64,000 nucleotides of DNA from Clostridioides sp. ES-S-0010-02 (GTDB lineage: Bacteria > Bacillota > Clostridia > Peptostreptococcales > Peptostreptococcaceae). The stretch covers positions 3,527,317 to 3,591,316 of the forward strand of contig CP067345.1 in the NCBI GenBank assembly GCA_020641055.1. The letters run 5' to 3'. The notes under the pieces were generated by a model, which had not been told where the DNA came from, did not search any database, and saw nothing but the letters and a program-made list of their open reading frames with translations. Position 1 is the stretch's first letter, and every line of letters starts with the position of its first letter. The translations under genes were made by a program, and so were the position numbers. This document shows positions 1 through 64,000 of the stretch, one piece after another.

Positions 1-383
1 ATTACAACTTGCACACCACTCTTTAGAGATTTTATTTGTCTATCTATTGGTTGACCACCATATATAGGTAATGTCTTTATTCCGTGCGAGTATTTAGCTA
101 GTTTTCTTATTTCTGTAGATACTTGTATTGCAAGCTCTCTTGTTGGGCAAAGTACTACAGCTTGTAAACTTCTATTATTTGGGTCTATTGTTTCTAGTAT
201 AGGTATACTAAAAGCTGCTGTTTTCCCCGTACCAGTTTGTGCTTGTCCTATAACGTCTTTACCTGACAAAATTGCAGGTATAGACTGTGCTTGTATAGGA
301 GATGGCTCTTCAAACCCCATTTCAGCTATAGCTTTTTTTATTCCCTCACTTATTGGTAAATCTTCAAACTTTGTTATATTCAT
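1..383 (-). CDS. DEAD-box ATP-dependent RNA helicase, N-terminal part (partial)
   Basis: The amino-terminal ~127 residues of a DEAD-box RNA helicase, which unwinds RNA duplexes using ATP in ribosome assembly or mRNA turnover. Translating the reverse complement shows a Q-motif region (FEEPSPIQAQSIP), the Walker A motif AQTGTGKT, motif Ia (PTRELA) and the GGQ element. The DEAD box, SAT motif and C-terminal RecA domain lie outside the window. The ATG at 383 is preceded by GGAGAGGA. The gene is incomplete only because of the window edge. Which paralogue it is cannot be told from this fragment. Confidence 0.9.
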   Translation of the reverse strand, partial: MNITKFEDLPISEGIKKAIAEMGFEEPSPIQAQSIPAILSGKDVIGQAQTGTGKTAAFSIPILETIDPNNRSLQAVVLCPTRELAIQVSTEIRKLAKYSHGIKTLPIYGGQPIDRQIKSLKSGVQVV

Positions 384-473
384 ATATTATTCCTCTCCGT
401 TATCAATTAATCTTAACCTATCCATTATATACTTTTTTAGGATATTCTGCAATTAATATTTTTAACAGTATGA

Positions 474-1469
474 TTAAATAATATACATAAAATACAAAAT
501 TGATATATATATAAAATATGTAAATAACATTAATACACCTTGTAGTCTACTAAGTCTATTTGATTTAAGAGTTGGTACTATTACTAATAACAATAATAAT
601 ATCATGAATGGTATATCAAGTTTTCTATTTTGAGATAATATTGGTATGTTATTTGGTATTGCTGATACAGCTATTACTGATACTATATTCAATATATTTG
701 CACCCAGAATATTTCCTACAGATATTTCATGATGATTTTTTCTTATGGCAGTAATTGAAGACACTATCTCTGGTAAAGAAGTTCCAAGTGCTATTATAGT
801 CAAACTCACTATACCTTGAGGTATATTAAGAAAACTAGCTATTCTTACACCACTCTCTATAAGAATTTGAGAACCTATTATCATCATTATTAAACCTGTA
901 GCAAAAAGTATTAGTATTTTTATAATTTCTGCTATAGAAAAACCTCTGTACTGTTTACTCTTCTTTATAGGTATTTCTTTAATAGTATCTTTTTGAATAC
1001 CTCTATTTTTAGTATTCGATTTTCCTACAACACTCTTATAGTTATTAACCATATAAAAAATCAATATTATTATAAGTAATAATGAATCTCCTCTTGTTAT
1101 AACTCCATCTAACCCCAATAAAATTAAAACTATAACAGATACTATTAATAGTAAAGACTTAGAAAAAAACATTTTTTTATCTACATTAAATGGACTTAGA
1201 AAAACAACTAAACCTAATGCTAACCCTGTATTACATATTATAGAACCAATTGCATTTCCTAAACTCATTGTAGTGTGACCATCAATAGAAGCAAGTAATG
1301 ACACTGTAAATTCAGGCAATGTTGTTGCAAAACTAACAATAGTTGCTCCAAGTATAATTTCTGAAATATTCGTTTTTCTACCTATCTCTACAGTACAATT
1401 TATAAAGATATCTGCGCCTTTAGTAATTAATAGGAAACCTACTAAAAATAATATCACTGTGATAAACAA
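474..1469 (-). CDS. CaCA-family Ca2+/Na+ exchanger (YrbG-like)
   Basis: Inner-membrane cation exchanger of the Ca2+/cation antiporter family. Two homologous halves are visible, each with the alpha-repeat signature (GATIVSFATTLPEF near the N-terminus; IALGTSLPEIVSS in the second half), separated by a charged cytoplasmic loop. About ten hydrophobic segments are present, and ~331 residues is normal for the bacterial family. I place the start at the TTG at 1469 because GGGGGAGGTGA sits 4-6 bases upstream. An in-frame ATG at 1502 lies upstream of that SD and has none of its own. The gene is divergent from pflB across ~360 bases. Ion specificity cannot be read from sequence. Confidence 0.85.
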   Translation of the reverse strand: MFITVILFLVGFLLITKGADIFINCTVEIGRKTNISEIILGATIVSFATTLPEFTVSLLASIDGHTTMSLGNAIGSIICNTGLALGLVVFLSPFNVDKKMFFSKSLLLIVSVIVLILLGLDGVITRGDSLLLIIILIFYMVNNYKSVVGKSNTKNRGIQKDTIKEIPIKKSKQYRGFSIAEIIKILILFATGLIMMIIGSQILIESGVRIASFLNIPQGIVSLTIIALGTSLPEIVSSITAIRKNHHEISVGNILGANILNIVSVIAVSAIPNNIPILSQNRKLDIPFMILLLLLVIVPTLKSNRLSRLQGVLMLFTYFIYISILYFMYII

Positions 1470-1691
1470 TATATCACCTCCCCCTATTAAATAAATATTC
1501 AAGTTATCAAGATGTATGCTTTTTCTTTTTTGTACTGAGATTTATTTATTTCTAATTTATAATTTTTTCAAATATTACCTTATTATTTTAGATATTTATT
1601 TGTTTCATTTTATTAATATATGGGTATAATTTCATCACATTACTAACATATAATTTGTTTTATACTTTAAAACGACATTTTTTTATTTTTC

Positions 1692-1720
1692 TTGTATACA
1701 GAATACGCATAATATGTTAT
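1692..1720 (+). promoter_or_regulatory. Candidate sigma-A promoter for pflB
   Basis: TTGTAT at 1692-1697 and TGTTAT at 1715-1720, separated by 17 bases, lie about 110 bases before pflB. The rest of 1470-1829 is AT-rich with no gene. The -10 is imperfect, so this is only a candidate. Confidence 0.3.
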
Positions 1721-1829
1721 TATTATATTAGAAAATATATTTTTAAAAAAATATATAAAACAAATTAAGTATATAAAAATTAATTTTAACAACATTATTT
1801 ATCATTTAAATCTAAGGAGGAAATACTTA

Positions 1830-4061
1830 ATGAATGCATGGCAAGGATTTAAAACAGGAAGATGGACTAAAGAAGTAAATGTCAGAGAGTTTATACAATT
1901 AAACTATTCTCCATATGAAGGAAATGACTCTTTCTTAGCTGGTGCTACTGAAAACACTAAAAAACTATGGGACAAAGCAATGGTCTTATTTAAAAAAGAA
2001 AGAGAAAATGGTGGTACTTTAGATGTAGATACAAAAACTATTTCTGGAATAGCTGCATATGCTCCAGGATATTTAGATAAAGTATTAGAAACAATAGTTG
2101 GATTACAAACGGATGCCCCTTTAAAAAGAGCGGTTATGCCATATGGTGGTATAAAAATGGTTGAAAATTCATGTGATGCTTTTGGATATGAATTAGACCC
2201 TGAAATAAAAGAAATATTTACTAAATATAGAAAAACACATAACCAAGGAGTCTTTGATGCATATACTCCAGAAATGAGAGCTGCTAGAAAATCTGGTATA
2301 ATAACAGGTCTTCCAGATGCTTATGGTAGAGGTAGAATAATAGGTGACTATAGAAGAGTTGCTTTATATGGTGTTGATGCCTTAATAGAAGATAAAATTG
2401 AACAAAAGAAATCGTTAGAAGTTTCTTGCATGGATGAAGAAGTTATAAGACTAAGAGAAGAAATAACTGAACAAATATCAGCTTTAAATGAACTTAAAAA
2501 GATGGCTGAATCTTATGGCTTTGATATATCAAAACCAGCAACTAACTCAAAAGAAGCTGTACAATGGTTATACTTTGGTTATTTAGCTGCTGTTAAAGAC
2601 CAAAATGGTGCTGCAATGTCTTTAGGTAGAACGTCTACTTTCCTAGATATATACTTTGAAAGAGATTTAAAAGCTGGAACAGTGACAGAAGAAGAATTAC
2701 AAGAATATATGGACCATTTTGTTATGAAATTAAGAATGGTTAAATTCTTAAGAACTCCTGATTACAACAATTTATTCTCTGGAGACCCAACTTGGGTAAC
2801 TGAGTGTATAGGAGGTATGGGAGTAGATGGTAGAACATTAGTTACTAAAAACTCATTTAGAATGTTAAATACTCTATATACATTAGGACCATCACCAGAA
2901 CCAAACTTAACAGTTTTATGGTCAACTAGATTACCTCAAGGATTCAAAGATTTCTGTTCTAAGGTATCTATAGATACAAGTTCAGTTCAATATGAAAATG
3001 ATGATTTAATGAGACCATACTGGGGAGACGATTACGGTATAGCTTGTTGTGTATCTGCAATGAAAATAGGTAAACAAATGCAGTTCTTCGGAGCTAGAGT
3101 TAACTTAGCAAAAACTTTATTATATGCTATAAATGGTGGTATTGATGAAAAATCTGGTGCTCAAGTTGGACCAAGATTTGAGCCTATAACTTCTGAGTAT
3201 TTAGACTTTGATGAAGTTATGAGTAAATTTGAACCATTTACTGATTGGTTAGCAAACTTATATGTAAATACTTTAAATGTAATACATTATATGCATGATA
3301 AATACTCTTATGAAGCATTAGAGATGGCATTACATGATAGAGATATATTTAGAACTATGGCTTGTGGTATGGCTGGATTATCAGTTTGTGCGGATTCATT
3401 ATCTGCTATAAAACATGCTAAAGTTAAGACTATCAGAAATGAACAAGGAATAGCTGTTGATTTCGAAATAGAAGGAGATTATCCAAAATACGGAAACAAC
3501 GATGATAGAGTTGATAGTATAGCTGTAGAGCTAGTTGAAAGCTTCATGAATAAGATAAGAAAAAATAAAACTTATAGAAATTCTTATCCTACTCAATCTA
3601 TACTTACAATAACTTCAAATGTTGTTTATGGTAAGAAAACTGGTAATACACCAGATGGTAGAAGAGCTGGTGCTCCATTTGCTCCTGGTGCAAACCCAAT
3701 GCATGGTAGAGATACTAATGGTGCTTTAGCTTCATTATCTTCAGTTGCTAAATTACCATATGAGCATGCTCAAGATGGTATATCTAATACTTTCTCTATA
3801 GTACCTGGTGCTTTAGGAAAAGATATGGATGAAAGAATAAATAATCTTTCTGCAATGATGGATGGTTACTTCGCTCAAAATGCTCATCACTTAAATGTTA
3901 ATGTATTTGATAGAGCTACTTTAGAAGATGCTATGGAACATCCAGAAGAATATCCACAATTAACTATAAGAGTTTCTGGATATGCAGTTAACTTCATAAA
4001 ATTAACTAAAGAACAACAATTAGATGTTATAAACAGAACATTCCACGGTAAAATGGCTTAG
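1830..4061 (+). CDS. pflB: Pyruvate formate-lyase (formate C-acetyltransferase)
   Basis: Glycyl-radical enzyme that converts pyruvate and CoA to acetyl-CoA and formate in the anaerobic cytoplasm. The 743 residues match the usual PFL length. Diagnostic features are the adjacent active-site cysteines C406-C407 (GIACCVSAM) and the C-terminal glycyl radical loop RVSGYAVNF with the radical Gly at 717. The Cys-Cys pair separates true PFL from diol dehydratases and other glycyl-radical enzymes, which have a single cysteine. The ATG at 1830 follows TAAGGAGGAAA. The activase gene is immediately downstream, beyond a hairpin terminator. Formate made here could enter the Wood-Ljungdahl methyl branch through Fhs encoded later in the window (inference). 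Confidence 0.95.
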
Positions 4062-4118
4062 TCTTTAAATTTTTATACTTTAGCTAAGATTACTACTGTG
4101 TAGAAAATAAAAATAAAT

Positions 4119-4164
4119 GGCTATCTTATACTTGAATTATTTCTGGTATAAGATGGCCTTTTTT
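4119..4164 (+). terminator. Intrinsic terminator between pflB and its activase
   Basis: GGCTATCTTATAC at 4119-4131 pairs with GTATAAGATGGCC at 4146-4158 (one G-U pair) and is followed by six T. It lies inside the pflB-pflA pair, so activase expression would depend on partial read-through or a separate promoter. Confidence 0.85.
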
Positions 4165-4220
4165 AGAGAAATATTATAACTATTAATAAAGTTATCAAAA
4201 TATATTGTGAGGTGAACTCT

Positions 4221-4955
4221 ATGATTAAGGGAAAAGTACACTCTATAGAAACATTTGGTACTGTAGATGGTCCAGGAATAAGATACATACTATTCTTTCA
4301 AGGATGTCCTCTTAGATGCAAATACTGTCATAATAGAGATACATGGGATACCAAATCTGGAAAAGAATATACAGTTGATGAAATAATAACTGATGCTCTT
4401 AAGTATACTTCTTTTATGAAGTTTTCTGGTGGAGGTATTACTGCTTCTGGTGGCGAGTCTACTCTTCAACCAGAGTTTTTAAGTGAGCTATTTAAAAAAG
4501 CTAAAGAAAATAACATACACACTTGTCTAGATACATCTGGATTTGTAGATATAGAAACTATAGACTCAGTTTTAGATAATACTGACTTAGTTTTGCTTGA
4601 TTTAAAACATATGGTTGAAGAAAAATCTATTGATTTGACTGGTGTGGGTATGGATAAAGCTTTAAAACTTGCTAAACACTTAGAATCAAGAAATATTCCA
4701 GTATGGATAAGACATGTTTTAGTTCCTGGAATTACTGATGATATAGACAACTTAGAAAAATTAGGTAAATTCGTTGCTACATTAAAAAATGTAGAGAGAT
4801 TCGAATTACTGCCATATCATTCTATGGGAATACACAAATGGGAAAATCTAGGTATTGATTATGAATTAAAAGATGTTCCTGATGCTACCAAAGAAGATAT
4901 TAAAAAAGCTAGTGAAATAATCTCTAAGTTTGGAGCAAAAGTGTATAATAGCTAA
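4221..4955 (+). CDS. pflA: Pyruvate formate-lyase activating enzyme (radical SAM)
   Basis: Radical SAM enzyme that abstracts hydrogen from the PFL glycine to create the catalytic radical. It has the CX3CX2C cluster motif at C29, C33 and C36 (GCPLRCKYC), preceded by the family element ETFGTVDGPGIR, and the GGGIT/GGES SAM-binding segment. The 244 residues match PflA. I choose the ATG at 4221 because TGAGGTGA at 4208-4215 is correctly spaced for it; the in-frame GTG at 4212 falls within that SD. The neighbouring substrate PFL supports the assignment over other glycyl-radical activases, as does the lack of the extra 8Fe ferredoxin insert seen in GRE activases of the diol-dehydratase type. Confidence 0.95.
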   Translation: MIKGKVHSIETFGTVDGPGIRYILFFQGCPLRCKYCHNRDTWDTKSGKEYTVDEIITDALKYTSFMKFSGGGITASGGESTLQPEFLSELFKKAKENNIHTCLDTSGFVDIETIDSVLDNTDLVLLDLKHMVEEKSIDLTGVGMDKALKLAKHLESRNIPVWIRHVLVPGITDDIDNLEKLGKFVATLKNVERFELLPYHSMGIHKWENLGIDYELKDVPDATKEDIKKASEIISKFGAKVYNS

Positions 4956-4986
4956 TACTACTTGAGATTAATAGTTATCACAATAA

Positions 4987-5036
4987 AATAAGGTAAAATA
5001 TAAGATTTAAAAAACCTTATATTTTACCTTATTTTT
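4987..5036. terminator. Strong bidirectional terminator between pflA and the EAL gene
   Basis: A perfect 18-bp inverted repeat (4987-5004 with 5016-5033, loop 11) is flanked by T-rich sequence on both strands. It sits between convergent genes and can end transcripts from either side. Confidence 0.9.
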
Positions 5037-5057
5037 AGTATACTTTATCTACACTCA

Positions 5058-6728
5058 TCAATTTGATAATTGAAGTCTATAAAACTCAGATGCACTTACA
5101 GGTCTACCAAATAAAAAACCTTGAATAATATCTACACCTAAACTCTTCACTATATTGTATTCTTCATAGGACTCAATACCTTCAACACAAACTTTTAAGT
5201 TGATAATATGAGCTAATTTAATAATATATTCTAGGAAGGTATGTTCATAACTATTATATGTAATATTCTTAACAAAACTTCTTTCAATCTTTATTATATT
5301 AACAGATAACTCTTTAAGATAATTTAAAGATGAATATCCAGTACCAAAATCATCAATTGCAATATGTACTCCAATACTTTTTAAACTAATAAACTTATCA
5401 TTCAATAAATTTATATCTGGTACCCAACAATTCTCTGTTAATTCTAAAATTAAAAATTCAGGTTTTAATTGATATTCTATCAAACATTCTATTATAAAAT
5501 CTCTAAAAAAATCTTCCTTTAGTTGAATATATGATACATTTACAGATATCTTGAAATCTGGATTTACTTTATGCCATTCTTTACACTGTTTTACAGCCTT
5601 TTTTATAATCCACTTTCCTACTGGTATAATTAGATTACTTTGTTCTAGTATTGGTATAAATTCAACAGGAGATACTTCTCCATAAGTATTTGAATGCCAT
5701 CTCAAAAGTGCCTCTGCCCCTATGACATTTTTGTTAAATGCATCTACCTGTGGCTGGAAAAATAATTCAAGGTCATTAAAATCATTTTCAACACACTCTC
5801 TCAACTTCTGTTGCATTGAAATTACTTTTAACTTATTTTCATAGAGTTCTTTTGAAAAAAACTTCATTCTATTTTTACCACCAATTTTTGCGATATCTAA
5901 CGCAATATCAGCATGTTTAAATAAGTCCAAATAATTATCTCCATCTTCTGGATACATAGCAACCCCCGCAGTTATTGTACAATAATATTTATTTGATTCG
6001 ATTTCATGCTGAGTATTTGTATACAATTGTATTTTTTCATATAAATTTTCTATAGTTTCTTTATTGCACATAGGGTAAAAAAATGCAAATTCGTCTCCAT
6101 CTAATCTGTACAATCTAACATCCTTAGGTAAATATTCTAAAACTTCTGTAGCAATTGCACGCAAAACCTTGTCACCATAAGAGTGTCCATATTTCTCATT
6201 TATATTTTTAAAATTATCAATATCCATGATAAACATAGCTCCACTTGTATAGATTTTCTCTTTTGTAATACAATTCATTCTGTATTCAAATTGTTCTCTA
6301 TTCCATGTCCCTGTGATAGAATCAAATTTATTCTTTTCGCCTATATTCTTTATCCTACCAACCATAATTATAGTTTTTTTATCATCTGATACATAAGCTT
6401 TACCTCTACAAGAAACCCATACTATCTCTTCATACTTGTTTATTAATCTATACTCTAAATTGTGTTCATCCTTTTCTCCATTTAGCAAGACTTGTATATC
6501 GTCTTTCCACACTTGAACATCATCTGGATAAATAATTTTGCTCCAACAATCGACTAAATCATATTCTATATCTTTACTTAGATTAAATTCATCAAAAACG
6601 GTTGAGGATATTTTAAAATTATTCTTATTTATATCCCAAAAAAAAATATAATCTTCTGTATTTTGAGATAAAAGTTCAAAGAAAATTTCTACCTGATTTA
6701 AATCTAAAGAGTTTAGTTCTTCTCTCAT
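5058..6728 (-). CDS. PAS-GGDEF(degenerate)-EAL protein, predicted c-di-GMP phosphodiesterase
   Basis: Soluble cyclic-di-GMP signalling protein of 556 residues. A PAS-like domain (about 15-135) is followed by a GGDEF domain whose signature is degenerate (DGDEF near residue 210), then a complete EAL domain (EALLR near 340, then ELTEN, DDFGTGYSS, KIERSF, EGIE, QGFLFGRP). Intact EAL metal and catalytic residues with a changed GGDEF motif predict hydrolysis of c-di-GMP to pGpG. By analogy with Caulobacter PdeA the GGDEF part may bind GTP as an activator (inference). No membrane segments. ATG at 6728 follows AGGGGGAA. From memory this corresponds to CD0757 of strain 630, reported as an active phosphodiesterase. 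It lies next to surface-protein genes, which are typical c-di-GMP targets. Confidence 0.9.
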   Translation of the reverse strand: MREELNSLDLNQVEIFFELLSQNTEDYIFFWDINKNNFKISSTVFDEFNLSKDIEYDLVDCWSKIIYPDDVQVWKDDIQVLLNGEKDEHNLEYRLINKYEEIVWVSCRGKAYVSDDKKTIIMVGRIKNIGEKNKFDSITGTWNREQFEYRMNCITKEKIYTSGAMFIMDIDNFKNINEKYGHSYGDKVLRAIATEVLEYLPKDVRLYRLDGDEFAFFYPMCNKETIENLYEKIQLYTNTQHEIESNKYYCTITAGVAMYPEDGDNYLDLFKHADIALDIAKIGGKNRMKFFSKELYENKLKVISMQQKLRECVENDFNDLELFFQPQVDAFNKNVIGAEALLRWHSNTYGEVSPVEFIPILEQSNLIIPVGKWIIKKAVKQCKEWHKVNPDFKISVNVSYIQLKEDFFRDFIIECLIEYQLKPEFLILELTENCWVPDINLLNDKFISLKSIGVHIAIDDFGTGYSSLNYLKELSVNIIKIERSFVKNITYNSYEHTFLEYIIKLAHIINLKVCVEGIESYEEYNIVKSLGVDIIQGFLFGRPVSASEFYRLQLSN

Positions 6729-6761
6729 CTTTTCCCCCTACAATATAAGTAATATAGTAAG

Positions 6762-6804
6762 ATTATAACCCTACTTATAATAAAAATAAAAGTAGGGTTA
6801 TAAT
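6762..6804. repeat. Perfect 15-bp inverted repeat between EAL gene and cell-wall protein gene
   Basis: ATTATAACCCTACTT at 6762-6776 pairs exactly with 6790-6804, with a 13-base loop. It follows the stop of the cell-wall protein gene by about 50 bases and precedes the EAL gene start by about 35. Neither strand has a clear T-run after it, so it is a weak terminator, an mRNA 3' stabiliser or an operator. Confidence 0.6.
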
Positions 6805-6855
6805 TTATTACTATTGGTGTAGTTTAATCAACAAAATATTCTTATTTAGATTATA

Positions 6856-9471
6856 CTATTTTACTAATTTTTTTATCTCATTAAATGCATCTTCATTTCC
6901 ATTTCCTCCTACCTTAGTTATCTTATCAAATTTCTTACTTTTAACTAAAGTTTTTTGAGACTCATCAAGTGATTTTGCTACAATCATTACTGGCGATTTA
7001 TTTTTACCTGCTAAAACACCTACTGTTAAAGCATCTATTAAATCATTTTCTCTTAACATCCCATTTTTTGTTACATAAAGATTTCTTAGTTCTTTATCCT
7101 TATAAAACTCTTCTATTACTTTTGAATTTGTTTTATTTCTATCTTCTCCACCTATTCTCTTTGGATTTGGAAATTGTTTTTCTATAGATTTTGGCAAAGA
7201 AGTTTCTCCTCCTATAATATAAGATTTTGATATTTCTTCTTCATCTATAAATTTTTTAATAGATATCATCTCATTTTTTACATTTGTAAGAATTATTGGA
7301 GTTTTATTTTGTGCTGAAATACCACCAACACTTATTGCATCTGCTAATCCATCGTGTCCATTGACTACAGATACTTTTTCTACATCTACTATTTTATCTA
7401 TTTCTTTAGCAAGTTTTAGAGAAGTTGAATATCTATCCACTCCACCTATTCTTACAATAGTAAACCCTTTTAATTTTAATTCTTTTTCTAAATCGGAACT
7501 TAATGTATTTTCTCCACCTATTATATAAATATTTTTTGCTTTTAATCTTTTTATCTCTGCTTCTGTATTTGTATTTAATTTATTTTTTTCAGTTAATAAA
7601 ATAGGTGCATTTTTAGTAGATGAAAATGGAGTTGCTGATAGGGCATCTGGTATTGATGTACTATTTACTAGTATCACATTTTCAGCTGATTCAAAACCTC
7701 TTTTACTTATTTTTATAGCAGTTTCATATCTATCATCACCTGTCAAATTTTCTTCTGATGGGCTAGTTGTATTAGTAGATGAGCCTCCACTACTTCCACC
7801 ACTACTTCCTCCACTATTTCCACCTGAATTATCATCTCCACCTGAATTATCAGATATCTTTTCCCATTGAGCATAAAGTGTTATATTATCATCAACATTA
7901 ATTATCTCACTTCCATCACCTTTATATGGAGTTCCACTACCATCTGGTTTTGTATTCCATCCAATAAATTTGTATCCTTCTTTTGTAAGATTTCCTGTAT
8001 TCGCTTTTACACTTGTATTTGCATTTCCATCATGCAGTTCATCTTCAGGTACATCTCCTTGTCCACCATTATTTTCATATTTAACTCTGTATTTATCTGT
8101 CCAAAATGCATAAAGGGTTGTATTTATATCCTTTATGTTAAACTTTTCTCCTGATTTATATCTACTGCCTGTATCATCTGCTTTTGTACTCCAATAAAAA
8201 TTTCCTCCTCTACCAGAGGGTGCTACTAAACCATTATCACCAAGTACAGTAACTTCATCTCCTTTTCCATATACATTATTATCTATTGGAGCTGTACCTG
8301 TACTTCCATTTTTATCATATGTTATTCTACATTCCTCTTTCCATTGTGCAAATAAAGTTGTATTTTTCGTAAGGTTAAATTTATCACCATCTCTGTATGA
8401 AGTCCCTTCACCATTATTTTTTGTATTCCATCCCATAAATATTGATCCAACTTTAGATGGTATCTGGCTTGTAACAGTTACTTCAGCGCCTTTTTTATGT
8501 TTTTCTTCTGATATACTTCCTGCTCCTCCATTTAAGTTATAATCTAATTTATATCCCCATTGTGCATATATTGTATCTCCTGAGATATCTGGCGGAATAG
8601 GGTCTCCTTCTTTAAAAGATGTACCACTTCCATCTTCTTCTGTATTCCACCCTATGAATTCTTCATCACCATTGATAAGTCCACCTGACCCTGGGAATTT
8701 GTCAGCCTCTCCTGGTTTTGGCAAATCTGGAAGTGCACCTGTTCCTCCATTACCATCCAGTTGCAAATCATACTCCCATTGTGCATAAAGTTCTATGTTA
8801 AAATTGTCATACCTGTCTAATAATACCTTAAAACTTGAGCCTAAATTATAAGATTTTCCTGTGCCATCAGCTTTTGTATTCCATTTTGTAAGTTTATAAT
8901 TTGTTTTTTTAAGGCTACCTTCATTTTCTTTAATTTGCAAATTATCATTCTGATGATACTTATTTGAATCTGATGGAACATTACCTGAAGTATTTCCATT
9001 TCCATTATATCTTACCTGTAAAAAGTCTGGAACCCAAATAGCATAAAGTGTTATATCTCTGTCTATATCCATTCCTGCTAGCTGTTCTCCTTCTGAATAT
9101 GGTTGAGTACCACTTGCCAAATGGTCCCTTGAGACACTCCAAGCATTACTATGATAGTTTCCTCTTGTAAGGTTGCTACTTAGTGCTAAATAAGAACTAA
9201 AGTCATCAAGGTTATATACTTTTGGACCTGTTATTACTGGTCCAGAAATAAACGTTCCTCCACTAAGTATAGCTTCATTTATTGTTCCTCCAGTAGCTCC
9301 ATTATCATCATAAGTTATTGTAATATTATTAACTCTCCTTAAGCTTTTATCTTGAATCTGCTTATTAAATATCTTATTTAAATCATAATCAGCAAAAACA
9401 TTTGAATAATTTAAAGGAATTATAGCAAATGTAAGTATGCATATAGTTAACTTTTTTAACTTTTGATTCAT
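6856..9471 (-). CDS. Cell wall-binding protein with InlB-type B-repeats and three CWB2 repeats
   Basis: Secreted surface protein of ~871 residues. A Sec signal peptide (about 1-27) is followed by six Listeria-Bacteroides (InlB B / Flg_new) repeats between about 38 and 537. Each starts with a YxxNG-type strand and ends in (L/I)YAxW, usually with an internal GWNTK-type motif. A Gly/Ser/Asn-rich linker (about 540-562) leads to three CWB2 repeats (about 577-871) with TGDDRYETA, IGGVDRYSTS and IGGEDRNKT starts. CWB2 repeats hold C. difficile proteins to the wall through the polysaccharide PSII, so no LPxTG is needed. I choose ATG at 9471, after GGAGGAGGGG. An adhesin or structural role is likely; no enzymatic domain is seen. 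I do not recall a cwp gene here in strain 630. Confidence 0.9.
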   Translation of the reverse strand: MNQKLKKLTICILTFAIIPLNYSNVFADYDLNKIFNKQIQDKSLRRVNNITITYDDNGATGGTINEAILSGGTFISGPVITGPKVYNLDDFSSYLALSSNLTRGNYHSNAWSVSRDHLASGTQPYSEGEQLAGMDIDRDITLYAIWVPDFLQVRYNGNGNTSGNVPSDSNKYHQNDNLQIKENEGSLKKTNYKLTKWNTKADGTGKSYNLGSSFKVLLDRYDNFNIELYAQWEYDLQLDGNGGTGALPDLPKPGEADKFPGSGGLINGDEEFIGWNTEEDGSGTSFKEGDPIPPDISGDTIYAQWGYKLDYNLNGGAGSISEEKHKKGAEVTVTSQIPSKVGSIFMGWNTKNNGEGTSYRDGDKFNLTKNTTLFAQWKEECRITYDKNGSTGTAPIDNNVYGKGDEVTVLGDNGLVAPSGRGGNFYWSTKADDTGSRYKSGEKFNIKDINTTLYAFWTDKYRVKYENNGGQGDVPEDELHDGNANTSVKANTGNLTKEGYKFIGWNTKPDGSGTPYKGDGSEIINVDDNITLYAQWEKISDNSGGDDNSGGNSGGSSGGSSGGSSTNTTSPSEENLTGDDRYETAIKISKRGFESAENVILVNSTSIPDALSATPFSSTKNAPILLTEKNKLNTNTEAEIKRLKAKNIYIIGGENTLSSDLEKELKLKGFTIVRIGGVDRYSTSLKLAKEIDKIVDVEKVSVVNGHDGLADAISVGGISAQNKTPIILTNVKNEMISIKKFIDEEEISKSYIIGGETSLPKSIEKQFPNPKRIGGEDRNKTNSKVIEEFYKDKELRNLYVTKNGMLRENDLIDALTVGVLAGKNKSPVMIVAKSLDESQKTLVKSKKFDKITKVGGNGNEDAFNEIKKLVK

Positions 9472-9524
9472 CAAACCCCTCCTCCTCATATACAAAATGA
9501 TTTTATTTTTCATTTTGTAAAACA

Positions 9525-9559
9525 AAGAAATACTGATAAAATCTATATCAGTATTTCTT
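9525..9559 (-). terminator. Terminator downstream of the MucBP-like gene
   Basis: A perfect 14-bp stem (9525-9538 with 9546-9559) is followed on the minus strand by TTGTTTT. It lies just before the SD of the CWB2 protein gene, so the two surface genes are likely separate transcripts. Confidence 0.65.
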
Positions 9560-9566
9560 ATAACTA

Positions 9567-9607
9567 CTAGAATCTTATTCTTATATAAATATTAAATAAG
9601 ATTCTAG
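9567..9607. repeat. Second perfect inverted repeat in the same gap
   Basis: CTAGAATCTTATT at 9567-9579 pairs with 9595-9607. Together with the hairpin at 9525-9559 it gives two adjacent hairpins after the upstream gene's stop. There is no T-run directly after this one. Confidence 0.6.
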
Positions 9608-9640
9608 CTTATAAATTACAATAATAAACAACTTACAGTA

Positions 9641-11344
9641 CTAATTTTTTTGCCACACTGCATATAATATGATATTTCTCTCTTCCATAGTGATTGTACC
9701 TGATACTATTGTTGATGGATCATTTCTAACTGTACTCCATCCTACAAATGTATAAGTATCGGCATCAAGACCATTAACATTTCCTAAAACAGTCACAGTA
9801 TCTCCTTTTTTATATTCTGTTGTATCAATAGGAGTTGTACCTGAAACAAATACTCCTGAAGGGAAGTTTGAACTATAAACCACCCTATAAGTTTTTTCGG
9901 CTACAGTAAAGTAAATTGTATTTGGAGTAATTCCAGAAGAATTAAGTATAACTGTTTGAGACTGACTTGCTGGGTCTAATTTATATCCAGCAGGAACCTT
10001 TGTAGAATCTGGAGTTATTGTATGGTTTCCAAGTACAGCATTAACAACCTCTGTGTATGTATCTCCAACTCTATTACCATCTTTATCTTTAAAACCAATT
10101 GTTAAAGTACGTTCTGCTTCTGAAGGCATCTTACTTACTGTAAAGTAAACTCTATCTGGTACAAGACCACTTGTACTAAGATTTACCATTTCAAATTGAT
10201 TATCTGGATTAAGTACATATCCATTTGGTACCTTTGTAGAATCAGATTCCACTCTATGATTTCCATATTCAGCTGGTAGTGTAACTGTATATGGGTCTCC
10301 AATTATTGCTTCACTATCTTTATCTTTAAAGTTAACTGTAACTATACGATTTACAAGTGGAATATCAGGACTTACTGTAAAATAAACAATACTCTTGTCA
10401 AGACCTGTTGGTTGTAAATTAACAGTCTGAGTTTGATTAGAAGGAGCAAGCTTATAACCATTAGGAACTTTTGATGTGTTTGGTGTTACATCATGTGAGC
10501 CTAGTATATCTGGAATTTCTTCTATATAAGTACTTCCAACATTATTTCCATCTTTATCTTTAAATCCAACTATAAGAACACGATCTTCTTCTGGAACTCC
10601 TGCATTATCAGGAATAACTGTAAAATCAACTACATTTGGATTAACTCCATTTTGAACAAGATTTACTACTTTAGATTGACTTGCTGGATCTAATTTATAT
10701 CCAGCAGGAATTTGTGTAGTATCAGGTGTAACAGTGCTATTTCCATACTTAGCTGGAACTTGAGTTGTATATGACCCAACTATAGCTCCTGTTTCTTTAT
10801 TTTTATAATTAACCTTAATAGAAAGTTTTGTATTTGAAATCTCAGTAGATGCATATGATGTTCTTGTAGCGTTTCCATTACCTGTATTAGGTGATGTATA
10901 GCTCCAACTTACTCCAGACATGTCTCGATTTGTAACAAAAGAATAAATTCCTGTCATTTGACTTCCTGTTATCCCTGCAGATGGTATGCCATTAGGAAAT
11001 CCATAGCTTGTTCCATAAATAGTTGAAACTTTTTCCCCATTAATTTGTAATACCCAACCTTCTTGAGAACCTCCTTTTGGATCATTCCCCCATACATATT
11101 TTACATTTAATGAGTTACCACCACATGGGACAAATAATGAGAAAAATGTTACATATCCATTTCCCATATTTGCACGAAAATCTACTTGATATCTTCCATT
11201 AATATCATATCTTCGCTCTGTATTTTGTAGTACTTCATTATTAACTTTATCTGGTAAAGTTTGTCCATATGATGGTACTCCTACACCAACAACTAAAGCT
11301 AAGGTTGCCAAAAAAGATGTTAGTTTACTCAATCTGTGTTTCAT
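9641..11344 (-). CDS. Secreted MucBP-like repeat protein with C-terminal InlB-type repeat
   Basis: Exported protein of ~567 residues. A signal peptide (about 1-28) is followed by a ~140-residue N-terminal domain rich in Gly, Ser, Tyr and Asn that I do not recognise. Four ~78-residue repeats (about 173-480) come next, each opening with VxFKDKDG-like strands, then a P(A/N)GYKLxP element and closing YFTV. These resemble MucBP modules of Gram-positive adhesins. The C-terminus (about 483-567) is one InlB B / Flg_new repeat ending LYAVW. No CWB2, LPxTG, LysM or membrane anchor is visible, so it may be released or held by another protein. ATG at 11344 follows GGAGGGGGA. It shares the InlB-type repeat with the adjacent CWB2 protein, which suggests a functional pair. 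Confidence 0.8.
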   Translation of the reverse strand: MKHRLSKLTSFLATLALVVGVGVPSYGQTLPDKVNNEVLQNTERRYDINGRYQVDFRANMGNGYVTFFSLFVPCGGNSLNVKYVWGNDPKGGSQEGWVLQINGEKVSTIYGTSYGFPNGIPSAGITGSQMTGIYSFVTNRDMSGVSWSYTSPNTGNGNATRTSYASTEISNTKLSIKVNYKNKETGAIVGSYTTQVPAKYGNSTVTPDTTQIPAGYKLDPASQSKVVNLVQNGVNPNVVDFTVIPDNAGVPEEDRVLIVGFKDKDGNNVGSTYIEEIPDILGSHDVTPNTSKVPNGYKLAPSNQTQTVNLQPTGLDKSIVYFTVSPDIPLVNRIVTVNFKDKDSEAIIGDPYTVTLPAEYGNHRVESDSTKVPNGYVLNPDNQFEMVNLSTSGLVPDRVYFTVSKMPSEAERTLTIGFKDKDGNRVGDTYTEVVNAVLGNHTITPDSTKVPAGYKLDPASQSQTVILNSSGITPNTIYFTVAEKTYRVVYSSNFPSGVFVSGTTPIDTTEYKKGDTVTVLGNVNGLDADTYTFVGWSTVRNDPSTIVSGTITMEERNIILYAVWQKN

Positions 11345-12329
11345 TAAAAATCCCCCTCCAATATTTTTTATTTCAAACAGATTTTTCATACTTTATTTTG
11401 CATAGTCTTTATCAAAACTATTTATTTAAAGTCTAATTAATCTATTATGAAGTCTATCTTAAAAGTGAAGTTTTTATAGTTTATTTAATTTTCACTTGAA
11501 ATCCTTTTTATTAAATAAAAAATATATTTAATTTTTACACAAAGATATTAATGCTCTATAGACTAGACATTTTAATTTTATTTTTGTAGAATTAAACAAC
11601 CTAAAAAACAATAAAGTAAGATATTTTATATATTTATATTACTTAAAGCAATTAACTTTAATTGTTTTCAATTTCATAAAAATTAGTTGTGATATAAGTA
11701 TGATATGTATTTAGAGTATCAATAATTTTTTAATTAAAATAATTATTTCAATTAAAATAATTATTTTAATTATGGTTATTATAGTTTCCGTTTGTTATAA
11801 AAGGGTTTTTTTTTATGTAAAAAAAACTATAAGAATATTATAAAAAATGTATATCAAATCCATTCAAAATTTTTTGCCACTTCTAATAATTGATTATCAG
11901 TAAAAGTACAGAACGACTGTTTACAAGATAAAGAAATAATTATAATTTTAATAGCATATATATATAATTTTAAAAAAAAAATGTATATATATGTAAAAAA
12001 AACTATTAATCATATAAATAGTGACTTTTTTATAACTAAGGGTCACTTTTTCCTTTATTTTACATTTATTGTATCATGATTTTTTATTTATTTCAATCTT
12101 ATACCACTTTTTTCCAAAACATTATTATTATTTTTTTATCTTTTTCGACTTTATATTCTTTATACATAATACTTAAATTAATTAAACTCATTTTATTATT
12201 CTATAAACATAAAATAATAGAAGACAAGATTAAAACAAATAATTTTTTATTTTTAACCTTGTCCCTTCTATTTTCAATTACATAAAACTTTATAACTGTA
12301 TCTCATAATCCAAATAAAAATGTATCTAT
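11345..12329. other. ~985-base AT-rich intergenic region without a supported gene
   Basis: It holds the 5' region of the MucBP-like gene and the 3' region of the broken FlxA-like gene. Visible structure: AAGTGAA/TTCACTT arms at about 11466-11507, a direct repeat with a palindrome at 11732-11771, and a weak stem AGTGAC/GTCACT near 12020-12053 followed by T. The only long open frame (12076-12285, +) has no SD and very poor composition. A small RNA is possible but I cannot support one. Confidence 0.5.
11732..11771. repeat. Direct repeat and 22-bp palindrome
   Basis: The 17-mer at 11732-11748 is repeated exactly at 11750-11766 (period 18). The second copy extends into a perfect 22-bp palindrome at 11750-11771, built from AATTAAAATAA and its complement. 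It may be an operator or simply low-complexity DNA. Confidence 0.6.
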
Positions 12330-13187
12330 CTAAATAGTAGTATCAATTCTTCTATGAGGTTTGTTTTCTAAATTAGCAATTTCCATTATGTATTCTACTT
12401 TATCAGTTTCTGTATATATTTTGTTTTCTTTTTTAACATTTTCCTCTTTAATATTTTCAGTACTATTTAAAACAGAATTTTTATACTTATCAACTGAATC
12501 ATTTGATATAATTATATGTTCTTCAGTAATAACATCAATAGATTCTTGTTTATTTTCATAAATTTCTTCTTCCTTACTCTTTTCATTTACTTTAATTTCT
12601 TCTAGCTTTTTATTATTATCTTTAATTTTATCTGTACTAGCATATAGTTGTTCTCCAAAAGACATATTAATCTGGCTTAAACCGCTACTTAATTTACCAC
12701 TCTCAAATGAATCAAATTTGGTAGGTGAATGACGAGTTTGACTACTCATTTCCATATTCTTAGTACGAATATCATCAAATAAACTAATTCTCATACTATT
12801 AGTTTTAGAAATATTTTTTATATCACAATCAGATGACACTAAAGTCTTTGTGGTATAGTAAGTTAATCCTTTTGCATAATCGTATTTATATTGAGAATTT
12901 TCTTGATTAATATCAGATTGTTTAGATTCTTTTTTAAGTGTACCCTCTTTGATTAATTGACTTGCATATTCCTGTTTTTGATTTTTCAAATCATTAATTT
13001 ATTGTTGTAATGCTTCAATTTTCATATTTTTTATCTTAGAATCCATATTTTTATCAGTTTTCAAATCTGTGATAAAACTTTCTAGCTTCTGTATTTGCTC
13101 ATCAAACTTTTCTAACTTGTCATTACTTTCATTGCTATAATTACTCTGATTTACATGTGTACTTCTTGTATTAACAGATATAGACAT
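12330..13187 (-). pseudogene. FlxA-like coiled-coil protein gene interrupted by one in-frame TAA
   Basis: The 858-base frame encodes 285 residues if one codon is read through. Residues 1-62 (13187 to 13002) end ALQQ, then TAA at 12999-13001, then IND and the rest in the same frame to 12330. The N-terminal part (KLEKFDEQIQKLESF..., then a K/E/Q heptad pattern) resembles FlxA-like proteins, whose helix would continue QQQIND; a CAA to TAA change explains the break. The C-terminal ~220 residues are Lys/Glu/Asn/Ser-rich with no recognised domain. The start at 13187 follows GGAGTAG. A downstream piece could start at TTG 12989, but no SD supports that. It follows the nitroreductase gene by 24 bases. 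A recent nonsense mutation, a sequencing error or read-through are the options. Confidence 0.8.
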
Positions 13188-13211
13188 TATAACTACTCCT
13201 ACTCAGATATT

Positions 13212-13850
13212 CTAAACTCTAGAGACTTTATAAACTACATTTCTAGCTTGTGGTAAATTCCCTTCTGGAACACCAACAGCAATACCAAATGGTACAGAAT
13301 ATCCTTCTGGTATATCTAGTAATTCTCTATATTTTTTATTTGTATCAAACTTCATCTTTATTGAATCTGATTCTTTTACATCATTGTCATCCAATACACT
13401 AACAAGACCTACAATATCCCCTTGCTCAACAGGTGTAAACAGACCCCTAACCATTCCTATTATGCAACTCCCAAGCCCTAAAGCTTGTGCAGCTGTTGTT
13501 ATGTTTCCTGTAAGTATTCCCACATCATATGGAGCCCATGAACTCTCTTCATCATAAGAAATAAATAAAACAGTTGGTGCACCATAAAATAATTTAAAAT
13601 TTTTATTTATTTCAACATTACTAACTTCATGAATTCTAGAAAGAGTATCATCACTAATCTCTTTTAAAAGTTTCTGGTCTTGTACAACAGTTATGTGCCA
13701 TGGCTGTTTATTACACCCTGAAGGTGCTGCAAATGCACAATGTAATAATGTATCTAATTGTTCATCTGTAATTTGCTCTGTTGTAAATTTTCGTATACTT
13801 CTACGTTCTTTTATCAAGTTTATTGTTTGATTATCTTGTAAATTATTCAT
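13212..13850 (-). CDS. Nitroreductase-family FMN oxidoreductase
   Basis: FMN-dependent NAD(P)H oxidoreductase of 212 residues. The N-terminal (K/E)RRSIRKF motif binds the FMN phosphate, and AAPSGCNKQPWHI is the conserved flavin-contact segment. The middle contains the GILTGNITTAAQALGLGSCIIG helix, and the C-terminus has the PEGYSVPFGIAVGVPEG element typical of the family. Family members reduce quinones, nitro compounds or flavins; the natural substrate here is unknown. ATG at 13850 follows AAGGGGA. The broken FlxA-like gene follows after 24 bases and is probably co-transcribed. Confidence 0.88.
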   Translation of the reverse strand: MNNLQDNQTINLIKERRSIRKFTTEQITDEQLDTLLHCAFAAPSGCNKQPWHITVVQDQKLLKEISDDTLSRIHEVSNVEINKNFKLFYGAPTVLFISYDEESSWAPYDVGILTGNITTAAQALGLGSCIIGMVRGLFTPVEQGDIVGLVSVLDDNDVKESDSIKMKFDTNKKYRELLDIPEGYSVPFGIAVGVPEGNLPQARNVVYKVSRV

Positions 13851-14024
13851 TATATCGATTCCCCTTTTTATGTATTTGTTAGTTTAAATACAAAATCTTT
13901 AGAAAATTAATTTTATAATTAAACTACTTTATATTCTTATTATAATTATTTTTAGTTTATATGTGAAGCTTTTATAACATCAAAACATCAATATATCTAC
14001 CTCACAAATAAACTTAAATACAAA

Positions 14025-14081
14025 ACTGGTATCACTCAACTATAGAAAATATCATTTTTCTATAGAACGATTAATACCAGT
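14025..14081 (-). terminator. Two-tier hairpin terminator after pilJ
   Basis: Outer arms ACTGGTAT/ATACCAGT (14025-14032, 14074-14081) enclose an inner CTATAGAAAA stem (14040-14065). On the minus strand it is followed by TTTTGTATTT. Confidence 0.8.
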
Positions 14082-14103
14082 AAAGTTGATAAAATTTACT
14101 ATA

Positions 14104-14913
14104 TTAATTTAAAGGACCCCAACCAGCTTTTGTATGAATCTCTGTTTTTACAGATTTAGTCTTACCATCAGCTGAATCAACATTCCATGACCTACCTGCA
14201 ACAGAAATACCATTGTTACCTTTATACCATCTACCTTCATCATAATCATAAACTAAAGATGTGTACCAATTACCTCCAGTCTTATCATTTGCAAATACAA
14301 CTACAGTAGCATCAGATTCAGTAGGGTTATATGCATATGGTTGTATATATAATGTTGCCTTACTTAAATTATATTTCTTTTTAAATTCATCTGGAATTGT
14401 AGGCCAACCATTTTTATATTTATTATTTAGTAAATAATTTCTAAAAGCATCATTCCCTTTTGAAGTCCCTGGTATTACAGAAGGGTCTACTGCAAATGAT
14501 GCAATCAAGTCCATCATACTTTGGTGTACATCTCTAGCCATCTCAACACCATCTGGATGTTCTGTACAAGTAACATAAACTTTTGCAATACTTTCTTCTC
14601 CAGTTATTCCATCATAACCATCATCAAACTTTGCTGAATATGTTCCACCTGACTTACACTTTGGCTCTGTTTCAAAATACTTACCATCCGTATTTTTTAA
14701 TACATCTTTTATAATTTCTTTTTTATCTTTGCTAGGTTCCTCAGCCACAGCAATAACAATTTGAGTCTTTATATTTTCTCTATTAGAAAGACATGTTACT
14801 GCTTTACTTTTCTCTATATTTTTAAAAAGCGCTGGTAACGCAACTATAACCAAAATTCCTATTATAGATATAACTACCAATAATTCAATTAGTGTAAAAC
14901 CCTTTTTATTCAT
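14104..14913 (-). CDS. pilJ: Type IV pilin PilJ
   Basis: Type IV pilin precursor with the class III signal MNKKG/FTLIELLVV: prepilin peptidase cuts after Gly, Glu5 of the mature protein is present, and a ~20-residue hydrophobic helix follows. The remaining ~225 residues form a large globular head. Three cysteines (in TCLSN, EPKCKS and VTCTEH contexts) match the zinc-binding cysteines known for C. difficile PilJ, which has an unusual two-lobed pilin fold. I choose the ATG at 14913, 9 bases after GGGA, giving 269 residues; an upstream ATG at 14928 has no SD. No other pilus gene is nearby, so assembly must use machinery encoded elsewhere. A hairpin terminator follows. Confidence 0.88.
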   Translation of the reverse strand: MNKKGFTLIELLVVISIIGILVIVALPALFKNIEKSKAVTCLSNRENIKTQIVIAVAEEPSKDKKEIIKDVLKNTDGKYFETEPKCKSGGTYSAKFDDGYDGITGEESIAKVYVTCTEHPDGVEMARDVHQSMMDLIASFAVDPSVIPGTSKGNDAFRNYLLNNKYKNGWPTIPDEFKKKYNLSKATLYIQPYAYNPTESDATVVVFANDKTGGNWYTSLVYDYDEGRWYKGNNGISVAGRSWNVDSADGKTKSVKTEIHTKAGWGPLN

Positions 14914-14959
14914 AATAATCATTCCCATTAAATAAAATTATAGTGTTTAATTTAATCTG

Positions 14960-15334
14960 CTATACAGTAATAAAGTGTCTACATAAAGTCCTTCCAACAA
15001 AAACTCCCAAAATACTTAATGCCAAATTAAAAAATATGTTTAGTCCAAATAATATATAATTCCCACTATCAAAAAACTTTACAGTTTCGAAGCTAAAAGT
15101 AGAAAATGTAGTTAGTCCTCCCATTAAACCAGTTGTCAAAAACAATTTTAAATTATTAGAAATAGAATCTGTCCTTATACTCATTTCCATTACAAAGCCA
15201 ATTAAAATTCCACCCAGAATATTGACCACCAAAGTCCCAAATGGAAACTTAGTTCCTACAAACTTTAGAGATATTAAATATCTTAATATAGCTCCTAAAA
15301 ATCCACCAATACCAACATATAATACTTGAATCAC
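14960..15334 (-). CDS. crcB: Fluoride exporter CrcB/Fluc
   Basis: Small four-helix membrane protein that exports fluoride as a dual-topology dimer. Family signatures are GIGGFLGAILRY, TLVVNILGG and the central GLMGGLTTFSTFSFE with the TTFST pore motif. I choose the GTG at 15334 (124 residues) because TAGGTG lies six bases upstream; a GTG at 15343 is also in frame but would overlap that SD. It follows thiI by about 40 bases, so it is probably the last gene of iscS-thiI-crcB. There is no fluoride riboswitch in the short gap. Only one crcB gene is present here, which suggests a homodimer unless a partner lies elsewhere. Confidence 0.9.
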   Translation of the reverse strand: MIQVLYVGIGGFLGAILRYLISLKFVGTKFPFGTLVVNILGGILIGFVMEMSIRTDSISNNLKLFLTTGLMGGLTTFSTFSFETVKFFDSGNYILFGLNIFFNLALSILGVFVGRTLCRHFITV

Positions 15335-15372
15335 ATATAACACCTACCCCAAATAACTAAATCACTTCCATA

Positions 15373-16548
15373 TTAAAATTCTATGTCTTCAACCTCTATT
15401 CCGTCAATTGCATCCTGTACTAATTTTTCAATATCAAGTGACAACTCAGATTTTTCTATTTTTTCTAGTCTAGGTTTAGTAACAGGTTTTCTAGGAGAAA
15501 ATACGCTACAGCAATCTTCTTCAGGTATTATAGATGTTTCAAAAGTCCCTATTTTCTTAGCTATATCAACTATGTCTGATTTGTCCATAGCTATAAGTGG
15601 TCTAAATACTGGTAAATTTACAACAGCATTAGTGCAAGTAAGCCCTTGTATAGTTTGAGATGCAACTTGACCAATACTTTCACCTGTAATCAAAGCATCA
15701 CAATGTCTTTTTTCAGAAAGTTTTTGTGCTATTCTCATCATAAATCTTCTTGAAAGAATAGTCGCTTCTTCTTCATTACAATTCTCGCCAATTGCTTTTT
15801 GTATTTCTAGTATATTTACCTTATGAAGCCTTACTCTACCACAATATTTAGCTAATATCTTAGCTAAATCTTTAACTTTTTCTTGTGACCTTTCACTTGT
15901 GAATGGATAGCTGTGAAAATGCACTGCTTCTACTTCCATACCCCTTTTTGCGACCATCCATGTTGCTACTGGACTATCTATACCACCAGACAAAAGAGAC
16001 ATCGCTCTACCATTAGTTCCAAGTGGTAATCCACCGTATCCAGGTATAGTATCACTATAAACCATAGTATGAAATTCTCTGTATTCACATTTTATTTTAA
16101 CTTCTGGATTTCTTACATCAACATCAATTCTATCTCCTACCTTTGATAATAAGTACCCACCTATATCCATACTCATTTCTTGAGAAGTTAATCTAAAAGA
16201 CTTATCTCCTCTTCTTGACTCTACCTTAAAAGTTTTATATCCAGCATCTATTTTTTCTTCTAGCATCTTTAAAGCTATTTCTTTTAATGTATCATAATCT
16301 TTTTTAGCTCTTACTCCAGGACACACACCTACTATACCAAATACTTTTCTAACTTCTTCAATAACTTCTTCATAATCATAATCTTCTAAATCGACATATA
16401 TTCTTCCATACTCTTTATATACATTAAATTTGCCAATTGGCTTTAACATATTTCTTATATTTCTTATAAGTCTATTCTCAAATATATATCTATTTTTTCC
16501 TTTTACTCCAATTTCTCCATACTTTACTATTAATATATTATACACCAT
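15373..16548 (-). CDS. thiI: tRNA 4-thiouridine sulfurtransferase ThiI
   Basis: Makes 4-thiouridine at position 8 of tRNA and can supply sulfur for thiamine thiazole. An N-terminal ferredoxin-like and THUMP region (about 1-165) binds tRNA. The PP-loop SGGIDSP (187-193) adenylates U8. A conserved Cys pair occurs in [13 protein letters not shown]. At 391 residues it lacks the C-terminal rhodanese domain of the E. coli enzyme, as is usual in Firmicutes, where the adjacent desulfurase delivers sulfur directly. The start is ATG 16548 or GTG 16545; GAGGTGA lies just ahead of both. It lies 45 bases downstream of iscS. Confidence 0.93.
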
Positions 16549-16593
16549 TTCACCTCTTAAACTACTTTCTTCTTATTATTTATACAGTATTCT

Positions 16594-17745
16594 TTATTTC
16601 TTTCTCATTATTGACCTTAAATCACAAATTGATTCTTTTAATACTTTCACAGCTTCAGATATCTCATCTTCTGTATTCATATCAGATAGGCTAAACCTTA
16701 TTGTTCCATTGATTTCTTCATTTGTAAGACCTATGGCATTCAAAACATGACTACCTTTTTTCTTAGAAGAACATGCAGATCCAGTTGACACATAAATTCC
16801 TTTTTGCTCTAGGTAATGAAGTAAAACTTCTCCCTTTGTACCTATAAATGATACATTTAATATATGACATACGCCATCTTCTGGAGAATTAATTTTTATA
16901 TCTTCTATATTCTCAACTATTTTATTTCTAAATATGTTTTTTAAGTTATTTATCTTCAAAATAACAGCATCTAAATCTTTACTTAATATATTTACAGCTT
17001 CTCCAAGCCCATATATTCCAGGTACATTTTCTGTTCCAGACCTAATTCCAATTTCTTGTCCTCCTCCTGTTAGCATAGGCTTTAAGCGATTATTTTCCTT
17101 AATATACATAAATCCAATTCCCTTTGGACCATGAAATTTATGTGCGCTTACACTCATAAAATCTATATTGTATTTAGATGGTCTAAAGTTTATTTTTCCA
17201 TATGATTGAATAGCGTCTACATGGAAATATATCTTCTCTTTTAAAGACTTCAGATATTTTCCAACTTCATCTATTGGCTGTATAGTTCCTATTTCATTGT
17301 TAACATGCATCATACTTACTAAACATGTAGCTGATTTTATAGCATTTTTCAAATCTTCTATATTTATCTTTCCATCTTTTCCGACCTCTAAGTAAGTTAC
17401 TTCAAATCCATCTTCTTCTAAATCTTTTAGTGTGTTTAAAACAGAAGGATGTTCTATATTTGTAGATATTATATGATTTCTTCTCTTCTTATTTAGATTG
17501 GCAATACCTCTTATTATAGTATTATTACATTCTGTTCCACCTGATGTAAAATAAATCTCTTTATCTTTCGCGCCTAGAGATTTAGCTATAATTTGTCTTA
17601 CTTCTTTTATACCTTTTTCAACTTCCACACCTTTTCTATGAACAGAAGAAGGATTTCCATAATCCGTACTAAGTGCATATACCATTTTATCTATAACTTC
17701 TGGATAAGGTTTTGTAGTTGCACTATTATCTAAGTATATTTCCAA
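16594..17745 (-). CDS. Cysteine desulfurase (IscS/NifS family), partner of ThiI
   Basis: PLP enzyme that releases sulfur from cysteine as an enzyme persulfide. The PLP lysine is K203 (SVSAHKFHGPKG). The persulfide cysteine is C325 in STGSACSSKKKGSH, within the extended loop of NifS/IscS-type enzymes. EHPSVLN and the HVNNEIGTIQP segment are also typical. The 383 residues are full length. Translation starts at TTG 17745 after GGCAGGTG. Being immediately upstream of thiI suggests it mainly serves tRNA thiolation. It is distinct from an iscS of an isc operon, as no iscU or iscR lies nearby. Confidence 0.92.
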   Translation of the reverse strand: MEIYLDNSATTKPYPEVIDKMVYALSTDYGNPSSVHRKGVEVEKGIKEVRQIIAKSLGAKDKEIYFTSGGTECNNTIIRGIANLNKKRRNHIISTNIEHPSVLNTLKDLEEDGFEVTYLEVGKDGKINIEDLKNAIKSATCLVSMMHVNNEIGTIQPIDEVGKYLKSLKEKIYFHVDAIQSYGKINFRPSKYNIDFMSVSAHKFHGPKGIGFMYIKENNRLKPMLTGGGQEIGIRSGTENVPGIYGLGEAVNILSKDLDAVILKINNLKNIFRNKIVENIEDIKINSPEDGVCHILNVSFIGTKGEVLLHYLEQKGIYVSTGSACSSKKKGSHVLNAIGLTNEEINGTIRFSLSDMNTEDEISEAVKVLKESICDLRSIMRKK

Positions 17746-18089
17746 CTTAATTACACCTGCCTTTATTTAAAATCTTCAACTCTAATTATTATACCATTAA
17801 TTACAGTATTTTTTTTGTTAATCTTTATTAAAAAGATAATCTTAAGTTTATAGAATCTTCTTTCATAAAAATCTAGTTTTTCACTTAACTACAAAATTTT
17901 ATGCTAAAATATAATATATTTATACTATACCCTACAAAAATACGTGATAACATACAATATATGATAAAATAATATATTATATAAAATAAATATATTATAT
18001 TATACATATACTTATTTTTGCTATAAAGTCTATTTTTATAAGCTTACTTGTTATAAAAATAACTTTTATAATTTATATCAAAAAAAATA

Positions 18090-18118
18090 TTGATTTTTGT
18101 GTCGCATTTTGTTATAAT
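18090..18118 (+). promoter_or_regulatory. Sigma-A promoter of a small RNA
   Basis: TTGATT at 18090-18095 and TATAAT at 18113-18118 with an exact 17-base spacer. Nothing downstream is protein coding before a terminator at 18247-18272. Confidence 0.75.
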
Positions 18119-18124
18119 AAATTA

Positions 18125-18272
18125 AGGTTATCCCCCTGGTAACCCTAGTTAGTTAATATATCTATTCCCAATACCCTTTCATAAGGATATATTTTATATT
18201 TATTAAAAATCGAATTAATATCGGAAACTAATTCGATGGAAAAAAAGAGCTTACCCCGAGCTCTTTTTTTTT
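18125..18272 (+). ncRNA. Putative trans-acting small RNA with C-rich loops
   Basis: About 148 bases run from a good promoter to a strong intrinsic terminator (GAGCT 18247-18251 with AGCTC 18259-18263, extended by A6 against T9). No open reading frame with an SD is present. Three further hairpins are visible: GGTTA/TAACC at 18126-18144 with loop TCCCCCTGG; AATATATC/GATATATT at 18155-18193 enclosing TTCCCAATACCC; and ATCGAATTA/TAATTCGAT at 18209-18237. The terminator loop is TTACCCCG. Repeated unpaired C-runs are a hallmark of Gram-positive sRNAs that pair with SD sequences. It lies between convergent iscS and the ABC transporter operon and is not placed as a leader of either. I cannot match it to an Rfam family by eye. 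Confidence 0.7.
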
Positions 18273-18351
18273 CTGCAAAAATATAATATTAAGCTAAGAT
18301 AAAGTTAATGTAAGTATAATTTTAATTTTAAAAATCATATTAATTAGCACT

Positions 18352-18396
18352 AAAAAAGGATGTATTGAATTTCTAATATCAATACATCCTTTTTTT
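18352..18396. terminator. Terminator of the ABC transporter operon
   Basis: A long perfect stem with GGATGTATTGA and TCAATACATCC arms is flanked by A-run and T-run, so it can act on both strands. It ends the minus-strand transporter operon and insulates the small RNA gene. Confidence 0.9.
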
Positions 18397-18401
18397 ATAT
18401 A

Positions 18402-19124
18402 TTATAACACTTTTGCTAAGAATGATTTTGTTCTATCGTGTTTTGGATTTCCAAAGACTTCTTCTGGAGAATCCTCCTCAAGAATACTTCCTCCATCTAT
18501 AAAGATAACTCTATCTGCAACTTCTTTAGCAAATCCCATTTCATGAGTTACAATTGCCATTGTCATTCCTTCTTTAGCAAGTTCTTTTATAACATCCAAA
18601 ACTTCATTTACCATTTCTGGGTCAAGAGCAGATGTTGGCTCATCAAATAACATCATATCTGGTTCCATAGCAAGAGCTCGCGCTATTGCTATTCTTTGCT
18701 TTTGCCCTCCAGATAATTGTGATGGATATGAATCTTTTTTATCTAAAAGACCAACTCTACTTAATAAAACTTCTGCTTTTTTTTCTGCTTCTTCCTTAGT
18801 CATTTTTTTTAATTTAATTGGTGCCAATGTTATATTATCTAAAATAGTCTTATGTGGGAATAAATTAAAGTTCTGAAACACCATACCTATATTTTGTCTA
18901 ACTTCATCAATATTAGTTTTTTTATCAACTAAATTTTTTCCTTCAAATATTATCTCTCCACCTGTAGGTATTTCTAATAAATTCATACATCTAAGAAGTG
19001 TACTTTTACCAGAGCCACTTGGACCTACTATAACCATTATTTCGCCTTTAGCGATTTCTAAGTCTATATTTTTTAATACATTTAAATCTCCAAAAGATTT
19101 ACTTAAATTTTTTATTGTAATCAT
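18402..19124 (-). CDS. Polar amino-acid ABC transporter, ATP-binding protein
   Basis: ATPase subunit of a PAAT-family importer, 240 residues. Walker A is GPSGSGKST, the signature is LSGGQKQR, Walker B is MMLFDEP, and the switch histidine is in VTHEMGF. The order and sequence are GlnQ/ArtP-like. It is the last gene of a solute-binding protein, permease, ATPase operon. The operon starts behind a tandem T-box, so transcription should rise when a tRNA is uncharged. The T-box specifier (AGA) suggests arginine as the transported amino acid or its precursor (inference). Confidence 0.93.
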
Positions 19125-19182
19125 ATTATCACTTTCCTTTTTACTATTCTATGTTTTCCCTAAATGCTAAACATGCTCTCAT

Positions 19183-19860
19183 CTAGTTAGACACAGATAG
19201 TTTCTTTTCTAATAATCCAACTAATCTTGATAGAGTAAATGTTATAACAAAATAAATTGCTGCTGCTACTATTAATGGCTCTAATGCTCTGAATGCTGCA
19301 TTTTTTACTATATCAGCAGTACGCATTATCTCAACAACACCTATTACAGATATTATTGAAGATTCTTTTACAAGTGTAATAAACTCATTTGCTAATGAAG
19401 GTAGTATATTTTTTATAGCTTGAGGTATTATTATATATCTCATAGTTGACCAGTAATTTAATCCTAATGATCTACTTGCTTCCATTTGTCCATTATCAAC
19501 TGATTGTATACCTGATCTAAGTATCTCTGCCACATATGCACCAGAGTTTACTGACAATGCAAATGCACTAGCTATAAATTCACTTGGTATACCAAATAAC
19601 ATAGGGAATCTTATTCCTAATTGAGGTAATCCAAACCATACTATATATATCTGTACTAATAATGGTGTTCCTCTTAAAATCTCAATATAGATTGATGATA
19701 TTACTCTTAATACTTTACTCTTTGATATTTTTGCCATACAGATAATTATACCTATTACAAATCCAAAGCATAATGCCACAAGAGAAATTCCTACTGTCAC
19801 ACCTGTTCCTTCCAAAAAAGAAGTCCCAAATCTACTTAAAAAACTAAAATCTAAACTCAT
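19183..19860 (-). CDS. Polar amino-acid ABC transporter, permease
   Basis: Membrane subunit of the PAAT importer (HisM/GlnP type), ~225 residues with about five transmembrane helices. The cytoplasmic EAA-like loop reads GQMEASRSLGLNYWSTMRYIIIPQAIKNILP. I choose ATG at 19860 because GGGAGATG precedes it by five bases; the longer GTG version would begin within that SD. It lies 27 bases downstream of the solute-binding lipoprotein stop and 58 bases before the ATPase gene. A single permease gene implies a homodimeric channel. Confidence 0.92.
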   Translation of the reverse strand: MSLDFSFLSRFGTSFLEGTGVTVGISLVALCFGFVIGIIICMAKISKSKVLRVISSIYIEILRGTPLLVQIYIVWFGLPQLGIRFPMLFGIPSEFIASAFALSVNSGAYVAEILRSGIQSVDNGQMEASRSLGLNYWSTMRYIIIPQAIKNILPSLANEFITLVKESSIISVIGVVEIMRTADIVKNAAFRALEPLIVAAAIYFVITFTLSRLVGLLEKKLSVSN

Positions 19861-19887
19861 AATTTCATCTCCCACATAACTTTCTTA

Positions 19888-20703
19888 CTAATTTGAAGCA
19901 GCTTCAGTAGATGCTTCATTTAAAAATTCTTCTATTTTTTTACCATCTTGTAATTCTTTTATTTTTTTATTTAATAATTCTATAAAGTCTTTGTTGTTAT
20001 CAGCTTTTTTAATTGCTGCTGCCATACCTTCTGTTACATCTTTACCAACTTCAGTATTTGCCATTTTTATTCCATCATATTTTTTAACATTTATTAAAGA
20101 AACTGCTTCATTAACAACAACTGCATCTATATTTCCATTTTTTAATTCTGTGATTAGGTCAGGTACTGCTTTTAAAGATTTTGTAGTTGTCATTTTTAGA
20201 GTGTTAACTACATATTCTTCTTGAATGCTTCCTGCCTGTACCCCTACTCTAAGTTTTTTCAAATCGTCTTCAGTTTTTACTTTGTCTATATCTGCATCTT
20301 TAACTATAACTGCATTTCTACTTAAATAATATAATTCTGAGAAATCAACACTCTTTTCTCTTTCTGGTGTTGGAGACATCCCTGCAAGAACCATATCAAC
20401 TTGGTCTGCATTTAAAGCACCTATTAATCCATCAAATGACATATCTTTAATTTCAACCTTTACACCAAGTTCCTTTGCAAATTCTTCAGCCAACATTACA
20501 TCAAATCCTTTTATTGAATCTTTACCATCTACTACTTTATGAAATTCAAATGGTGGGAATTCTGCACTAGTACCAACAACTAATTTTCCACTTTCTTTTA
20601 TTTGCTCTAATTTTGTTTTTTCTTCTCCACCACTACATCCTACTAGCGATAATGTTAATCCTAATACTAATCCTAAACTTAATAATTTTTTAAATACTTT
20701 CAT
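19888..20703 (-). CDS. Polar amino-acid ABC transporter, solute-binding lipoprotein
   Basis: Extracellular binding protein of SBP family 3, 271 residues. The lipoprotein signal ends in the lipobox LVGC (Cys near 23), so the mature protein is membrane-tethered. The amino-acid-binding core starts GKLVVGTSAEFPPFEF, with the family element GFDVMLAEEFAKELGVKVEIKDM and the downstream R in the SPTPEREKSVDFSELYY segment. ATG at 20703 follows AGAGAGGGG. It is the first gene of the operon, directly downstream of the tandem T-box. Substrate is inferred as arginine or another basic amino acid from the T-box, not from the protein alone. Confidence 0.92.
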   Translation of the reverse strand: MKVFKKLLSLGLVLGLTLSLVGCSGGEEKTKLEQIKESGKLVVGTSAEFPPFEFHKVVDGKDSIKGFDVMLAEEFAKELGVKVEIKDMSFDGLIGALNADQVDMVLAGMSPTPEREKSVDFSELYYLSRNAVIVKDADIDKVKTEDDLKKLRVGVQAGSIQEEYVVNTLKMTTTKSLKAVPDLITELKNGNIDAVVVNEAVSLINVKKYDGIKMANTEVGKDVTEGMAAAIKKADNNKDFIELLNKKIKELQDGKKIEEFLNEASTEAASN

Positions 20704-20771
20704 TTTAACTACCCCTCTCTTTTAATTATAATTTTCCCTCAAATTTTTAATACTTTAATGTTTCGAGTTAC

Positions 20772-20904
20772 AAAAAAAGTCCCTCAGTCTTTAATGACTA
20801 AGAGACGACTTTACCGCGTTACCACTCTTATTGATAAATACTTATACAACCTTCAAAATTTGTGAATTTTAGCCTTTATAGCTACAGGGATATTTTAATT
20901 TTAA
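20772..20904 (-). promoter_or_regulatory. Second T-box module: antiterminator/terminator without Stem I
   Basis: The T-box sequence AGAGTGGTAACGCGG recurs at 20814-20829. A terminator follows (20779-20789 with 20796-20806, then T7). The ~75 bases upstream of this T-box, back to the first terminator, contain no K-turn, AGTA, GAA-codon or distal GNUG elements, so no specifier stem is present. It looks like a duplicated 3' half of the complete T-box next to it. Confidence 0.8.
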
Positions 20905-21160
20905 AATCAAAAAAGTCCCTTAGCTTTACAGCTAAGAGACGAATTATATCCGCGTTACCACTCTTTTTGATAAGTAAGTACTTATCCTCTCAATCCCTTA
21001 AGGCGGGCAAACCAATTATCATACTAACTAAAACTTCTGATAATTTCCTCCAGAGCTCTCTTCACATAGACTTCATTGCTAGGCTTACACCAACCCCTAA
21101 CTCGCTGTAAATCCATATATGCTACTTTCTCTATCACTGGATTTGTTTCCTTAAATTGTT
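20905..21160 (-). promoter_or_regulatory. T-box riboswitch, probable arginine (AGA) specifier
   Basis: A complete T-box leader read on the minus strand. Stem I begins CCAGTGATAGAGAAAGTAGC (K-turn and loop E AGTA), has the distal GCGAGTTAGGGGTTGGTGT element, and returns through GTGAAGAGAGCTCTGG. The pattern GAA-N-codon-purine seen in characterised T-boxes (glyQS: GAA-A-GGC-A) gives GAA-G-AGA-G here, so the specifier is AGA, arginine. The T-box motif AGAGTGGTAACGCGG is at 20950-20965. The terminator is 20915-20924 with 20931-20940 followed by a T-run. It controls the downstream amino-acid ABC transporter. Confidence 0.88.
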
Positions 21161-21166
21161 AATACA

Positions 21167-21195
21167 ATTGTACTTCCTTCTAATATTTTTGTCAA
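21167..21195 (-). promoter_or_regulatory. Consensus sigma-A promoter of the T-box/ABC transporter operon
   Basis: On the minus strand a perfect TTGACA (21190-21195) and TACAAT (21167-21172) have a 17-base spacer. The start point is expected near 21160. Confidence 0.85.
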
Positions 21196-21273
21196 TAAGT
21201 TTTTTATTTTTTTAATAATTTTATTTTCTAAAATTTAGATATTTTATTACATGCTTGTTGATATTATCCATAT

Positions 21274-21474
21274 ATTTATAAATAATGTATTTCTTATTTA
21301 TTTCTGTTCTTTAGGTAATTACAAATAATATACTTCTTATTTGTTTCTATTTCTTAAATGCTTATAAATAATATTTTTCTTTTTATTTCCATTATTTAAA
21401 TACTTATAAATAATATTTTTCTTTTTCATTTTCATTGCTTAAATACTTATAAATAATATATCTTATATTTATTA
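21274..21474. repeat. Degenerate tandem repeat, ~43-bp period, about 4.7 copies
   Basis: The block CTTATAAATAATAT followed by a T/C-rich stretch and CATTNNTTAAATA recurs with starts near 21274, 21318, 21361, 21403 and 21446. Copies 3 and 4 are nearly identical. The array fills the gap between the T-box promoter and the 3' end of the helicase gene. Confidence 0.75.
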
Positions 21475-21490
21475 AATTTTATATACTAAG

Positions 21491-23557
21491 TTAAATAATA
21501 TGGATTATATTCTTCAATAAACAAGTTTTCAAATCTAAAGTTCGCTCTCTATCTTTAAACTTTATCGTAAACATGTTTCCATCTTTTTTGATTATTTCGC
21601 CTTCGTGAAATTTTTTATGGTATACCTTATCACCAACACCAATACTATCAATTTCTTTTTTAGTTGGAGATTTTATATCATTGATAAACAATGATTTATC
21701 AACTTTTTTACCATATTTATTTAAAGTAGAACTTATACATAGTTTTTCTTCAGCTCTTGTAATAGCTACATACATAAGTCTTCTTTCTTCTTCTAATTGT
21801 TCCTCTTTTTTTTCTTCCTTACAAATATCATATGATTTTTCATGAGGTATTGTTCCTTCATTTGCACCTATAATATAGACATTCCTAAATTCTAATCCTT
21901 TTGCACTATGCATAGTTGTAAATATAACACCATCAGTCTGTTTATTCTTGTTATTTTCCATTAACTCAATCTTTACTCTCTCAATATGGTCTAAAAACTC
22001 TGTCACTGTATTGAAATTTGTAGCAGAACTCTCAAGTTCGTTTAATATCTCTACAAGCCCATTAGTCTTTATCTTTCTATTGCTACAGTAATCCAAGACA
22101 TATCTATCATAATCAAGACTAGTTCTAATATAAGATATTGCATTTTTAGGATTTAAAGTATTCAAATAGCTCAAGTCTATCTCCAAATCTGTTATTGTTT
22201 TGACTTGTTTGGGATGAAGGTTACATTTGTTTATTAGTGCTGTTACAAAATCTTTTTCATCTTTAACCATATTTACATTATCTTTAGATATATATCTAAA
22301 TGGCTTATTTATAATTCTTAACCAATCTTTATTTGATTTTGGATTAATACCTATTCTTAAATATGCTAGTATATCCTGACTTGCCCAATGGTCATATATT
22401 GTAATTACTGAATCTTTTACTACAAATGGAATTCTCATATCCATAAATACATCTACTAAGGCTCTTGACTGTATATTAGTTCTATAAATTACTGCAAAAT
22501 CTGAATACTCTACATAATCCTTTTTTATTTCGTCAATTATTTCCTTGGCAATATGCAAAGCTTCTTCCTCTGAATCATATGGAGAAATATAACTCACAAT
22601 GCCTCCCTTACCTTGACTACATTTAATAACTTTTTCATATCTATTTCTATTTTTTTCTATAAGCCTGTTTGCAGTATTTACTATTTCACTTTTAGACCTA
22701 TAATTTACATCCAGCACTATTTTTTTAGTATTATTAAAATATTTTTCAAATTCAAGCAAAAAATCTGGTCTAGCTCCTCTAAAACCATATATACTTTGGT
22801 CTTCGTCTCCAACCGCAAATATGTTGTTTAGTGGATTACAAATTAACTTTAAAACCTCAAATTGCACTTTATTTATATCTTGGAATTCATCTATCAATAT
22901 ATATTTATATACATTCCTAACCATTTCTAAGGCTGATTTATTATTCAAAAGCAAATAATAAGTCTTTATAAGCATATCATCAAAATCAATCTTATTAACT
23001 TTTGATTTTTGCTCTTCATATAAATTATATACTTTTAAAAACTCATCTTTTGTCAACACTTCTGAGCTAAATTCATTCTTATCCATAAGTTCATTTTTTA
23101 CATAAGATATTTCATTTATAACTTGACCTATATTTTCATCATCATCTGCATTTTCTATATTTAGACTTTTTAATATTGCCTTTATTGTTATCCTCTTTGA
23201 CTTTTCATCAAATATGCTATCTAAATTGTACCTTTCAAAATACCTCAAAATCTTAAAAAACACAGAATGAAAAGTGCCATATGTTACCTTATTGAGTCTT
23301 ATATCATCACTTAAACTCAATGCTCTATTTTTCATTTCTACTGAGGATGCTTTGGTAAAACTTATCGCCAATATTCTTGCTGGTGCTATATTTTTGTTTA
23401 CTACCATATTAGCTATTCTATATGTAATTACCCTAGTCTTACCTGAACCAGGCCCTGCAAGTATCATGCAAGGCCCATCTATATGTTCAACTGCTTCTAG
23501 TTGATTTTCATTTAACTGTCTTATATCTATATTTGTTGTGATTATTATATCCACCAC
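21491..23557 (-). CDS. UvrD/PcrA-like SF1A DNA helicase
   Basis: ATP-dependent 3'-5' DNA helicase of 688 residues, slightly shorter than PcrA. Motifs in order: Q-region LNENQLEAVEH; Walker A AGPGSGKT; motif II ILIDEFQD; motif III VGDEDQSIYGFRGA; motif IV VLDVNYRS; motif V TTMHSAKGLEF; motif VI RRLMYVAITRAEEKL. The C-terminal 50 residues (VGDKVYHKKFHEGEI...) are the Tudor-like RNA polymerase-binding tail of PcrA. DEFQD replaces the commoner DEYQD, which is still functional. The start is GTG 23557; the SD is not clearly spaced and a GTG at 23554 is also possible. Likely acts in repair or transcription-coupled processes. It may be a paralogue of the main pcrA. Confidence 0.9.
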   Translation of the reverse strand: MVDIIITTNIDIRQLNENQLEAVEHIDGPCMILAGPGSGKTRVITYRIANMVVNKNIAPARILAISFTKASSVEMKNRALSLSDDIRLNKVTYGTFHSVFFKILRYFERYNLDSIFDEKSKRITIKAILKSLNIENADDDENIGQVINEISYVKNELMDKNEFSSEVLTKDEFLKVYNLYEEQKSKVNKIDFDDMLIKTYYLLLNNKSALEMVRNVYKYILIDEFQDINKVQFEVLKLICNPLNNIFAVGDEDQSIYGFRGARPDFLLEFEKYFNNTKKIVLDVNYRSKSEIVNTANRLIEKNRNRYEKVIKCSQGKGGIVSYISPYDSEEEALHIAKEIIDEIKKDYVEYSDFAVIYRTNIQSRALVDVFMDMRIPFVVKDSVITIYDHWASQDILAYLRIGINPKSNKDWLRIINKPFRYISKDNVNMVKDEKDFVTALINKCNLHPKQVKTITDLEIDLSYLNTLNPKNAISYIRTSLDYDRYVLDYCSNRKIKTNGLVEILNELESSATNFNTVTEFLDHIERVKIELMENNKNKQTDGVIFTTMHSAKGLEFRNVYIIGANEGTIPHEKSYDICKEEKKEEQLEEERRLMYVAITRAEEKLCISSTLNKYGKKVDKSLFINDIKSPTKKEIDSIGVGDKVYHKKFHEGEIIKKDGNMFTIKFKDRERTLDLKTCLLKNIIHII

Positions 23558-23635
23558 CTTAATTTATAATCATCCTATTTTCTTTTTTAATTATAAACTA
23601 AAAGTATCCTAAAAATACATTTAATTTTTCTTCTA

Positions 23636-26600
23636 TTAAACTATATCATCTCTATTTTCATAACATATCTTGAGTTCCTGTTTAATTTTATCACTTATAT
23701 CTTGAGGAACAAATTCTGGTTTACCAATGTAATATCCTTGAATATAATCTATTCCAATAGCTACTAATGCTTCCATTTCACTTTTGGTTTCTACACCTTC
23801 TGCTATAACTTTAATATTTCTTTCTTTAGAATATGAAATAAGGTTTTTTAGTATTTTTCTTCTATCTTCATCTTTGTCAATACCTCTTACAATAGACATA
23901 TCAATCTTCACATAATTTGGCATTATGTACAGTAGTACAGCATCGCCATTGTAACCTGTTCCAAAATCATCTAAAGCAATTTCTATATTCCACTGATTTA
24001 TATACACTTTCTTTTTGTCAATAAAATCTTCACTAATCTTATCATTCTCTGTTATTTCTAGCACTACCCTATTTAGATAATTACCATATAAATCTTCTAT
24101 TTCTTCAAAATCAACTTTTGATAAATTATTATTTGGTATAGAATTTAAGAACAATTTACACACTCCAAACTGTTCCCTATATCTCTTAAAAGATTTAAGT
24201 GCTTTGAACCATGTGATACGTTCGATTTGATATAACTTAGACTGTGAACGAGCCAATCTAATAACATCCATTGGAGAACTAAAAGTTTCCATTTTGGGTC
24301 TCATAAGTGCTTCATATGCAAATACTTCACCTTTACAATCCACAATAGGCTGAAATGCATATTCAACCAATTGACCATCAATTAATTTATTTAACTCTTC
24401 TCTATTATGCAACAAGAATGAATCTTTATTATATATATTGACATCAAATTCACTTACTTCGCCTTTAATTGTATTTTTAATTTGATACATAGCAAAATCT
24501 GCATATTTCATTAGTTCATCATAGTTAGTTGAATCGCTAGGATACCAAGAAATTCCTGCTGATGCTCTTATTTTAAATTCTGTCCCATCATGAAGCTTTA
24601 ATAAAGTATTATTCATCTGTATCTTAACAGAGTTAATAATAGTTCTTATGCTATCTTTACTTTCATACCCATATATGAATACATAAAACTCATCCCCTGA
24701 AAGTCTAGAAACTATACCATTCCATGATATAAACTTTTTAAGTATATCTGCTGCACATCTAATATATTCATCACCAGCATCATGACCATAGGTATCATTA
24801 ATATATTTTAAATTATCTAAATCCCACATTATAAATGCAGCTATTTTAATCTCTTCTTTATTTTCAAATTTTTCTCGTACTTGTGAATAAAAAGCTCTCC
24901 TATTTAGAAGATTTGTTAAAATATCAAAATCTCTTTCATACTCAATTTTCATTTTCTCAATAAACTCTTTTGTAACATCAACAACAACACCTAATATCTT
25001 TAAGTCATCTTCAACAATATTTAATCTTATCCACTTAGAAGTTTTATCTTTAGATTCAAATTTATATATGTATATATTTTCTGTCTTATAATTTTTCTGT
25101 AAATATGTATCCATTTCATTCATTTTTTTTATAAATTTACTTTTTGATATATATCCATATTCTTGAAATTCATCATCCGTAGTAAATATACTAAAAAATC
25201 CTTTTGTACAAAAAACATTATCTCCATTTTTATATAATTCAAAAGCTCCAATTGGCATATCTGCAATTTCAATAATTTGTGATAATTTTGATGAGGAATC
25301 TGCAACATTTGCACTAAGTAGCTCTATGGCTGAAGATAATTCATCTATTTCAGATATGTTTATTTTATCAAGATTTACTGGTTTTGATGGATTACTATTT
25401 CTAACTTTATTAACCAAAAGAACAATTGGTTTTGTAAACAATCTCGACGCAATATAAATACCTATAAGCCCTATCACTAAGGAAACTGCAACAGACACTA
25501 TTACCAAGGTTTCCACTCTTTTTGAAAAACACAATAAACTTTTTTCTTCAATAATTCCCAAAAGAGCCCAACGCTCATTTTCAAATGGAGTATTGGAATT
25601 GTATAAATCTAAATATTGTACACTAGCATAAGTACTTTCTTTAATTTTACCATCATCTTCATTTTTAACTTTATATACATTTTTATAAGATTCTTTTTGC
25701 TCAAGGTTCGAATGTAAACCATCCCAAAATTTGTCTTTAAATGTATAACCATTCGAAACAACATTTTCAAATGCCAAATCATCATTTCTATCTACGCCTA
25801 AAATATAATTACCTTTTTTATTTTCATTTATCTCCCCATATGGAAGCAACTCTCTTAAATAATTTATACCTAAATCTATTCCAAGTACTCCATATACAGT
25901 TCCATCTTCATAAATAAGAGGAACTGAATATGTTATAACTCTATCGCCTTCATTTGTTAATAAGAACTGACTTCCCCAGTATCCTAAATTAGAACTTGAT
26001 GTATTTGGATTATCAATTGCAGCTCTAAATGGTTTATAAAAGAAATTATCTCCTTTTTCCTCATTTTCACTTTTAAAGGAAAACTTTGGAGCCCAATAAC
26101 TATCCATAGATATTCCAAAACTTCTTGCTATCTCTGAGGAGCCTCTTTCAATTAGCAAATCAGAATTATCATTTGGGTTAAATTTAGGGTCTAGGTCTCT
26201 TATATACAATCCTGTCTTACTTATTTCATCTTTACTATTTATTGAATCATATTCAATATCTTTGTTATTTAAAATTATGAAAGAACCTGTAACAGAATTT
26301 TTTCTCAAAAGATATATTAAATCTTTTGATATATTTTTTATAATTTCTTTATTAATTTCTTCGTTTATACCCACATCTTTAATTGAGACATTATTTTCAT
26401 CTAAAACCTTTTTTACAGATGAGTTAATAGCTAGTTCTGTCTCGCTTGTCTTTGACCATCTTTGTAACATCTCATTTTGTATATAATTTTTACGATTAAT
26501 TACTCTTTCATTTAAAATATCAAATGAATTATCATTTAGTCTTTTAATAGTTCCTCCCCATAAAATTGTGGCACAAAATAAACTTGTTTGAATTAGCATA

Positions 26601-26665
26601 ACAATAATTAGAGGAAATATCATCTTTTTCATTATTGAGTTATTCTTTTTTAGATTATTTTCCAT
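23636..26665 (-). CDS. Membrane dCache-HAMP-PAS-GGDEF(degenerate)-EAL c-di-GMP phosphodiesterase
   Basis: Transmembrane signalling protein of ~1009 residues. TM1 (about 12-34) and TM2 (about 395-417) flank a ~360-residue extracellular Cache-like sensor. A HAMP segment (LFTKPIVLLVNKVRN), a PAS-like region, a GGDEF domain with altered signature SGDEF (near 655) and an EAL domain with EALMR (near 784), EITEN, DDFGTGYNG, KIDMS, EGVET and QGYYIGKPE follow. Intact EAL residues predict phosphodiesterase activity. Whether SGDEF is inactive or still makes c-di-GMP is uncertain. ATG at 26665 follows GGGTGG. It lies 50 bases after an orphan solute-binding lipoprotein, suggesting that protein feeds the sensor. 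Matches CD0748 of strain 630 from memory. Confidence 0.9.
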   Translation of the reverse strand: MENNLKKNNSIMKKMIFPLIIVMLIQTSLFCATILWGGTIKRLNDNSFDILNERVINRKNYIQNEMLQRWSKTSETELAINSSVKKVLDENNVSIKDVGINEEINKEIIKNISKDLIYLLRKNSVTGSFIILNNKDIEYDSINSKDEISKTGLYIRDLDPKFNPNDNSDLLIERGSSEIARSFGISMDSYWAPKFSFKSENEEKGDNFFYKPFRAAIDNPNTSSSNLGYWGSQFLLTNEGDRVITYSVPLIYEDGTVYGVLGIDLGINYLRELLPYGEINENKKGNYILGVDRNDDLAFENVVSNGYTFKDKFWDGLHSNLEQKESYKNVYKVKNEDDGKIKESTYASVQYLDLYNSNTPFENERWALLGIIEEKSLLCFSKRVETLVIVSVAVSLVIGLIGIYIASRLFTKPIVLLVNKVRNSNPSKPVNLDKINISEIDELSSAIELLSANVADSSSKLSQIIEIADMPIGAFELYKNGDNVFCTKGFFSIFTTDDEFQEYGYISKSKFIKKMNEMDTYLQKNYKTENIYIYKFESKDKTSKWIRLNIVEDDLKILGVVVDVTKEFIEKMKIEYERDFDILTNLLNRRAFYSQVREKFENKEEIKIAAFIMWDLDNLKYINDTYGHDAGDEYIRCAADILKKFISWNGIVSRLSGDEFYVFIYGYESKDSIRTIINSVKIQMNNTLLKLHDGTEFKIRASAGISWYPSDSTNYDELMKYADFAMYQIKNTIKGEVSEFDVNIYNKDSFLLHNREELNKLIDGQLVEYAFQPIVDCKGEVFAYEALMRPKMETFSSPMDVIRLARSQSKLYQIERITWFKALKSFKRYREQFGVCKLFLNSIPNNNLSKVDFEEIEDLYGNYLNRVVLEITENDKISEDFIDKKKVYINQWNIEIALDDFGTGYNGDAVLLYIMPNYVKIDMSIVRGIDKDEDRRKILKNLISYSKERNIKVIAEGVETKSEMEALVAIGIDYIQGYYIGKPEFVPQDISDKIKQELKICYENRDDIV

Positions 26666-26715
26666 ATTTATTCCACCCATACCTTTGTGCATTTTGGTAC
26701 ACGTTGCCAATTCAC

Positions 26716-28176
26716 CTACTCTTTTACAGCATTTTCAAGCTCAGTCTTAAAATTTAAAAACCATGCTGAAAAATTTTCATTATTATTAAATTGTGCTACT
26801 GCATTCTCTTTAGAGGTTCCATTTTTTATTAATTCATTTATTTTATTTAAATCTTCTTTAGCTTTATCAATCATTGAATACTCAAGGATTTGTCTGGCTT
26901 TTGTCCCACCATCAAATGCTTTATTAGTGTACAACTTACAACTATTAATCTGTTCAATAGATGAAACAATTGAACTTTCCACTTTACTTGATACCTTTAA
27001 ATCGTCTTTATTCATAACATCCTTTATAACATCCAAATTATTTGTTTTTTTCTTTACTGGTAGATATCCAGAAGCAATAGAGAATTTTACATTAGACTCT
27101 TTATCTGTAAACCATTTTAAAAATTCTACTGATGCATACTCTTCTTCTTTAGTAGATTTTGTTACAGCCATTCCTGCCCCTTGTTGTACAGCATATTTTT
27201 CTTTATCTTTAAAACGTGGAGCTTGAAAGACAGATGTCTCAATTTTATAACTCTCATTATCATTTAACATTACTTCATCTGGAAAATATGATGCTCCTGA
27301 ACTAGAGCCAACAAGAGCTAGTATATCTCCTGTTTTTGCATCATCAGAACGGAACTTACCATAAGATGCAAAATATCCATTTATATATGGGACATAAAAA
27401 TTATGCCATAATTTTTTCATAACCTTTTCATCAAGATTCAATGTAACTTTTCCATCTTTAACTGAAAAAATTTCTACTCCTAACTGCTTACTTCCTATAA
27501 TAATATAATTTGCTAGAGCATCTCTTCCAAAAAATGCTTTACCATCATTAGGCTCTTTTGTTAAACTATCTGTCCATTCATAGTATTTCTTTGATGTCTC
27601 TACTAATCCTTCAATTGTTTGTATATCATTTATATTTGAATTTGTTGCTTTGGCAAACTTATCCCAATCTGTCTTATTTAACATCAAAATCTCAGTAGAC
27701 TTTGCAATCGGAAAAAGCTTAAGTTCGTTATCAGAATTTAGTCTACCTTCATCTACATATTCTTCTATATACTCATTTAATTCATCCTTACTTATGTACT
27801 TATCAATATCTACTAGTAGTTTTAATTTATCCATTTCATATGCAGTATCTGAGTACGCTGCAAAAATATTTGGAACATCTTCAGAACCAACCTTTTTATT
27901 AGCAGAATCCAGCACCTTTTCAGATAAATCAACTACATTTCCCTGACTAAACGCTTCAACAATAATTCCTTTTTCAGCACCTACAGTGTCATTAAATTCC
28001 TTAACTAGCTTATCAAACGCCATTTTTTGCTGTCCATTATAATAATGCCAAATTTCTATTGATGTCGGATTTTCTGGATCTAGTTTATAACTCTCTTCCT
28101 TTTTCAAATCACACCCTGTAAGTAATAAAATAATCATTGATGTGATAATTAATTTTACAAATCCACTCCTATTCAT
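26716..28176 (-). CDS. Orphan extracellular solute-binding lipoprotein (SBP family 1)
   Basis: Lipoprotein of 486 residues with signal peptide and lipobox LLTGC, followed by a sugar/oligosaccharide-type binding fold: IEIWHYYNGQQKMAFDKLVKEFND at the start, GRDALANYI, and the C-terminal EEEYASVEFLKWFTDKESNVKFSIASGYLPVKK typical of carbohydrate ABC transporter binding proteins. No permease or ATPase genes are adjacent. Instead it is followed after 50 bases by a transmembrane EAL protein with an extracellular sensor, so it more likely presents a ligand to that sensor than serves uptake (inference). ATG at 28176 follows GGAGTCG. Confidence 0.88.
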   Translation of the reverse strand: MNRSGFVKLIITSMIILLLTGCDLKKEESYKLDPENPTSIEIWHYYNGQQKMAFDKLVKEFNDTVGAEKGIIVEAFSQGNVVDLSEKVLDSANKKVGSEDVPNIFAAYSDTAYEMDKLKLLVDIDKYISKDELNEYIEEYVDEGRLNSDNELKLFPIAKSTEILMLNKTDWDKFAKATNSNINDIQTIEGLVETSKKYYEWTDSLTKEPNDGKAFFGRDALANYIIIGSKQLGVEIFSVKDGKVTLNLDEKVMKKLWHNFYVPYINGYFASYGKFRSDDAKTGDILALVGSSSGASYFPDEVMLNDNESYKIETSVFQAPRFKDKEKYAVQQGAGMAVTKSTKEEEYASVEFLKWFTDKESNVKFSIASGYLPVKKKTNNLDVIKDVMNKDDLKVSSKVESSIVSSIEQINSCKLYTNKAFDGGTKARQILEYSMIDKAKEDLNKINELIKNGTSKENAVAQFNNNENFSAWFLNFKTELENAVKE

Positions 28177-28268
28177 AAAATCGACTCCTTCAAATGTATA
28201 AAATTTATTATAGCATTAAAACCGTAACTTAATTACTTATATTAATTATAAAATATTTACTGATATAT

Positions 28269-28643
28269 TTAAATAGGACTAACAGTATATTTAAAAGCAA
28301 CTAGAAAACAAATGATTACAAATATTGAAAATATACCTTTAGCATAATTCTTCTCTCTAAATGCACCAAATGATACCAAACCTTGTTGAATAGCCACTGT
28401 AATTACTAAAAGTGTCATTATTATATTAAGCTGAACTAACTTAAACAGATAAAGTAAAGAAAATATTACTAAAAGAACACATAATACAATACTAGATTTA
28501 TTAATAATAGTAGTAATCTTATCTTCTTTTTTATGTTGTTTATTAGATTCTTTTAACTTCTCTTTATTTAAAGTTTCAACCTTTTTATTATACCTTGCCC
28601 TTGTTTTATCTTTATATTTTGTGTTTTTATTCTTATTACCCAT
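28269..28643 (-). CDS. Small membrane protein of unknown function
   Basis: 124 residues. The first ~43 are extremely basic (K/R/N/E), then three hydrophobic helices (about 48-68, 73-92, 102-120) with a short FREKNYAKG loop. I do not recognise the family. ATG at 28643 has AAAGGTGAG nine bases upstream, so it is probably real. It lies between the stator genes and the solute-binding lipoprotein, with a terminator separating it from motB, so it may be transcribed alone. Confidence 0.65.
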   Translation of the reverse strand: MGNKNKNTKYKDKTRARYNKKVETLNKEKLKESNKQHKKEDKITTIINKSSIVLCVLLVIFSLLYLFKLVQLNIIMTLLVITVAIQQGLVSFGAFREKNYAKGIFSIFVIICFLVAFKYTVSPI

Positions 28644-28770
28644 TTATTTACTCACCTTTGATATCAATTTTAAAATTGAGTCCTTTCATAATTTAAATAT
28701 TATATATTTAAGATACCATATATTATCACAAAAAGGTAACTTACTAATCATCTATTTTTAATTTTCGCAT

Positions 28771-28816
28771 AAAAAAGCTATCCCTTATTAGAAATAACTC
28801 TGTATTGAGATAGCTT
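28771..28816 (-). terminator. Terminator after the motA-motB pair
   Basis: GCTATC (28777-28782) pairs with GATAGC (28809-28814). The A-run at 28771-28776 gives T6 on the minus strand. Confidence 0.8.
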
Positions 28817-28822
28817 ATTTAA

Positions 28823-29563
28823 CTATTTATTTTCTCCAACATTTTCTACATCATCGAACTTACTATCAACCAAGACTATATCAACTCTTCTGTTTTTTGA
28901 TTTGCCATCTGGAGATGAATTGTCAGCTATTGGTCTAAATTCACCATATCCTACAGCAGACAACTTATTTGGTGCAATACCTGCACTATCAATAAGAAGT
29001 TGGACAACATTGGTTGCTCTCATAACTGATAAATCCCAATTAGATTTAAATTCAGAATTTTTTATAGATAGGTTATCTGTATGACCTTCTACTCTTATAT
29101 AACTATTCATTTCATTTAACATCTTACCTATTTGAATAATCTTATCTCTAGAATCATTTATTATAACAGCTTTTCCAGTATCAAATAATATAGTATCTTT
29201 AAGGCTTATTACTAGTCCTCTATCTTGAGCTTTTAATGATACCGAATTTGCCAATCCACTTTCATTTAAATACTTTTGAATATTTTCACCAACTTCTTTA
29301 AACTCAGGATTTTGTAAACTATCTAGATTATTATTGTTTTGGTCAACTACTGGTTCTATTTTATTTTGTCCACCTTCAATAACTCCAGATGAACCACCAA
29401 ATGCAGAACTTAGAGATTGAGATAATTGTTTATATTTCTCTGCATCAACATTACTCATAGAATACATTATGACAAAGAAAATCATAAGTAATGTTATGAG
29501 GTCTGAATAAGTTAAAAGCCATCGCTCATTATTTTCTTCTTTTTCGTCTTCATCATGTAACAT
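28823..29563 (-). CDS. motB: Flagellar-type stator protein MotB
   Basis: Peptidoglycan-anchored stator subunit, 246 residues. A short acidic N-terminus, then a single membrane helix carrying the ion-path aspartate D21 in LLTYSDLITLLMIFFVIMYS. A linker (about 55-95) leads to an OmpA/MotB peptidoglycan-binding domain with RVEGHTDN, a VGYGEFRPIADN segment and KNRRVDIVL. ATG at 29563 follows AGGATGG. It lies 20 bases downstream of motA. This pair is far from any flagellar gene in the window and could be a second stator set. Whether it uses H+ or Na+ cannot be decided by eye. Confidence 0.9.
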   Translation of the reverse strand: MLHDEDEKEENNERWLLTYSDLITLLMIFFVIMYSMSNVDAEKYKQLSQSLSSAFGGSSGVIEGGQNKIEPVVDQNNNNLDSLQNPEFKEVGENIQKYLNESGLANSVSLKAQDRGLVISLKDTILFDTGKAVIINDSRDKIIQIGKMLNEMNSYIRVEGHTDNLSIKNSEFKSNWDLSVMRATNVVQLLIDSAGIAPNKLSAVGYGEFRPIADNSSPDGKSKNRRVDIVLVDSKFDDVENVGENK

Positions 29564-29583
29564 AAATATTCCATCCTTTTATA

Positions 29584-30372
29584 TTATTCAATTCTACCAT
29601 CAGCTTCTCCAAGTTCAATTAATTCTTTTGAATTTAAAAATATCTTTAATTTTTCTGTCATTAAATTAGAATTATCTCCCTCAAGTATAGATAGTATCGC
29701 TTCTATCACTAAAAGTCTTTCATTAGTTTCTTGCTGATTTATAGCTTTAAGCTTTGATGCTATTGGTAACCAAATTAAATTGGCTGAACCAACACCGTAT
29801 AAAGTAGCCAAAAACGCTACAGATATCTGAGGTCCAAGTGCATCTGGATTACTCGAAAGATTTCCTAAAATATGTACTAATCCCATAACTGTACCTATGA
29901 TTCCCAGTGTAGGTGCATACCCTCCTGCTGAATCGAATATTGCTATTCCTTCTTTATGTCTTTTTGATGTTATTTGTATTTGAGATTCTAATATATTTCT
30001 TATTGTAGCTGCATCAACGCCGTCTACCATAAGTTCAAGACCTTTTCTAATAAATGGGTCCAATTCATCATTTTCGCTTATTTCTTTATCAATACTAAGA
30101 AGACCTTCTTTTCTGGCCTTGATTGCAATTTCTTTGAAATAAACTATGTTTTCTATATTGTTAGGCTTTTTATTTTTAAAAGCTAACAACATTATCTTTA
30201 TGGACTTTTTGAATACAGGAAATGGTGTTGAAGCACCAACAGCCCCTATAGTTCCACCAAAAACAACAAGTGCTGATGAAAATACAAATAAGGCTCCAAT
30301 GTGTCCCCCATCAATAACGAAAGCAACCACTAAAGATGCTATTCCCACTATAAAGAAAATTAAAGTTGTCAT
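29584..30372 (-). CDS. motA: Flagellar-type stator protein MotA
   Basis: Proton/sodium channel subunit of the MotA/TolQ/ExbB family, 262 residues with four transmembrane helices: two at the N-terminus, a large cytoplasmic loop (about 60-140) with the charged segment that contacts the rotor, and two at about 145-205. The GGYAPTLGIIGTVMGLVHIL stretch holds the conserved Pro and GTVxGL of helix 3, and VAFLATLYGVGSANLIWLPIASKLK forms helix 4. ATG at 30372 follows AAAGGAGGT. It is the first gene of a two-gene stator operon with motB. Confidence 0.9.
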   Translation of the reverse strand: MTTLIFFIVGIASLVVAFVIDGGHIGALFVFSSALVVFGGTIGAVGASTPFPVFKKSIKIMLLAFKNKKPNNIENIVYFKEIAIKARKEGLLSIDKEISENDELDPFIRKGLELMVDGVDAATIRNILESQIQITSKRHKEGIAIFDSAGGYAPTLGIIGTVMGLVHILGNLSSNPDALGPQISVAFLATLYGVGSANLIWLPIASKLKAINQQETNERLLVIEAILSILEGDNSNLMTEKLKIFLNSKELIELGEADGRIE

Positions 30373-30429
30373 ATATTACCTCCTTTCTTTAATTATGTCT
30401 GCTAGGTTGTTTTTATTAATAGACATTAC

Positions 30430-30458
30430 AAAAAAGACTACCTTCAACAAGGATAGCC
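30430..30458 (-). terminator. Terminator downstream of tRNA-Ser
   Basis: On the minus strand GGCTATCCTT pairs with AAGGTAGTC (one bulge and one G-U) and is followed by T6. It ends the tRNA transcript 10 bases after the CCA. Confidence 0.7.
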
Positions 30459-30467
30459 TTTGATAAT

Positions 30468-30558
30468 TGGCGGAGAAGGAGGGATTCGAACCCTCGCACC
30501 GGTTACCCAGCCTAATCCCTTAGCAGGGGATCCTCTTGAGCCACTTGAGTACTTCTCC
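30468..30558 (-). tRNA. tRNA-Ser (anticodon GCT)
   Basis: A 91-base tRNA with encoded CCA. Acceptor stem GGAGAAG/CTTCTCC, anticodon loop CTGCTAA giving GCT (reads AGC/AGU), a long variable arm typical of serine tRNAs, and T-loop GTTCGAATCC. Its own promoter and terminator flank it. Confidence 0.97.
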
Positions 30559-30576
30559 TTATTTCTATGCAATTAA

Positions 30577-30605
30577 ATTATATAATAAAATTATATTTTA
30601 GTCAA
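30577..30605 (-). promoter_or_regulatory. Sigma-A promoter of tRNA-Ser
   Basis: On the minus strand TTGACT (30600-30605), a 17-base spacer and TATAAT (30577-30582) lie about 20 bases before the tRNA 5' end. Confidence 0.85.
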
Positions 30606-30817
30606 TTAATTTATGAAATTTAAGGTATTTTAAGTCATTAAATATCTATTTTCACTTTTTTACTTAAATGTAAGTTTGAAATATGGTAAAATTATCTTGC
30701 ATAACGCTTATAATATTATTTACTAAATATACACACATTAACATATAGACATAAATCCTTAATTCATCATAAGTTATGCTTAAAACTAAAATAATATTAA
30801 TCCAAGGAGGATTTTCC

Positions 30818-31582
30818 ATGTTACCACAGGAAAGATATGAGAAGATTTTAAGTATTCTCGAATCAGATAATATAATTAAAATAAATGACATAGTCCAAAT
30901 GTTTGATATATCAATAGAAACAGCACGAAGAGACCTAGCACATATGGAAAGTATTGGACTTTTAAAAAGAGTTTATGGTGGTGCTATACCAGTTATAGCA
31001 AGTAGCGTAGAACTTAACTATATTAAAAGAAAAAAAATAAATTCAAATGATAAAAAACAAATTGCTCTTAAATGTAGTGAATTTATAAATACAAATGACA
31101 CTATTTTTATGGATACTGGAACTACTGTTCTTGAAGTTGCAAAAAGTTTAAAAGACAAAAAAAACTTAACTGTAATAACTAACTCAATTTTGGTTGCAAA
31201 TGAACTTATGAATACTAATATAAAAGTATATGTACTTGGTGGATATCTTAGAGAAACTGAAGGTTCTTTTTCTGGACCACTTACATTAGCAGCCATTGAA
31301 CAATTTAATGTTGATAAGGCAATTTTAGGTGCTGGAGGTATTACACTTGAAAATGGTATTTCTGACTATCACTTAGAAGAATCACTTGTTCGAAAAAAAA
31401 TGATTGAAAGGTCTAGAAAGTCAATAGTAGTTGTTGAGCCACCTAAGTTTGGAATAAATTCATTTGCTTCTGTTGCTCCTATAGAGCATATAGATACTAT
31501 TATTACATCTGCTAGTATAGACCACGACATAATTATAGAATTTTCTCAAAAAGGAATACCTTTAGTCATAGCTGATAATTAG
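30818..31582 (+). CDS. DeoR/GlpR-family transcriptional regulator
   Basis: DNA-binding repressor of 254 residues. The N-terminal DeoR helix-turn-helix reads RYEKILSILESDNIIKINDIVQMFDISIETARRDL and is followed by LLKRVYGGAI. The C-terminal DeoR sensor domain has FMDTGTTV, TNSILVANEL, LGGYLRETEGSFSGP, GITLENGISDYHLEE and the K in SIVVVEPPKFG, a fold that senses phosphorylated sugars or polyols. ATG at 30818 follows AAGGAGG by six bases; longer frames lack an SD. It is convergent with the eutH-glpK operon and is the likely regulator of it and the nearby aminotransferase gene (inference). A glycerol 3-phosphate-type effector would fit the kinase. Confidence 0.9.
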   Translation: MLPQERYEKILSILESDNIIKINDIVQMFDISIETARRDLAHMESIGLLKRVYGGAIPVIASSVELNYIKRKKINSNDKKQIALKCSEFINTNDTIFMDTGTTVLEVAKSLKDKKNLTVITNSILVANELMNTNIKVYVLGGYLRETEGSFSGPLTLAAIEQFNVDKAILGAGGITLENGISDYHLEESLVRKKMIERSRKSIVVVEPPKFGINSFASVAPIEHIDTIITSASIDHDIIIEFSQKGIPLVIADN

Positions 31583-31633
31583 CTTATATGATTGCTTTTT
31601 AGTTCCTTATAAAATATCATTGATTAAAGTTAA

Positions 31634-31661
31634 GGAGCCAAATAATTATTTATTTAGCTCC
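31634..31661. terminator. Weak terminator between deoR-type gene and eutH
   Basis: GGAGC (31634-31638) pairs with GCTCC (31657-31661) around an AT-rich, self-complementary interior. The following T tract is short. The rest of 31583-31782 is AT-rich with no gene. Confidence 0.5.
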
Positions 31662-31782
31662 ATTTATACCTAAACTATACAGTGTTTTTACTATGTCACT
31701 ATGTCTTTTTTTATTTACCTTATTTTTTTAACTTAACTCTATTTTTTAATTTAGCTTAACGCTTACTTTAACATTAATTCTT

Positions 31783-32898
31783 TTATACAACCTCTTTTTT
31801 CATTTTACTACTTTGCTCTTCTTCTGCTGTTAAATCTTTTGTCATTACCATAGCAAGTGCAATCGCCAATACTCCACCAACTAACTTTCCAATTACAACA
31901 GGTGTAATCATCTCTGGCACTACTCCTGCTGTAAATCCTAGGTGATCACCTAGTGCTGCTGTTGCACAAACTAACCATGCTGTATTTACTACTTTTCCCT
32001 TTGGGCTCATGTCTTTCATCATTTTATACACTGGAATACTATTAGCTAAAGTGAAAACTAATCCAGCTGCACTTGTTGCATCCATACCTAATTTTCCACC
32101 TATTGCTGTAAGTGGTTTATTTAAAACTTTAACTAATAAATGTAGTATAGGAAAAGTACCCAATAATACTATTGCAATACTTCCAATTACTTGAATACCC
32201 TCTCTTATAGGTGTCATTCCTTTTATAAGTACTACCCCTGTTATTTCTTGAAATGCTGCTGCACCTAATCCTATTGTTATCAATATAGATATAATTTTTC
32301 CAAAAACTAAAGACCCATTTATCATAAGTGTTGAATTTACTTTCAGACCTATTGCTAATATTACTGCTAATATTATTACTGGCACCATATTTATAATCAC
32401 CATTGATAAATTAAATCCTGCTATCATTCCTCCTACAATCCCTCCAAAAGGTATTGTTATTAATCCTATTAATAACCCTTTTGCAAAAAATGGTCTGTCT
32501 TCATACTCTATAAGGCCTAATCCTACTGGGATTGAAAATACAAGTGTACACCCAAGCATTGATGATACAACTAATCCTGCAAGCATCCCTGCTTCTTTAT
32601 TGTGTGCAAGTTCCATCGCTAATGGATATCCTCCCATATCATTTGCTAATATGGTTGCAAACATAGATGGGTCTGCTCCACATAAATTGAATATTGGTAT
32701 TATTACTGGTCCTAATACATTTGAGATAACTGGAGCTAAACAAACTATACCAACCATCCCTAAAGCTAGTGGACCCATTGAATTAAAACCTTCTTCGAAT
32801 TGTTCACCAAGACCAAATTTATTTCCAATTATCCTATCTAATGCTCCTAAAAGCACCCCTACAGCCATTATATATAATATAACTTTATCAAAGGGCAT
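31783..32898 (-). CDS. eutH: EutH-family ethanolamine (amino-alcohol) transporter
   Basis: Integral membrane protein of 371 residues with about ten helices and the EutH sequence pattern: FEEGFNSMGPLALGMVGIVCLAPVI at the N-terminus, DPSMFATILANDMGGYPLA in the middle, and GDHLGFTAGVVPEMI near the C-terminus. EutH facilitates ethanolamine entry. Here there are no eut ammonia-lyase or microcompartment genes. Instead the gene follows a glycerol kinase gene by 39 bases, so it may import another small amino alcohol or polyol. ATG at 32898 follows GGAGGAATTAA. Convergent with the DeoR regulator. Confidence 0.9.
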   Translation of the reverse strand: MPFDKVILYIMAVGVLLGALDRIIGNKFGLGEQFEEGFNSMGPLALGMVGIVCLAPVISNVLGPVIIPIFNLCGADPSMFATILANDMGGYPLAMELAHNKEAGMLAGLVVSSMLGCTLVFSIPVGLGLIEYEDRPFFAKGLLIGLITIPFGGIVGGMIAGFNLSMVIINMVPVIILAVILAIGLKVNSTLMINGSLVFGKIISILITIGLGAAAFQEITGVVLIKGMTPIREGIQVIGSIAIVLLGTFPILHLLVKVLNKPLTAIGGKLGMDATSAAGLVFTLANSIPVYKMMKDMSPKGKVVNTAWLVCATAALGDHLGFTAGVVPEMITPVVIGKLVGGVLAIALAMVMTKDLTAEEEQSSKMKKEVV

Positions 32899-32937
32899 AT
32901 TTAATTCCTCCTATACATGTAAATACTATGTTGTACT

Positions 32938-34464
32938 TTAATTAGCACACATCTTTTTGGTATCGTTTTCCCAGTTCATAGCTCTTTTTACTGCTTGATT
33001 CCACCCAAGCAAAATTTCTTCTCTTTTTTGTTTTGTCATATTTGGAGTGTATTCTTTACTTATTGTAAACTCATTTCTAATTTCATCAATACTATTCCAA
33101 ACACCACAGGAAAGACCTGCCATATATCCTACTCCAAGCACTGTTGTCTCAGGATTTTCTGCAATTTCAATTGGTATATCTAATATATCGGATTGAAACT
33201 GCATTGTAAAATTATTTTTTGTAATTCCACCATCCACTCTTAGCATTTTTATATCCTTTCCTGAAGCTAAATTCATAGAGTCAACAACATCTTTGACCTG
33301 AAGTGCAACAGATTCAAGAGTAGCTCTTACTATATGCTCTTTCTTAGTACTGCCTGTTATACCAACCATTGTACCTCTTGCATATTGGTCCCAATAAGGT
33401 GCTGCAATCCCTGCAAACGCTGGAACAAAATATACACCACCAGTACTTGGTATTGAGTTAGCCATATCATCAGTTTCTGAGTAATTTTTTATAACTCCAA
33501 TTCCATCTCTAAGCCACTGTATTGCAGCACCTGCTATATATACTCCGCCATCATAAGCATATGTAATTTTGTCTCCTATTTTCCAAGCAACAGTTGTTAA
33601 TATACCATTACCCGCTATTTTCAACTCTTCACCTATATTCATATATAAGAAACATCCTGTTCCATAAGTATTTTTAACCATACCTGGCTCAAAGCATCCA
33701 TTTCCAAATAGAGCTGCTGGCTGGTCAACCATCGAAGCAGTAATTTTTATTGATACACCACAAAATGCCCCTTTGTCTGTAGTCCCAAAATCACCACTTG
33801 TAGGCATTATATCCGCTAAAATACTTCTAGGAACTCCTATAATATCAAGTAATTCTCTATCCCAATTCATATCTCTTATATTAAAAAGCATGGTTCTTGC
33901 TGCTGTAGAAACATCAGTTAAAAAAGACTTTCCTCCTGTCATTTTCCAAATTAACCAGCTATCTAATGTTCCAGCAAGTACTTCTCCATTTTTGATTTTT
34001 TCTTTTACACCTTTTACATTATCTATTATCCATTTAATTTTTGTCCCTGAAAAATAAGGGTCTATGATTAGTCCTGTTTTATCTATTATCTTATTTTCTA
34101 ATCCTGGTATATTCTTTAAATTTTCAACATAATCATAGGTTCTTCTGCACTGCCATACAATTGCATTGTATAATGGCATACCTGTATTTTTATCCCATAG
34201 CATTACTGTTTCACCTTGATTATCTATACCTATTCCCTTTATATCACTTTCATCTATTCCACTTTTAAAAGCTTGTTGTAGTACATTATTACTTACAGTT
34301 TTTGTGTTATTCCAAATTTCTATAGGGTCATGTTCGACGTATCCAGATTGTGGATAGATTTGAGTATGCTCCATATAATCACTAAAAACAAACTCTGATT
34401 TTTCATTTATTAATACTGCTCTTGTTCCTGTTGTTCCTTGATCAATTGCTAATACATATTTCAC
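32938..34464 (-). CDS. glpK: Glycerol kinase (FGGY family)
   Basis: ATP-dependent kinase that converts glycerol to sn-glycerol 3-phosphate, 508 residues. It tracks E. coli GlpK closely: AIDQGTTGTRAV at the N-terminus, SGYVEHDPIEIW, AIVWQCRRT, DPYFSGTKIKWI, VDQPAALFG (substrate Asp and Gln kept), NTYGTGCF, FVPAFAGIAAPYWD and LRVDGGITKNNFTMQFQSDIL. No glycerol facilitator or glpF/glpD gene is adjacent. Its partner gene encodes EutH, which raises the possibility of a glycerol-like or amino-alcohol substrate; conserved substrate residues still favour glycerol. The start at 34464 has a weak SD (GGGGGACGC, 6-7 bases upstream). Confidence 0.88.
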   Translation of the reverse strand: MKYVLAIDQGTTGTRAVLINEKSEFVFSDYMEHTQIYPQSGYVEHDPIEIWNNTKTVSNNVLQQAFKSGIDESDIKGIGIDNQGETVMLWDKNTGMPLYNAIVWQCRRTYDYVENLKNIPGLENKIIDKTGLIIDPYFSGTKIKWIIDNVKGVKEKIKNGEVLAGTLDSWLIWKMTGGKSFLTDVSTAARTMLFNIRDMNWDRELLDIIGVPRSILADIMPTSGDFGTTDKGAFCGVSIKITASMVDQPAALFGNGCFEPGMVKNTYGTGCFLYMNIGEELKIAGNGILTTVAWKIGDKITYAYDGGVYIAGAAIQWLRDGIGVIKNYSETDDMANSIPSTGGVYFVPAFAGIAAPYWDQYARGTMVGITGSTKKEHIVRATLESVALQVKDVVDSMNLASGKDIKMLRVDGGITKNNFTMQFQSDILDIPIEIAENPETTVLGVGYMAGLSCGVWNSIDEIRNEFTISKEYTPNMTKQKREEILLGWNQAVKRAMNWENDTKKMCAN

Positions 34465-34568
34465 TTTAAGCGTCCCCCTTTATTTTCAGAATTAATAGAT
34501 TTTTTATTATTTTTTGAATATAAAATCTATTCAACTTATTTATATTCTATATCATCTTGGGGATTTAT

Positions 34569-34651
34569 ACAATATTTATTACAATATTTTTTGTATATTT
34601 TTACTTTTTTTGATTGTTAAAGTATTTTAATTAAAATATTATTGCAATATT
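34569..34651. promoter_or_regulatory. Candidate operator repeats between glpK and the aminotransferase gene
   Basis: Within the 290-base divergent gap, ACAATATT occurs at 34569-34576 and 34581-34588 (period 12), and GCAATATT at 34644-34651. A 16-bp palindrome lies at 34623-34638. A TATAAT is at 34675-34680. They could be DeoR-type operator elements, but the region is AT-rich and no experiment backs this. Confidence 0.3.
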
Positions 34652-34755
34652 ATTAGTTTTATTCTATAATCTAGTTAAATTAACACATAAACTTTTAATA
34701 TATACACATAAACAGTCATCATAAAATTTAAATTAAACTTTAAGGAGGATTTGCA

Positions 34756-35853
34756 ATGAAAAAAACATATCTATTTAGTCCTGGACCAGTAATGGTTACA
34801 GATAGGGTTAGAAATTCACTTCTTCACTATGATATATGTCATAGAGGAAATGAATTCATGAATTTATTTAAAGATACACAACAAAAAATCGGTAAATTAT
34901 ATAATGCAACTTCTGATTATTATTCTCTAGTTGTATCTGGTTCTGGAACATCTGTAAATGAATGTGTATTATCTTCTATATTTGATAAAGAAGATGCTGC
35001 TTTATTAGTTAGTAATGGTGTATTTGGAGAAAGGCTAGAAGAAATATTATCTGCTTATAGTGTTAAGACCTACAAACCAGACTTTAAATGGGCTGAATAT
35101 CCAGACTTAGATATTTTAGAAAAATACTTACTTGAAAATCCTGACATAAAAGTAATTGCTATGGTATTTCATGAGACTAGTTCAGGAATGATAAATCCTG
35201 TACCTGAATTAGGAAAACTTGCAAAAAAATATAACAAAATATTTTTTGTTGATGCAATAAGTGCATCTGCTGGTGAATACATTGATGTTGATGAGTTTAA
35301 TATAGATATAATAACAGGTGTTGGTGGTAAAGCCCTTGGGGCATTTCCAGGCTCTGCATATCTTTGTGCTAAAGAAAGCGTTTTACAAAATATTAAAGAA
35401 GATCAATGTAAAAATGTGTATCTTAGCCTTTACAAACATTATAAGCTTGCAAAATCATCTTCTCAAACACCAAATACACCTAATGTCACTTTAATATTTG
35501 CTCTTAATGAAGCTTTAACTGAATTTTTAGAAGATGACAGTAAGATAGAAAGATATAAAGAATGTTCTGCTATTTTAAGAAATGGTATGGAGGAACTAGG
35601 TCTAACATTTTTACTTCCAGATAAATATATGTCTAATACTGTTACGTCTGTATTTCTTCCTAAAGAAATTGATATAAATAGATTTATATTAGAACTAGAA
35701 GAAGAAAATGGTTATGTGGTATATCCAGGAAAAGGCAAATTTCTAGATGATAATATGTTCCAAGTTGCAAATATGGGAGAAATTTATCCAGACGATTGTT
35801 ATAAATTCCTTGATATTTTAAAATCAAAGCTAGAAGTTAAAAAAGCCATATAA
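34756..35853 (+). CDS. Class V aminotransferase, PhnW/alanine-glyoxylate type
   Basis: PLP enzyme of 365 residues, fold type I. LFSPGPVMVTDRVRNSL at the N-terminus, VSGSGTSVNECVL, the central FHETSSGMINPVPEL, and the PLP-lysine region GVGGKALGAFPGSAYL resemble 2-aminoethylphosphonate:pyruvate transaminase (PhnW) and alanine-glyoxylate aminotransferases. No phosphonatase or other phn gene is nearby, so aminoethylphosphonate is not assured as substrate. ATG at 34756 follows TAAGGAGGA. It is divergent from glpK-eutH, which hints that it deaminates the amino alcohol derivative handled by that pair (inference). Confidence 0.8.
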   Translation: MKKTYLFSPGPVMVTDRVRNSLLHYDICHRGNEFMNLFKDTQQKIGKLYNATSDYYSLVVSGSGTSVNECVLSSIFDKEDAALLVSNGVFGERLEEILSAYSVKTYKPDFKWAEYPDLDILEKYLLENPDIKVIAMVFHETSSGMINPVPELGKLAKKYNKIFFVDAISASAGEYIDVDEFNIDIITGVGGKALGAFPGSAYLCAKESVLQNIKEDQCKNVYLSLYKHYKLAKSSSQTPNTPNVTLIFALNEALTEFLEDDSKIERYKECSAILRNGMEELGLTFLLPDKYMSNTVTSVFLPKEIDINRFILELEEENGYVVYPGKGKFLDDNMFQVANMGEIYPDDCYKFLDILKSKLEVKKAI

Positions 35854-36017
35854 ATATCTCAAGACCATAAATAAAAAAACTATATAAATATCTCAAGTTA
35901 AACTAGATTATGGTCTGTAAATAACAGCTATCTATAAATAATCACTCTATATGAACATATTCAAAAATATACTTGAACATTAAATATAGCCAGATGTTGT
36001 TTTATATTTTTTTATAA

Positions 36018-36046
36018 GGGTGAACTCTAATATGTAAAGTTCACCC
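36018..36046. repeat. Hairpin downstream of the aminotransferase gene
   Basis: GGGTGAACT (36018-36026) pairs exactly with 36038-36046. No T-run follows on either strand. Otherwise 35854-36211 is AT-rich, with a distant inverted pair AGACCATAA/TTATGGTCT around 35863-35925, and holds no gene. Confidence 0.55.
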
Positions 36047-36211
36047 CTATATGAAAAATTTATTTTTATACAATTCTTTTTATATTTAATTCTTTTATAT
36101 TTTTGATACAATTCGGCTATTTAACTGTATAGATTGTTATAAATTTAAAATCTATACATGATACTATATACTTTTAAATCTGATTCTTTTTTTAATTAAA
36201 GGCTTTAAATA

Positions 36212-36724
36212 TTACTTTTCAAGCTCATCAAAGTAATTATATACAATAACTTCACCTGTTTCTTTATCTGTTGTCTTTATAATCCCTTTAGCTCCATTTA
36301 CCTCTTCTTTTGTGAATTCATCGTCTAGTACAACTTTAAATTTATCTTCATTTCCATATCCTTGCTGAAACTCAGCTCTTAAAATTACATTTTTTTCAGC
36401 TTTTGGTTTTAATTCAAATTCAATTCCTGATTTCATTTCATCAAAATAATTTAAAACTACAACCTCATTATTCATTTTATTAGTTGTCTTTATAATCCCT
36501 TTAGCTCCATTTACTTCTTCTTTTGTAAATTCATCATCTAGCACGACTTTGAATTTATCTTCCTTTCCATACTCTTCTTGAAATTCTTTTTTCATTTCAC
36601 TGTACTTAGTCTCAAATTCTTCACTCCTGTTTAATTCCATAGCTGATACATTTATCAGTGACGTCCCAATAGTTATTATTGTTAATGCCATGACCATACC
36701 AGTTTTTAATTTTTTTAACTTCAT
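36212..36724 (-). CDS. Small secreted protein with an internal duplication
   Basis: 170 residues with a signal peptide (about 1-28, ending INVSA). The mature part contains two near-identical ~45-residue units: each has EDKFKVVLDDEFTKEEVNG, AKGIIKTT and a closing NYFDE, differing at only a few positions. The units are joined by a ~25-residue linker (KSGIEFELKPKAEKN). No anchor motif, no cysteine and no family that I recognise. ATG at 36724 follows TTAGGAGGT. It is monocistronic. An 18-bp hairpin lies about 105 bases upstream. Extracellular or periplasm-like location is the only safe inference. Confidence 0.8.
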   Translation of the reverse strand: MKLKKLKTGMVMALTIITIGTSLINVSAMELNRSEEFETKYSEMKKEFQEEYGKEDKFKVVLDDEFTKEEVNGAKGIIKTTNKMNNEVVVLNYFDEMKSGIEFELKPKAEKNVILRAEFQQGYGNEDKFKVVLDDEFTKEEVNGAKGIIKTTDKETGEVIVYNYFDELEK

Positions 36725-36828
36725 ATTTTACCTCCTAAATTAAATGTTCTTAGTGAAATTATATAAATAAAAATCTAATTTTTACAGTTTCATTCTTGTA
36801 ACTAAAATTACTATTATGTAACCAAACT

Positions 36829-36883
36829 TTTTAATTTAACTATTCCTTAAAACCTAATTTTTTGGGGAATAGTTGAATTAAAA
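36829..36883. repeat. 18-bp inverted repeat upstream of two divergent secreted-protein genes
   Basis: TTTTAATTTAACTATTCC (36829-36846) pairs with 36866-36883 with one G-U and a 19-base loop. No T-run follows. It could be an operator or a 5' UTR hairpin. The rest of 36725-37275 is AT-rich with no gene. Confidence 0.65.
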
Positions 36884-37275
36884 AAATAAAATTTTTAAAC
36901 TTTTAATGAGTCTAATAGTATATTTATTGAACTTAATAAATTTTATTTTTAATAAAGTAAAATTTATCATATATCTCAAACCTACTTATTTACCAAAATA
37001 CTACATCCAAAAAACTAGTCTCACTATATATTTCATTGATAGCTTACTCATTTTTTACTTATAAAATTCTATAATCAATCTCCAAATAAATTAGTTAAAA
37101 ATTCAAAGAATATATACCCCTATTTAGTATATATTTTTATATATTAAAAAAAAGTTTTAAATAAAGTTATATTTTTTGCAACAGTTTTGTAATTAAAAAC
37201 ATATTGAAGCTAAAATTAAATGTACTATATACTATAAATATGTCGACAAAATAAATTTATAAAGGAGAAAAACAG

Positions 37276-38154
37276 GTGAGAAAAAATTTACTAATAGCAA
37301 TATTGTCTGCTATTTTAGTGTTATCAAGCATACTTACAATCTTTGCATATTCAACTATTAAAGATAATAGCAGATTAGTATACTCTAACATAATAGATAG
37401 AAAGACACAAAATCAAGTGAAAAATGTATTAGAAAAAAATAAAATAAATAAGAAAGATATTGATATTTTTATTAAATCAGTTAGGAGCTACAACAAACTT
37501 CAAATTAAAATACTTCAAAACAATGTAAATATATCTAAGTCTGGATATAGTTCAATTAACACAAAACAGGTTCCATACAATTTAGATAAATTACAAAGTA
37601 ACTGGATGGAAAAGTTTCCTAACTATATGGATGTAAATTGTAGAATAACAGCATTTAGACTTTTTAAAGATTTCATCAACTCAAAAGAGAAGTTTACTGG
37701 AGATTCTATCGATTTAAGTATTGATTTAGATACTATAATGAATAATAGAGATGCAAAATTTAACTCAAAGGATGTAGAAAAATTTATTAACTTTTTCTCT
37801 GCAATACCAACTCAAGACACAGATGATATAAATAAAAATGCAGAACAAATAAAAAAAGAGTGGAAAAAAAGAAAAATATCTTTTAAAGATAATAAAAATA
37901 TGTCTATTATAAGTGGCTTTCTTCGTTATCCAGAAACTAAAAATGTATTTATAGGTCATACAGGTATATGTATCAAAACTGATAAAGATATCTTATTTAT
38001 AGAAAAATATGGTTCTACATCACCTTACCAAGTTACTAAGTTCAAAAGTAAAAAAGATGTGAAAAATTATATGTTCAATAGATTAAAGATGTCAGAAGGA
38101 AATGTAGAATTACTAGACCCAATAATAATGGAAAATGATAAACTTATGCAGTAA
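37276..38154 (+). CDS. Secreted DUF4300-family protein
   Basis: 292 residues with an N-terminal signal or anchor helix (about 5-26). It matches the DUF4300 pattern: LVYSNIIDRKTQNQVKNVLEKNKI at the start, a MDVNCRITAFRLF segment, then FIGHTGICIKTDKDILFIEKYGSTSPYQVTKF near the C-terminus. Function is unknown; the Cys and the GHTG segment are suggestive of a papain-like NlpC-type arrangement, but I cannot prove a catalytic triad. GTG start at 37276 is preceded by AAAGGAGAAA. Convergent with the PHP phosphatase gene across a strong terminator. Confidence 0.8.
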   Translation: MRKNLLIAILSAILVLSSILTIFAYSTIKDNSRLVYSNIIDRKTQNQVKNVLEKNKINKKDIDIFIKSVRSYNKLQIKILQNNVNISKSGYSSINTKQVPYNLDKLQSNWMEKFPNYMDVNCRITAFRLFKDFINSKEKFTGDSIDLSIDLDTIMNNRDAKFNSKDVEKFINFFSAIPTQDTDDINKNAEQIKKEWKKRKISFKDNKNMSIISGFLRYPETKNVFIGHTGICIKTDKDILFIEKYGSTSPYQVTKFKSKKDVKNYMFNRLKMSEGNVELLDPIIMENDKLMQ

Positions 38155-38280
38155 TATCTCTAAACACTAAAAGCACTTTATGATTGTTAAGATAAGTAAA
38201 AATAGGCTATATCCATGAAAAAATATTAATTATAAAACTTTCATACTGAACAAATCTATAAATATTTTTCTAATTTAACA

Positions 38281-38329
38281 AAAAGACTGTAAGTAGATTT
38301 ATTTTACATAAATCTACTTACAGTCTTTT
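38281..38329. terminator. Strong bidirectional terminator
   Basis: A perfect 21-bp stem (38281-38301 with 38309-38329) begins AAAAGACTG and ends CAGTCTTTT, serving the convergent DUF4300 and PHP genes. Confidence 0.92.
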
Positions 38330-38387
38330 AAATAAATACTTTAAAAATATAAATTATCATAACTTTAGGATTATAATATATACATCT

Positions 38388-39167
38388 TTATCCTATATCA
38401 TAATTATTTATTTCCTCTGCACAGTGAGAATCTGAGCCAAGAACTAATGGAATATCATATTTTTTTGCTAATTCTAATAAGTATACATCTACATAAGGCT
38501 CTTTACAATATTCTTTTCTGTTTCCAGAAACATTGTAATCAAGTTCATATCCTTTTTCTTTAACCAACTTTATTAATTCTTCAAGAACTTTATTTCCTTC
38601 ATAATTATATGGAAATACTTGATTAAACTTTCTAACTAAATTTAAATGACCTATTCTCTTTGGTTTATATGTACCTAAATCAGCATTTACAGCTTTTATT
38701 AATGTTTCATAATACTTATTATAAACAGCTTCAATGCTTCCAAGCTTATCAATCAGATTTTGAAACTCTTCTACACTATAGTCCACACAACAATAGGCAC
38801 CATCAATTTTAATTATATGTACTGATAATAGAGAATCCTCTAATTCATCACCATATTTATCTAAATTGTTTTTTATGTCTTCTTCATAACCTTCAAGAAA
38901 ATCTACTTCCGCTCCTACATTTATCTTAATTTTGCTCTCATATTTTTGCTTGAAATTTTTAACATCATCAAGGTAATTTGATAAATTTTCAGGATTCATG
39001 CAACTATCATTTTCAGGTGCAGGGTCTTGAAATCCATTTGGATATGGAAAATGCTCTGTAAATGTCATTTCTGTTAGACCAACATCAATTGCCCTTTGTA
39101 TATATTTTTCAAAATCATCCTTACTTCCATGAGGACAATAAGGTGAATGTATATGACCATCTTTCAT
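38388..39167 (-). CDS. PHP-family phosphatase, histidinol-phosphatase (HisK/HisJ)-like
   Basis: Metal-dependent phosphoesterase of 259 residues. PHP metal ligands are visible: DGHIHS and CPHG at the N-terminus, TFTEHFPYP, the VGAEVDFLEGYE segment, SVHII, and the C-terminal LGSDSH. HisK-type enzymes convert histidinol phosphate to histidinol. The protein ends ~10 residues after GSDSH, whereas relatives usually carry ~15-20 more (a helix with an FDEA-like motif); a one-base shift in frame would extend it with a few residues, so a C-terminal truncation is possible. No his genes are adjacent, so the substrate is open. Confidence 0.82.
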   Translation of the reverse strand: MKDGHIHSPYCPHGSKDDFEKYIQRAIDVGLTEMTFTEHFPYPNGFQDPAPENDSCMNPENLSNYLDDVKNFKQKYESKIKINVGAEVDFLEGYEEDIKNNLDKYGDELEDSLLSVHIIKIDGAYCCVDYSVEEFQNLIDKLGSIEAVYNKYYETLIKAVNADLGTYKPKRIGHLNLVRKFNQVFPYNYEGNKVLEELIKLVKEKGYELDYNVSGNRKEYCKEPYVDVYLLELAKKYDIPLVLGSDSHCAEEINNYDIG

Positions 39168-39332
39168 AACTAATTCTCTCCTTTTATTAAATTGAACTAC
39201 TCCTCCTTAACTATCTCCAGTAATATTTGAAGCCGAAGATATATTAAATAACTCAGTTTTATAATAAATTTCCTCATTAAAGTATAGTACATACTCATTA
39301 GAAATTTCAATAATTAAATATAAATAAGGCAT

Positions 39333-39368
39333 AAAAAATCGCCTATATCAAAATATATAAGCGATTTT
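39333..39368 (-). terminator. Terminator of the cooT/DUF3842/His-rich transcript
   Basis: AAAATCGC/GCGATTTT arms (39335-39342, 39361-39368) are followed on the minus strand by T-rich sequence. It lies 12 bases after the His-rich gene's stop. Confidence 0.85.
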
Positions 39369-39379
39369 AACAATCATAT

Positions 39380-39733
39380 TTACATATGTTTTTTAGCCTC
39401 TAATAACATTTTATTTGCTTCTTCCATACATTCTATAGCTTTTTCAATACTCTTTGCAGTTTCTTCTTTTCCAATAGCTCTAGCCTTTTCTACCCATTCT
39501 CTAAATCCTTCTTCATGAGTCTCATTGTGATTTATCCAATGTACTAAAAGTATTTTTAAAGTTTTCTCATCTTTAGACTCTGATGATTCTTCATGATTAT
39601 GTTCGTGGTCATGGTCATGAGCATGGTCGTGTGGATGTTCATGGCACATATCTCCATGAGTATGTTCATGGCAATGGTCGTCATGGTCATGGTGCCCATG
39701 GTGGTATCTTATAATCTCTCTATCAAACATCAT
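39380..39733 (-). CDS. Histidine-rich putative metal (nickel) chaperone
   Basis: 117 residues. Residues ~11-46 contain 18 histidines and two cysteines alternating with Asp and Glu, a clear divalent-metal-binding tail. Residues ~55-117 are predicted helical (TLKILLVHWINHNETHEEGFREWVEKARAIGKEETA...). It recalls CooJ of Rhodospirillum, where a His-rich tail joined to a helical dimer stores Ni for CO dehydrogenase, but with the His-rich part at the N-terminus. It is the last gene of a three-gene set with CooT and a DUF3842 protein, beside the CODH/ACS cluster, supporting a nickel role (inference). ATG at 39733 follows AGGGGGAA; the next codon is also ATG. Confidence 0.8.
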   Translation of the reverse strand: MMFDREIIRYHHGHHDHDDHCHEHTHGDMCHEHPHDHAHDHDHEHNHEESSESKDEKTLKILLVHWINHNETHEEGFREWVEKARAIGKEETAKSIEKAIECMEEANKMLLEAKKHM

Positions 39734-39748
39734 TAGTTATTCCCCCTG

Positions 39749-40165
39749 TTATTTTATATTAAATTCTTTTTTTATAACATTAACAGAATCTTTTACAAGT
39801 AGTGCTAATGGTTTACCTTCTAATCCAACTAACTCTATATTTTCTGGCATAATAGGTAAAAGTATCTTAAGTGCCTCACTATCTGCAATAGCTTCACTTA
39901 TATTACAAGTGACTTCCCCCATCATAGAATTAGGTATTATTACAGAAATAGGTGCAACTATTATATTGGCTTTTCTAGCTGATACTACTATAGCATTTTC
40001 CCCTGTAGCTCCTTTATTAGCATGAGCCTTCATCATAGAACTAGTTGCTATAGAATTAGTTCCTAGTGCATAAATTTCTACATATGTAGGTAATTCTTCT
40101 CTCAGAGAAGAAACTATCTGGGCTCCTATACCTCCACCCATTCCATCTATCACTGCTATTATCAT
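39749..40165 (-). CDS. DUF3842 family protein
   Basis: 138 residues. The N-terminus MIIAVIDGMGGGIGAQIV forms a Rossmann-like glycine-rich strand-loop-helix, followed by YVEIYALGTNSIATSSMMKAHANKGATGENAIVV and the hydrophobic APISVIIPNSMMGEVT segment. This is the DUF3842 pattern; no biochemical function is known to me. It lies 18 bases after cooT and 15 bases before the His-rich gene, so translation of the three is linked. A role in metal or corrinoid handling for CODH/ACS is suggested by context only. ATG at 40165 follows AGGGGAA. Confidence 0.8.
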   Translation of the reverse strand: MIIAVIDGMGGGIGAQIVSSLREELPTYVEIYALGTNSIATSSMMKAHANKGATGENAIVVSARKANIIVAPISVIIPNSMMGEVTCNISEAIADSEALKILLPIMPENIELVGLEGKPLALLVKDSVNVIKKEFNIK

Positions 40166-40183
40166 ATGAAATTCCCCTATTAA

Positions 40184-40375
40184 TTAATTTTCTTGTATTA
40201 TTATCTTATGGTCCATCAATCTTATTTCTTTAATTATTCCATCTATTATTTTTTGTTCTCCTAATAAATCAGTTAAATAAATCTTTCCATCACAAGGGTC
40301 TATATTAACCACATTCTCCATAACCTTTTCTAATTCATTGTTATTCTTACAAATGAAAGCTGATGATTCACACAT
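40184..40375 (-). CDS. cooT: CooT-family nickel-binding protein
   Basis: 63 residues starting MCESSAF, the CooT signature in which Cys2 of a small beta-rich homodimer binds one Ni(II). The remainder (VVNIDPCDGKIYLTDLLGEQKIIDGIIKEIRLMDHKIII) fits the family. In Rhodospirillum CooT helps nickel insertion into CO dehydrogenase. Here it is the first gene of a cooT, DUF3842, His-rich set located just downstream of the acetyl-CoA pathway genes. ATG at 40375 follows GGAGGAG. A hairpin plus T7 lies about 35 bases upstream of the start, between a candidate promoter and the gene, so attenuation is possible. Confidence 0.85.
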   Translation of the reverse strand: MCESSAFICKNNNELEKVMENVVNIDPCDGKIYLTDLLGEQKIIDGIIKEIRLMDHKIIIQEN

Positions 40376-40411
40376 ATAAATCTCCTCCTAATATGATTTT
40401 TATTAAAAATC

Positions 40412-40453
40412 AAAAAAAGACTTCCTCAGGTATTTCAATACACCAAAGAAACC
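40412..40453 (-). terminator. Hairpin with T7: end of lipM transcript or cooT attenuator
   Basis: On the minus strand an imperfect stem built from TTCTTTGG..TATT and AATACCTGAGGAA (one bulge, one mismatch, G-U pairs) is followed by seven T at 40418-40412. It stands between lipM and cooT and downstream of a possible promoter at 40490-40519. Confidence 0.6.
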
Positions 40454-40489
40454 TTCATGATTTCAATTTTCGTATATTATTATACCTTA

Positions 40490-40519
40490 AGTATATCACT
40501 TTAATTTACTTAAAGTCAA
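40490..40519 (-). promoter_or_regulatory. Candidate promoter for cooT
   Basis: On the minus strand TTGACT (40514-40519) and TATACT (40490-40495) with an 18-base spacer, immediately after the lipM stop. The start point would fall near 40483, upstream of the hairpin. Confidence 0.55.
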
Positions 40520-40525
40520 TTAAAG

Positions 40526-41341
40526 TTAACGCTTTTTATTATACTCTTCATCCTTGTATTTTTTATATAATTCTTCAGCTAATTGCTTTTCATAATCAGT
40601 CAAGTCTTCTTCTACAAACTCAACATTAAATTGACTAGCCAGTCCTTTTATTAGATTAGCTTGTAGAATATCTATGTCTATTTTTTTACCAATTTCATTC
40701 TCTATTCCACTGGCCTTTTTAGCTGTGAATTTCATTGCTCTTTCTTTTAGTTCTGGTGTTTTAGCCTTTATTAATTTAAACAATTTTTCTACATCAAAAT
40801 CCATTATTATTGAACCATGCTGTAACAAAACACCGTCTTTTCTACTTTGAGCACTTCCAATTACCTTTTTATTATTAATAGTAACTTCATATGATGCATG
40901 TGCATTAAAGCATGCAGCTGATAAATTTTCTCTACCTATTCTCTCTCCACTATTTAAGTTATCTGTTTCTATACCACTTAAATTCAATCCTCTAACTAAA
41001 CCTTCACTTATATATCTATAAGATAGATTTATACTTTTATCAATTAAAGGATTATCTTCTCCTATAATTATACTATAAGTTAGCTCATTATCATGTAATA
41101 CAGCTCTTCCTCCTGTGATTCTTCTGACATAGTCTATATTCATGCACTTACACTTATCTAAATCTACCTCATCTTCAAGTTTTTGAAAATATCCTACACT
41201 CAAGCAAGCTGGCTTCCAAGTGTAAAATCTAAGTGTTGGCTTCACACATCCTTTTTTATATGCAGTAAATATAGCTTCATCAATTGCCATATTCATTGCA
41301 CCATCATATGATTTATTATGTATAACTCTCCACTGATTCAT
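40526..41341 (-). CDS. lipM: Octanoyl/lipoate transferase, LipM-like (lplA-related)
   Basis: Biotin/lipoate ligase-fold acyltransferase of 271 residues. RRITGGRAVLHDNELTYS binds the acyl chain. The LipM pattern ACFNAHASYEV gives a candidate catalytic C144, and GSAQSRKDGVLLQHGSI follows; the downstream order is as in Bacillus LipM, which octanoylates GcvH. LplA-type ligases lack this cysteine, so I favour LipM over a lipoate ligase, though 'lplA' is a common label. ATG at 41341. It is last in acsV-lipS2-lipS1-lipM, upstream of cooT, and could load octanoyl on the gcvH product encoded 4 kb upstream for LipS1/S2 to sulfurate. Confidence 0.8.
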   Translation of the reverse strand: MNQWRVIHNKSYDGAMNMAIDEAIFTAYKKGCVKPTLRFYTWKPACLSVGYFQKLEDEVDLDKCKCMNIDYVRRITGGRAVLHDNELTYSIIIGEDNPLIDKSINLSYRYISEGLVRGLNLSGIETDNLNSGERIGRENLSAACFNAHASYEVTINNKKVIGSAQSRKDGVLLQHGSIIMDFDVEKLFKLIKAKTPELKERAMKFTAKKASGIENEIGKKIDIDILQANLIKGLASQFNVEFVEEDLTDYEKQLAEELYKKYKDEEYNKKR

Positions 41342-41387
41342 GATTATTACGCCCCAATCTTTAGTATAAACATATTCAAGAAATCAT

Positions 41388-42326
41388 TTACAGATTTAGT
41401 TCTCTTATAGCCAAATCTATCTCATCTTGATTTAAAGGTCTTGAATAATTATATATAGTACTTCCTGGTCTTTCATTATAATATGGTCTATTACAATCCT
41501 TACAGCCTCTTATCTCAAAAGGGTAACCCCTGTTTATATCTGATACAGTCTCATCATCTAGTTTTATATTTTCCAAGTATCCATTTTTGAATTCAAAGTA
41601 TTCTTGTGAATAACCTTTATTTATCATATAGGACATTAGCTGTACTCTTCTGTAACTTTCTATATTTGGTTGACTTATTTTTTCCATTTTAGTTCCTCTA
41701 ACTGGAGTAAACGCAAATAAACTAATAGTTATATTGTTCTTCTTTAAATAAGTATATAGGTTGTATATGTCTTCATGACTTTCTCCCATACCAACAATTA
41801 TATGTGTGCTGATTTTATTAGGATATAACTTTGACATTTTTGTTATAAAATTCAATTTTTCATCATAATTATATCCTTTTATTTTTTCATATAAGTCTTT
41901 ACTTGCTGCATCTATCGCTATTCCTATTTTATCTACTCCAGCAGAAAAAAACTTGTTTATTTCTTCATCACTTTCTAATTTTGCAGACAATGAAATAGGC
42001 ATATCTATTTTACCATTTATGTAATTTATAAAATCTAAAACAGATTTATGTGCCTCTTCACTTGCCATTGATTGTATACATATTCTCTTTATATTTTTCC
42101 CGTTATATGCTCTCAAAGCATTCAATATTTCCTCTTTAGAATACTCTGGCCAAACTACTCTTGATAATTTATCTTTTCTAGTACTGCTTTCTATTGATTG
42201 AGAACAAAAACTACATTTGTTTATGCATTTTTCCCCAATCATTATATATGCTGTAGTAGGAGGTATATCGCTTTTTTTATTTAATATTCCAAGTTCTATT
42301 GCTGTCCCTGATGATAATCTAATCAT
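41388..42326 (-). CDS. lipS1: Radical SAM protein, LipS1-type lipoyl synthase subunit
   Basis: 312 residues. RLSSGTAIELG, then PPTTAYIMI and the CX3CX2C cluster C34-C38-C41 (EKCINKCSFC), LSRVVWPEY, and a C-terminal GCKDCNRPYYNERPG. This matches the radical SAM partner of the two-protein lipoyl synthase LipS1/LipS2 described in Thermococcus, which replaces LipA in many archaea and some anaerobes. The ATG at 42326 overlaps the lipS2 stop as ATGA, indicating coupled translation; a longer GTG start at 42338 is less likely. Assigning S1 versus S2 is from sequence memory. It would insert sulfur into octanoyl-GcvH. Confidence 0.78.
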   Translation of the reverse strand: MIRLSSGTAIELGILNKKSDIPPTTAYIMIGEKCINKCSFCSQSIESSTRKDKLSRVVWPEYSKEEILNALRAYNGKNIKRICIQSMASEEAHKSVLDFINYINGKIDMPISLSAKLESDEEINKFFSAGVDKIGIAIDAASKDLYEKIKGYNYDEKLNFITKMSKLYPNKISTHIIVGMGESHEDIYNLYTYLKKNNITISLFAFTPVRGTKMEKISQPNIESYRRVQLMSYMINKGYSQEYFEFKNGYLENIKLDDETVSDINRGYPFEIRGCKDCNRPYYNERPGSTIYNYSRPLNQDEIDLAIRELNL

Positions 42327-43195
42327 AAAACGCAACACTCCTTACATTCAGTTATTGTCATATTCATATCTATAGCCTTATTCTTAGCAGATTTTGATGG
42401 AAGAACTATTCTATTAACTCCACACATTATAGCTAATTGGTCTAGTTCTTTTCTATACACACCTCTAGGTCTCATACAACCTAGGTTAATCTCGGTATTT
42501 GGTAAACTAATTCTAGCTTCACATAAAACATCTGTTACTTCTTTCAAATTAGGAGGTTCTACATCTTCATATTCAGTACCTTTTGTAGGAATAAGAACTA
42601 TAAATGTCAGTTTATTAGGAGGATTTTTTTGTAAGTATTCTATAATCTCATACTCACCTTTTACTTTTCCTCCTTTTAAACCAATACATATATGTGGTGC
42701 TACTTCTGTATTTTCTCTTATTGTATTGTAAGCTTTAATATAATCTTCTTTGCTTTTATCCATCTTATAAACTTCTTTTATAGTTTCTTTATCGAATACC
42801 AAGTCGAAAGAAACTATATCTAAATACTTACATAATTCTATAATACTCTCTTTATCCATAAGCCCTAAATGAGCATTTAATCTGTATCCTTGTTCCTTTA
42901 ACTTTTTAATGGTCTGTATATGGGTATTTATTGGGACATCACCTTCATAACTACAACCACCACTTAATAAAAAACTAGTTATATTTCTTGATTTAACTTT
43001 TTCTTTATAGTCCTCAATTGGTATCATATTTTCTAAATAATGACCATTACAATGAGCACATTTAAGACTACACTTATTACTTGTAGTACTAAGAGCTAGA
43101 GTCTGATTCGGATAAGCAAACTCTATCTCATTTCCGAAATTTCTTAATTTAATGTCAAACGCAGTTCTCATTTTCTCAGACAAATCCTTATACAT
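42323..43195 (-). CDS. lipS2: Radical SAM protein, LipS2-type lipoyl synthase subunit
   Basis: 290 residues. Radical SAM cluster C42-C46-C49 in NKCSLKCAHCNGHYLENM, followed by SFLLSGGCSYEGDVPI, LIPTKGTEYEDVEPP and LGCMRPRG; several cysteines lie at the C-terminus (TECKECCVL), possible ligands of a second cluster that donates sulfur. The GHYL and SGGC elements fit the LipS2 family. ATG at 43195 follows GAGGATTAA. It overlaps lipS1 by four bases and follows acsV by about 70. No lipA-type gene is seen in the window. Confidence 0.78.
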   Translation of the reverse strand: MYKDLSEKMRTAFDIKLRNFGNEIEFAYPNQTLALSTTSNKCSLKCAHCNGHYLENMIPIEDYKEKVKSRNITSFLLSGGCSYEGDVPINTHIQTIKKLKEQGYRLNAHLGLMDKESIIELCKYLDIVSFDLVFDKETIKEVYKMDKSKEDYIKAYNTIRENTEVAPHICIGLKGGKVKGEYEIIEYLQKNPPNKLTFIVLIPTKGTEYEDVEPPNLKEVTDVLCEARISLPNTEINLGCMRPRGVYRKELDQLAIMCGVNRIVLPSKSAKNKAIDMNMTITECKECCVL

Positions 43196-43262
43196 AATTT
43201 AATCCTCTACATTTATGTTTTTATGTTTTAATCCTCTACCTATGCATTTATATTTTGATATT

Positions 43263-45191
43263 TTACTCTTCTAGTAGTTGCTTTGCAGTTGGGAACTGCT
43301 CTATATTTGTATGTGGTAAGAAGCATGCAGAAATAAATTCGTCCATGTAACTTGGATAAACACTAAGTTCAACATAAGTTATTTGTTTACCTATTTCTTC
43401 AAGTTTATTTTTGGCATCTTTACTTATAAGAGCCAAGTAAGAACCTACAAGTGAACTATTTCCTATATAAGTAAATTTCTCTCTATCGATATCAGGAAGT
43501 AATCCTATAATTATTGAATTTTCTATATCTAGGTTATTTCCTATACCACCTGCTATATAAACTCTATCTAATATACTAAAATCCATACCCAAGCTATCTA
43601 CAAGAGTATATGCGCCTGAATATATAGCTCCTTTAGCTCTAATAAAATTATCTATGTCCACTTCATTTACTACTATATCATTTTCCAAATCAAATTCTTC
43701 TTTAAATGCTAATACATACTCTCCTATTTCATGTTCATTAAATCTGACTCTCTTATTATTTAAATCTCTATATATCTTACCTCTTCTATCTATTACACCC
43801 TTAGTAATCATTTGGCAAATTAAATCAATTATACCAGAACCACATATACCAACTGGTGCACATTCATCTATTATTTTTAATGTAGGCTCTAAAGTTCCTT
43901 TATCAATAGCCACCTTCTCTATTGCTCCTGCTGATGCTCTCATTCCACAGCTTATGCCTCCACCTTCAAATGCAGGACCTGCTGAACATGCACAGCTCAT
44001 CATATAGTCTTGATTTCCAAATACTATCTCTCCATTGGTACCTAAGTCTATAAATAAAACATTTTCTTCACTTGACCATATACCAGCTGATAATACCCCT
44101 GCTGTTATATCTCCTCCTACATAACTTGCTACAGATGGAGCTAAGTACACATATGCACTATCATTTACAAAAAGACCTACATTTTCACCCATAAGTTTTG
44201 GAGATTTTAAAAATGGTGGTATATAAGGTTCTTGTCTTAAAAAGTCTGTATACACCCCTAAGAATAAACTTGTCATAGTTGTATTTCCAGCAGCTACTAA
44301 AGTGACTACATCCTCCTTATTTATGCCATTTCTTTCATATAATGTTTTTAATAGAGGATTTATAGTTTCATCGACTATAGCTTTGTGTAAAGTTTCTAAT
44401 CCATTTTTCTTAGTCGAATATATAATCCTATTTATAACATCTGCTCCATATTTTATCTGAGCATTTCCAGATGATGCTTTATCTACTACTTCTTTTGAAT
44501 ATAAGTCTACTAAACATACAACTACCGAAGTTGTACCAATATCTATTGCAACTCCATACAGAGAATTTTCCTTATTTCCTTCTTCTATATTTATGATTGT
44601 AAGTTTCTTTTGTTTTTGAACATATGTTATTGTAACTTTGAAATCGCTCTTTCTAAATATCGTTGGCATCTTTCTAAGTATATCTAATCTAAAATCTATT
44701 TCATTGTATCCCAGATGATTTCTAACATGTCTTTCTAATCTATCTACATCACTTATATTGTCATCTAAGTTTGGCTCTTCCATTTCTATGTATTTCTTTT
44801 TTATATTTGTCTTAAATTGTAAGTTATGCTTTTCTATTATTTTTTTAGCTCTCTCAAAAATTTCTCTATCTTTTTGTTTATTGCTACCTTCAATCTTCAT
44901 ACCATGCATAGAAGATGATACTTTAGAAGGAACTTCAATTTCTATATCTGAGATTACTTTTGTACAACAAGCTAATATATAACCTTGCTCCCATTCGTCA
45001 TCTGTTATATGTCTCGTTTTTTCTGTATCAACCTTACCTTTTAACAACTTTACCTTACATTTACCACAAGACATATTTCCATTACAAGGAGCATCTATAA
45101 ATATATCAGCATTTCTTGCAACTTCTAGTAATATATCCCCCTCATTACAATAAACTTCTTTATTGTTTGGCATAAAATTTACCTTTATCAT
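43263..45191 (-). CDS. acsV: Corrinoid protein reductive activator (RACo / AcsV)
   Basis: ATP-dependent activator that reduces oxidised Co(II) of the corrinoid iron-sulfur protein back to Co(I). 642 residues: an N-terminal [2Fe-2S] ferredoxin domain with C36, C42, C45 and C75/C76 (APCNGNMSCGKCKV...ACCTK), a middle linker, then a DUF4445/ASKHA ATPase domain with GVAIDIGTTSVVVCLVDL, AAGNTTMTSLFLG, FIDLGTNGEIVFG and AGGIGNNLDIENS. ATG at 45191 follows GGGAGGGA. It begins the unit acsV-lipS2-lipS1-lipM, after a terminator that ends the acs operon; its substrate AcsCD is encoded upstream. Confidence 0.92.
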   Translation of the reverse strand: MIKVNFMPNNKEVYCNEGDILLEVARNADIFIDAPCNGNMSCGKCKVKLLKGKVDTEKTRHITDDEWEQGYILACCTKVISDIEIEVPSKVSSSMHGMKIEGSNKQKDREIFERAKKIIEKHNLQFKTNIKKKYIEMEEPNLDDNISDVDRLERHVRNHLGYNEIDFRLDILRKMPTIFRKSDFKVTITYVQKQKKLTIINIEEGNKENSLYGVAIDIGTTSVVVCLVDLYSKEVVDKASSGNAQIKYGADVINRIIYSTKKNGLETLHKAIVDETINPLLKTLYERNGINKEDVVTLVAAGNTTMTSLFLGVYTDFLRQEPYIPPFLKSPKLMGENVGLFVNDSAYVYLAPSVASYVGGDITAGVLSAGIWSSEENVLFIDLGTNGEIVFGNQDYMMSCACSAGPAFEGGGISCGMRASAGAIEKVAIDKGTLEPTLKIIDECAPVGICGSGIIDLICQMITKGVIDRRGKIYRDLNNKRVRFNEHEIGEYVLAFKEEFDLENDIVVNEVDIDNFIRAKGAIYSGAYTLVDSLGMDFSILDRVYIAGGIGNNLDIENSIIIGLLPDIDREKFTYIGNSSLVGSYLALISKDAKNKLEEIGKQITYVELSVYPSYMDEFISACFLPHTNIEQFPTAKQLLEE

Positions 45192-45226
45192 GATATCCCT
45201 CCCAATTTGTTCTATATATTATAAAA

Positions 45227-45274
45227 GGAAAGTATAGCTAAATTTGCGTGCACTCAAATTTTACTATACTTTCC
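45227..45274 (-). terminator. Terminator after gcvH, end of the acs operon
   Basis: GGAAAGTATAG (45227-45237) pairs with CTATACTTTCC (45264-45274), with an inner AAATTTG-type stem, and is followed on the minus strand by TTTTAT. Confidence 0.85.
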
Positions 45275-45303
45275 CCAATTATAATAACATCCCTAGTCTT
45301 TAA

Positions 45304-45681
45304 TTATTCTAATCCAGCCTCGTATTCTTTATCACTTAATAATGTATCAAGCTCAGCAACATCAGCTAGTTTTACTTTTAATATCCAGTTTTCGTATGGG
45401 TCTTCATTTATACATTCTGGTTCATCTTCTAATTTTTCATTAACTTCTAATACTTCACCATTAACAGGAGATATTAAATCAGAAGCTACTTTAGAAGATT
45501 CAACTACTCCAAAATCTACTCCCTTAGTTACAGTATCTTCTACTTCTGGTGTTTCAACAAATAATATTTCTCCTAATTGATCTTGAGCATAATCTGTTAT
45601 ACCTATATATACAACATCTCCATCAATTACTTTTACCCATTCATGATCTTTAGAGTATTTTAATTCTGGTAATAATTTCAT
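45304..45681 (-). CDS. gcvH: Glycine cleavage system H protein (lipoyl carrier)
   Basis: 125-residue lipoyl carrier. The modified lysine is K64 in GVVESSKVASDLISPV; ISPVNGEVLEVN and NEDPYENWILKV complete the H-protein fold. It shuttles aminomethyl or electrons on lipoate between glycine cleavage proteins. Here it sits at the end of the acetyl-CoA synthase operon, with dihydrolipoyl dehydrogenase in the same operon but no gcvP or gcvT in the window. Those genes must be elsewhere, or this H protein has another role. Start ATG 45681 follows GGGGGT. It is the likely target of the LipM/LipS set downstream. Confidence 0.95.
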   Translation of the reverse strand: MKLLPELKYSKDHEWVKVIDGDVVYIGITDYAQDQLGEILFVETPEVEDTVTKGVDFGVVESSKVASDLISPVNGEVLEVNEKLEDEPECINEDPYENWILKVKLADVAELDTLLSDKEYEAGLE

Positions 45682-45767
45682 TTCGATAGACCCCCAATAT
45701 TATATTATTGATTAATTTATTTAAATCATATTAATATTATATCACATTATTTTAAATTTTCCATCAA

Positions 45768-47894
45768 TTACATTACACTTTCCATAGCTAATGCTGGATG
45801 ACCTTTTTCTTCTAAGAAAGCTAATACTCCTTCAGAATCGTCAGCTATAGTTTCATCACAAATCATATCACAGAAGTTCTCTATTCCAGTCATTTCTTTA
45901 ACTGTAGCATTTAATTTATCAGCTACATAATCTTTTAATTCTTTTGGCATCCAAACTATTCTTTCTGGTCCACCTTCTGCATAAGCGAATTTTTTAGAAG
46001 ATATGAAATGTCTTCCGTGTCCCATGAATCCTGGAGTTTGAACTCCTCCACCTGTCATAGAAGCAAGTTCTCCGAAAGTCATACCAACTGGAGTAACGCT
46101 TGGGAATTCTCTGTTAACTACAACAAATCCATTTGCTTCTGGCATTATACCACAGATACACTCGAAGCATCCACAAGAAGTCATAGGGTCTTCTAATATA
46201 GAGTATAATGTAACAGCTTCAACTGCACCTTGAGATATTTGGTTTACAGTTTCATTTACAGAGTTCCATACACCTGTTCTATCGTCTAAACATTCACCTT
46301 TTTCTATTGGTTGACAAGGACCTGTAGGGTCTAATTCTTTAGTAGCTTTAGCATCTAACCAGCTAACTGCTCCACAAAGACCAAGTCTTTCAGGAGTAAC
46401 AACACAAACGTGAGCTGGTGCAAATGATTGACATAAGTTACAAGAATAGAAAGTCTCTACACTTTCATCAACCAATGAAGCTAATCTCTCATCTCTAGCA
46501 TTGTATTTAGCTATTGCTTCACCTTTTAATTCAGAAACTTTTTCTGCATCTGTAATTATAGTTATTTCACACTTATCAACAACTGATTCAAATTCATCTA
46601 ACATCTTAGCATATAAAACTTCTCCTATATGCTCAAGTCTAAATCCTTTATCAAATGCATCTTTAGAGATTCTTACCCAAGCCATATCTCTTTGTCCAAC
46701 GTGCATTACACCTTCTATATAGTTTAAGAAGTAGTGGAAACGTCTTTCAAGAACTGGTTCGAAATCTTCTTGCATGTTTTTACCAGCTATTTTAACTATT
46801 ACAGCAAGTGGTAATCTTAATACACCATCTGCTTCAACTTCATCTATGTTTGGTCCTATTATTTCTATCTTATGGTCTTCAACTTCAGCAGCTTCTTTCT
46901 TAACAACAAGCTCCCAAGCTTCAGTTTTATTTCCACCAAATTCAGCAAACATGTCGCTCTTTCTAATTCTTTCACCTTCAAATGCTGCTGCAAATGAAAC
47001 TGGTATAGGTATTTCAGTAACTTTTATTTTTATTCCTCTAGCTTCTAATGAAGTAGCTACTATCTTATCATAATCTTTTTGAGTTAATAAATTCATTGGA
47101 ACTTCAAGAACAGTTTGGTCAGTTACAACTGGGAATCCTAAAGCTATTGCTCCAGCACCTGCAGATACAACTAATTCACTTAATGGTCCAAAAGCATTAA
47201 CAAATGCAGGAACTCTATTAGCTGTGTATTCTAATAATCCGTTTAAATCACCAGGAGTTAATCCACCGAATATTAATGCTGCTCTTACTGCAACAGATAC
47301 AACGTGGATAACAGAAGTTACATCATATCCTAGAGGTATAACTCTTAGTTCAAGACCCATTTTTACTCCAGCTTCTATAGCTTGGTCTATAACCTTACCA
47401 ACTAAGAAAGTTAATAAACCTTTAGATTGGTAGTCTTTTATAACTTTTGCTGCTGATTCAGCATCAGGACATTCTCCAAGAACAACTGCAACACCAGGTA
47501 TATCTCCTGTAACTAGTGGTACACCAAGTGATCTGATTATAGGGTCAGTTATATGACCTGCACATGGCTCACTATATGGAGCATCCATAGTTGAGTATTT
47601 TAATGCTTCAATTACTTCTGCAGCTAAAGCAGTAGCTAAACCAGCATTAAAAGCATGTTCTAATAAATGAGTTCTATTGATTAAAGATTTTACTACTTCT
47701 AAAGCACCTTCTAAGTCCCCTAAAGTGTTCATTTTTTGTCCTGTTGCAGCATATATACAAGGTAATGAATATGCTGTATCAGGGAAAGCTACTTTATGTT
47801 CTTTTCCGTTTTTTTCTATAGCTTCATTTAACATAGCTTGAGCTGCACCCAAAGCTTGTTCTGACCCTGTAAAGATTATATTATATAGATTCAT
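45768..47894 (-). CDS. acsB: Acetyl-CoA synthase, catalytic subunit of CODH/ACS
   Basis: Joins CO, the methyl group from the corrinoid protein and CoA at the Ni-containing A-cluster. 708 residues. The A-cluster [4Fe-4S] ligands are C485, C488, C497 and C507 (SCNLCQ...HVCVV...GLCG) and the distal Ni site is the CGC motif near 574-576 (TSCGCFECI). GHGRHFISSKKF and the N-terminal CODH-contact domain (about 1-310) are typical. ATG at 47894 follows AGGGGGAA. It lies between acsE and gcvH. The CO is supplied by CooS encoded ~12 kb upstream. Confidence 0.97.
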   Translation of the reverse strand: MNLYNIIFTGSEQALGAAQAMLNEAIEKNGKEHKVAFPDTAYSLPCIYAATGQKMNTLGDLEGALEVVKSLINRTHLLEHAFNAGLATALAAEVIEALKYSTMDAPYSEPCAGHITDPIIRSLGVPLVTGDIPGVAVVLGECPDAESAAKVIKDYQSKGLLTFLVGKVIDQAIEAGVKMGLELRVIPLGYDVTSVIHVVSVAVRAALIFGGLTPGDLNGLLEYTANRVPAFVNAFGPLSELVVSAGAGAIALGFPVVTDQTVLEVPMNLLTQKDYDKIVATSLEARGIKIKVTEIPIPVSFAAAFEGERIRKSDMFAEFGGNKTEAWELVVKKEAAEVEDHKIEIIGPNIDEVEADGVLRLPLAVIVKIAGKNMQEDFEPVLERRFHYFLNYIEGVMHVGQRDMAWVRISKDAFDKGFRLEHIGEVLYAKMLDEFESVVDKCEITIITDAEKVSELKGEAIAKYNARDERLASLVDESVETFYSCNLCQSFAPAHVCVVTPERLGLCGAVSWLDAKATKELDPTGPCQPIEKGECLDDRTGVWNSVNETVNQISQGAVEAVTLYSILEDPMTSCGCFECICGIMPEANGFVVVNREFPSVTPVGMTFGELASMTGGGVQTPGFMGHGRHFISSKKFAYAEGGPERIVWMPKELKDYVADKLNATVKEMTGIENFCDMICDETIADDSEGVLAFLEEKGHPALAMESVM

Positions 47895-47950
47895 TCTATT
47901 TCCCCCTTTAATATTTACACCTATTTTTTATTAACTATACCCTAAAAACC

Positions 47951-48757
47951 CTAGAAAGCAAATCCACCTTCATTTAACTCTAAGAAAGAGTCTGCATATA
48001 AAGATGCCCCGTTGATTATGTCACAAGATTTTACAGTTTTCATTAATTCTGGGTCACATGGATTCATTATAGCTGAACTAAATCCATTAGCCATTGCCAT
48101 TGCTAAGAATGCACTATCTAAAACAGGTCTAACATGTTTAGGACATCCATTAGATACATTAGATAATCCTCCTGTAGTTAAAAGTCCCATTTCAGTCATC
48201 ATCTTTATAGCTTCTAAAACTTCTACTTGTTTTTCTTGCATACCTTTTATAACTAAGCATAATGGGTCAAATAATATATCAGTTGGCTCCATTCCTAGCA
48301 TTAAGCCTTTTTCTAGTATCTCTTGGCAGTAAGCCATACGTTCATCATTATCTCTTGGGATACCTTCTTTTGCACATAAACCTATAACCATTGATTCATA
48401 TTCAGCTGCTATATCTATTAAATCAAATCTTGAACCAGCATCAGCAGAGTTTATTATTGGTTTTGCATTAGTTCTATCATAAACCTTAAGTCCAGCTTCG
48501 ATAGCTTTTTTATTAGCTGTATCTAATGCTATAGGAACATTGTTAAATTCAGATTGAAGTAGCTTAACTCCCCATGTCATTATCTCTTCGCCATCTCTTT
48601 CAGCAGGCCCTATATTGAAATCTATATAGTGTGCTCCTGCTTCTAATTGTTCTTTTGCTCTTTTTAATATTGGAGCTGGATCTCTTTCTGCTAATGCCTT
48701 TCTTATTGAAGGTGAGATACAGTGTATTCTTTCACCTATAATCATAAATTTTTCCAT
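47951..48757 (-). CDS. acsE: Methyl-THF:corrinoid iron-sulfur protein methyltransferase
   Basis: Moves the methyl group from 5-methyl-tetrahydrofolate to Co(I) of AcsCD. 268 residues, pterin-binding TIM barrel: GERIHCISPSIRKAL at the N-terminus, HYIDFNIGPAERDG, IALDTANKKAIEAGL, PIINSADAGS, and GLSNVSNGCP near the C-terminus with the catalytic Asn context. ATG at 48757 has GGGGGAC nine bases upstream. Operon order acsC, acsE, acsB fits the substrate chain. Confidence 0.96.
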   Translation of the reverse strand: MEKFMIIGERIHCISPSIRKALAERDPAPILKRAKEQLEAGAHYIDFNIGPAERDGEEIMTWGVKLLQSEFNNVPIALDTANKKAIEAGLKVYDRTNAKPIINSADAGSRFDLIDIAAEYESMVIGLCAKEGIPRDNDERMAYCQEILEKGLMLGMEPTDILFDPLCLVIKGMQEKQVEVLEAIKMMTEMGLLTTGGLSNVSNGCPKHVRPVLDSAFLAMAMANGFSSAIMNPCDPELMKTVKSCDIINGASLYADSFLELNEGGFAF

Positions 48758-48806
48758 TTATAATGTCCCCCTTTAAATTTAATATTAATAGTTAGTTAAT
48801 ATTTTA

Positions 48807-50174
48807 TTAGTTTGTTTGGCATGCTTTTTCTTGGTATCCTTTTAAGAACTTAGGTAATTCCATAGATTCTTCTGGTCCTATAACTACATTCCATCCTGGT
48901 AAGTTATCTTCTATATCACCTTTAAGTACTGCAACTTTTCCTGGGATGATAATGTCTTTACAATTAGTTACTTCTTCTACTTTACTTTCTTTGATGAAAG
49001 CAGAGATTGAATTTCCACCAAATTTACCAGCAGCCCAAGATGTAAGAACTGAATATCCACCTGCATCTGGTATTACTAACCATACTGGAACTTTTGATCT
49101 TTCTATATCTCCAGCAACTATGAAATAAGTTAATGCAAAGTCAACAGTAACTAATACTGGAGAATTTTCATCTGGGTTATTAATTGGGTAAATCTTTGGT
49201 TCAACTCTCATTGGTCTTTGTGGGTCAGTGTATATATTTTGTCTTAATGCAAATAATGGTAATGCTTTAGCATAACTAATATCATCTATTACTATTATAG
49301 AACCATATTTTATAGTAAATATTGATGATAAAGCAATTTCCATCATAGGATTTGAGTTAGATAATCTATTTGCAAATACTATTGAAGGATATCCAAATGT
49401 TCTATCTTGTTCTTTTAAAGCTATTCTTCTAACTTGCACAGCATTAGTGTAAGTATCTTTTATATTTTCTCCAGTTACATCTAATACTAATTCTTTATAT
49501 CCAGCAGATTGAACTAATTCAACTGTTTCATATAATTCTTCTAAGCTAGCTGCTTTTACTCCTAATGGTAGGTTTGCTCCTTTAACTACTTCTATCATAT
49601 CTTTGTAGTTATCTTTAGTTGCTCCATATACCATTGGTCTAGCATCTTTTAATACTTCAACAGCTTCTTTAACTGCTTGTGCATCATCACAAGCTAAAAT
49701 ATAAGCTACTTCTAATCCGCTACCTTTTATTTTGTCTATTAGTTTTAAATATGCATCTTTGTCTCCACAGTATTCTAAAACAACCATTTCAACTTTCATT
49801 TGTTCACCAATTCTTATATAGTCAACTTTTTTCATGTTAGCTATTTTAGCGTCTACTGCTTCATCACTCATACAAGTACAGAATGAAACTGCATATCTAT
49901 TTCTACTTACTAATGTTTTTTCATGTCTAAATAATACTGTTTCCCCGCCTAGTTCATATTCAGATGCTCCAGTACCAACTTTTAATGCTTTCATTAAAGG
50001 TGCTGTAGCTTCTGATAGTTTTGCTATAGCGTCATCAGACATATGTGGGCATTTGCCTACTTCTACAGCTCCTGAAGCAACCTTCATAGAGAAAGCCATA
50101 CAAGTTGGGAATCCACAATCCTTACAGTTTTTCTTTGGTGTTAATTTAAATATATCTAAAGCTTTTAATGCCAT
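48807..50174 (-). CDS. acsC: Corrinoid iron-sulfur protein large subunit
   Basis: Large (gamma) subunit of the methyl-carrying corrinoid iron-sulfur protein, 455 residues. N-terminal [4Fe-4S] motif CX2CX4CX16C at C17, C20, C25 and C42 (KNCKDCGFPTC...KCPHM). A TIM-barrel middle (about 80-310) and a C-terminal cobamide-binding domain (FIVAGDIERSKVPVWLVIPDAGGYSVLTSWAAGKFGG). ATG at 50174 follows AGGGGGAGA. Works with AcsD, encoded directly upstream, as a heterodimer that accepts methyl from AcsE and gives it to AcsB. Confidence 0.96.
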   Translation of the reverse strand: MALKALDIFKLTPKKNCKDCGFPTCMAFSMKVASGAVEVGKCPHMSDDAIAKLSEATAPLMKALKVGTGASEYELGGETVLFRHEKTLVSRNRYAVSFCTCMSDEAVDAKIANMKKVDYIRIGEQMKVEMVVLEYCGDKDAYLKLIDKIKGSGLEVAYILACDDAQAVKEAVEVLKDARPMVYGATKDNYKDMIEVVKGANLPLGVKAASLEELYETVELVQSAGYKELVLDVTGENIKDTYTNAVQVRRIALKEQDRTFGYPSIVFANRLSNSNPMMEIALSSIFTIKYGSIIVIDDISYAKALPLFALRQNIYTDPQRPMRVEPKIYPINNPDENSPVLVTVDFALTYFIVAGDIERSKVPVWLVIPDAGGYSVLTSWAAGKFGGNSISAFIKESKVEEVTNCKDIIIPGKVAVLKGDIEDNLPGWNVVIGPEESMELPKFLKGYQEKACQTN

Positions 50175-50204
50175 TATTTTCTCCCCCTAACCTTAACAAT
50201 TTAA

Positions 50205-51149
50205 TTAAGCTAATGCGTTAACCAATTCTTTTATAGTTTCTATTGATTTTGGATGACGAAGTATAACTGCGTTTGAACCACCTACTAAAACACTTGCTGC
50301 AGTTGAAACTTCCATTGCTATAGTTCTTTCTTCTGGACAACCCCAATCTGGCTCATCTTCTACTGGAGCTATAGCTTCTTTAACATGACCTACTTCGAAA
50401 GCTACTGGTGTTATGATAGGCATTTGTAATGTCTTATCATTTTGACCAAATGCTGCAAGTCTAATTCTATCCATAGTAGATGCAACATATTCATATCCAT
50501 AACCAACTGCTGAACATCCAACATTCATAACTATATTTTCACCTTTAACGCCTAATTGAGTTAACAGTACGTTTAATTGTTTTGCTAGGTTTATATCAAC
50601 AGAAGATTCTGCTCCAACTTTGTGTGAATAAGCCATTCCAGCTGATGCTCCTACTCCTTTGTAGTTATCTTCTACTGCTGACATAAATAGACAGTTATGC
50701 CCATCCAACGCTTGAGCTAATTTTTCAAACAGTTTACCATCTTTTTCATGATTTCCTGAACCAGCTACTACTAAAGGCAATGTTATTGCTTCAACTACTG
50801 CTTTAGCAACTTCAGCACAGTCATCAACTGATTTATCTAATCCATTTGGGTCAGAACCATCAAATTTTAAACAAATAAAATCTGCTTGTGTATTAGCTTC
50901 AACATATTTAGCCCATTCTACTGGACAATTAGCTACATCTTTGTATAACTCTTTATATGAATCAGTCCAGCTTTCAGGATAAACGTCTGATATTTCTATA
51001 CCTATTTTTGGAGTATTCCCTACTTCTCCATCAAAACTATAAAAAGGTAATACATTTTCCCCACCTAATTTAATTGCTTTTTCCCCTATTCCTACTTCAA
51101 CTTCTGATATTTTTCCAGAATATTTTTGAGTAGACATTTTAAATGCCAT
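50205..51149 (-). CDS. acsD: Corrinoid iron-sulfur protein small subunit
   Basis: Small (delta) subunit of the corrinoid iron-sulfur protein, 314 residues forming a TIM barrel that caps the cobamide together with AcsC. Segments ENVLPFYSFDGEVGNTPKIGIEI, ADFICLKFDGSDPNG, PLVVAGSGNHEKDG and YEYVASTMDRIRLAA are characteristic. No iron-sulfur motif, as expected. ATG at 51149 follows AAGGGGGAA. It lies 30 bases upstream of acsC in transcription order. Confidence 0.95.
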   Translation of the reverse strand: MAFKMSTQKYSGKISEVEVGIGEKAIKLGGENVLPFYSFDGEVGNTPKIGIEISDVYPESWTDSYKELYKDVANCPVEWAKYVEANTQADFICLKFDGSDPNGLDKSVDDCAEVAKAVVEAITLPLVVAGSGNHEKDGKLFEKLAQALDGHNCLFMSAVEDNYKGVGASAGMAYSHKVGAESSVDINLAKQLNVLLTQLGVKGENIVMNVGCSAVGYGYEYVASTMDRIRLAAFGQNDKTLQMPIITPVAFEVGHVKEAIAPVEDEPDWGCPEERTIAMEVSTAASVLVGGSNAVILRHPKSIETIKELVNALA

Positions 51150-51168
51150 ATTTTTTTCCCCCTTAAGC

Positions 51169-51939
51169 CTATTTTAATTCTAATTTAGCAAAAATCTCTT
51201 TCATAGCCACTTTAGATTTTGAATCTTCAGGTAAATTAACTAAAGGAATACCTGTAGAATCATATTCATATATCAATTCATCCATAGGTACAACACCAAT
51301 TAGCTCTAGGTTATGTTTTTCTATTTCCTCTTTAACACCATCATTCATAACCCCATTTGGAACCTTATTTACAATTAGAAGTATTCTTCCAACATTTAAT
51401 TTTAGTTCCTCAGCTAAATCTCTTATTCTAGCAACAGCTTGTATGCTACGTCTTGAGCAATCACTAACCAATAAAAGTGTATCAACATGTCTAGTAACTT
51501 TTCTGCTTAGATGTTCCATACCAGCTTCGTTGTCCATGACTAAGTATTTGTAGTGACCAGATATTTTGTTTACTTGTTCTCTAAGTATCCCATTTACAAA
51601 ACAGTAACATCCTTCCCCTTCTGATCTCCCCATTACTAACAAGTCATATCCTTCTCCTTCTTCAATTATAGAATTTAATCTAAATTGTAGATATTGTGCT
51701 TTTGTCATACCACCTGGGAATGCATTGCCTAACTTTTCTCTTTGATTTACTTCTTCTCTTATTTCTCCTATTGTTGCTTCAACTTCAATACCTAATACTT
51801 CATTTATGTTAGCATTAGCATCAGCATCTACAACTAATACTGGTCCCTTATTGTCCTTAACCAAATAATCAATCAAAAGCCCTGTGAGACTTGTTTTACC
51901 AGTTCCACCTTTTCCTGCAACAGCTATATTGTATCCCAT
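51169..51939 (-). CDS. acsF: CooC-type nickel-insertion ATPase for acetyl-CoA synthase (AcsF)
   Basis: MinD/CooC-type P-loop ATPase of 256 residues. Deviant Walker A GKGGTGKTS, switch I VVDADANANINEVLG, and a MGRSEGEGCYCFVN segment with the two cysteines (CYC) that bind Ni in CooC dimers. It lies within the acs operon between lpdA and acsD, which suggests loading of the ACS A-cluster, while the other CooC next to cooS serves CODH. ATG at 51939 follows AAGGGGGAA. Residues in the CxC loop are intact. Confidence 0.9.
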   Translation of the reverse strand: MGYNIAVAGKGGTGKTSLTGLLIDYLVKDNKGPVLVVDADANANINEVLGIEVEATIGEIREEVNQREKLGNAFPGGMTKAQYLQFRLNSIIEEGEGYDLLVMGRSEGEGCYCFVNGILREQVNKISGHYKYLVMDNEAGMEHLSRKVTRHVDTLLLVSDCSRRSIQAVARIRDLAEELKLNVGRILLIVNKVPNGVMNDGVKEEIEKHNLELIGVVPMDELIYEYDSTGIPLVNLPEDSKSKVAMKEIFAKLELK

Positions 51940-51994
51940 TTTAAGACTTCCCCCTTAAATCTAGCCACAGAGCCTTATGTACTCTGTTTACTTA

Positions 51995-53380
51995 TTATAA
52001 TTTAGGTACAGAATGAACACATTCTCCATGTACATCATGAAGTGCTTCCATTAGTCCTTCAGATAAACTTGGATGTGGATGTATTGCATCCCCTACTTGT
52101 TCTACAGTTAATCCTAGATGAACAGCAAGTGATAACTCTGTTAATAAATCTGTAGCATGAGGACCTACTACTGCTGCACCTATTATTTTATCTGTTTCTT
52201 TATCAGCTATTATTTTTACAAATCCTTGGAAATGTCCTATAGCCTGTGCTTTTCCAAGTCCTCTAAAATCAAATTGACCTACATTGTATTCTACACCTTC
52301 AGCTTCAAGTTGTTTTTCAGTTTTACCAACACCAGCAACTTCAGGTTCAGTATAAACACATCTTGGAATTGCTCTATAATCTACTACTTTAGTTTTTCCT
52401 AAAGCATTTTCAACTGCAACAATACCTTCTTTAGAAGCAACATGTGCTAAGAAAGGAGTATCTATTATATCACCTATTGCATATATACCTTCTACATTAG
52501 TTTCAAGATGCTCATTAACTACTACTTTTCCTCTTTCCATTTCAATTCCTATATCTTCTACTCCAGAATTATCAAGGTTAGGTCTTCTACCAACACATAC
52601 TAATGCATATTGTGCTTCTATAACCTTTCCATTAGAAAGAGTTGCAACAGCTTTACCATCAACTACTTCACAAGTTTGTACTCCAATACCTGTAATAACT
52701 TTAATCTTATCTTTCTTAAATTGTCTAAGTAGTTGTTTTGCTACATCTTTATCTTCATTTAATAGTATCTGGTCAACCATTTCAACTATAGTTACTTCTG
52801 TTCCTAAGGCTCTAAAGAATTGCCCTATTTCACATCCTATAACTCCACCACCTACTATTAACATAGATTCAGGTATATCTTCAAGTCCAAGAACTTCATC
52901 ACTAGTTATTACAATCTTTCCATCATATGGGAACATTCTTGGTACAACTGGAACAGAACCATTAGCTAGTATTATCTTATCAGCTTTTATAGATTCTACT
53001 GTTCCATCATCTTTTGTTACTTCTATAGTATTTTTATCAATTAATTTTCCAAAACCATTAACTAGTTTTACTCCTCTTTTCTCAAATAGGAATTCTATAC
53101 CACTTATTAATTGATTTACAACTTTATTTTTTCTTTCCATTATGGCAGTGAAATTTGGTGTAACTGTACCATCTATCTCTATACCAAAATCCTTTGCTTC
53201 CTTCACAGTATTTAATACCCCTGAAGAAGCAAGAAGTGCTTTAGTTGGTATACATCCTGCATTTAAGCAAGTTCCTCCAACTCTTCTTTTTTCAACAACT
53301 GTCACCTCTGCACCAAGCATAGAAGCTTTTATAGCTGCTACATATCCTCCTGGTCCACCACCTACTACTACTATTTTCAT
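51995..53380 (-). CDS. lpdA: Dihydrolipoyl dehydrogenase
   Basis: FAD disulfide oxidoreductase of 461 residues that reoxidises dihydrolipoamide with NAD+. FAD-binding VVVGGGPGGYVAA at the start, redox disulfide GGTCLNAGCIPTKA, NAD-binding VGGGVIGCEIGQFF, CVGRRPNLD, YAIGDI, and the C-terminal catalytic HPHPSLSE. I choose ATG at 53380, preceded by GGGGGAATT. It sits between metF and acsF in the methyl-branch operon, with gcvH downstream. The partner lipoyl protein in this window is GcvH; direct coupling to MetF or to glycine metabolism is unproven. Confidence 0.93.
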   Translation of the reverse strand: MKIVVVGGGPGGYVAAIKASMLGAEVTVVEKRRVGGTCLNAGCIPTKALLASSGVLNTVKEAKDFGIEIDGTVTPNFTAIMERKNKVVNQLISGIEFLFEKRGVKLVNGFGKLIDKNTIEVTKDDGTVESIKADKIILANGSVPVVPRMFPYDGKIVITSDEVLGLEDIPESMLIVGGGVIGCEIGQFFRALGTEVTIVEMVDQILLNEDKDVAKQLLRQFKKDKIKVITGIGVQTCEVVDGKAVATLSNGKVIEAQYALVCVGRRPNLDNSGVEDIGIEMERGKVVVNEHLETNVEGIYAIGDIIDTPFLAHVASKEGIVAVENALGKTKVVDYRAIPRCVYTEPEVAGVGKTEKQLEAEGVEYNVGQFDFRGLGKAQAIGHFQGFVKIIADKETDKIIGAAVVGPHATDLLTELSLAVHLGLTVEQVGDAIHPHPSLSEGLMEALHDVHGECVHSVPKL

Positions 53381-53421
53381 CCTTAATTCCCCCAAACCTT
53401 ATAATCTACAATCTTGTAATA

Positions 53422-54303
53422 CTATAAACCTGCGGCATCTAGTATAGCAGGTATATTTTCTTCTGCCCCAATTGCCATTATATGAACACCATCACATAAA
53501 TCTTCTTCTTTTAATTGTTTGATAAGTTCTCCTGCCATTTTTATTCCTTCACTTACCCAGTTTTCTTTTCCAGCTGCTCTTAATCTTTCGATTTGTTCAT
53601 CTGGCACAAATATTCCTGGTACATTTGCAGTCATAAATTTAGCCATTCCTGGAGATTTTAAAGGTACTATCCCTGCCAATACCTTGCAATCCATATCTCT
53701 TGTTAGTTCTCTAAACCTTCTCATTGTATTTATGTCATAAAGTGCTTGAGTTTGGAAAAATTTAGCTCCAGCTTTTATTTTCTTTTGCATTTTTAATAAT
53801 TGAACTTCTATTGGAGAATATTCTGGAGTTACTGATGCTCCTAGATAAAAATCTGGAGAACCTTTTAATTTATTACCAGCCATATCCGTACCTGCCATTA
53901 GAGTTTCAGCAGTTTGAAGTATCCCTACAGAGTCTAAATCAAATACACCTTTAGCTTGTGGATGGTCTCCTACGCTAGTATGGTCTCCTGTTAATGCCAA
54001 CAAGTTGTTTATCCCAAATACACCTGCTGACAACATTTCTCCTTGTATAGCTATCCTATTTCTATCTCTCCCTGTTATTTGAATCACTGGCTCTAATCCA
54101 GCATCTTTTAGTAATTTACATGTAGCAAGAGAAGTTGCTCTCATAACTGCTGATTGAAAGTCTGTCACATTTGCTGCATGAACTCTTCCAACTAACGGCT
54201 TTGCACATTCAATTAAATGTGAAAGGTCAGTCCCTTTTGGAGGAGCCATCTCAGTAGTAACTGCAAATTTTCCACTCTCTAATGTTTCTCTTAATAAGCT
54301 CAT
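53422..54303 (-). CDS. metF: Methylenetetrahydrofolate reductase, MetF subunit
   Basis: FAD protein that reduces 5,10-methylene-THF to 5-methyl-THF, 293 residues. FAVTTEMAPPKGTD holds the catalytic Glu, and LALTGDHTSVGDHPQAKGVFD, AKFFQTQALYD and LAGIVPLKSP follow; the same order is found in acetogen MetF. ATG at 54303 follows AAAGGGGGAT. It follows metV by 35 bases, so the enzyme is the MetVF type, in which MetV replaces a direct NADH site. The electron donor is not evident from sequence. Confidence 0.95.
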   Translation of the reverse strand: MSLLRETLESGKFAVTTEMAPPKGTDLSHLIECAKPLVGRVHAANVTDFQSAVMRATSLATCKLLKDAGLEPVIQITGRDRNRIAIQGEMLSAGVFGINNLLALTGDHTSVGDHPQAKGVFDLDSVGILQTAETLMAGTDMAGNKLKGSPDFYLGASVTPEYSPIEVQLLKMQKKIKAGAKFFQTQALYDINTMRRFRELTRDMDCKVLAGIVPLKSPGMAKFMTANVPGIFVPDEQIERLRAAGKENWVSEGIKMAGELIKQLKEEDLCDGVHIMAIGAEENIPAILDAAGL

Positions 54304-54338
54304 CTCTAATCCCCCTTTTAACCTTCTAAAAAAAACTT

Positions 54339-55013
54339 TTATGAATTGGCTGTTGCTTCTTTCTTTTTCTTTGCACTTAAGCTTCTTGGATTATTTTGCT
54401 TAGAATAGTCTTTTGGTGGTCTTATTTCTGCTAAATTATCTAATTGGCCTATAGATTCCAATCTTTCATATATTTTTATCCAAGCACAATCATTTTCTGG
54501 ATTTACTTCACATTTACCATTTTTAGCTCCACCACAAGCCCCATTCATAAGACCTTTAGCACACATAGTTACTGGACATATTCCACCTGTCCAACCAAGT
54601 TCACAGTCTCCACAAGCCTTACAGGCTTCCTCATATTCTCCAACCCTTTGTACTTCCCCTATAAACAAAGTGTTGTTAGCTGGATAAACTGGTTTATTTT
54701 TTAGGTTTTTAACTATTGTTTGTGTCCCATCTCCACATGCTAAAGATAAAACTGCATCAGCTTCTTTAGTTTCTTCTTTTAGAGCCTTTAAGTCCTTTTT
54801 AGACTTTAAAAGGTTACAAGCAGGATCAAGCATTACATATCCTAAGATTTTTTTGCCCTCACCTTCAAGAGTTTCCTTCATTTTTAGAACTTCTTCTTCT
54901 CCACCACTCTTACAAGTCGCTGCACATTGATTACAACCAACTAAAACTAGCTTGTCAAAATTCTTTAAGTACCCTAGCACTTCTTCCAATGGTTTATTTT
55001 CAGAAATTATCAT
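54339..55013 (-). CDS. metV: MetV, iron-sulfur/zinc subunit of methylene-THF reductase
   Basis: 224 residues, cysteine-rich MTHFR C-terminal-domain protein that forms the electron-input subunit with MetF. An N-terminal half with VLVGCNQCAATCKSGGEEEV and LDPACNLL is followed by a second group of cysteines (ACKACGDCELGWTGGICPVTMCAKGLMNGACGG...CEVNPENDCAWI) that can bind [4Fe-4S] or zinc. ATG at 55013 follows GGGGGGAAG. Found upstream of metF in acetogens and related clostridia. The basic tail (about residues 205-224) is unusual but harmless. Confidence 0.93.
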   Translation of the reverse strand: MIISENKPLEEVLGYLKNFDKLVLVGCNQCAATCKSGGEEEVLKMKETLEGEGKKILGYVMLDPACNLLKSKKDLKALKEETKEADAVLSLACGDGTQTIVKNLKNKPVYPANNTLFIGEVQRVGEYEEACKACGDCELGWTGGICPVTMCAKGLMNGACGGAKNGKCEVNPENDCAWIKIYERLESIGQLDNLAEIRPPKDYSKQNNPRSLSAKKKKEATANS

Positions 55014-55044
55014 ATCTACTTCCCCCCTAAACCTTCCACAATAT

Positions 55045-55917
55045 CTATTTATTGTTTTGCAACTTACAAGCTTTAACTACATGTTTTGCAAGTATAGATG
55101 TTGTAACTGAACCAACCCCCGCTGGAACTGGAGTTATCATCGATACTTTATTTAAAACTGCATTTGTATCAACATCTCCACATAAATTTCCTTCTTCATC
55201 AACATTTATACCAACGTCTATAACTACTGCTCCATCTTTCACAAAACTTTCATCTACCATCTTAGCTCTACCAATAGCTGCTATCAATACGTCCGCTTCT
55301 GCAGCTACATCTGATAAGTTTTTAGTCTTTGAATGGCATATTGTAACAGTTGCATGTTCACTTAATAAAAGCATTGATACTGGCTTCCCAACTACCATTG
55401 ATCTTCCAAGAACTGTTACCTTACTTCCTTTTAAATCAACATTATAATGTTTTAATATTTCTACTACTGCTGTAGGAGTACATGGTGGGAATCCACTCTT
55501 ATCTCCTTCCATGACTTTAGCAGAGTTTATTGGGCTAAAACAATCTACATCTTTTTCTGGTGCAATGACATATTTTATAACTTCTTCATTTAAGTGTTTT
55601 GGAAGTGGTCTAAAACATAATATACCATTAACATCCTTGTCATCATTAACTTTCTTTAAAACATCAATATATTCTTCTTGAGTTATATCTTCAGCTAATT
55701 CCAACACTTCAGTTGTTATACCAATGTTTTGACATCTTTTTAGTGCTCCTCTTTCATATGATAAATCATCGCTTCTTGCTCCAACTCTAACTATTGTTAG
55801 CTTAGGATTTATACCTTCTTTAACTAGTAACTCGACTTCTTTTATTAAGTCTTCACTAATCTTATCAGCTACAGGTTTTCCTTTTATAATCTGTCCTTTA
55901 GTTGACATTACTTCCAT
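55045..55917 (-). CDS. folD: Methylene-THF dehydrogenase / methenyl-THF cyclohydrolase FolD
   Basis: Bifunctional NAD(P)-dependent enzyme of the methyl branch, 290 residues. The active-site lysine lies in the SYERGALKRCQ segment of helix 1-2; NGILCFRPLPKHLNE is the folate contact, PCTPTAVVEIL the conserved cis-Pro loop, and VTVLGRSMVVGKPVSMLLLSEHATVTICHSKT the nucleotide-binding site. ATG at 55917 after GGGGAG; a second ATG at 55908 is possible. A separate cyclohydrolase FchA is encoded just upstream, as in other acetogens. Confidence 0.95.
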   Translation of the reverse strand: MEVMSTKGQIIKGKPVADKISEDLIKEVELLVKEGINPKLTIVRVGARSDDLSYERGALKRCQNIGITTEVLELAEDITQEEYIDVLKKVNDDKDVNGILCFRPLPKHLNEEVIKYVIAPEKDVDCFSPINSAKVMEGDKSGFPPCTPTAVVEILKHYNVDLKGSKVTVLGRSMVVGKPVSMLLLSEHATVTICHSKTKNLSDVAAEADVLIAAIGRAKMVDESFVKDGAVVIDVGINVDEEGNLCGDVDTNAVLNKVSMITPVPAGVGSVTTSILAKHVVKACKLQNNK

Positions 55918-56008
55918 ATATTCACAACTCCCCTACAAGCAAACTTAAATTAATTTATTCTATATACCACATATTAATAACATAGTATCTACTTTCGTCA
56001 TTTAAAAA

Positions 56009-56641
56009 TTATTTTCCAAGCGCTTTTTCAACTTTAGCATAAACTTCATCACAAGTTTTAACGCCATCTTCAACTAATTTATCTACTTCTGTTTTTACTT
56101 TACTAACATACTCTTGATCTTGTATAGAATTTATATTTATAACTACATTTAATTGTCCACCAAGTATAGCAGCTCTTAAACATTGAACCCCTACACCAAC
56201 GTCGCTTATAGCAAGTCTTGAACCTTTATCAACTAAATCTTCATGTAACTTAATAGCTTCATAACAAACTCTTACTATATTTAATGGTACTTCACAAGCA
56301 ACTTTTAGCGCTTTTTCCATTGTTTCTGCTTTTATTCTTTTTTCCTCTTCTGTTTCTTTAGGAAGCCCATAAGCTTTTGATAATGGTAAGAAACATTCTG
56401 CATCATCATCTATCATTTTTAATAAATCTTTTTCTAATTTTCCTGCTTTATTTAATATATCTTTTACACTTTCTTCATACTCAGCATACTTTTTCTTTCC
56501 TATTGTAAGATTGCATACCATACTCCCTAAAGCCATACCAATTGCACCAACTAGTGCGGCAGCTCCACCGCCACCTGGTACTGCTTCTTTAGAAGATAGT
56601 ACTTCTACAAAATCAACACAAGTTTTATCTGCTATTTTCAT
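56009..56641 (-). CDS. fchA: Methenyltetrahydrofolate cyclohydrolase FchA
   Basis: Converts 5,10-methenyl-THF and 10-formyl-THF, 210 residues. The FTCD/cyclodeaminase-like fold is seen from DFVEVLSSKEAVPGGGGAAALVGAIGMALGSMV to SRLAISDVGVGVQCLRAAILGGQLNV. FchA supplies strong cyclohydrolase activity in acetogen clusters. ATG at 56641 follows AAGGAGGA. It is 84 bases after fhs, separated by a hairpin that may affect mRNA stability. Confidence 0.94.
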   Translation of the reverse strand: MKIADKTCVDFVEVLSSKEAVPGGGGAAALVGAIGMALGSMVCNLTIGKKKYAEYEESVKDILNKAGKLEKDLLKMIDDDAECFLPLSKAYGLPKETEEEKRIKAETMEKALKVACEVPLNIVRVCYEAIKLHEDLVDKGSRLAISDVGVGVQCLRAAILGGQLNVVININSIQDQEYVSKVKTEVDKLVEDGVKTCDEVYAKVEKALGK

Positions 56642-56662
56642 GATAATCCTCCTTAAAAGGAT

Positions 56663-56702
56663 GTAGGAAAATATCCTAAATTATCTTAGAGATATTTCCT
56701 AC
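56663..56702 (-). repeat. Intra-operon hairpin between fhs and fchA
   Basis: GTAGGAAAATATC (56663-56675) pairs with GATATTTCCTAC (56691-56702) with one bulged base. On the minus strand it is followed by ATCCTTTT, so weak termination or RNA processing could lower downstream expression. Confidence 0.6.
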
Positions 56703-56725
56703 TCTTTATTTATAAATTAATACAC

Positions 56726-58402
56726 TTAGAATAATCCAGCTATTACTCCATTTTCATCAACATCTATTTTTTCTGCTGCTGGAACTTTTGGTAATCCTGG
56801 CATTTTCATTATTTCTCCAGTAAGTGCAACTATAAATCCAGCTCCTGCTGAAATTGATGCTTGTCTTACAGTTATTCTAAATCCTGTTGGTCTACCTAAT
56901 TTAGTTTGGTCATCAGTTAAAGAATATTGAGTTTTAGCCATACATACTGGAACTTTAGTAAATCCAAGTTTTTCTAAGTTAGCTATTTCTTTATCAGCTT
57001 CTGGAGTATAATCTACACCATCTGCTCCATAAATCTTAGTAGCTATAGCATTTATCTTATCTTTTATAGATAAATCATCTTCATAGCAGAATCTAAAATT
57101 ATTTTCTTCTTCATCTAATAATCTTAAAACTTCTTTAGCTACTGCAATTCCACCTTCTCCACCTTTTGCCCATACTTCAGAAAGAGCAACATTAACGCCT
57201 AATTCTTTACACTTGTCTTCAACAAGTTTAAGTTCAGCTTCAGTATCAAGTGGGAATCTGTTTATTGCAACAACTGCTGGTAATCCATATACTTGAGTTA
57301 TGTTTTCAACATGTTTTAATAAGTTTGGAAGTCCTTTTTCAAGAGCTTCTAGATTTTCTTCGTTTAAGTCTGCTTTAGCAACTCCACCATTGTATTTTAA
57401 TGCTCTTACAGTAGCAACTATTATAACAGCATCTGGTTTTAAGTTTGCCATTCTACATTTTATATCTAAGAATTTTTCTGCTCCAAGGTCAGCACCGAAA
57501 CCAGCCTCAGTTATTACATAATCTGCAAAGTGCATAGCCATTCTTGTAGCTATAACAGAGTTACATCCATGAGCTATATTTGCAAATGGTCCACCATGTA
57601 CAAATGATGGTGTTCCTTCAAGAGTTTGAACTAGGTTTGGTTTTAAAGCATCTTTTAATAATGCAGCCATAGCACCATTAGCTTTTAATTGTCTAGCTGT
57701 TACAGGTGCACCTTCGTAGCTATATCCAACTATTATGTTTCCTAATCTTTCTTTTAAGTCAGCTATATCACTTGCCAAACAGAACGCTGCCATTATTTCA
57801 GAAGCAACAGTTATATCAAATCCATCTTGTCTAACTGCTCCATCGCCTTTTTTACCCATACCATCAACGATATTTCTAAGTTGTCTATCGTTCATGTCTA
57901 CACATCTTCTCCAAGTTATTTTCTTAGGGTCTATTCTAAGTTCATTTCCTTGATGAATATGATTGTCAAGCATAGCAGCTAAAAGGTTATTAGCAGCTCC
58001 TATAGCATGAAAGTCTCCTGTGAAGTGTAAGTTTATATCTTCCATAGGAACAACTTGTGCATATCCTCCACCAGCTGCCCCACCTTTAACACCAAATACT
58101 GGTCCTAGAGATGGTTCTCTTAAAGCAACTAATACATTTTTATCTAATTTTGCAAATGCATCAGCAACACCGATAGTAGTAGTAGTTTTTCCTTCACCTG
58201 CTGGAGTTGGGTTTATAGCTGTAGTTAATATTAACTTAGCTTTTTTCCCAGTTTCTCTTTTTAGTAGATTGTAGTCAACTTTGGCTTTGTATTTACCATA
58301 TAGTTCTACATCTTCTTCACCTAGTCCTAATTTTTTTGCAACCTCTCTAATATCTTGAGGTTTAGCTTCTTGAGCTATTTCAATGTCAGATTTAAATCCC
58401 AT
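56726..58402 (-). CDS. fhs: Formate--tetrahydrofolate ligase
   Basis: ATP-dependent entry step of formate into the methyl branch. 558 residues. P-loop [10 protein letters not shown] at about 66-75, [33 protein letters not shown], and the C-terminal [37 protein letters not shown] are diagnostic. I choose ATG at 58402, nine bases after GGGAGGAG. It begins the long methyl-branch/acs operon after a terminator that ends the cooC transcript. Formate could come from PflB in this window. Confidence 0.97.
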
Positions 58403-58517
58403 AACTGAATCTCCTCCCACAACCTAAATAGATTTAAAATATAATTTTTGTATAAATTGTATTAATATGTAAAAATTATATTTTATAAGATAATTATACA
58501 TGTAAAATTGCTTAAAA

Positions 58518-58561
58518 ACTAGCTACTAAGCTATTAAAATATCTTTAACTTAATAGCTAGT
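58518..58561 (-). terminator. Terminator between cooC and fhs
   Basis: ACTAGCTA-c-TAAG (58518-58530) pairs with CTTA-a-TAGCTAGT (58549-58561). On the minus strand T5 follows. It separates cooC from the fhs operon, leaving about 115 bases upstream of fhs for its own promoter. Confidence 0.8.
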
Positions 58562-58643
58562 CATTTATCTAATTAATCATTTATTACCTATCTAATACCT
58601 ATTTATTGCCTTTAACCAACAACCCAATTATAAATCAAAATTT

Positions 58644-59423
58644 CTATTTATCTTTAAGTGACATTAATTTCTCTTTTATTTCTTTAATTTGTGCCTTTGT
58701 TGTTTCACTAGAATCATATGGAGATTGATTAGCTCTATCAGAATCTATAACATCTTGATTGTAATAGATAAATCCTAAAGATTCCCCATCTTCTAAGTTT
58801 TGTATTATAAATTCTTCATCTTCTTTATTTCTGATTTTGTTACCTACAACAAATACCTTATTTACGCCTATATCATGACCAAGTTTTTTAACTTTTCTAT
58901 ATGTTTGGAGACTTCTTTCTCCTGGCTCTACAACTACTATAAAAGCATCTACACCTTGAGCTGTTCCTCTTCCTAAGTGTTCAATTCCAGCTTCCATATC
59001 CATAACAACTACATCTTTATTTTGTAGTATTAAGTGTGAACAGAGTCTTTTTAAAAGAACGTGCTCTGGACATACACATCCAGTGCCACCAGAATCCACT
59101 GTTCCTAATGTAAGTAATCTCACTCCGTTGTATTCTTTACAGAAATTTTCAGGTATATCGTCTACTTTAGGATTCATCTTAAACATTTTTCCAAATGAAC
59201 CTACAGAAGCAGCTGTTCTATCTGAAACTAACTTTTTCATTTCTGATATAGGTACTATTGATTCATATACTTCTTTTGGAAAACCTAGTGCTAAAGCTAA
59301 ATTAGCATCAGGATCGGCATCAACAGCAACAACTCTGTATCCGTCTTCAGCAAACATCCTAGAGAGCATTGAAGAAAAAGTCGTTTTACCTACTCCACCT
59401 TTACCTGTTATTGCTATCTTCAT
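58644..59423 (-). CDS. cooC: CooC, nickel-insertion ATPase for CO dehydrogenase
   Basis: MinD-like ATPase of 259 residues. Walker A GKGGVGKTT, VVAVDADPDANLALALG, the Ni-binding CXC in TGCVCPEHVLLKR, and DMEAGIEHLGRGTAQGVD. It delivers nickel to the C-cluster of CooS, encoded upstream. I choose ATG at 59423, which follows AAAGGTGGTAGGG; the frame extends to a GTG within that SD. A 300-base gap with a hairpin separates it from cooS. Confidence 0.93.
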   Translation of the reverse strand: MKIAITGKGGVGKTTFSSMLSRMFAEDGYRVVAVDADPDANLALALGFPKEVYESIVPISEMKKLVSDRTAASVGSFGKMFKMNPKVDDIPENFCKEYNGVRLLTLGTVDSGGTGCVCPEHVLLKRLCSHLILQNKDVVVMDMEAGIEHLGRGTAQGVDAFIVVVEPGERSLQTYRKVKKLGHDIGVNKVFVVGNKIRNKEDEEFIIQNLEDGESLGFIYYNQDVIDSDRANQSPYDSSETTKAQIKEIKEKLMSLKDK

Positions 59424-59512
59424 AATCCCTACCACCTTTATTACTATTTGCTTTTTATTTTATTTATGTTTTAGTGTAGTTATCTATTTTTTAAACACTA
59501 AAAATAAACTAC

Positions 59513-59554
59513 AGCTAGTCCTTACAGGAACCAATTACATTTACCCTACTAGCT
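59513..59554. repeat. Hairpin in the cooS-cooC gap
   Basis: AGCTAGT (59513-59519) pairs with ACTAGCT (59548-59554). The loop contains a second small GG..CC hairpin (TCCTTACAGGA). The minus strand after it reads GTAGTTTATTTTT. Likely a partial terminator or processing element. The rest of 59424-59723 is AT-rich and empty. Confidence 0.5.
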
Positions 59555-59723
59555 TTTCAAAGCAGCATGTATAGTTTTAGTATTCTTCATTATATTGTTT
59601 ATATTTTATTTATTCAGTATATTCATTGTATTTTGATGTTCTTTTCTTTAATATTTGACTTCATTCAACTATAAAACCTTTATTTAGATATAAAATCGTT
59701 TTTTCTAAGGCTTTAGCCATTTT

Positions 59724-61643
59724 CTAAGCTTCTGCTTCAACACCCATTTTTTCTTCAACTAATGCTTCGAAGTGAACACGTTTCTTTTCTATATCTTCTA
59801 TTATTGTAGCTGCTAACTCTTTTGGATTTGTATTTACAGTAAATGTTGCACCAACTTTATCTTTTAATTCGCTAGTTAATATATCTACTGCTCTTGAAGA
59901 ACCAGCTATTGGAGGCATTATTCCTAAGTAAGTGTCTATACCAGAAGCTACAACATAGCATCCTATAGCAACTGCTTTTTCTGACATCCACTCTGGAGCT
60001 ATACCTACAACTGGAAGGTCACACATATCCATATCTAAGTAATTAGCTGCTGCTCCAACTAAATCTAATATACGGCTTATATCAACGCAAGAACCCATAT
60101 GTAGTACTGGTGGGATTCCTACTAATTTACAGACAGTTGCAAGACCTTTACCTGCATATTTTTCAGCTGCATCAGTTTCCATTAAACCAAATTTAGCTGC
60201 TGCTGAAGCACCACATCCTGTAGTAACTACTATTATGTCGTTTTTAATTAATTCTTTCATTATTGTTACGTGAGCCTCATTTGAAACTCCTTTAGCATTG
60301 TTACATCCAACTACACCAGCTGCTCCTCTTAATACTCCAGATTTTAAACAGTCTGTTAATGGCTTAACTGTTCCTGCTGGATCTATATGAGAGTTTACAA
60401 CTCTGTCTAATTGATTTACTACTGCTTCTACACTATACCCAACTGTTGCCCCTGATTTTAATTCAGGTATAAGTACTTTTGATTTATCTCTATTTTTAAA
60501 GTTTAAGATAGCTTCTTTAACTATTGATTTAGCATCATCAAGAGCTTGTTCTTCTCTAAATTCAATATAAGTTGAACCTGTTATTTTAGCTTTTGGAGAA
60601 GTTGTTACAAATTTAGTGTGGTAACAATCTGCTACTCTAGCTAGTGCAGGGAATATACATTGAACGTCAACTATTACAGCCTCAACTGCTCCAGTTACTA
60701 TTGCAAGTTCTTGTTGATGGAAGTCTCCTGCTATTCTTACACCATGTCTCATTGTAATTTCATTACCTGTACAACACATACCAGCTAAGTTTATTCCATC
60801 TGCTCCAACTTCTTTAGCTAAAGCTATTAAGTCTGGTTCTTCTGCAGCTAAAACTATCATTTCTGATAATGCTGGCTCATGTCCATGTAATATTATATTA
60901 ACTTTATTTTCTTCTAATACTGCTAAGTTAGCTTCTGTTCTTCTTGGTACTGGAGTTCCAAATAAGATATCGCTTAAACGAGTACCTATCATAGAACCAC
61001 CCCAACCATCAGCCATAGAAGTTCTTAGACTCATGTGTATTAAACTATCTATATCACCAGTACAACCTATATGAGTAGAGTGCATTATTGTTGCAATTTC
61101 TCTATCTATAGCTCTTGGTTCTATAGCATATTCTTTCCATATTTTTTGTCTTGGTTCTGGCGCATTTTTTATAAATCTTAATGTCCCAAAAGGTTTACCA
61201 AATTCCATTAATGCAATTTCTGCCACTTCATGTGCTACATCATAGATATCTCTACCTTCTGTTTCTACATCCCATTCTTTAGCTAAAGTAATTAATTTAG
61301 CTTCGTCTCTTATTTTATAGTTTCCATTTGGATCAGCTAATGCTAATGTATGTGCTATATCTCTAGCATGGTCTGAATGGGCAGCTGTCCCACCAGCAAC
61401 CATTCTTGCAAAGTTTCTACCTACTATAGTGTGTTCGTCTGCTCCACATAACCCTCTTGGAGTTTTAGGACTTATTCTACATGGTCCCATTCCACATATT
61501 CTACAGCAAACCCCTTGAAGACCAAAACCACATTGTGCTTTAAAGCCTTCTTTTCTATCATACATTGTTTCTACGCCTTCTTCTCTAGCTTTTGCTATCA
61601 TCTTCTGGCTGTTTAAATCAATTGTTAACATTTTTTCATCCAT
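59724..61643 (-). CDS. cooS: Ni-dependent carbon monoxide dehydrogenase catalytic subunit
   Basis: Interconverts CO2 and CO, 639 residues. D- and B-cluster cysteines lie at C38, C46, C47, C50, C55 and about C68 (QCGFGLQGVCCRICGMGPC...GLCGADE). C-cluster residues are spread downstream, with STHIGCTGDID, HGHEPALSEM, NLAGMCCTGNEI, DVQCIFP, VVGCNNAK, VTTGCGASAAAKF and MGSCVDISRI all present. ATG at 61643 has AGGGGATAGG upstream. Size and sequence fit CooS rather than a Cdh alpha subunit. It provides CO to AcsB. The 610-base gap upstream contains candidate promoter elements. Confidence 0.97.
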   Translation of the reverse strand: MDEKMLTIDLNSQKMIAKAREEGVETMYDRKEGFKAQCGFGLQGVCCRICGMGPCRISPKTPRGLCGADEHTIVGRNFARMVAGGTAAHSDHARDIAHTLALADPNGNYKIRDEAKLITLAKEWDVETEGRDIYDVAHEVAEIALMEFGKPFGTLRFIKNAPEPRQKIWKEYAIEPRAIDREIATIMHSTHIGCTGDIDSLIHMSLRTSMADGWGGSMIGTRLSDILFGTPVPRRTEANLAVLEENKVNIILHGHEPALSEMIVLAAEEPDLIALAKEVGADGINLAGMCCTGNEITMRHGVRIAGDFHQQELAIVTGAVEAVIVDVQCIFPALARVADCYHTKFVTTSPKAKITGSTYIEFREEQALDDAKSIVKEAILNFKNRDKSKVLIPELKSGATVGYSVEAVVNQLDRVVNSHIDPAGTVKPLTDCLKSGVLRGAAGVVGCNNAKGVSNEAHVTIMKELIKNDIIVVTTGCGASAAAKFGLMETDAAEKYAGKGLATVCKLVGIPPVLHMGSCVDISRILDLVGAAANYLDMDMCDLPVVGIAPEWMSEKAVAIGCYVVASGIDTYLGIMPPIAGSSRAVDILTSELKDKVGATFTVNTNPKELAATIIEDIEKKRVHFEALVEEKMGVEAEA

Positions 61644-62254
61644 ATTCCTATCCCCTTTTTTTGATTTTTAAAATCCCCCAGGTGACTGACTTCATGTCAT
61701 AAAATAATAAAATAAATGCTTTCTAAGTTGATTATATACTAATTTTCAGCACTTTGCTCTAGATTTAAATATTTTTTTAACAAAATTAGATAATACATAA
61801 AAATTTTATTTTTAATACCTAATTTAAGTTAATTTAACTACTCATTTTTGGCTATTTTTTAATACTTGAGCCTACTTTTTTGATACTTTAGTTTAATTAA
61901 ATTATGTTTTGATTTTTTTAAATCAATTTTGAATTATTTCTAGTCAATTTTTTGATATTATATCTTATTTGTGTGTTTATTATTTCTCACTACTTTTTTG
62001 GACTTGTTACAGATTTTTACTCCCTATACCATAATTAGTAAAAACTTCTTAGAATAGCATTTTTTGGACTAATTTTTTGAAATTTTTTTATTTTTCTTAC
62101 TTTAATATTAATTATAGCTTCAAATTGAACATTTGTATATATTCATTTGAAGCTATAATTATTTTTTATATAAAATTTTTTTAATATTGCATTAATTTAG
62201 ATACTATGACTACATTTTATCTTTTAACGCATTTATTTTACACACTTAATGTTT
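61644..62254. other. Long AT-rich upstream region of cooS
   Basis: No gene is visible. On the minus strand a TATAAT lies at about 61729-61734 without a good -35. An imperfect dyad TGACTTCATGTCA is at 61687-61699. GGGGGATTTTAAAAATC lies just after it. A 16-bp inverted repeat lies at 62110-62160. The length would allow an upstream regulatory RNA, which I cannot demonstrate. Confidence 0.4.
62110..62160. repeat. 16-bp inverted repeat downstream of ptb
   Basis: AATTATAGCTTCAAAT (62110-62125) pairs with 62145-62160; loop 19. It lies about 95 bases after the ptb stop. A T6 run follows on the plus strand only. It may end the ptb transcript or a plus-strand transcript. Confidence 0.65.
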
Positions 62255-63166
62255 TTATTTCATACTTTTAGCTACAATAGCTCCATACGCAATAGAGTAC
62301 AATTTAGATTCATGTGAATCAGCTCTTGATACTAAAACTATAGGAGCTTTTGCGCCCATAATTATACCTGCTGATTTAGAATCTGCCATGTATGTAAAGG
62401 CTTTTCCTATGCCATTACCAACTTCTATTGTTGGAACCAACATAATATCTACATCTCCAGATACTTCACTTTTAAATCCTTTTATCTCACTAGCTTCTTT
62501 TGAAACTGCTAAGTCAAAAGCTAAAGGACCTTCTACAATTACATTATCTCCAAATTCTCCTGCTTGACAAGCTTTTGCTAGCATATCTGCATCTACAGTA
62601 GCTTGCATTTTAGGATTTACTTTTTCCTTAGCTGCTAAGCATGCAACTTTTACAGTTTCCATACCTAAAGCTTTTGCTGCTTTTATAGAATTTTTTAATA
62701 TCTTTGCCTTTTGTTCATAGTCAGGAGCTATATTCATTCCTCCATCTGTAGTTATCAATAGCTTATGGTATCTTTCTAACTCATATACCATAACATGACT
62801 TAATAAACTATCAGTTCTAAGACCATAATCTTTATTTAACACTTCTTTCAAGATAACGGATGTATCTAATAAACCTTTCATTACAAAATCAGCTTCTTTA
62901 CTTGATACTAATTTAACTGCTATTTCAGCACAGTCTTTAATATCATCCTTGTCAATAATTTTAATTCCACCCAAATCAAATTCTATTTCTTTTGATATTT
63001 CTCTTATCTTTCCTTCATTTCCAACCAATATAGGAGTAATTATATTTCTTTCTACAGCATCCTTTATAGCCATTAAAACTTCTTTGTCGTGAGCTGCTGC
63101 TACAGAAAGTACTATTTTTTCTCCTCCTTTAAGCTGCTCTAAAATATCATCTAATTTCTTTATCAA
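62255..63166 (-). CDS. ptb: Phosphate butyryltransferase/acetyltransferase family protein
   Basis: Acyl-CoA:phosphate acyltransferase, 303 residues (Pta/Ptb family). VLSVAAAHDKEVLMAIKDA at the N-terminus, PILVGNEGKI, ADFVMKGLLDTSVILKEVL, TTDGGMNIAPDYEQK, and the C-terminal VPTIEVGNGIGKAFTYM with GAKAPIVLVSRADSHESKLYSIA are typical of Ptb. It converts butyryl-CoA to butyryl phosphate, but acetyl-CoA may also be accepted. TTG start at 63166 follows GGGAGGGG. No buk gene is adjacent in the window. Its location upstream of cooS suggests a role in disposing of acyl-CoA made by the pathway (inference). Confidence 0.88.
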   Translation of the reverse strand: MIKKLDDILEQLKGGEKIVLSVAAAHDKEVLMAIKDAVERNIITPILVGNEGKIREISKEIEFDLGGIKIIDKDDIKDCAEIAVKLVSSKEADFVMKGLLDTSVILKEVLNKDYGLRTDSLLSHVMVYELERYHKLLITTDGGMNIAPDYEQKAKILKNSIKAAKALGMETVKVACLAAKEKVNPKMQATVDADMLAKACQAGEFGDNVIVEGPLAFDLAVSKEASEIKGFKSEVSGDVDIMLVPTIEVGNGIGKAFTYMADSKSAGIIMGAKAPIVLVSRADSHESKLYSIAYGAIVAKSMK

Positions 63167-63363
63167 AAGTAACCCCTCCCTTATATATATTTAACTAAAT
63201 AATACCATATTTGATATGTCTTTTATCAATTTATTTTTTATGTTACAAAAAATTTGTACAACTAAAATCTGCTTTAATATTTAATTATTATAAATTCAAG
63301 ATACTTATGAAATATAATATTACAAATAGTAAATAAGAGTAAAAATACTTAGACAAAGTAAAT

Positions 63364-63400
63364 AAAAAAAGTGGTACAACATAATAAATGTTCTACCACT
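63364..63400 (-). terminator. Terminator of the TPR protein gene
   Basis: AGTGGTA-c-AACAT (63370-63382) pairs with ATGTT-c-TACCACT ending at 63400. On the minus strand T7 follows. It separates the TPR gene from ptb; 63167-63363 is AT-rich and holds the ptb promoter region. Confidence 0.85.
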
Positions 63401-63492
63401 CTTAATTAATAAAATTTAATAGCATCAGATAAAACTCGCTAGCATCAAATCTAACCTAATAAAGTAAAACCTAATAGAATCTAATAACATTC

Positions 63493-64000
63493 TTACTTAT
63501 TTATACCAAGCTCTCTTAAACAAGCAATCGTAATCTCATCCTGTGGATTTAATTCATAAGCTCTTTCTATATAGTAAGTTGCATCATCAATTTCACCATT
63601 GTTTAAGTAAGCCATACCTAAATTACAAAGAATTTCTGGGTCCTCTTTTATCTTAGCAGCTTGCTCAAAATACTCTATTGCTTTATCTAAATTATATTTA
63701 GAAGCTTCACAAAGCCCTAATTCAACTATAGCATCTACTTGCTTAGGTTTTATTACTAATATCTTCTCAAAATACATCTTAGCCTGCTCTATTTCGCCCA
63801 TACCCTTATATCCTAGCCCTATCATAAACAGCAAATTCCACCAATCCATATGTTCTTCTTCCAGTGGCAGTAATTTTTCTAATCCCTCTTTAAACTTACC
63901 ATGGAATATAAGTGTATATCCTTCTTCATACTGTACTTTAAAATCCATCTTTCCTAAATTTTCTTGTATCTCAGCCACTAAGTCAGCATCTAAACCTAAT
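63493..64000 (-). CDS. Tetratricopeptide-repeat protein, C-terminal part (partial)
   Basis: The frame is open to the edge of the window (LGLDADLVAEIQENLG... continues upstream), so this is the C-terminal ~168 residues of a longer protein; the GTG at 63978 has no SD and is probably internal. TPR units are visible: WNLLFMIGLGYKGMGEIEQAKMYFEKIL, AIVELGLCEASKYNLDKAIEYFEQAAKI, and ILCNLGMAYLNNGEIDDATYYIERAYEL, each with the helix-helix Gly/Ala/Tyr/Ala pattern. TPRs mediate protein contacts. Function unknown. Confidence 0.85.
   Translation of the reverse strand, partial: LGLDADLVAEIQENLGKMDFKVQYEEGYTLIFHGKFKEGLEKLLPLEEEHMDWWNLLFMIGLGYKGMGEIEQAKMYFEKILVIKPKQVDAIVELGLCEASKYNLDKAIEYFEQAAKIKEDPEILCNLGMAYLNNGEIDDATYYIERAYELNPQDEITIACLRELGINK

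Follow-up and report, generated by a model that had tools for sequence, protein, structure and literature searches.

A CooT, DUF3842 and CooJ-like gene trio as a candidate nickel-supply end of a Clostridioides CODH/ACS operon

Introduction

The nickel route to CODH/ACS in acetogens has yet to be settled, and three small genes at the end of a Wood-Ljungdahl gene cluster in Clostridioides sp. ES-S-0010-02 raise the question of whether they form part of such a route. The stretch of DNA analyzed here, called the window, comprises 64,000 nucleotides (assembly GCA_020641055.1, contig CP067345.1, positions 3,527,317 to 3,591,316). From the letters of the window, an original prediction held that the trio is a nickel-maturation module made of a CooT-like protein, a rearranged CooJ-like protein rich in histidine and a DUF3842 protein, the last being a new CODH/ACS maturation factor or a cobalamin or nickel accessory factor. 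A review, in the part available, calls the functions of CooT and CooJ unclear (PMC6006190), and no mention of DUF3842 by name was found in the literature searched.

Materials and Methods

Co-occurrence was counted in 321 Clostridia genomes, 105 of which carry DUF3842, at 107 sites. For acsB, 21 genomes were reduced to 18 by dropping three with short frames at 25-43 bits (G007, G223 and G313). Among the matches listed, the LarC survey gave 143 genomes, from which 11 weak ones (E > 1e-30) were removed to leave 132, and CooS was counted over its curated cut-off only (57 of 146). CbiM was found in 101 genomes and kept in 90; 42 were classed as "long" (frame of at least 320 aa), a figure that leaves out G137 (frame 421). 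Gene neighborhoods were also read at 80 named loci, those nearest to the window DUF3842 (best 80 of 536 relatives), among which are three C. difficile records and one or more genomes that the 321-genome survey covers as well; neighbor scoring at these loci covered the CODH/ACS, CbiM and lar families, with clostridial queries.

In the DUF3842 tree, context labels were assigned by a 1.5 kb rule, and near-copies were left in. The DUF3842 frame of L008/L037 contains an internal stop; it was kept out of alignments A2 (19 of 28 DUF3842 sequences) and A3, and only the part before the stop entered the tree. In one set of extracted sequences, residue 1 is given as M regardless of the start codon. For the CooJ-like protein, A1 is a profile from nine relatives, and A4 holds the window protein with 22 of 42 CooJ-like rows, the 42 rows representing 40 distinct proteins.

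Results

The trio and its surroundings occupy the following positions in the window:

39336..39371 (bounds approximate), minus strand: terminator-like hairpin 3' of the CooJ-like gene, from folding of 39330-39382
39380..39733, minus strand: CooJ-like His-rich protein, 117 aa, tail at residues 11-47, predicted hairpin 54-86/90-116
39749..40165, minus strand: DUF3842 protein, 138 aa, PF12953 at E 1e-51, Gly-rich loop DGMGGGIG
40184..40375, minus strand: CooT-family small protein, 63 aa, Met-Cys start, PF10133 at E 7.2e-25
40526..45191, minus strand: run LplA-LipS2-LipS1-AcsV upstream of CooT, from ORFs and family matches
40526-41341, minus strand: LplA by family match, a ligase-type gene in the same run
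41388-42338, minus strand: LipS2 by family match, in the same run upstream of the trio
42323-43195, minus strand: LipS1 by family match, in the same run upstream of the trio
43263-45191, minus strand: AcsV/RACo corrinoid activator (NF040756), in the same run upstream of the trio
45304..61643, minus strand: Wood-Ljungdahl cluster from gcvH to cooS, from the ORF list
45768-47894, minus strand: acsB, with a PF03598 match at the same place
59724-61643, minus strand: cooS, with a TIGR01702 match at the same place

Apart from acsB and cooS, which have these matches, the genes of the cluster are presumed to be gcvH, acsE, acsC, acsD, a CooC-like ATPase and lpdA in its first part, where acsB also lies, and metF, metV, folD, fchA, fhs and a second CooC-like ATPase in the part that closes with cooS. 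CooT, DUF3842 and the His-rich gene are the terminal genes of this CODH/ACS cluster. CooT starts 150 bp past the end of LplA, which lies upstream, and gaps of 18 bp (CooT-DUF3842) and 15 bp (DUF3842-His-rich gene) bear out the tight spacing that had been noticed, with all three genes on the minus strand. The hairpin that follows the His-rich gene carries a U-run and folds at -14.6 kcal/mol (z -4.2), a stability equaled in 0 of 200 shuffles. A promoter scan gave fewer promoter-like sites (32) than shuffles did (41.0), and one site at 40519-40490, before CooT, is for that reason not taken as evidence; an Rfam search of 38000-64000 gave no match. The closest named DUF3842 relatives (best 80 of 536) are three of Clostridioides difficile, with 97-98% identity and identical gene order, in support of the species assignment, and within the same sample the order CooT, DUF3842, CooJ-like recurs in C. 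difficile, Romboutsia, Tepidibacter, Geosporobacter, Acetobacterium and Eubacterium. In Geosporobacter the CODH/ACS genes lie beside the trio on the opposite strand.

The CooT assignment of the original prediction holds over the full length of the protein, which begins MCESSAF, with Cys at position 2, and scores 87.5 bits against PF10133 (cut-off 27; profile 1-60 of 60) and E 1.3e-7 against the solved CooT 6fan. The Met-Cys start is found in all 82 distinct CooT frames of the scanned loci. Among the 321 genomes, all 18 that have acsB also have CooT, as do 19 that lack acsB. LarC occurs in 35 of 37 CooT genomes vs 97 of 284 others (among the matches listed; the test ignores phylogeny), and of the 19 CooT genomes that lack acsB, 18 have LarC (same matches). 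According to the available part of PMC6006190, Cys2 of RrCooT takes part in nickel binding, one Ni is bound per dimer with nanomolar affinity, and 85 of 111 CooT homologues come from proteomes with CODH, a figure with which the CooT genes outside CODH genomes seen here agree. Wood-Ljungdahl contexts of CooT had been noted earlier (PMC6344411, as far as available).

The third protein has a His tract whose 37 residues (11-47) include 18 His and 2 Cys, in confirmation of the count originally given; its densest 36-residue stretch holds 17 His, and the runner-up among the 256 six-frame stretches of at least 50 residues in the window holds 8. This ORF matches no Pfam family up to E 1 and a single NCBIfam entry at chance level (E 0.11), and the 23 rows of A4 yielded nothing in Pfam beyond weak matches of single members. 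A PDB sequence search with the single CooJ-like domain gave as its best match a designed protein (E 0.022), and a plasmid search for CooJ found none. AlphaFold2 predicts a disordered, low-confidence N-terminal half followed by a confident two-helix hairpin (64 residues at pLDDT of at least 90).

In R. rubrum CooJ an HWX2HX3H-type site binds nickel at the dimer interface, and by the 2019 account of Alfano CooJ homologues, reportedly 46 of them, have the motif H(W/F)X2HX3H beside a His tail at the C-terminus. The helical part of the window protein contains HWINHNETH at 65-73. Within this motif H65, W66, H69 and H73 are invariant across the nine A1 rows, and in A4 at least 90% of rows keep H65; W80, another Trp, is likewise conserved in CooJ-like proteins. 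Searched against the PDB, A1 finds CooJ (6hk5_B) third among 8 matches with E of at most 10 (14.2 bits, E 0.32), in an alignment of weak similarity over positions 14-72 of 79 that places HWxxHxxxH in register with HFLDHVEGH. With 6hk5 as a pre-specified single target, hhalign gave P 0.0016 (A4) and 0.00038 (A1), and 0 of 400 CooJ core shuffles matched the observed score with either core profile (18 columns for A4, 50 for A1). However, 6hk5 is absent from the matches of A4 in the PDB up to E 10 and lies outside the top 50 of a Foldseek search with the CooJ-like model, which are other helical proteins; for that reason, the case for homology to CooJ rests on the motif register, the pre-specified comparison and the gene order.

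In the fetched loci, a His tract (at least 5 His in 20 residues) precedes the core in 20 of 42 rows and follows it in 0 of 42. Because a C-terminal tail was thus looked for and not found, the protein is named CooJ-like rather than canonical CooJ. To judge from the sequences, it looks like a CooJ relative in reversed domain order, and the "rearranged CooJ-like protein" of the original prediction is in this sense supported, by a tract that is N-terminal and by a motif in register with 6hk5 whose weak alignment beats 400 of 400 shuffles. In RrCooJ the tract is placed in the C-terminal domain by the available text of PMC6006190. Two CooJ-like copies are present in each of four named Acetobacterium loci; the copy beside acsB has 35-53 His before the motif, and the copy beside DUF3842 has no tail.

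The distribution of the CooJ-like gene was read from a search with A1 that covered 73 of the 321 genomes, namely every one of the 37 CooT genomes and 36 that lack CooT, with the qualification that the A1 seeds came from loci fetched for DUF3842, CooT or acsB and so bias a genome search. The gene was found in 14 of 37 CooT genomes vs 0 of 36 others (p 2.7e-5) and in 13 of 18 acsB genomes vs 1 of 55 others (p 1.3e-9), in tests that ignore phylogeny. Seven of these 14 genomes supplied proteins to the profile; without them the splits are 7 of 30 vs 0 of 36 for CooT (p 0.0026) and 6 of 11 vs 1 of 55 for acsB (p 3.3e-5), again ignoring phylogeny. Five of the 14 matches (G063, G163, G223, G226 and G295) are weak, at 23-30 bits, and show either HL or no strict motif; those of G063, G163 and G226 lie beside a second CooT, on other contigs than acsB or far from it. 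The gene was not found in 5 of the 18 acsB genomes, two of which are 72-73% complete, and its one occurrence outside acsB genomes is G223, which has a weak, short CdhC match only. With 13 of 14 carriers having acsB among the 73 genomes searched, the His-rich gene is not common where CODH/ACS is missing, in line with the link to CODH/ACS first proposed for it. It is not strictly tied to CODH operons, because in Fervidicola and Thermovorax CbiM, a tail-less CooJ-like gene, CooT and DUF3842 form a single run that has no CODH/ACS match closer than 10 kb.

The window DUF3842 is a full-length member of PF12953 (175.1 bits, cut-off 28.5). AlphaFold2, with 65 sequences, gives a model of pLDDT 95.2 and pTM 0.90 in which strands and helices alternate, so that computation yields a predicted Rossmann-like alpha/beta fold. 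An alignment of the window protein with 64 of 71 non-redundant DUF3842 rows has 19 invariant columns, including D7, G8, G10-12, G14, G35, N37, A40, T41, G52, A53, G55, G83 and E84, and most of the invariant residues sit where strands 1-3 end or in the loop that follows strand 4. On the model, the site so formed would correspond to the usual ligand site of Rossmann-like proteins. A Foldseek search with the model returned four PDB matches at E of 0.001 or below (a UbiX-like protein, FtsZ twice and ArnA), all four to nucleotide- or flavin-binding proteins, and TM is at most 0.53 in the 50 rows listed; the best E of a PDB sequence search was 0.031.

Several closer identities were considered and rejected. 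No His or Cys is invariant in the aligned set (window and 64 rows), which counts against direct nickel binding by DUF3842. FtsZ/tubulin-type GTPases combine their overall fold with a second Gly-rich (T4) loop; for kinship with them, TM reaches at most 0.46 in the rows listed, hhalign gives P 0.0039 over 33 columns only, and a second GGG loop is absent from the A2 alignment. A match to malate-dehydrogenase-like NAD enzymes (P 1.6e-4, 68 columns) has the Rossmann start in common, and is on that account read as a generic nucleotide-binding loop.

Where a genome has both, CooT and DUF3842 are as a rule neighbors. At 30 of 32 sites, in 29 of the 30 genomes that have both, the CooT and DUF3842 matches are at most 127 bp apart, and 54 of the 80 named loci (best 80 of 536 relatives) have a CooT on the DUF3842 strand no more than 1.5 kb away, in records of Bacillota, Nitrospirota, Thermodesulfobacteriota, Myxococcota and Chloroflexota. 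Counted by eye, CbiM is found within 5 kb of 11 of the 107 DUF3842 sites, 10 of them CooT-adjacent, where rough arithmetic would expect about 0.2. All 11 of these CbiM proteins have a PDGLE extension, which is missing from the sole other CbiM examined, that of L100, near CooT without DUF3842; the PDGLE/NikMN type is one that we take to be the nickel-transporter type of CbiM. Fusions of NikMN are mentioned in the available part of PMC11247825. LarC lies within 5 kb of at least 5 of the 107 sites (2 CooT-adjacent) and acsB within 10 kb of 7, both by eye, and at least one of CbiM, LarC and acsB is near 18 of the 30 CooT-adjacent sites (by eye, among the matches listed). One locus, L147, has DUF3842, CooT, LarE, LarB, LarC, CbiM, EcfT and CbiO in one run. 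Among the 54 named CooT-DUF3842 pairs (best 80 of 536 relatives), CODH/ACS, CbiM or lar genes are in reach of 19, namely CODH/ACS at 15, CbiM at 3 and lar at 2, one of the lar pairs also having CbiM. None of the scored contexts was found at 14 of the 80 named loci (best 80 of 536 relatives).

Discussion

DUF3842 as a maturation factor dedicated to CODH/ACS, as the original prediction had it, would fit two observations. In the tree, a clade of 16 rows (99/98), C. difficile and Acetobacterium among them, takes in 15 of the 17 DUF3842 rows with a CODH context (of the other two, L149 groups with Thermovorax/Fervidicola at 100/100 and L047 lies elsewhere), and in C. difficile, Romboutsia, Tepidibacter and Acetobacterium DUF3842 is flanked by CooT and the CooJ-like gene. 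However, DUF3842 proved common without CODH/ACS in the 321-genome survey, since acsB is missing from 93 of its 105 genomes and CooS, at the cut-off, from 70 (among the matches listed). Six of the 18 acsB genomes lack DUF3842, from which it follows that CODH/ACS does not need it, and CODH/ACS is in reach at 15 of the 80 named loci vs 54 for CooT (best 80 of 536 relatives). For the family as a whole a dedicated role is already refuted, and as an account of DUF3842 it is very improbable. A cobalt or corrinoid factor, which may for example bind cobinamide or the nucleotide loop and would in the window serve the AcsV-activated corrinoid protein, draws on the presence of AcsV in the window operon, on 9 of the 80 named loci (best 80 of 536 relatives) with at least two cob genes within 8 kb, where CobU, CobQ/CbiA-type, CbiB and CobS were confirmed by Pfam in single representatives, and on L036 and L037, where the pair has as neighbors an ABC transporter and genes whose sequences suggest cobalamin synthesis. 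Yet none of these nine loci has CooT, and all 11 CbiM genes beside DUF3842 are of the PDGLE type, presumably the nickel one. A cobalamin riboswitch was found in six of the nine and not found in three, and it lies downstream of DUF3842 in 6 of 6, which puts DUF3842 outside the riboswitch-controlled unit. The cobalamin accessory factor of the original prediction thus has a weak footing in the cob neighbors, against which the riboswitch position speaks, and we consider a corrinoid role unlikely.

It may also be that the three genes are mere neighbors, DUF3842 being a housekeeping Rossmann protein whose adjacency to CooT has been inherited without function. This would account for the 75 of 105 DUF3842 genomes without CooT, which show no link to LarC (24 of 75 vs 73 of 246, p 0.77, among the matches listed and ignoring phylogeny) or to long CbiM (3 of 75 vs 17 of 246, p 0.58, or 0.43 with G137), and for 35 of the 54 named pairs that have no scored nickel gene in reach (best 80 of 536 relatives; some contigs are short). 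Against it, the adjacency occurs in both orders (CooT downstream of DUF3842 in 36 pairs and upstream in 18, best 80 of 536 relatives) across five phylum labels, and in transporter, lar and CODH contexts alike, and we regard an adjacency without function as distinctly unlikely. What these counts do indicate is that DUF3842 proteins are not all of one kind, and we therefore restrict the nickel reading to the CooT-paired members. For these a role as a nickel accessory factor is the best reading, so that this part of the original prediction survives, as a candidate role, for the paired proteins only; those without CooT have no LarC link.

We lean, by a modest preference, toward the trio as the nickel-supply end of the CODH/ACS operon, with the CooJ-like protein as store, CooT as carrier and DUF3842 as the gating partner of CooT. 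Under this model, imported nickel would pass to the CooJ-like store, where one is present, then to CooT and from there to the client. The flexible N-terminal His/Cys tail of the CooJ-like protein would collect Ni(II), while its helical hairpin may carry the HWX2HX3H nickel site. CooT, as a small Cys2 nickel-binding dimer, would hand the metal on. DUF3842 may have a small molecule, most likely a nucleotide, as its ligand and may act by loading CooT or by gating the release of nickel, thereby timing the hand-over from transporter or store to client. That client would differ by genome, being CODH/ACS here and nickel-pincer LarA systems elsewhere, and the CooC-like ATPases of the cluster may assist the insertion step, in which a role of CooC is described in the available part of PMC6006190. 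The gene set, the reversed order of domains, the pairing of CooT with DUF3842, nickel-related neighbors of some pairs and a predicted fold come from computation, whereas nickel binding by the window copies, the transfer order and what DUF3842 binds and gates are inferred.

A broader version of this model is tentative and, on balance, doubtful: CooT and DUF3842 may be a widespread, unnamed nickel-transfer pair in which a nucleotide-sensing DUF3842 decides when CooT releases nickel. If so, CODH/ACS, the nickel-pincer (Lar) pathway and others would be its clients, the reversed CooJ would have been added mainly where CODH/ACS calls for a store of its own, and CooT would be a general bacterial nickel carrier rather than a CODH accessory protein. 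Short of that, the survey gives CooT a small, concrete neighbor in DUF3842, links CooT to the nickel-pincer pathway and links part of the CooT-DUF3842 pairs to metal import, and it identifies reversed-order CooJ-like proteins in acetogen operons that Pfam and NCBIfam leave without annotation. The trio could also aid heterologous production of active CODH/ACS. A 2026 PSI-BLAST study, as far as its text is available, finds CooJ in operons of clade E CODH with a link to one-carbon metabolism and counts 68 potential CooJ genes (PMC13056359). These may well include the CooJ-like genes described here; the main text of that study, to the same extent, is without the words "N-terminal", "histidine" and "DUF", and no description of a reversed CooJ order was found in the available parts of the CooJ literature searched (CooT/nickel, histidine-rich, Acetobacterium).

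The finding is real, and it is a variant of known nickel-chaperone modules to which a named neighbor of CooT has been added. HypA/HypB and UreE-type chaperones have His-rich nickel-binding extensions, and the CooJ-like protein resembles them in its own His-rich extension; it shows, however, neither a GTPase domain nor a UreE fold, and occurs with CooT, mostly in acsB genomes. For DUF3842 (PF12953), the CooT neighborhood and the predicted fold are what is new here. The CooT of the window shares with R. rubrum CooT and the solved 6fan a family match far over the cut-off and the Met-Cys start, and differs from the former in that DUF3842 and then the CooJ-like gene come after it; elsewhere in the family, 19 of 37 CooT genomes lack acsB, 18 of these having LarC (among the matches listed). 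With R. rubrum CooJ (6hk5) the CooJ-like protein has in common its small size, CooT in the same gene neighborhood, a predicted helical core with an aligned HW/F-X2-H-X3-H motif and a separate His-rich tract, whereas its tract is N-terminal where that of R. rubrum is C-terminal, the similarity of the cores is weak, and tail-less paralogues and the conserved W80 belong to the CooJ-like side.

Genes flanking the CooT/DUF3842/CooJ-like module

On one side of the module, the genes for lipoate metabolism are placed between AcsV and CooT, and the remaining neighbors listed here extend from the DUF4300 gene, which adjoins the module, to a group of genes adjoining the Wood-Ljungdahl region.

30776-35853, DeoR-type regulator, EutH-family transporter, FGGY kinase and class-V aminotransferase, grouped
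36212-36724, secreted-looking protein of 170 aa
37276-38154, DUF4300 protein
40526-43195, LplA/LipS1/LipS2

An LplA match is also present, after DUF3842-CooT, in five Nitrospirota loci (L166, L189, L193, L198, and L208) with CODH not in reach, the LplA assignment being confirmed by Pfam in L198 only. The group at 30776-35853 is possibly a small-molecule catabolic set. The secreted-looking protein carries an internal duplication, in which KFKVVLDDEFTKEEVNGAKGIIKTT is present twice, and had no match in Pfam.

DUF3842 and CooT in other arrangements

DUF3842 also occurs without CooT, and in 12 of the fetched Clostridia loci (L059, L060, L065-L067, L069-L071, L085-L087, and L089) such a copy adjoins a protein that we read, from its sequence, as a putative ECF-type S component. 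A kinase-like protein (c11) is present in eight of these 12 loci, often on the opposite strand. Two DUF3842 copies are found in one surveyed Clostridia genome (G025), where the copy at locus L037 contains an internal TGA and the adjoining CooT frame is stop-free.

A second CooT, paired with a CooJ-like gene of the tail-less form and separate from CODH, was observed at three loci (L102, L103, and L104). At L104 this pair is divergent from an oxidoreductase set (TPP/POR domains) that is accompanied by AMP-binding ligases plus an ACT protein. The ORFs of L103 resemble those of L104 in size and order.
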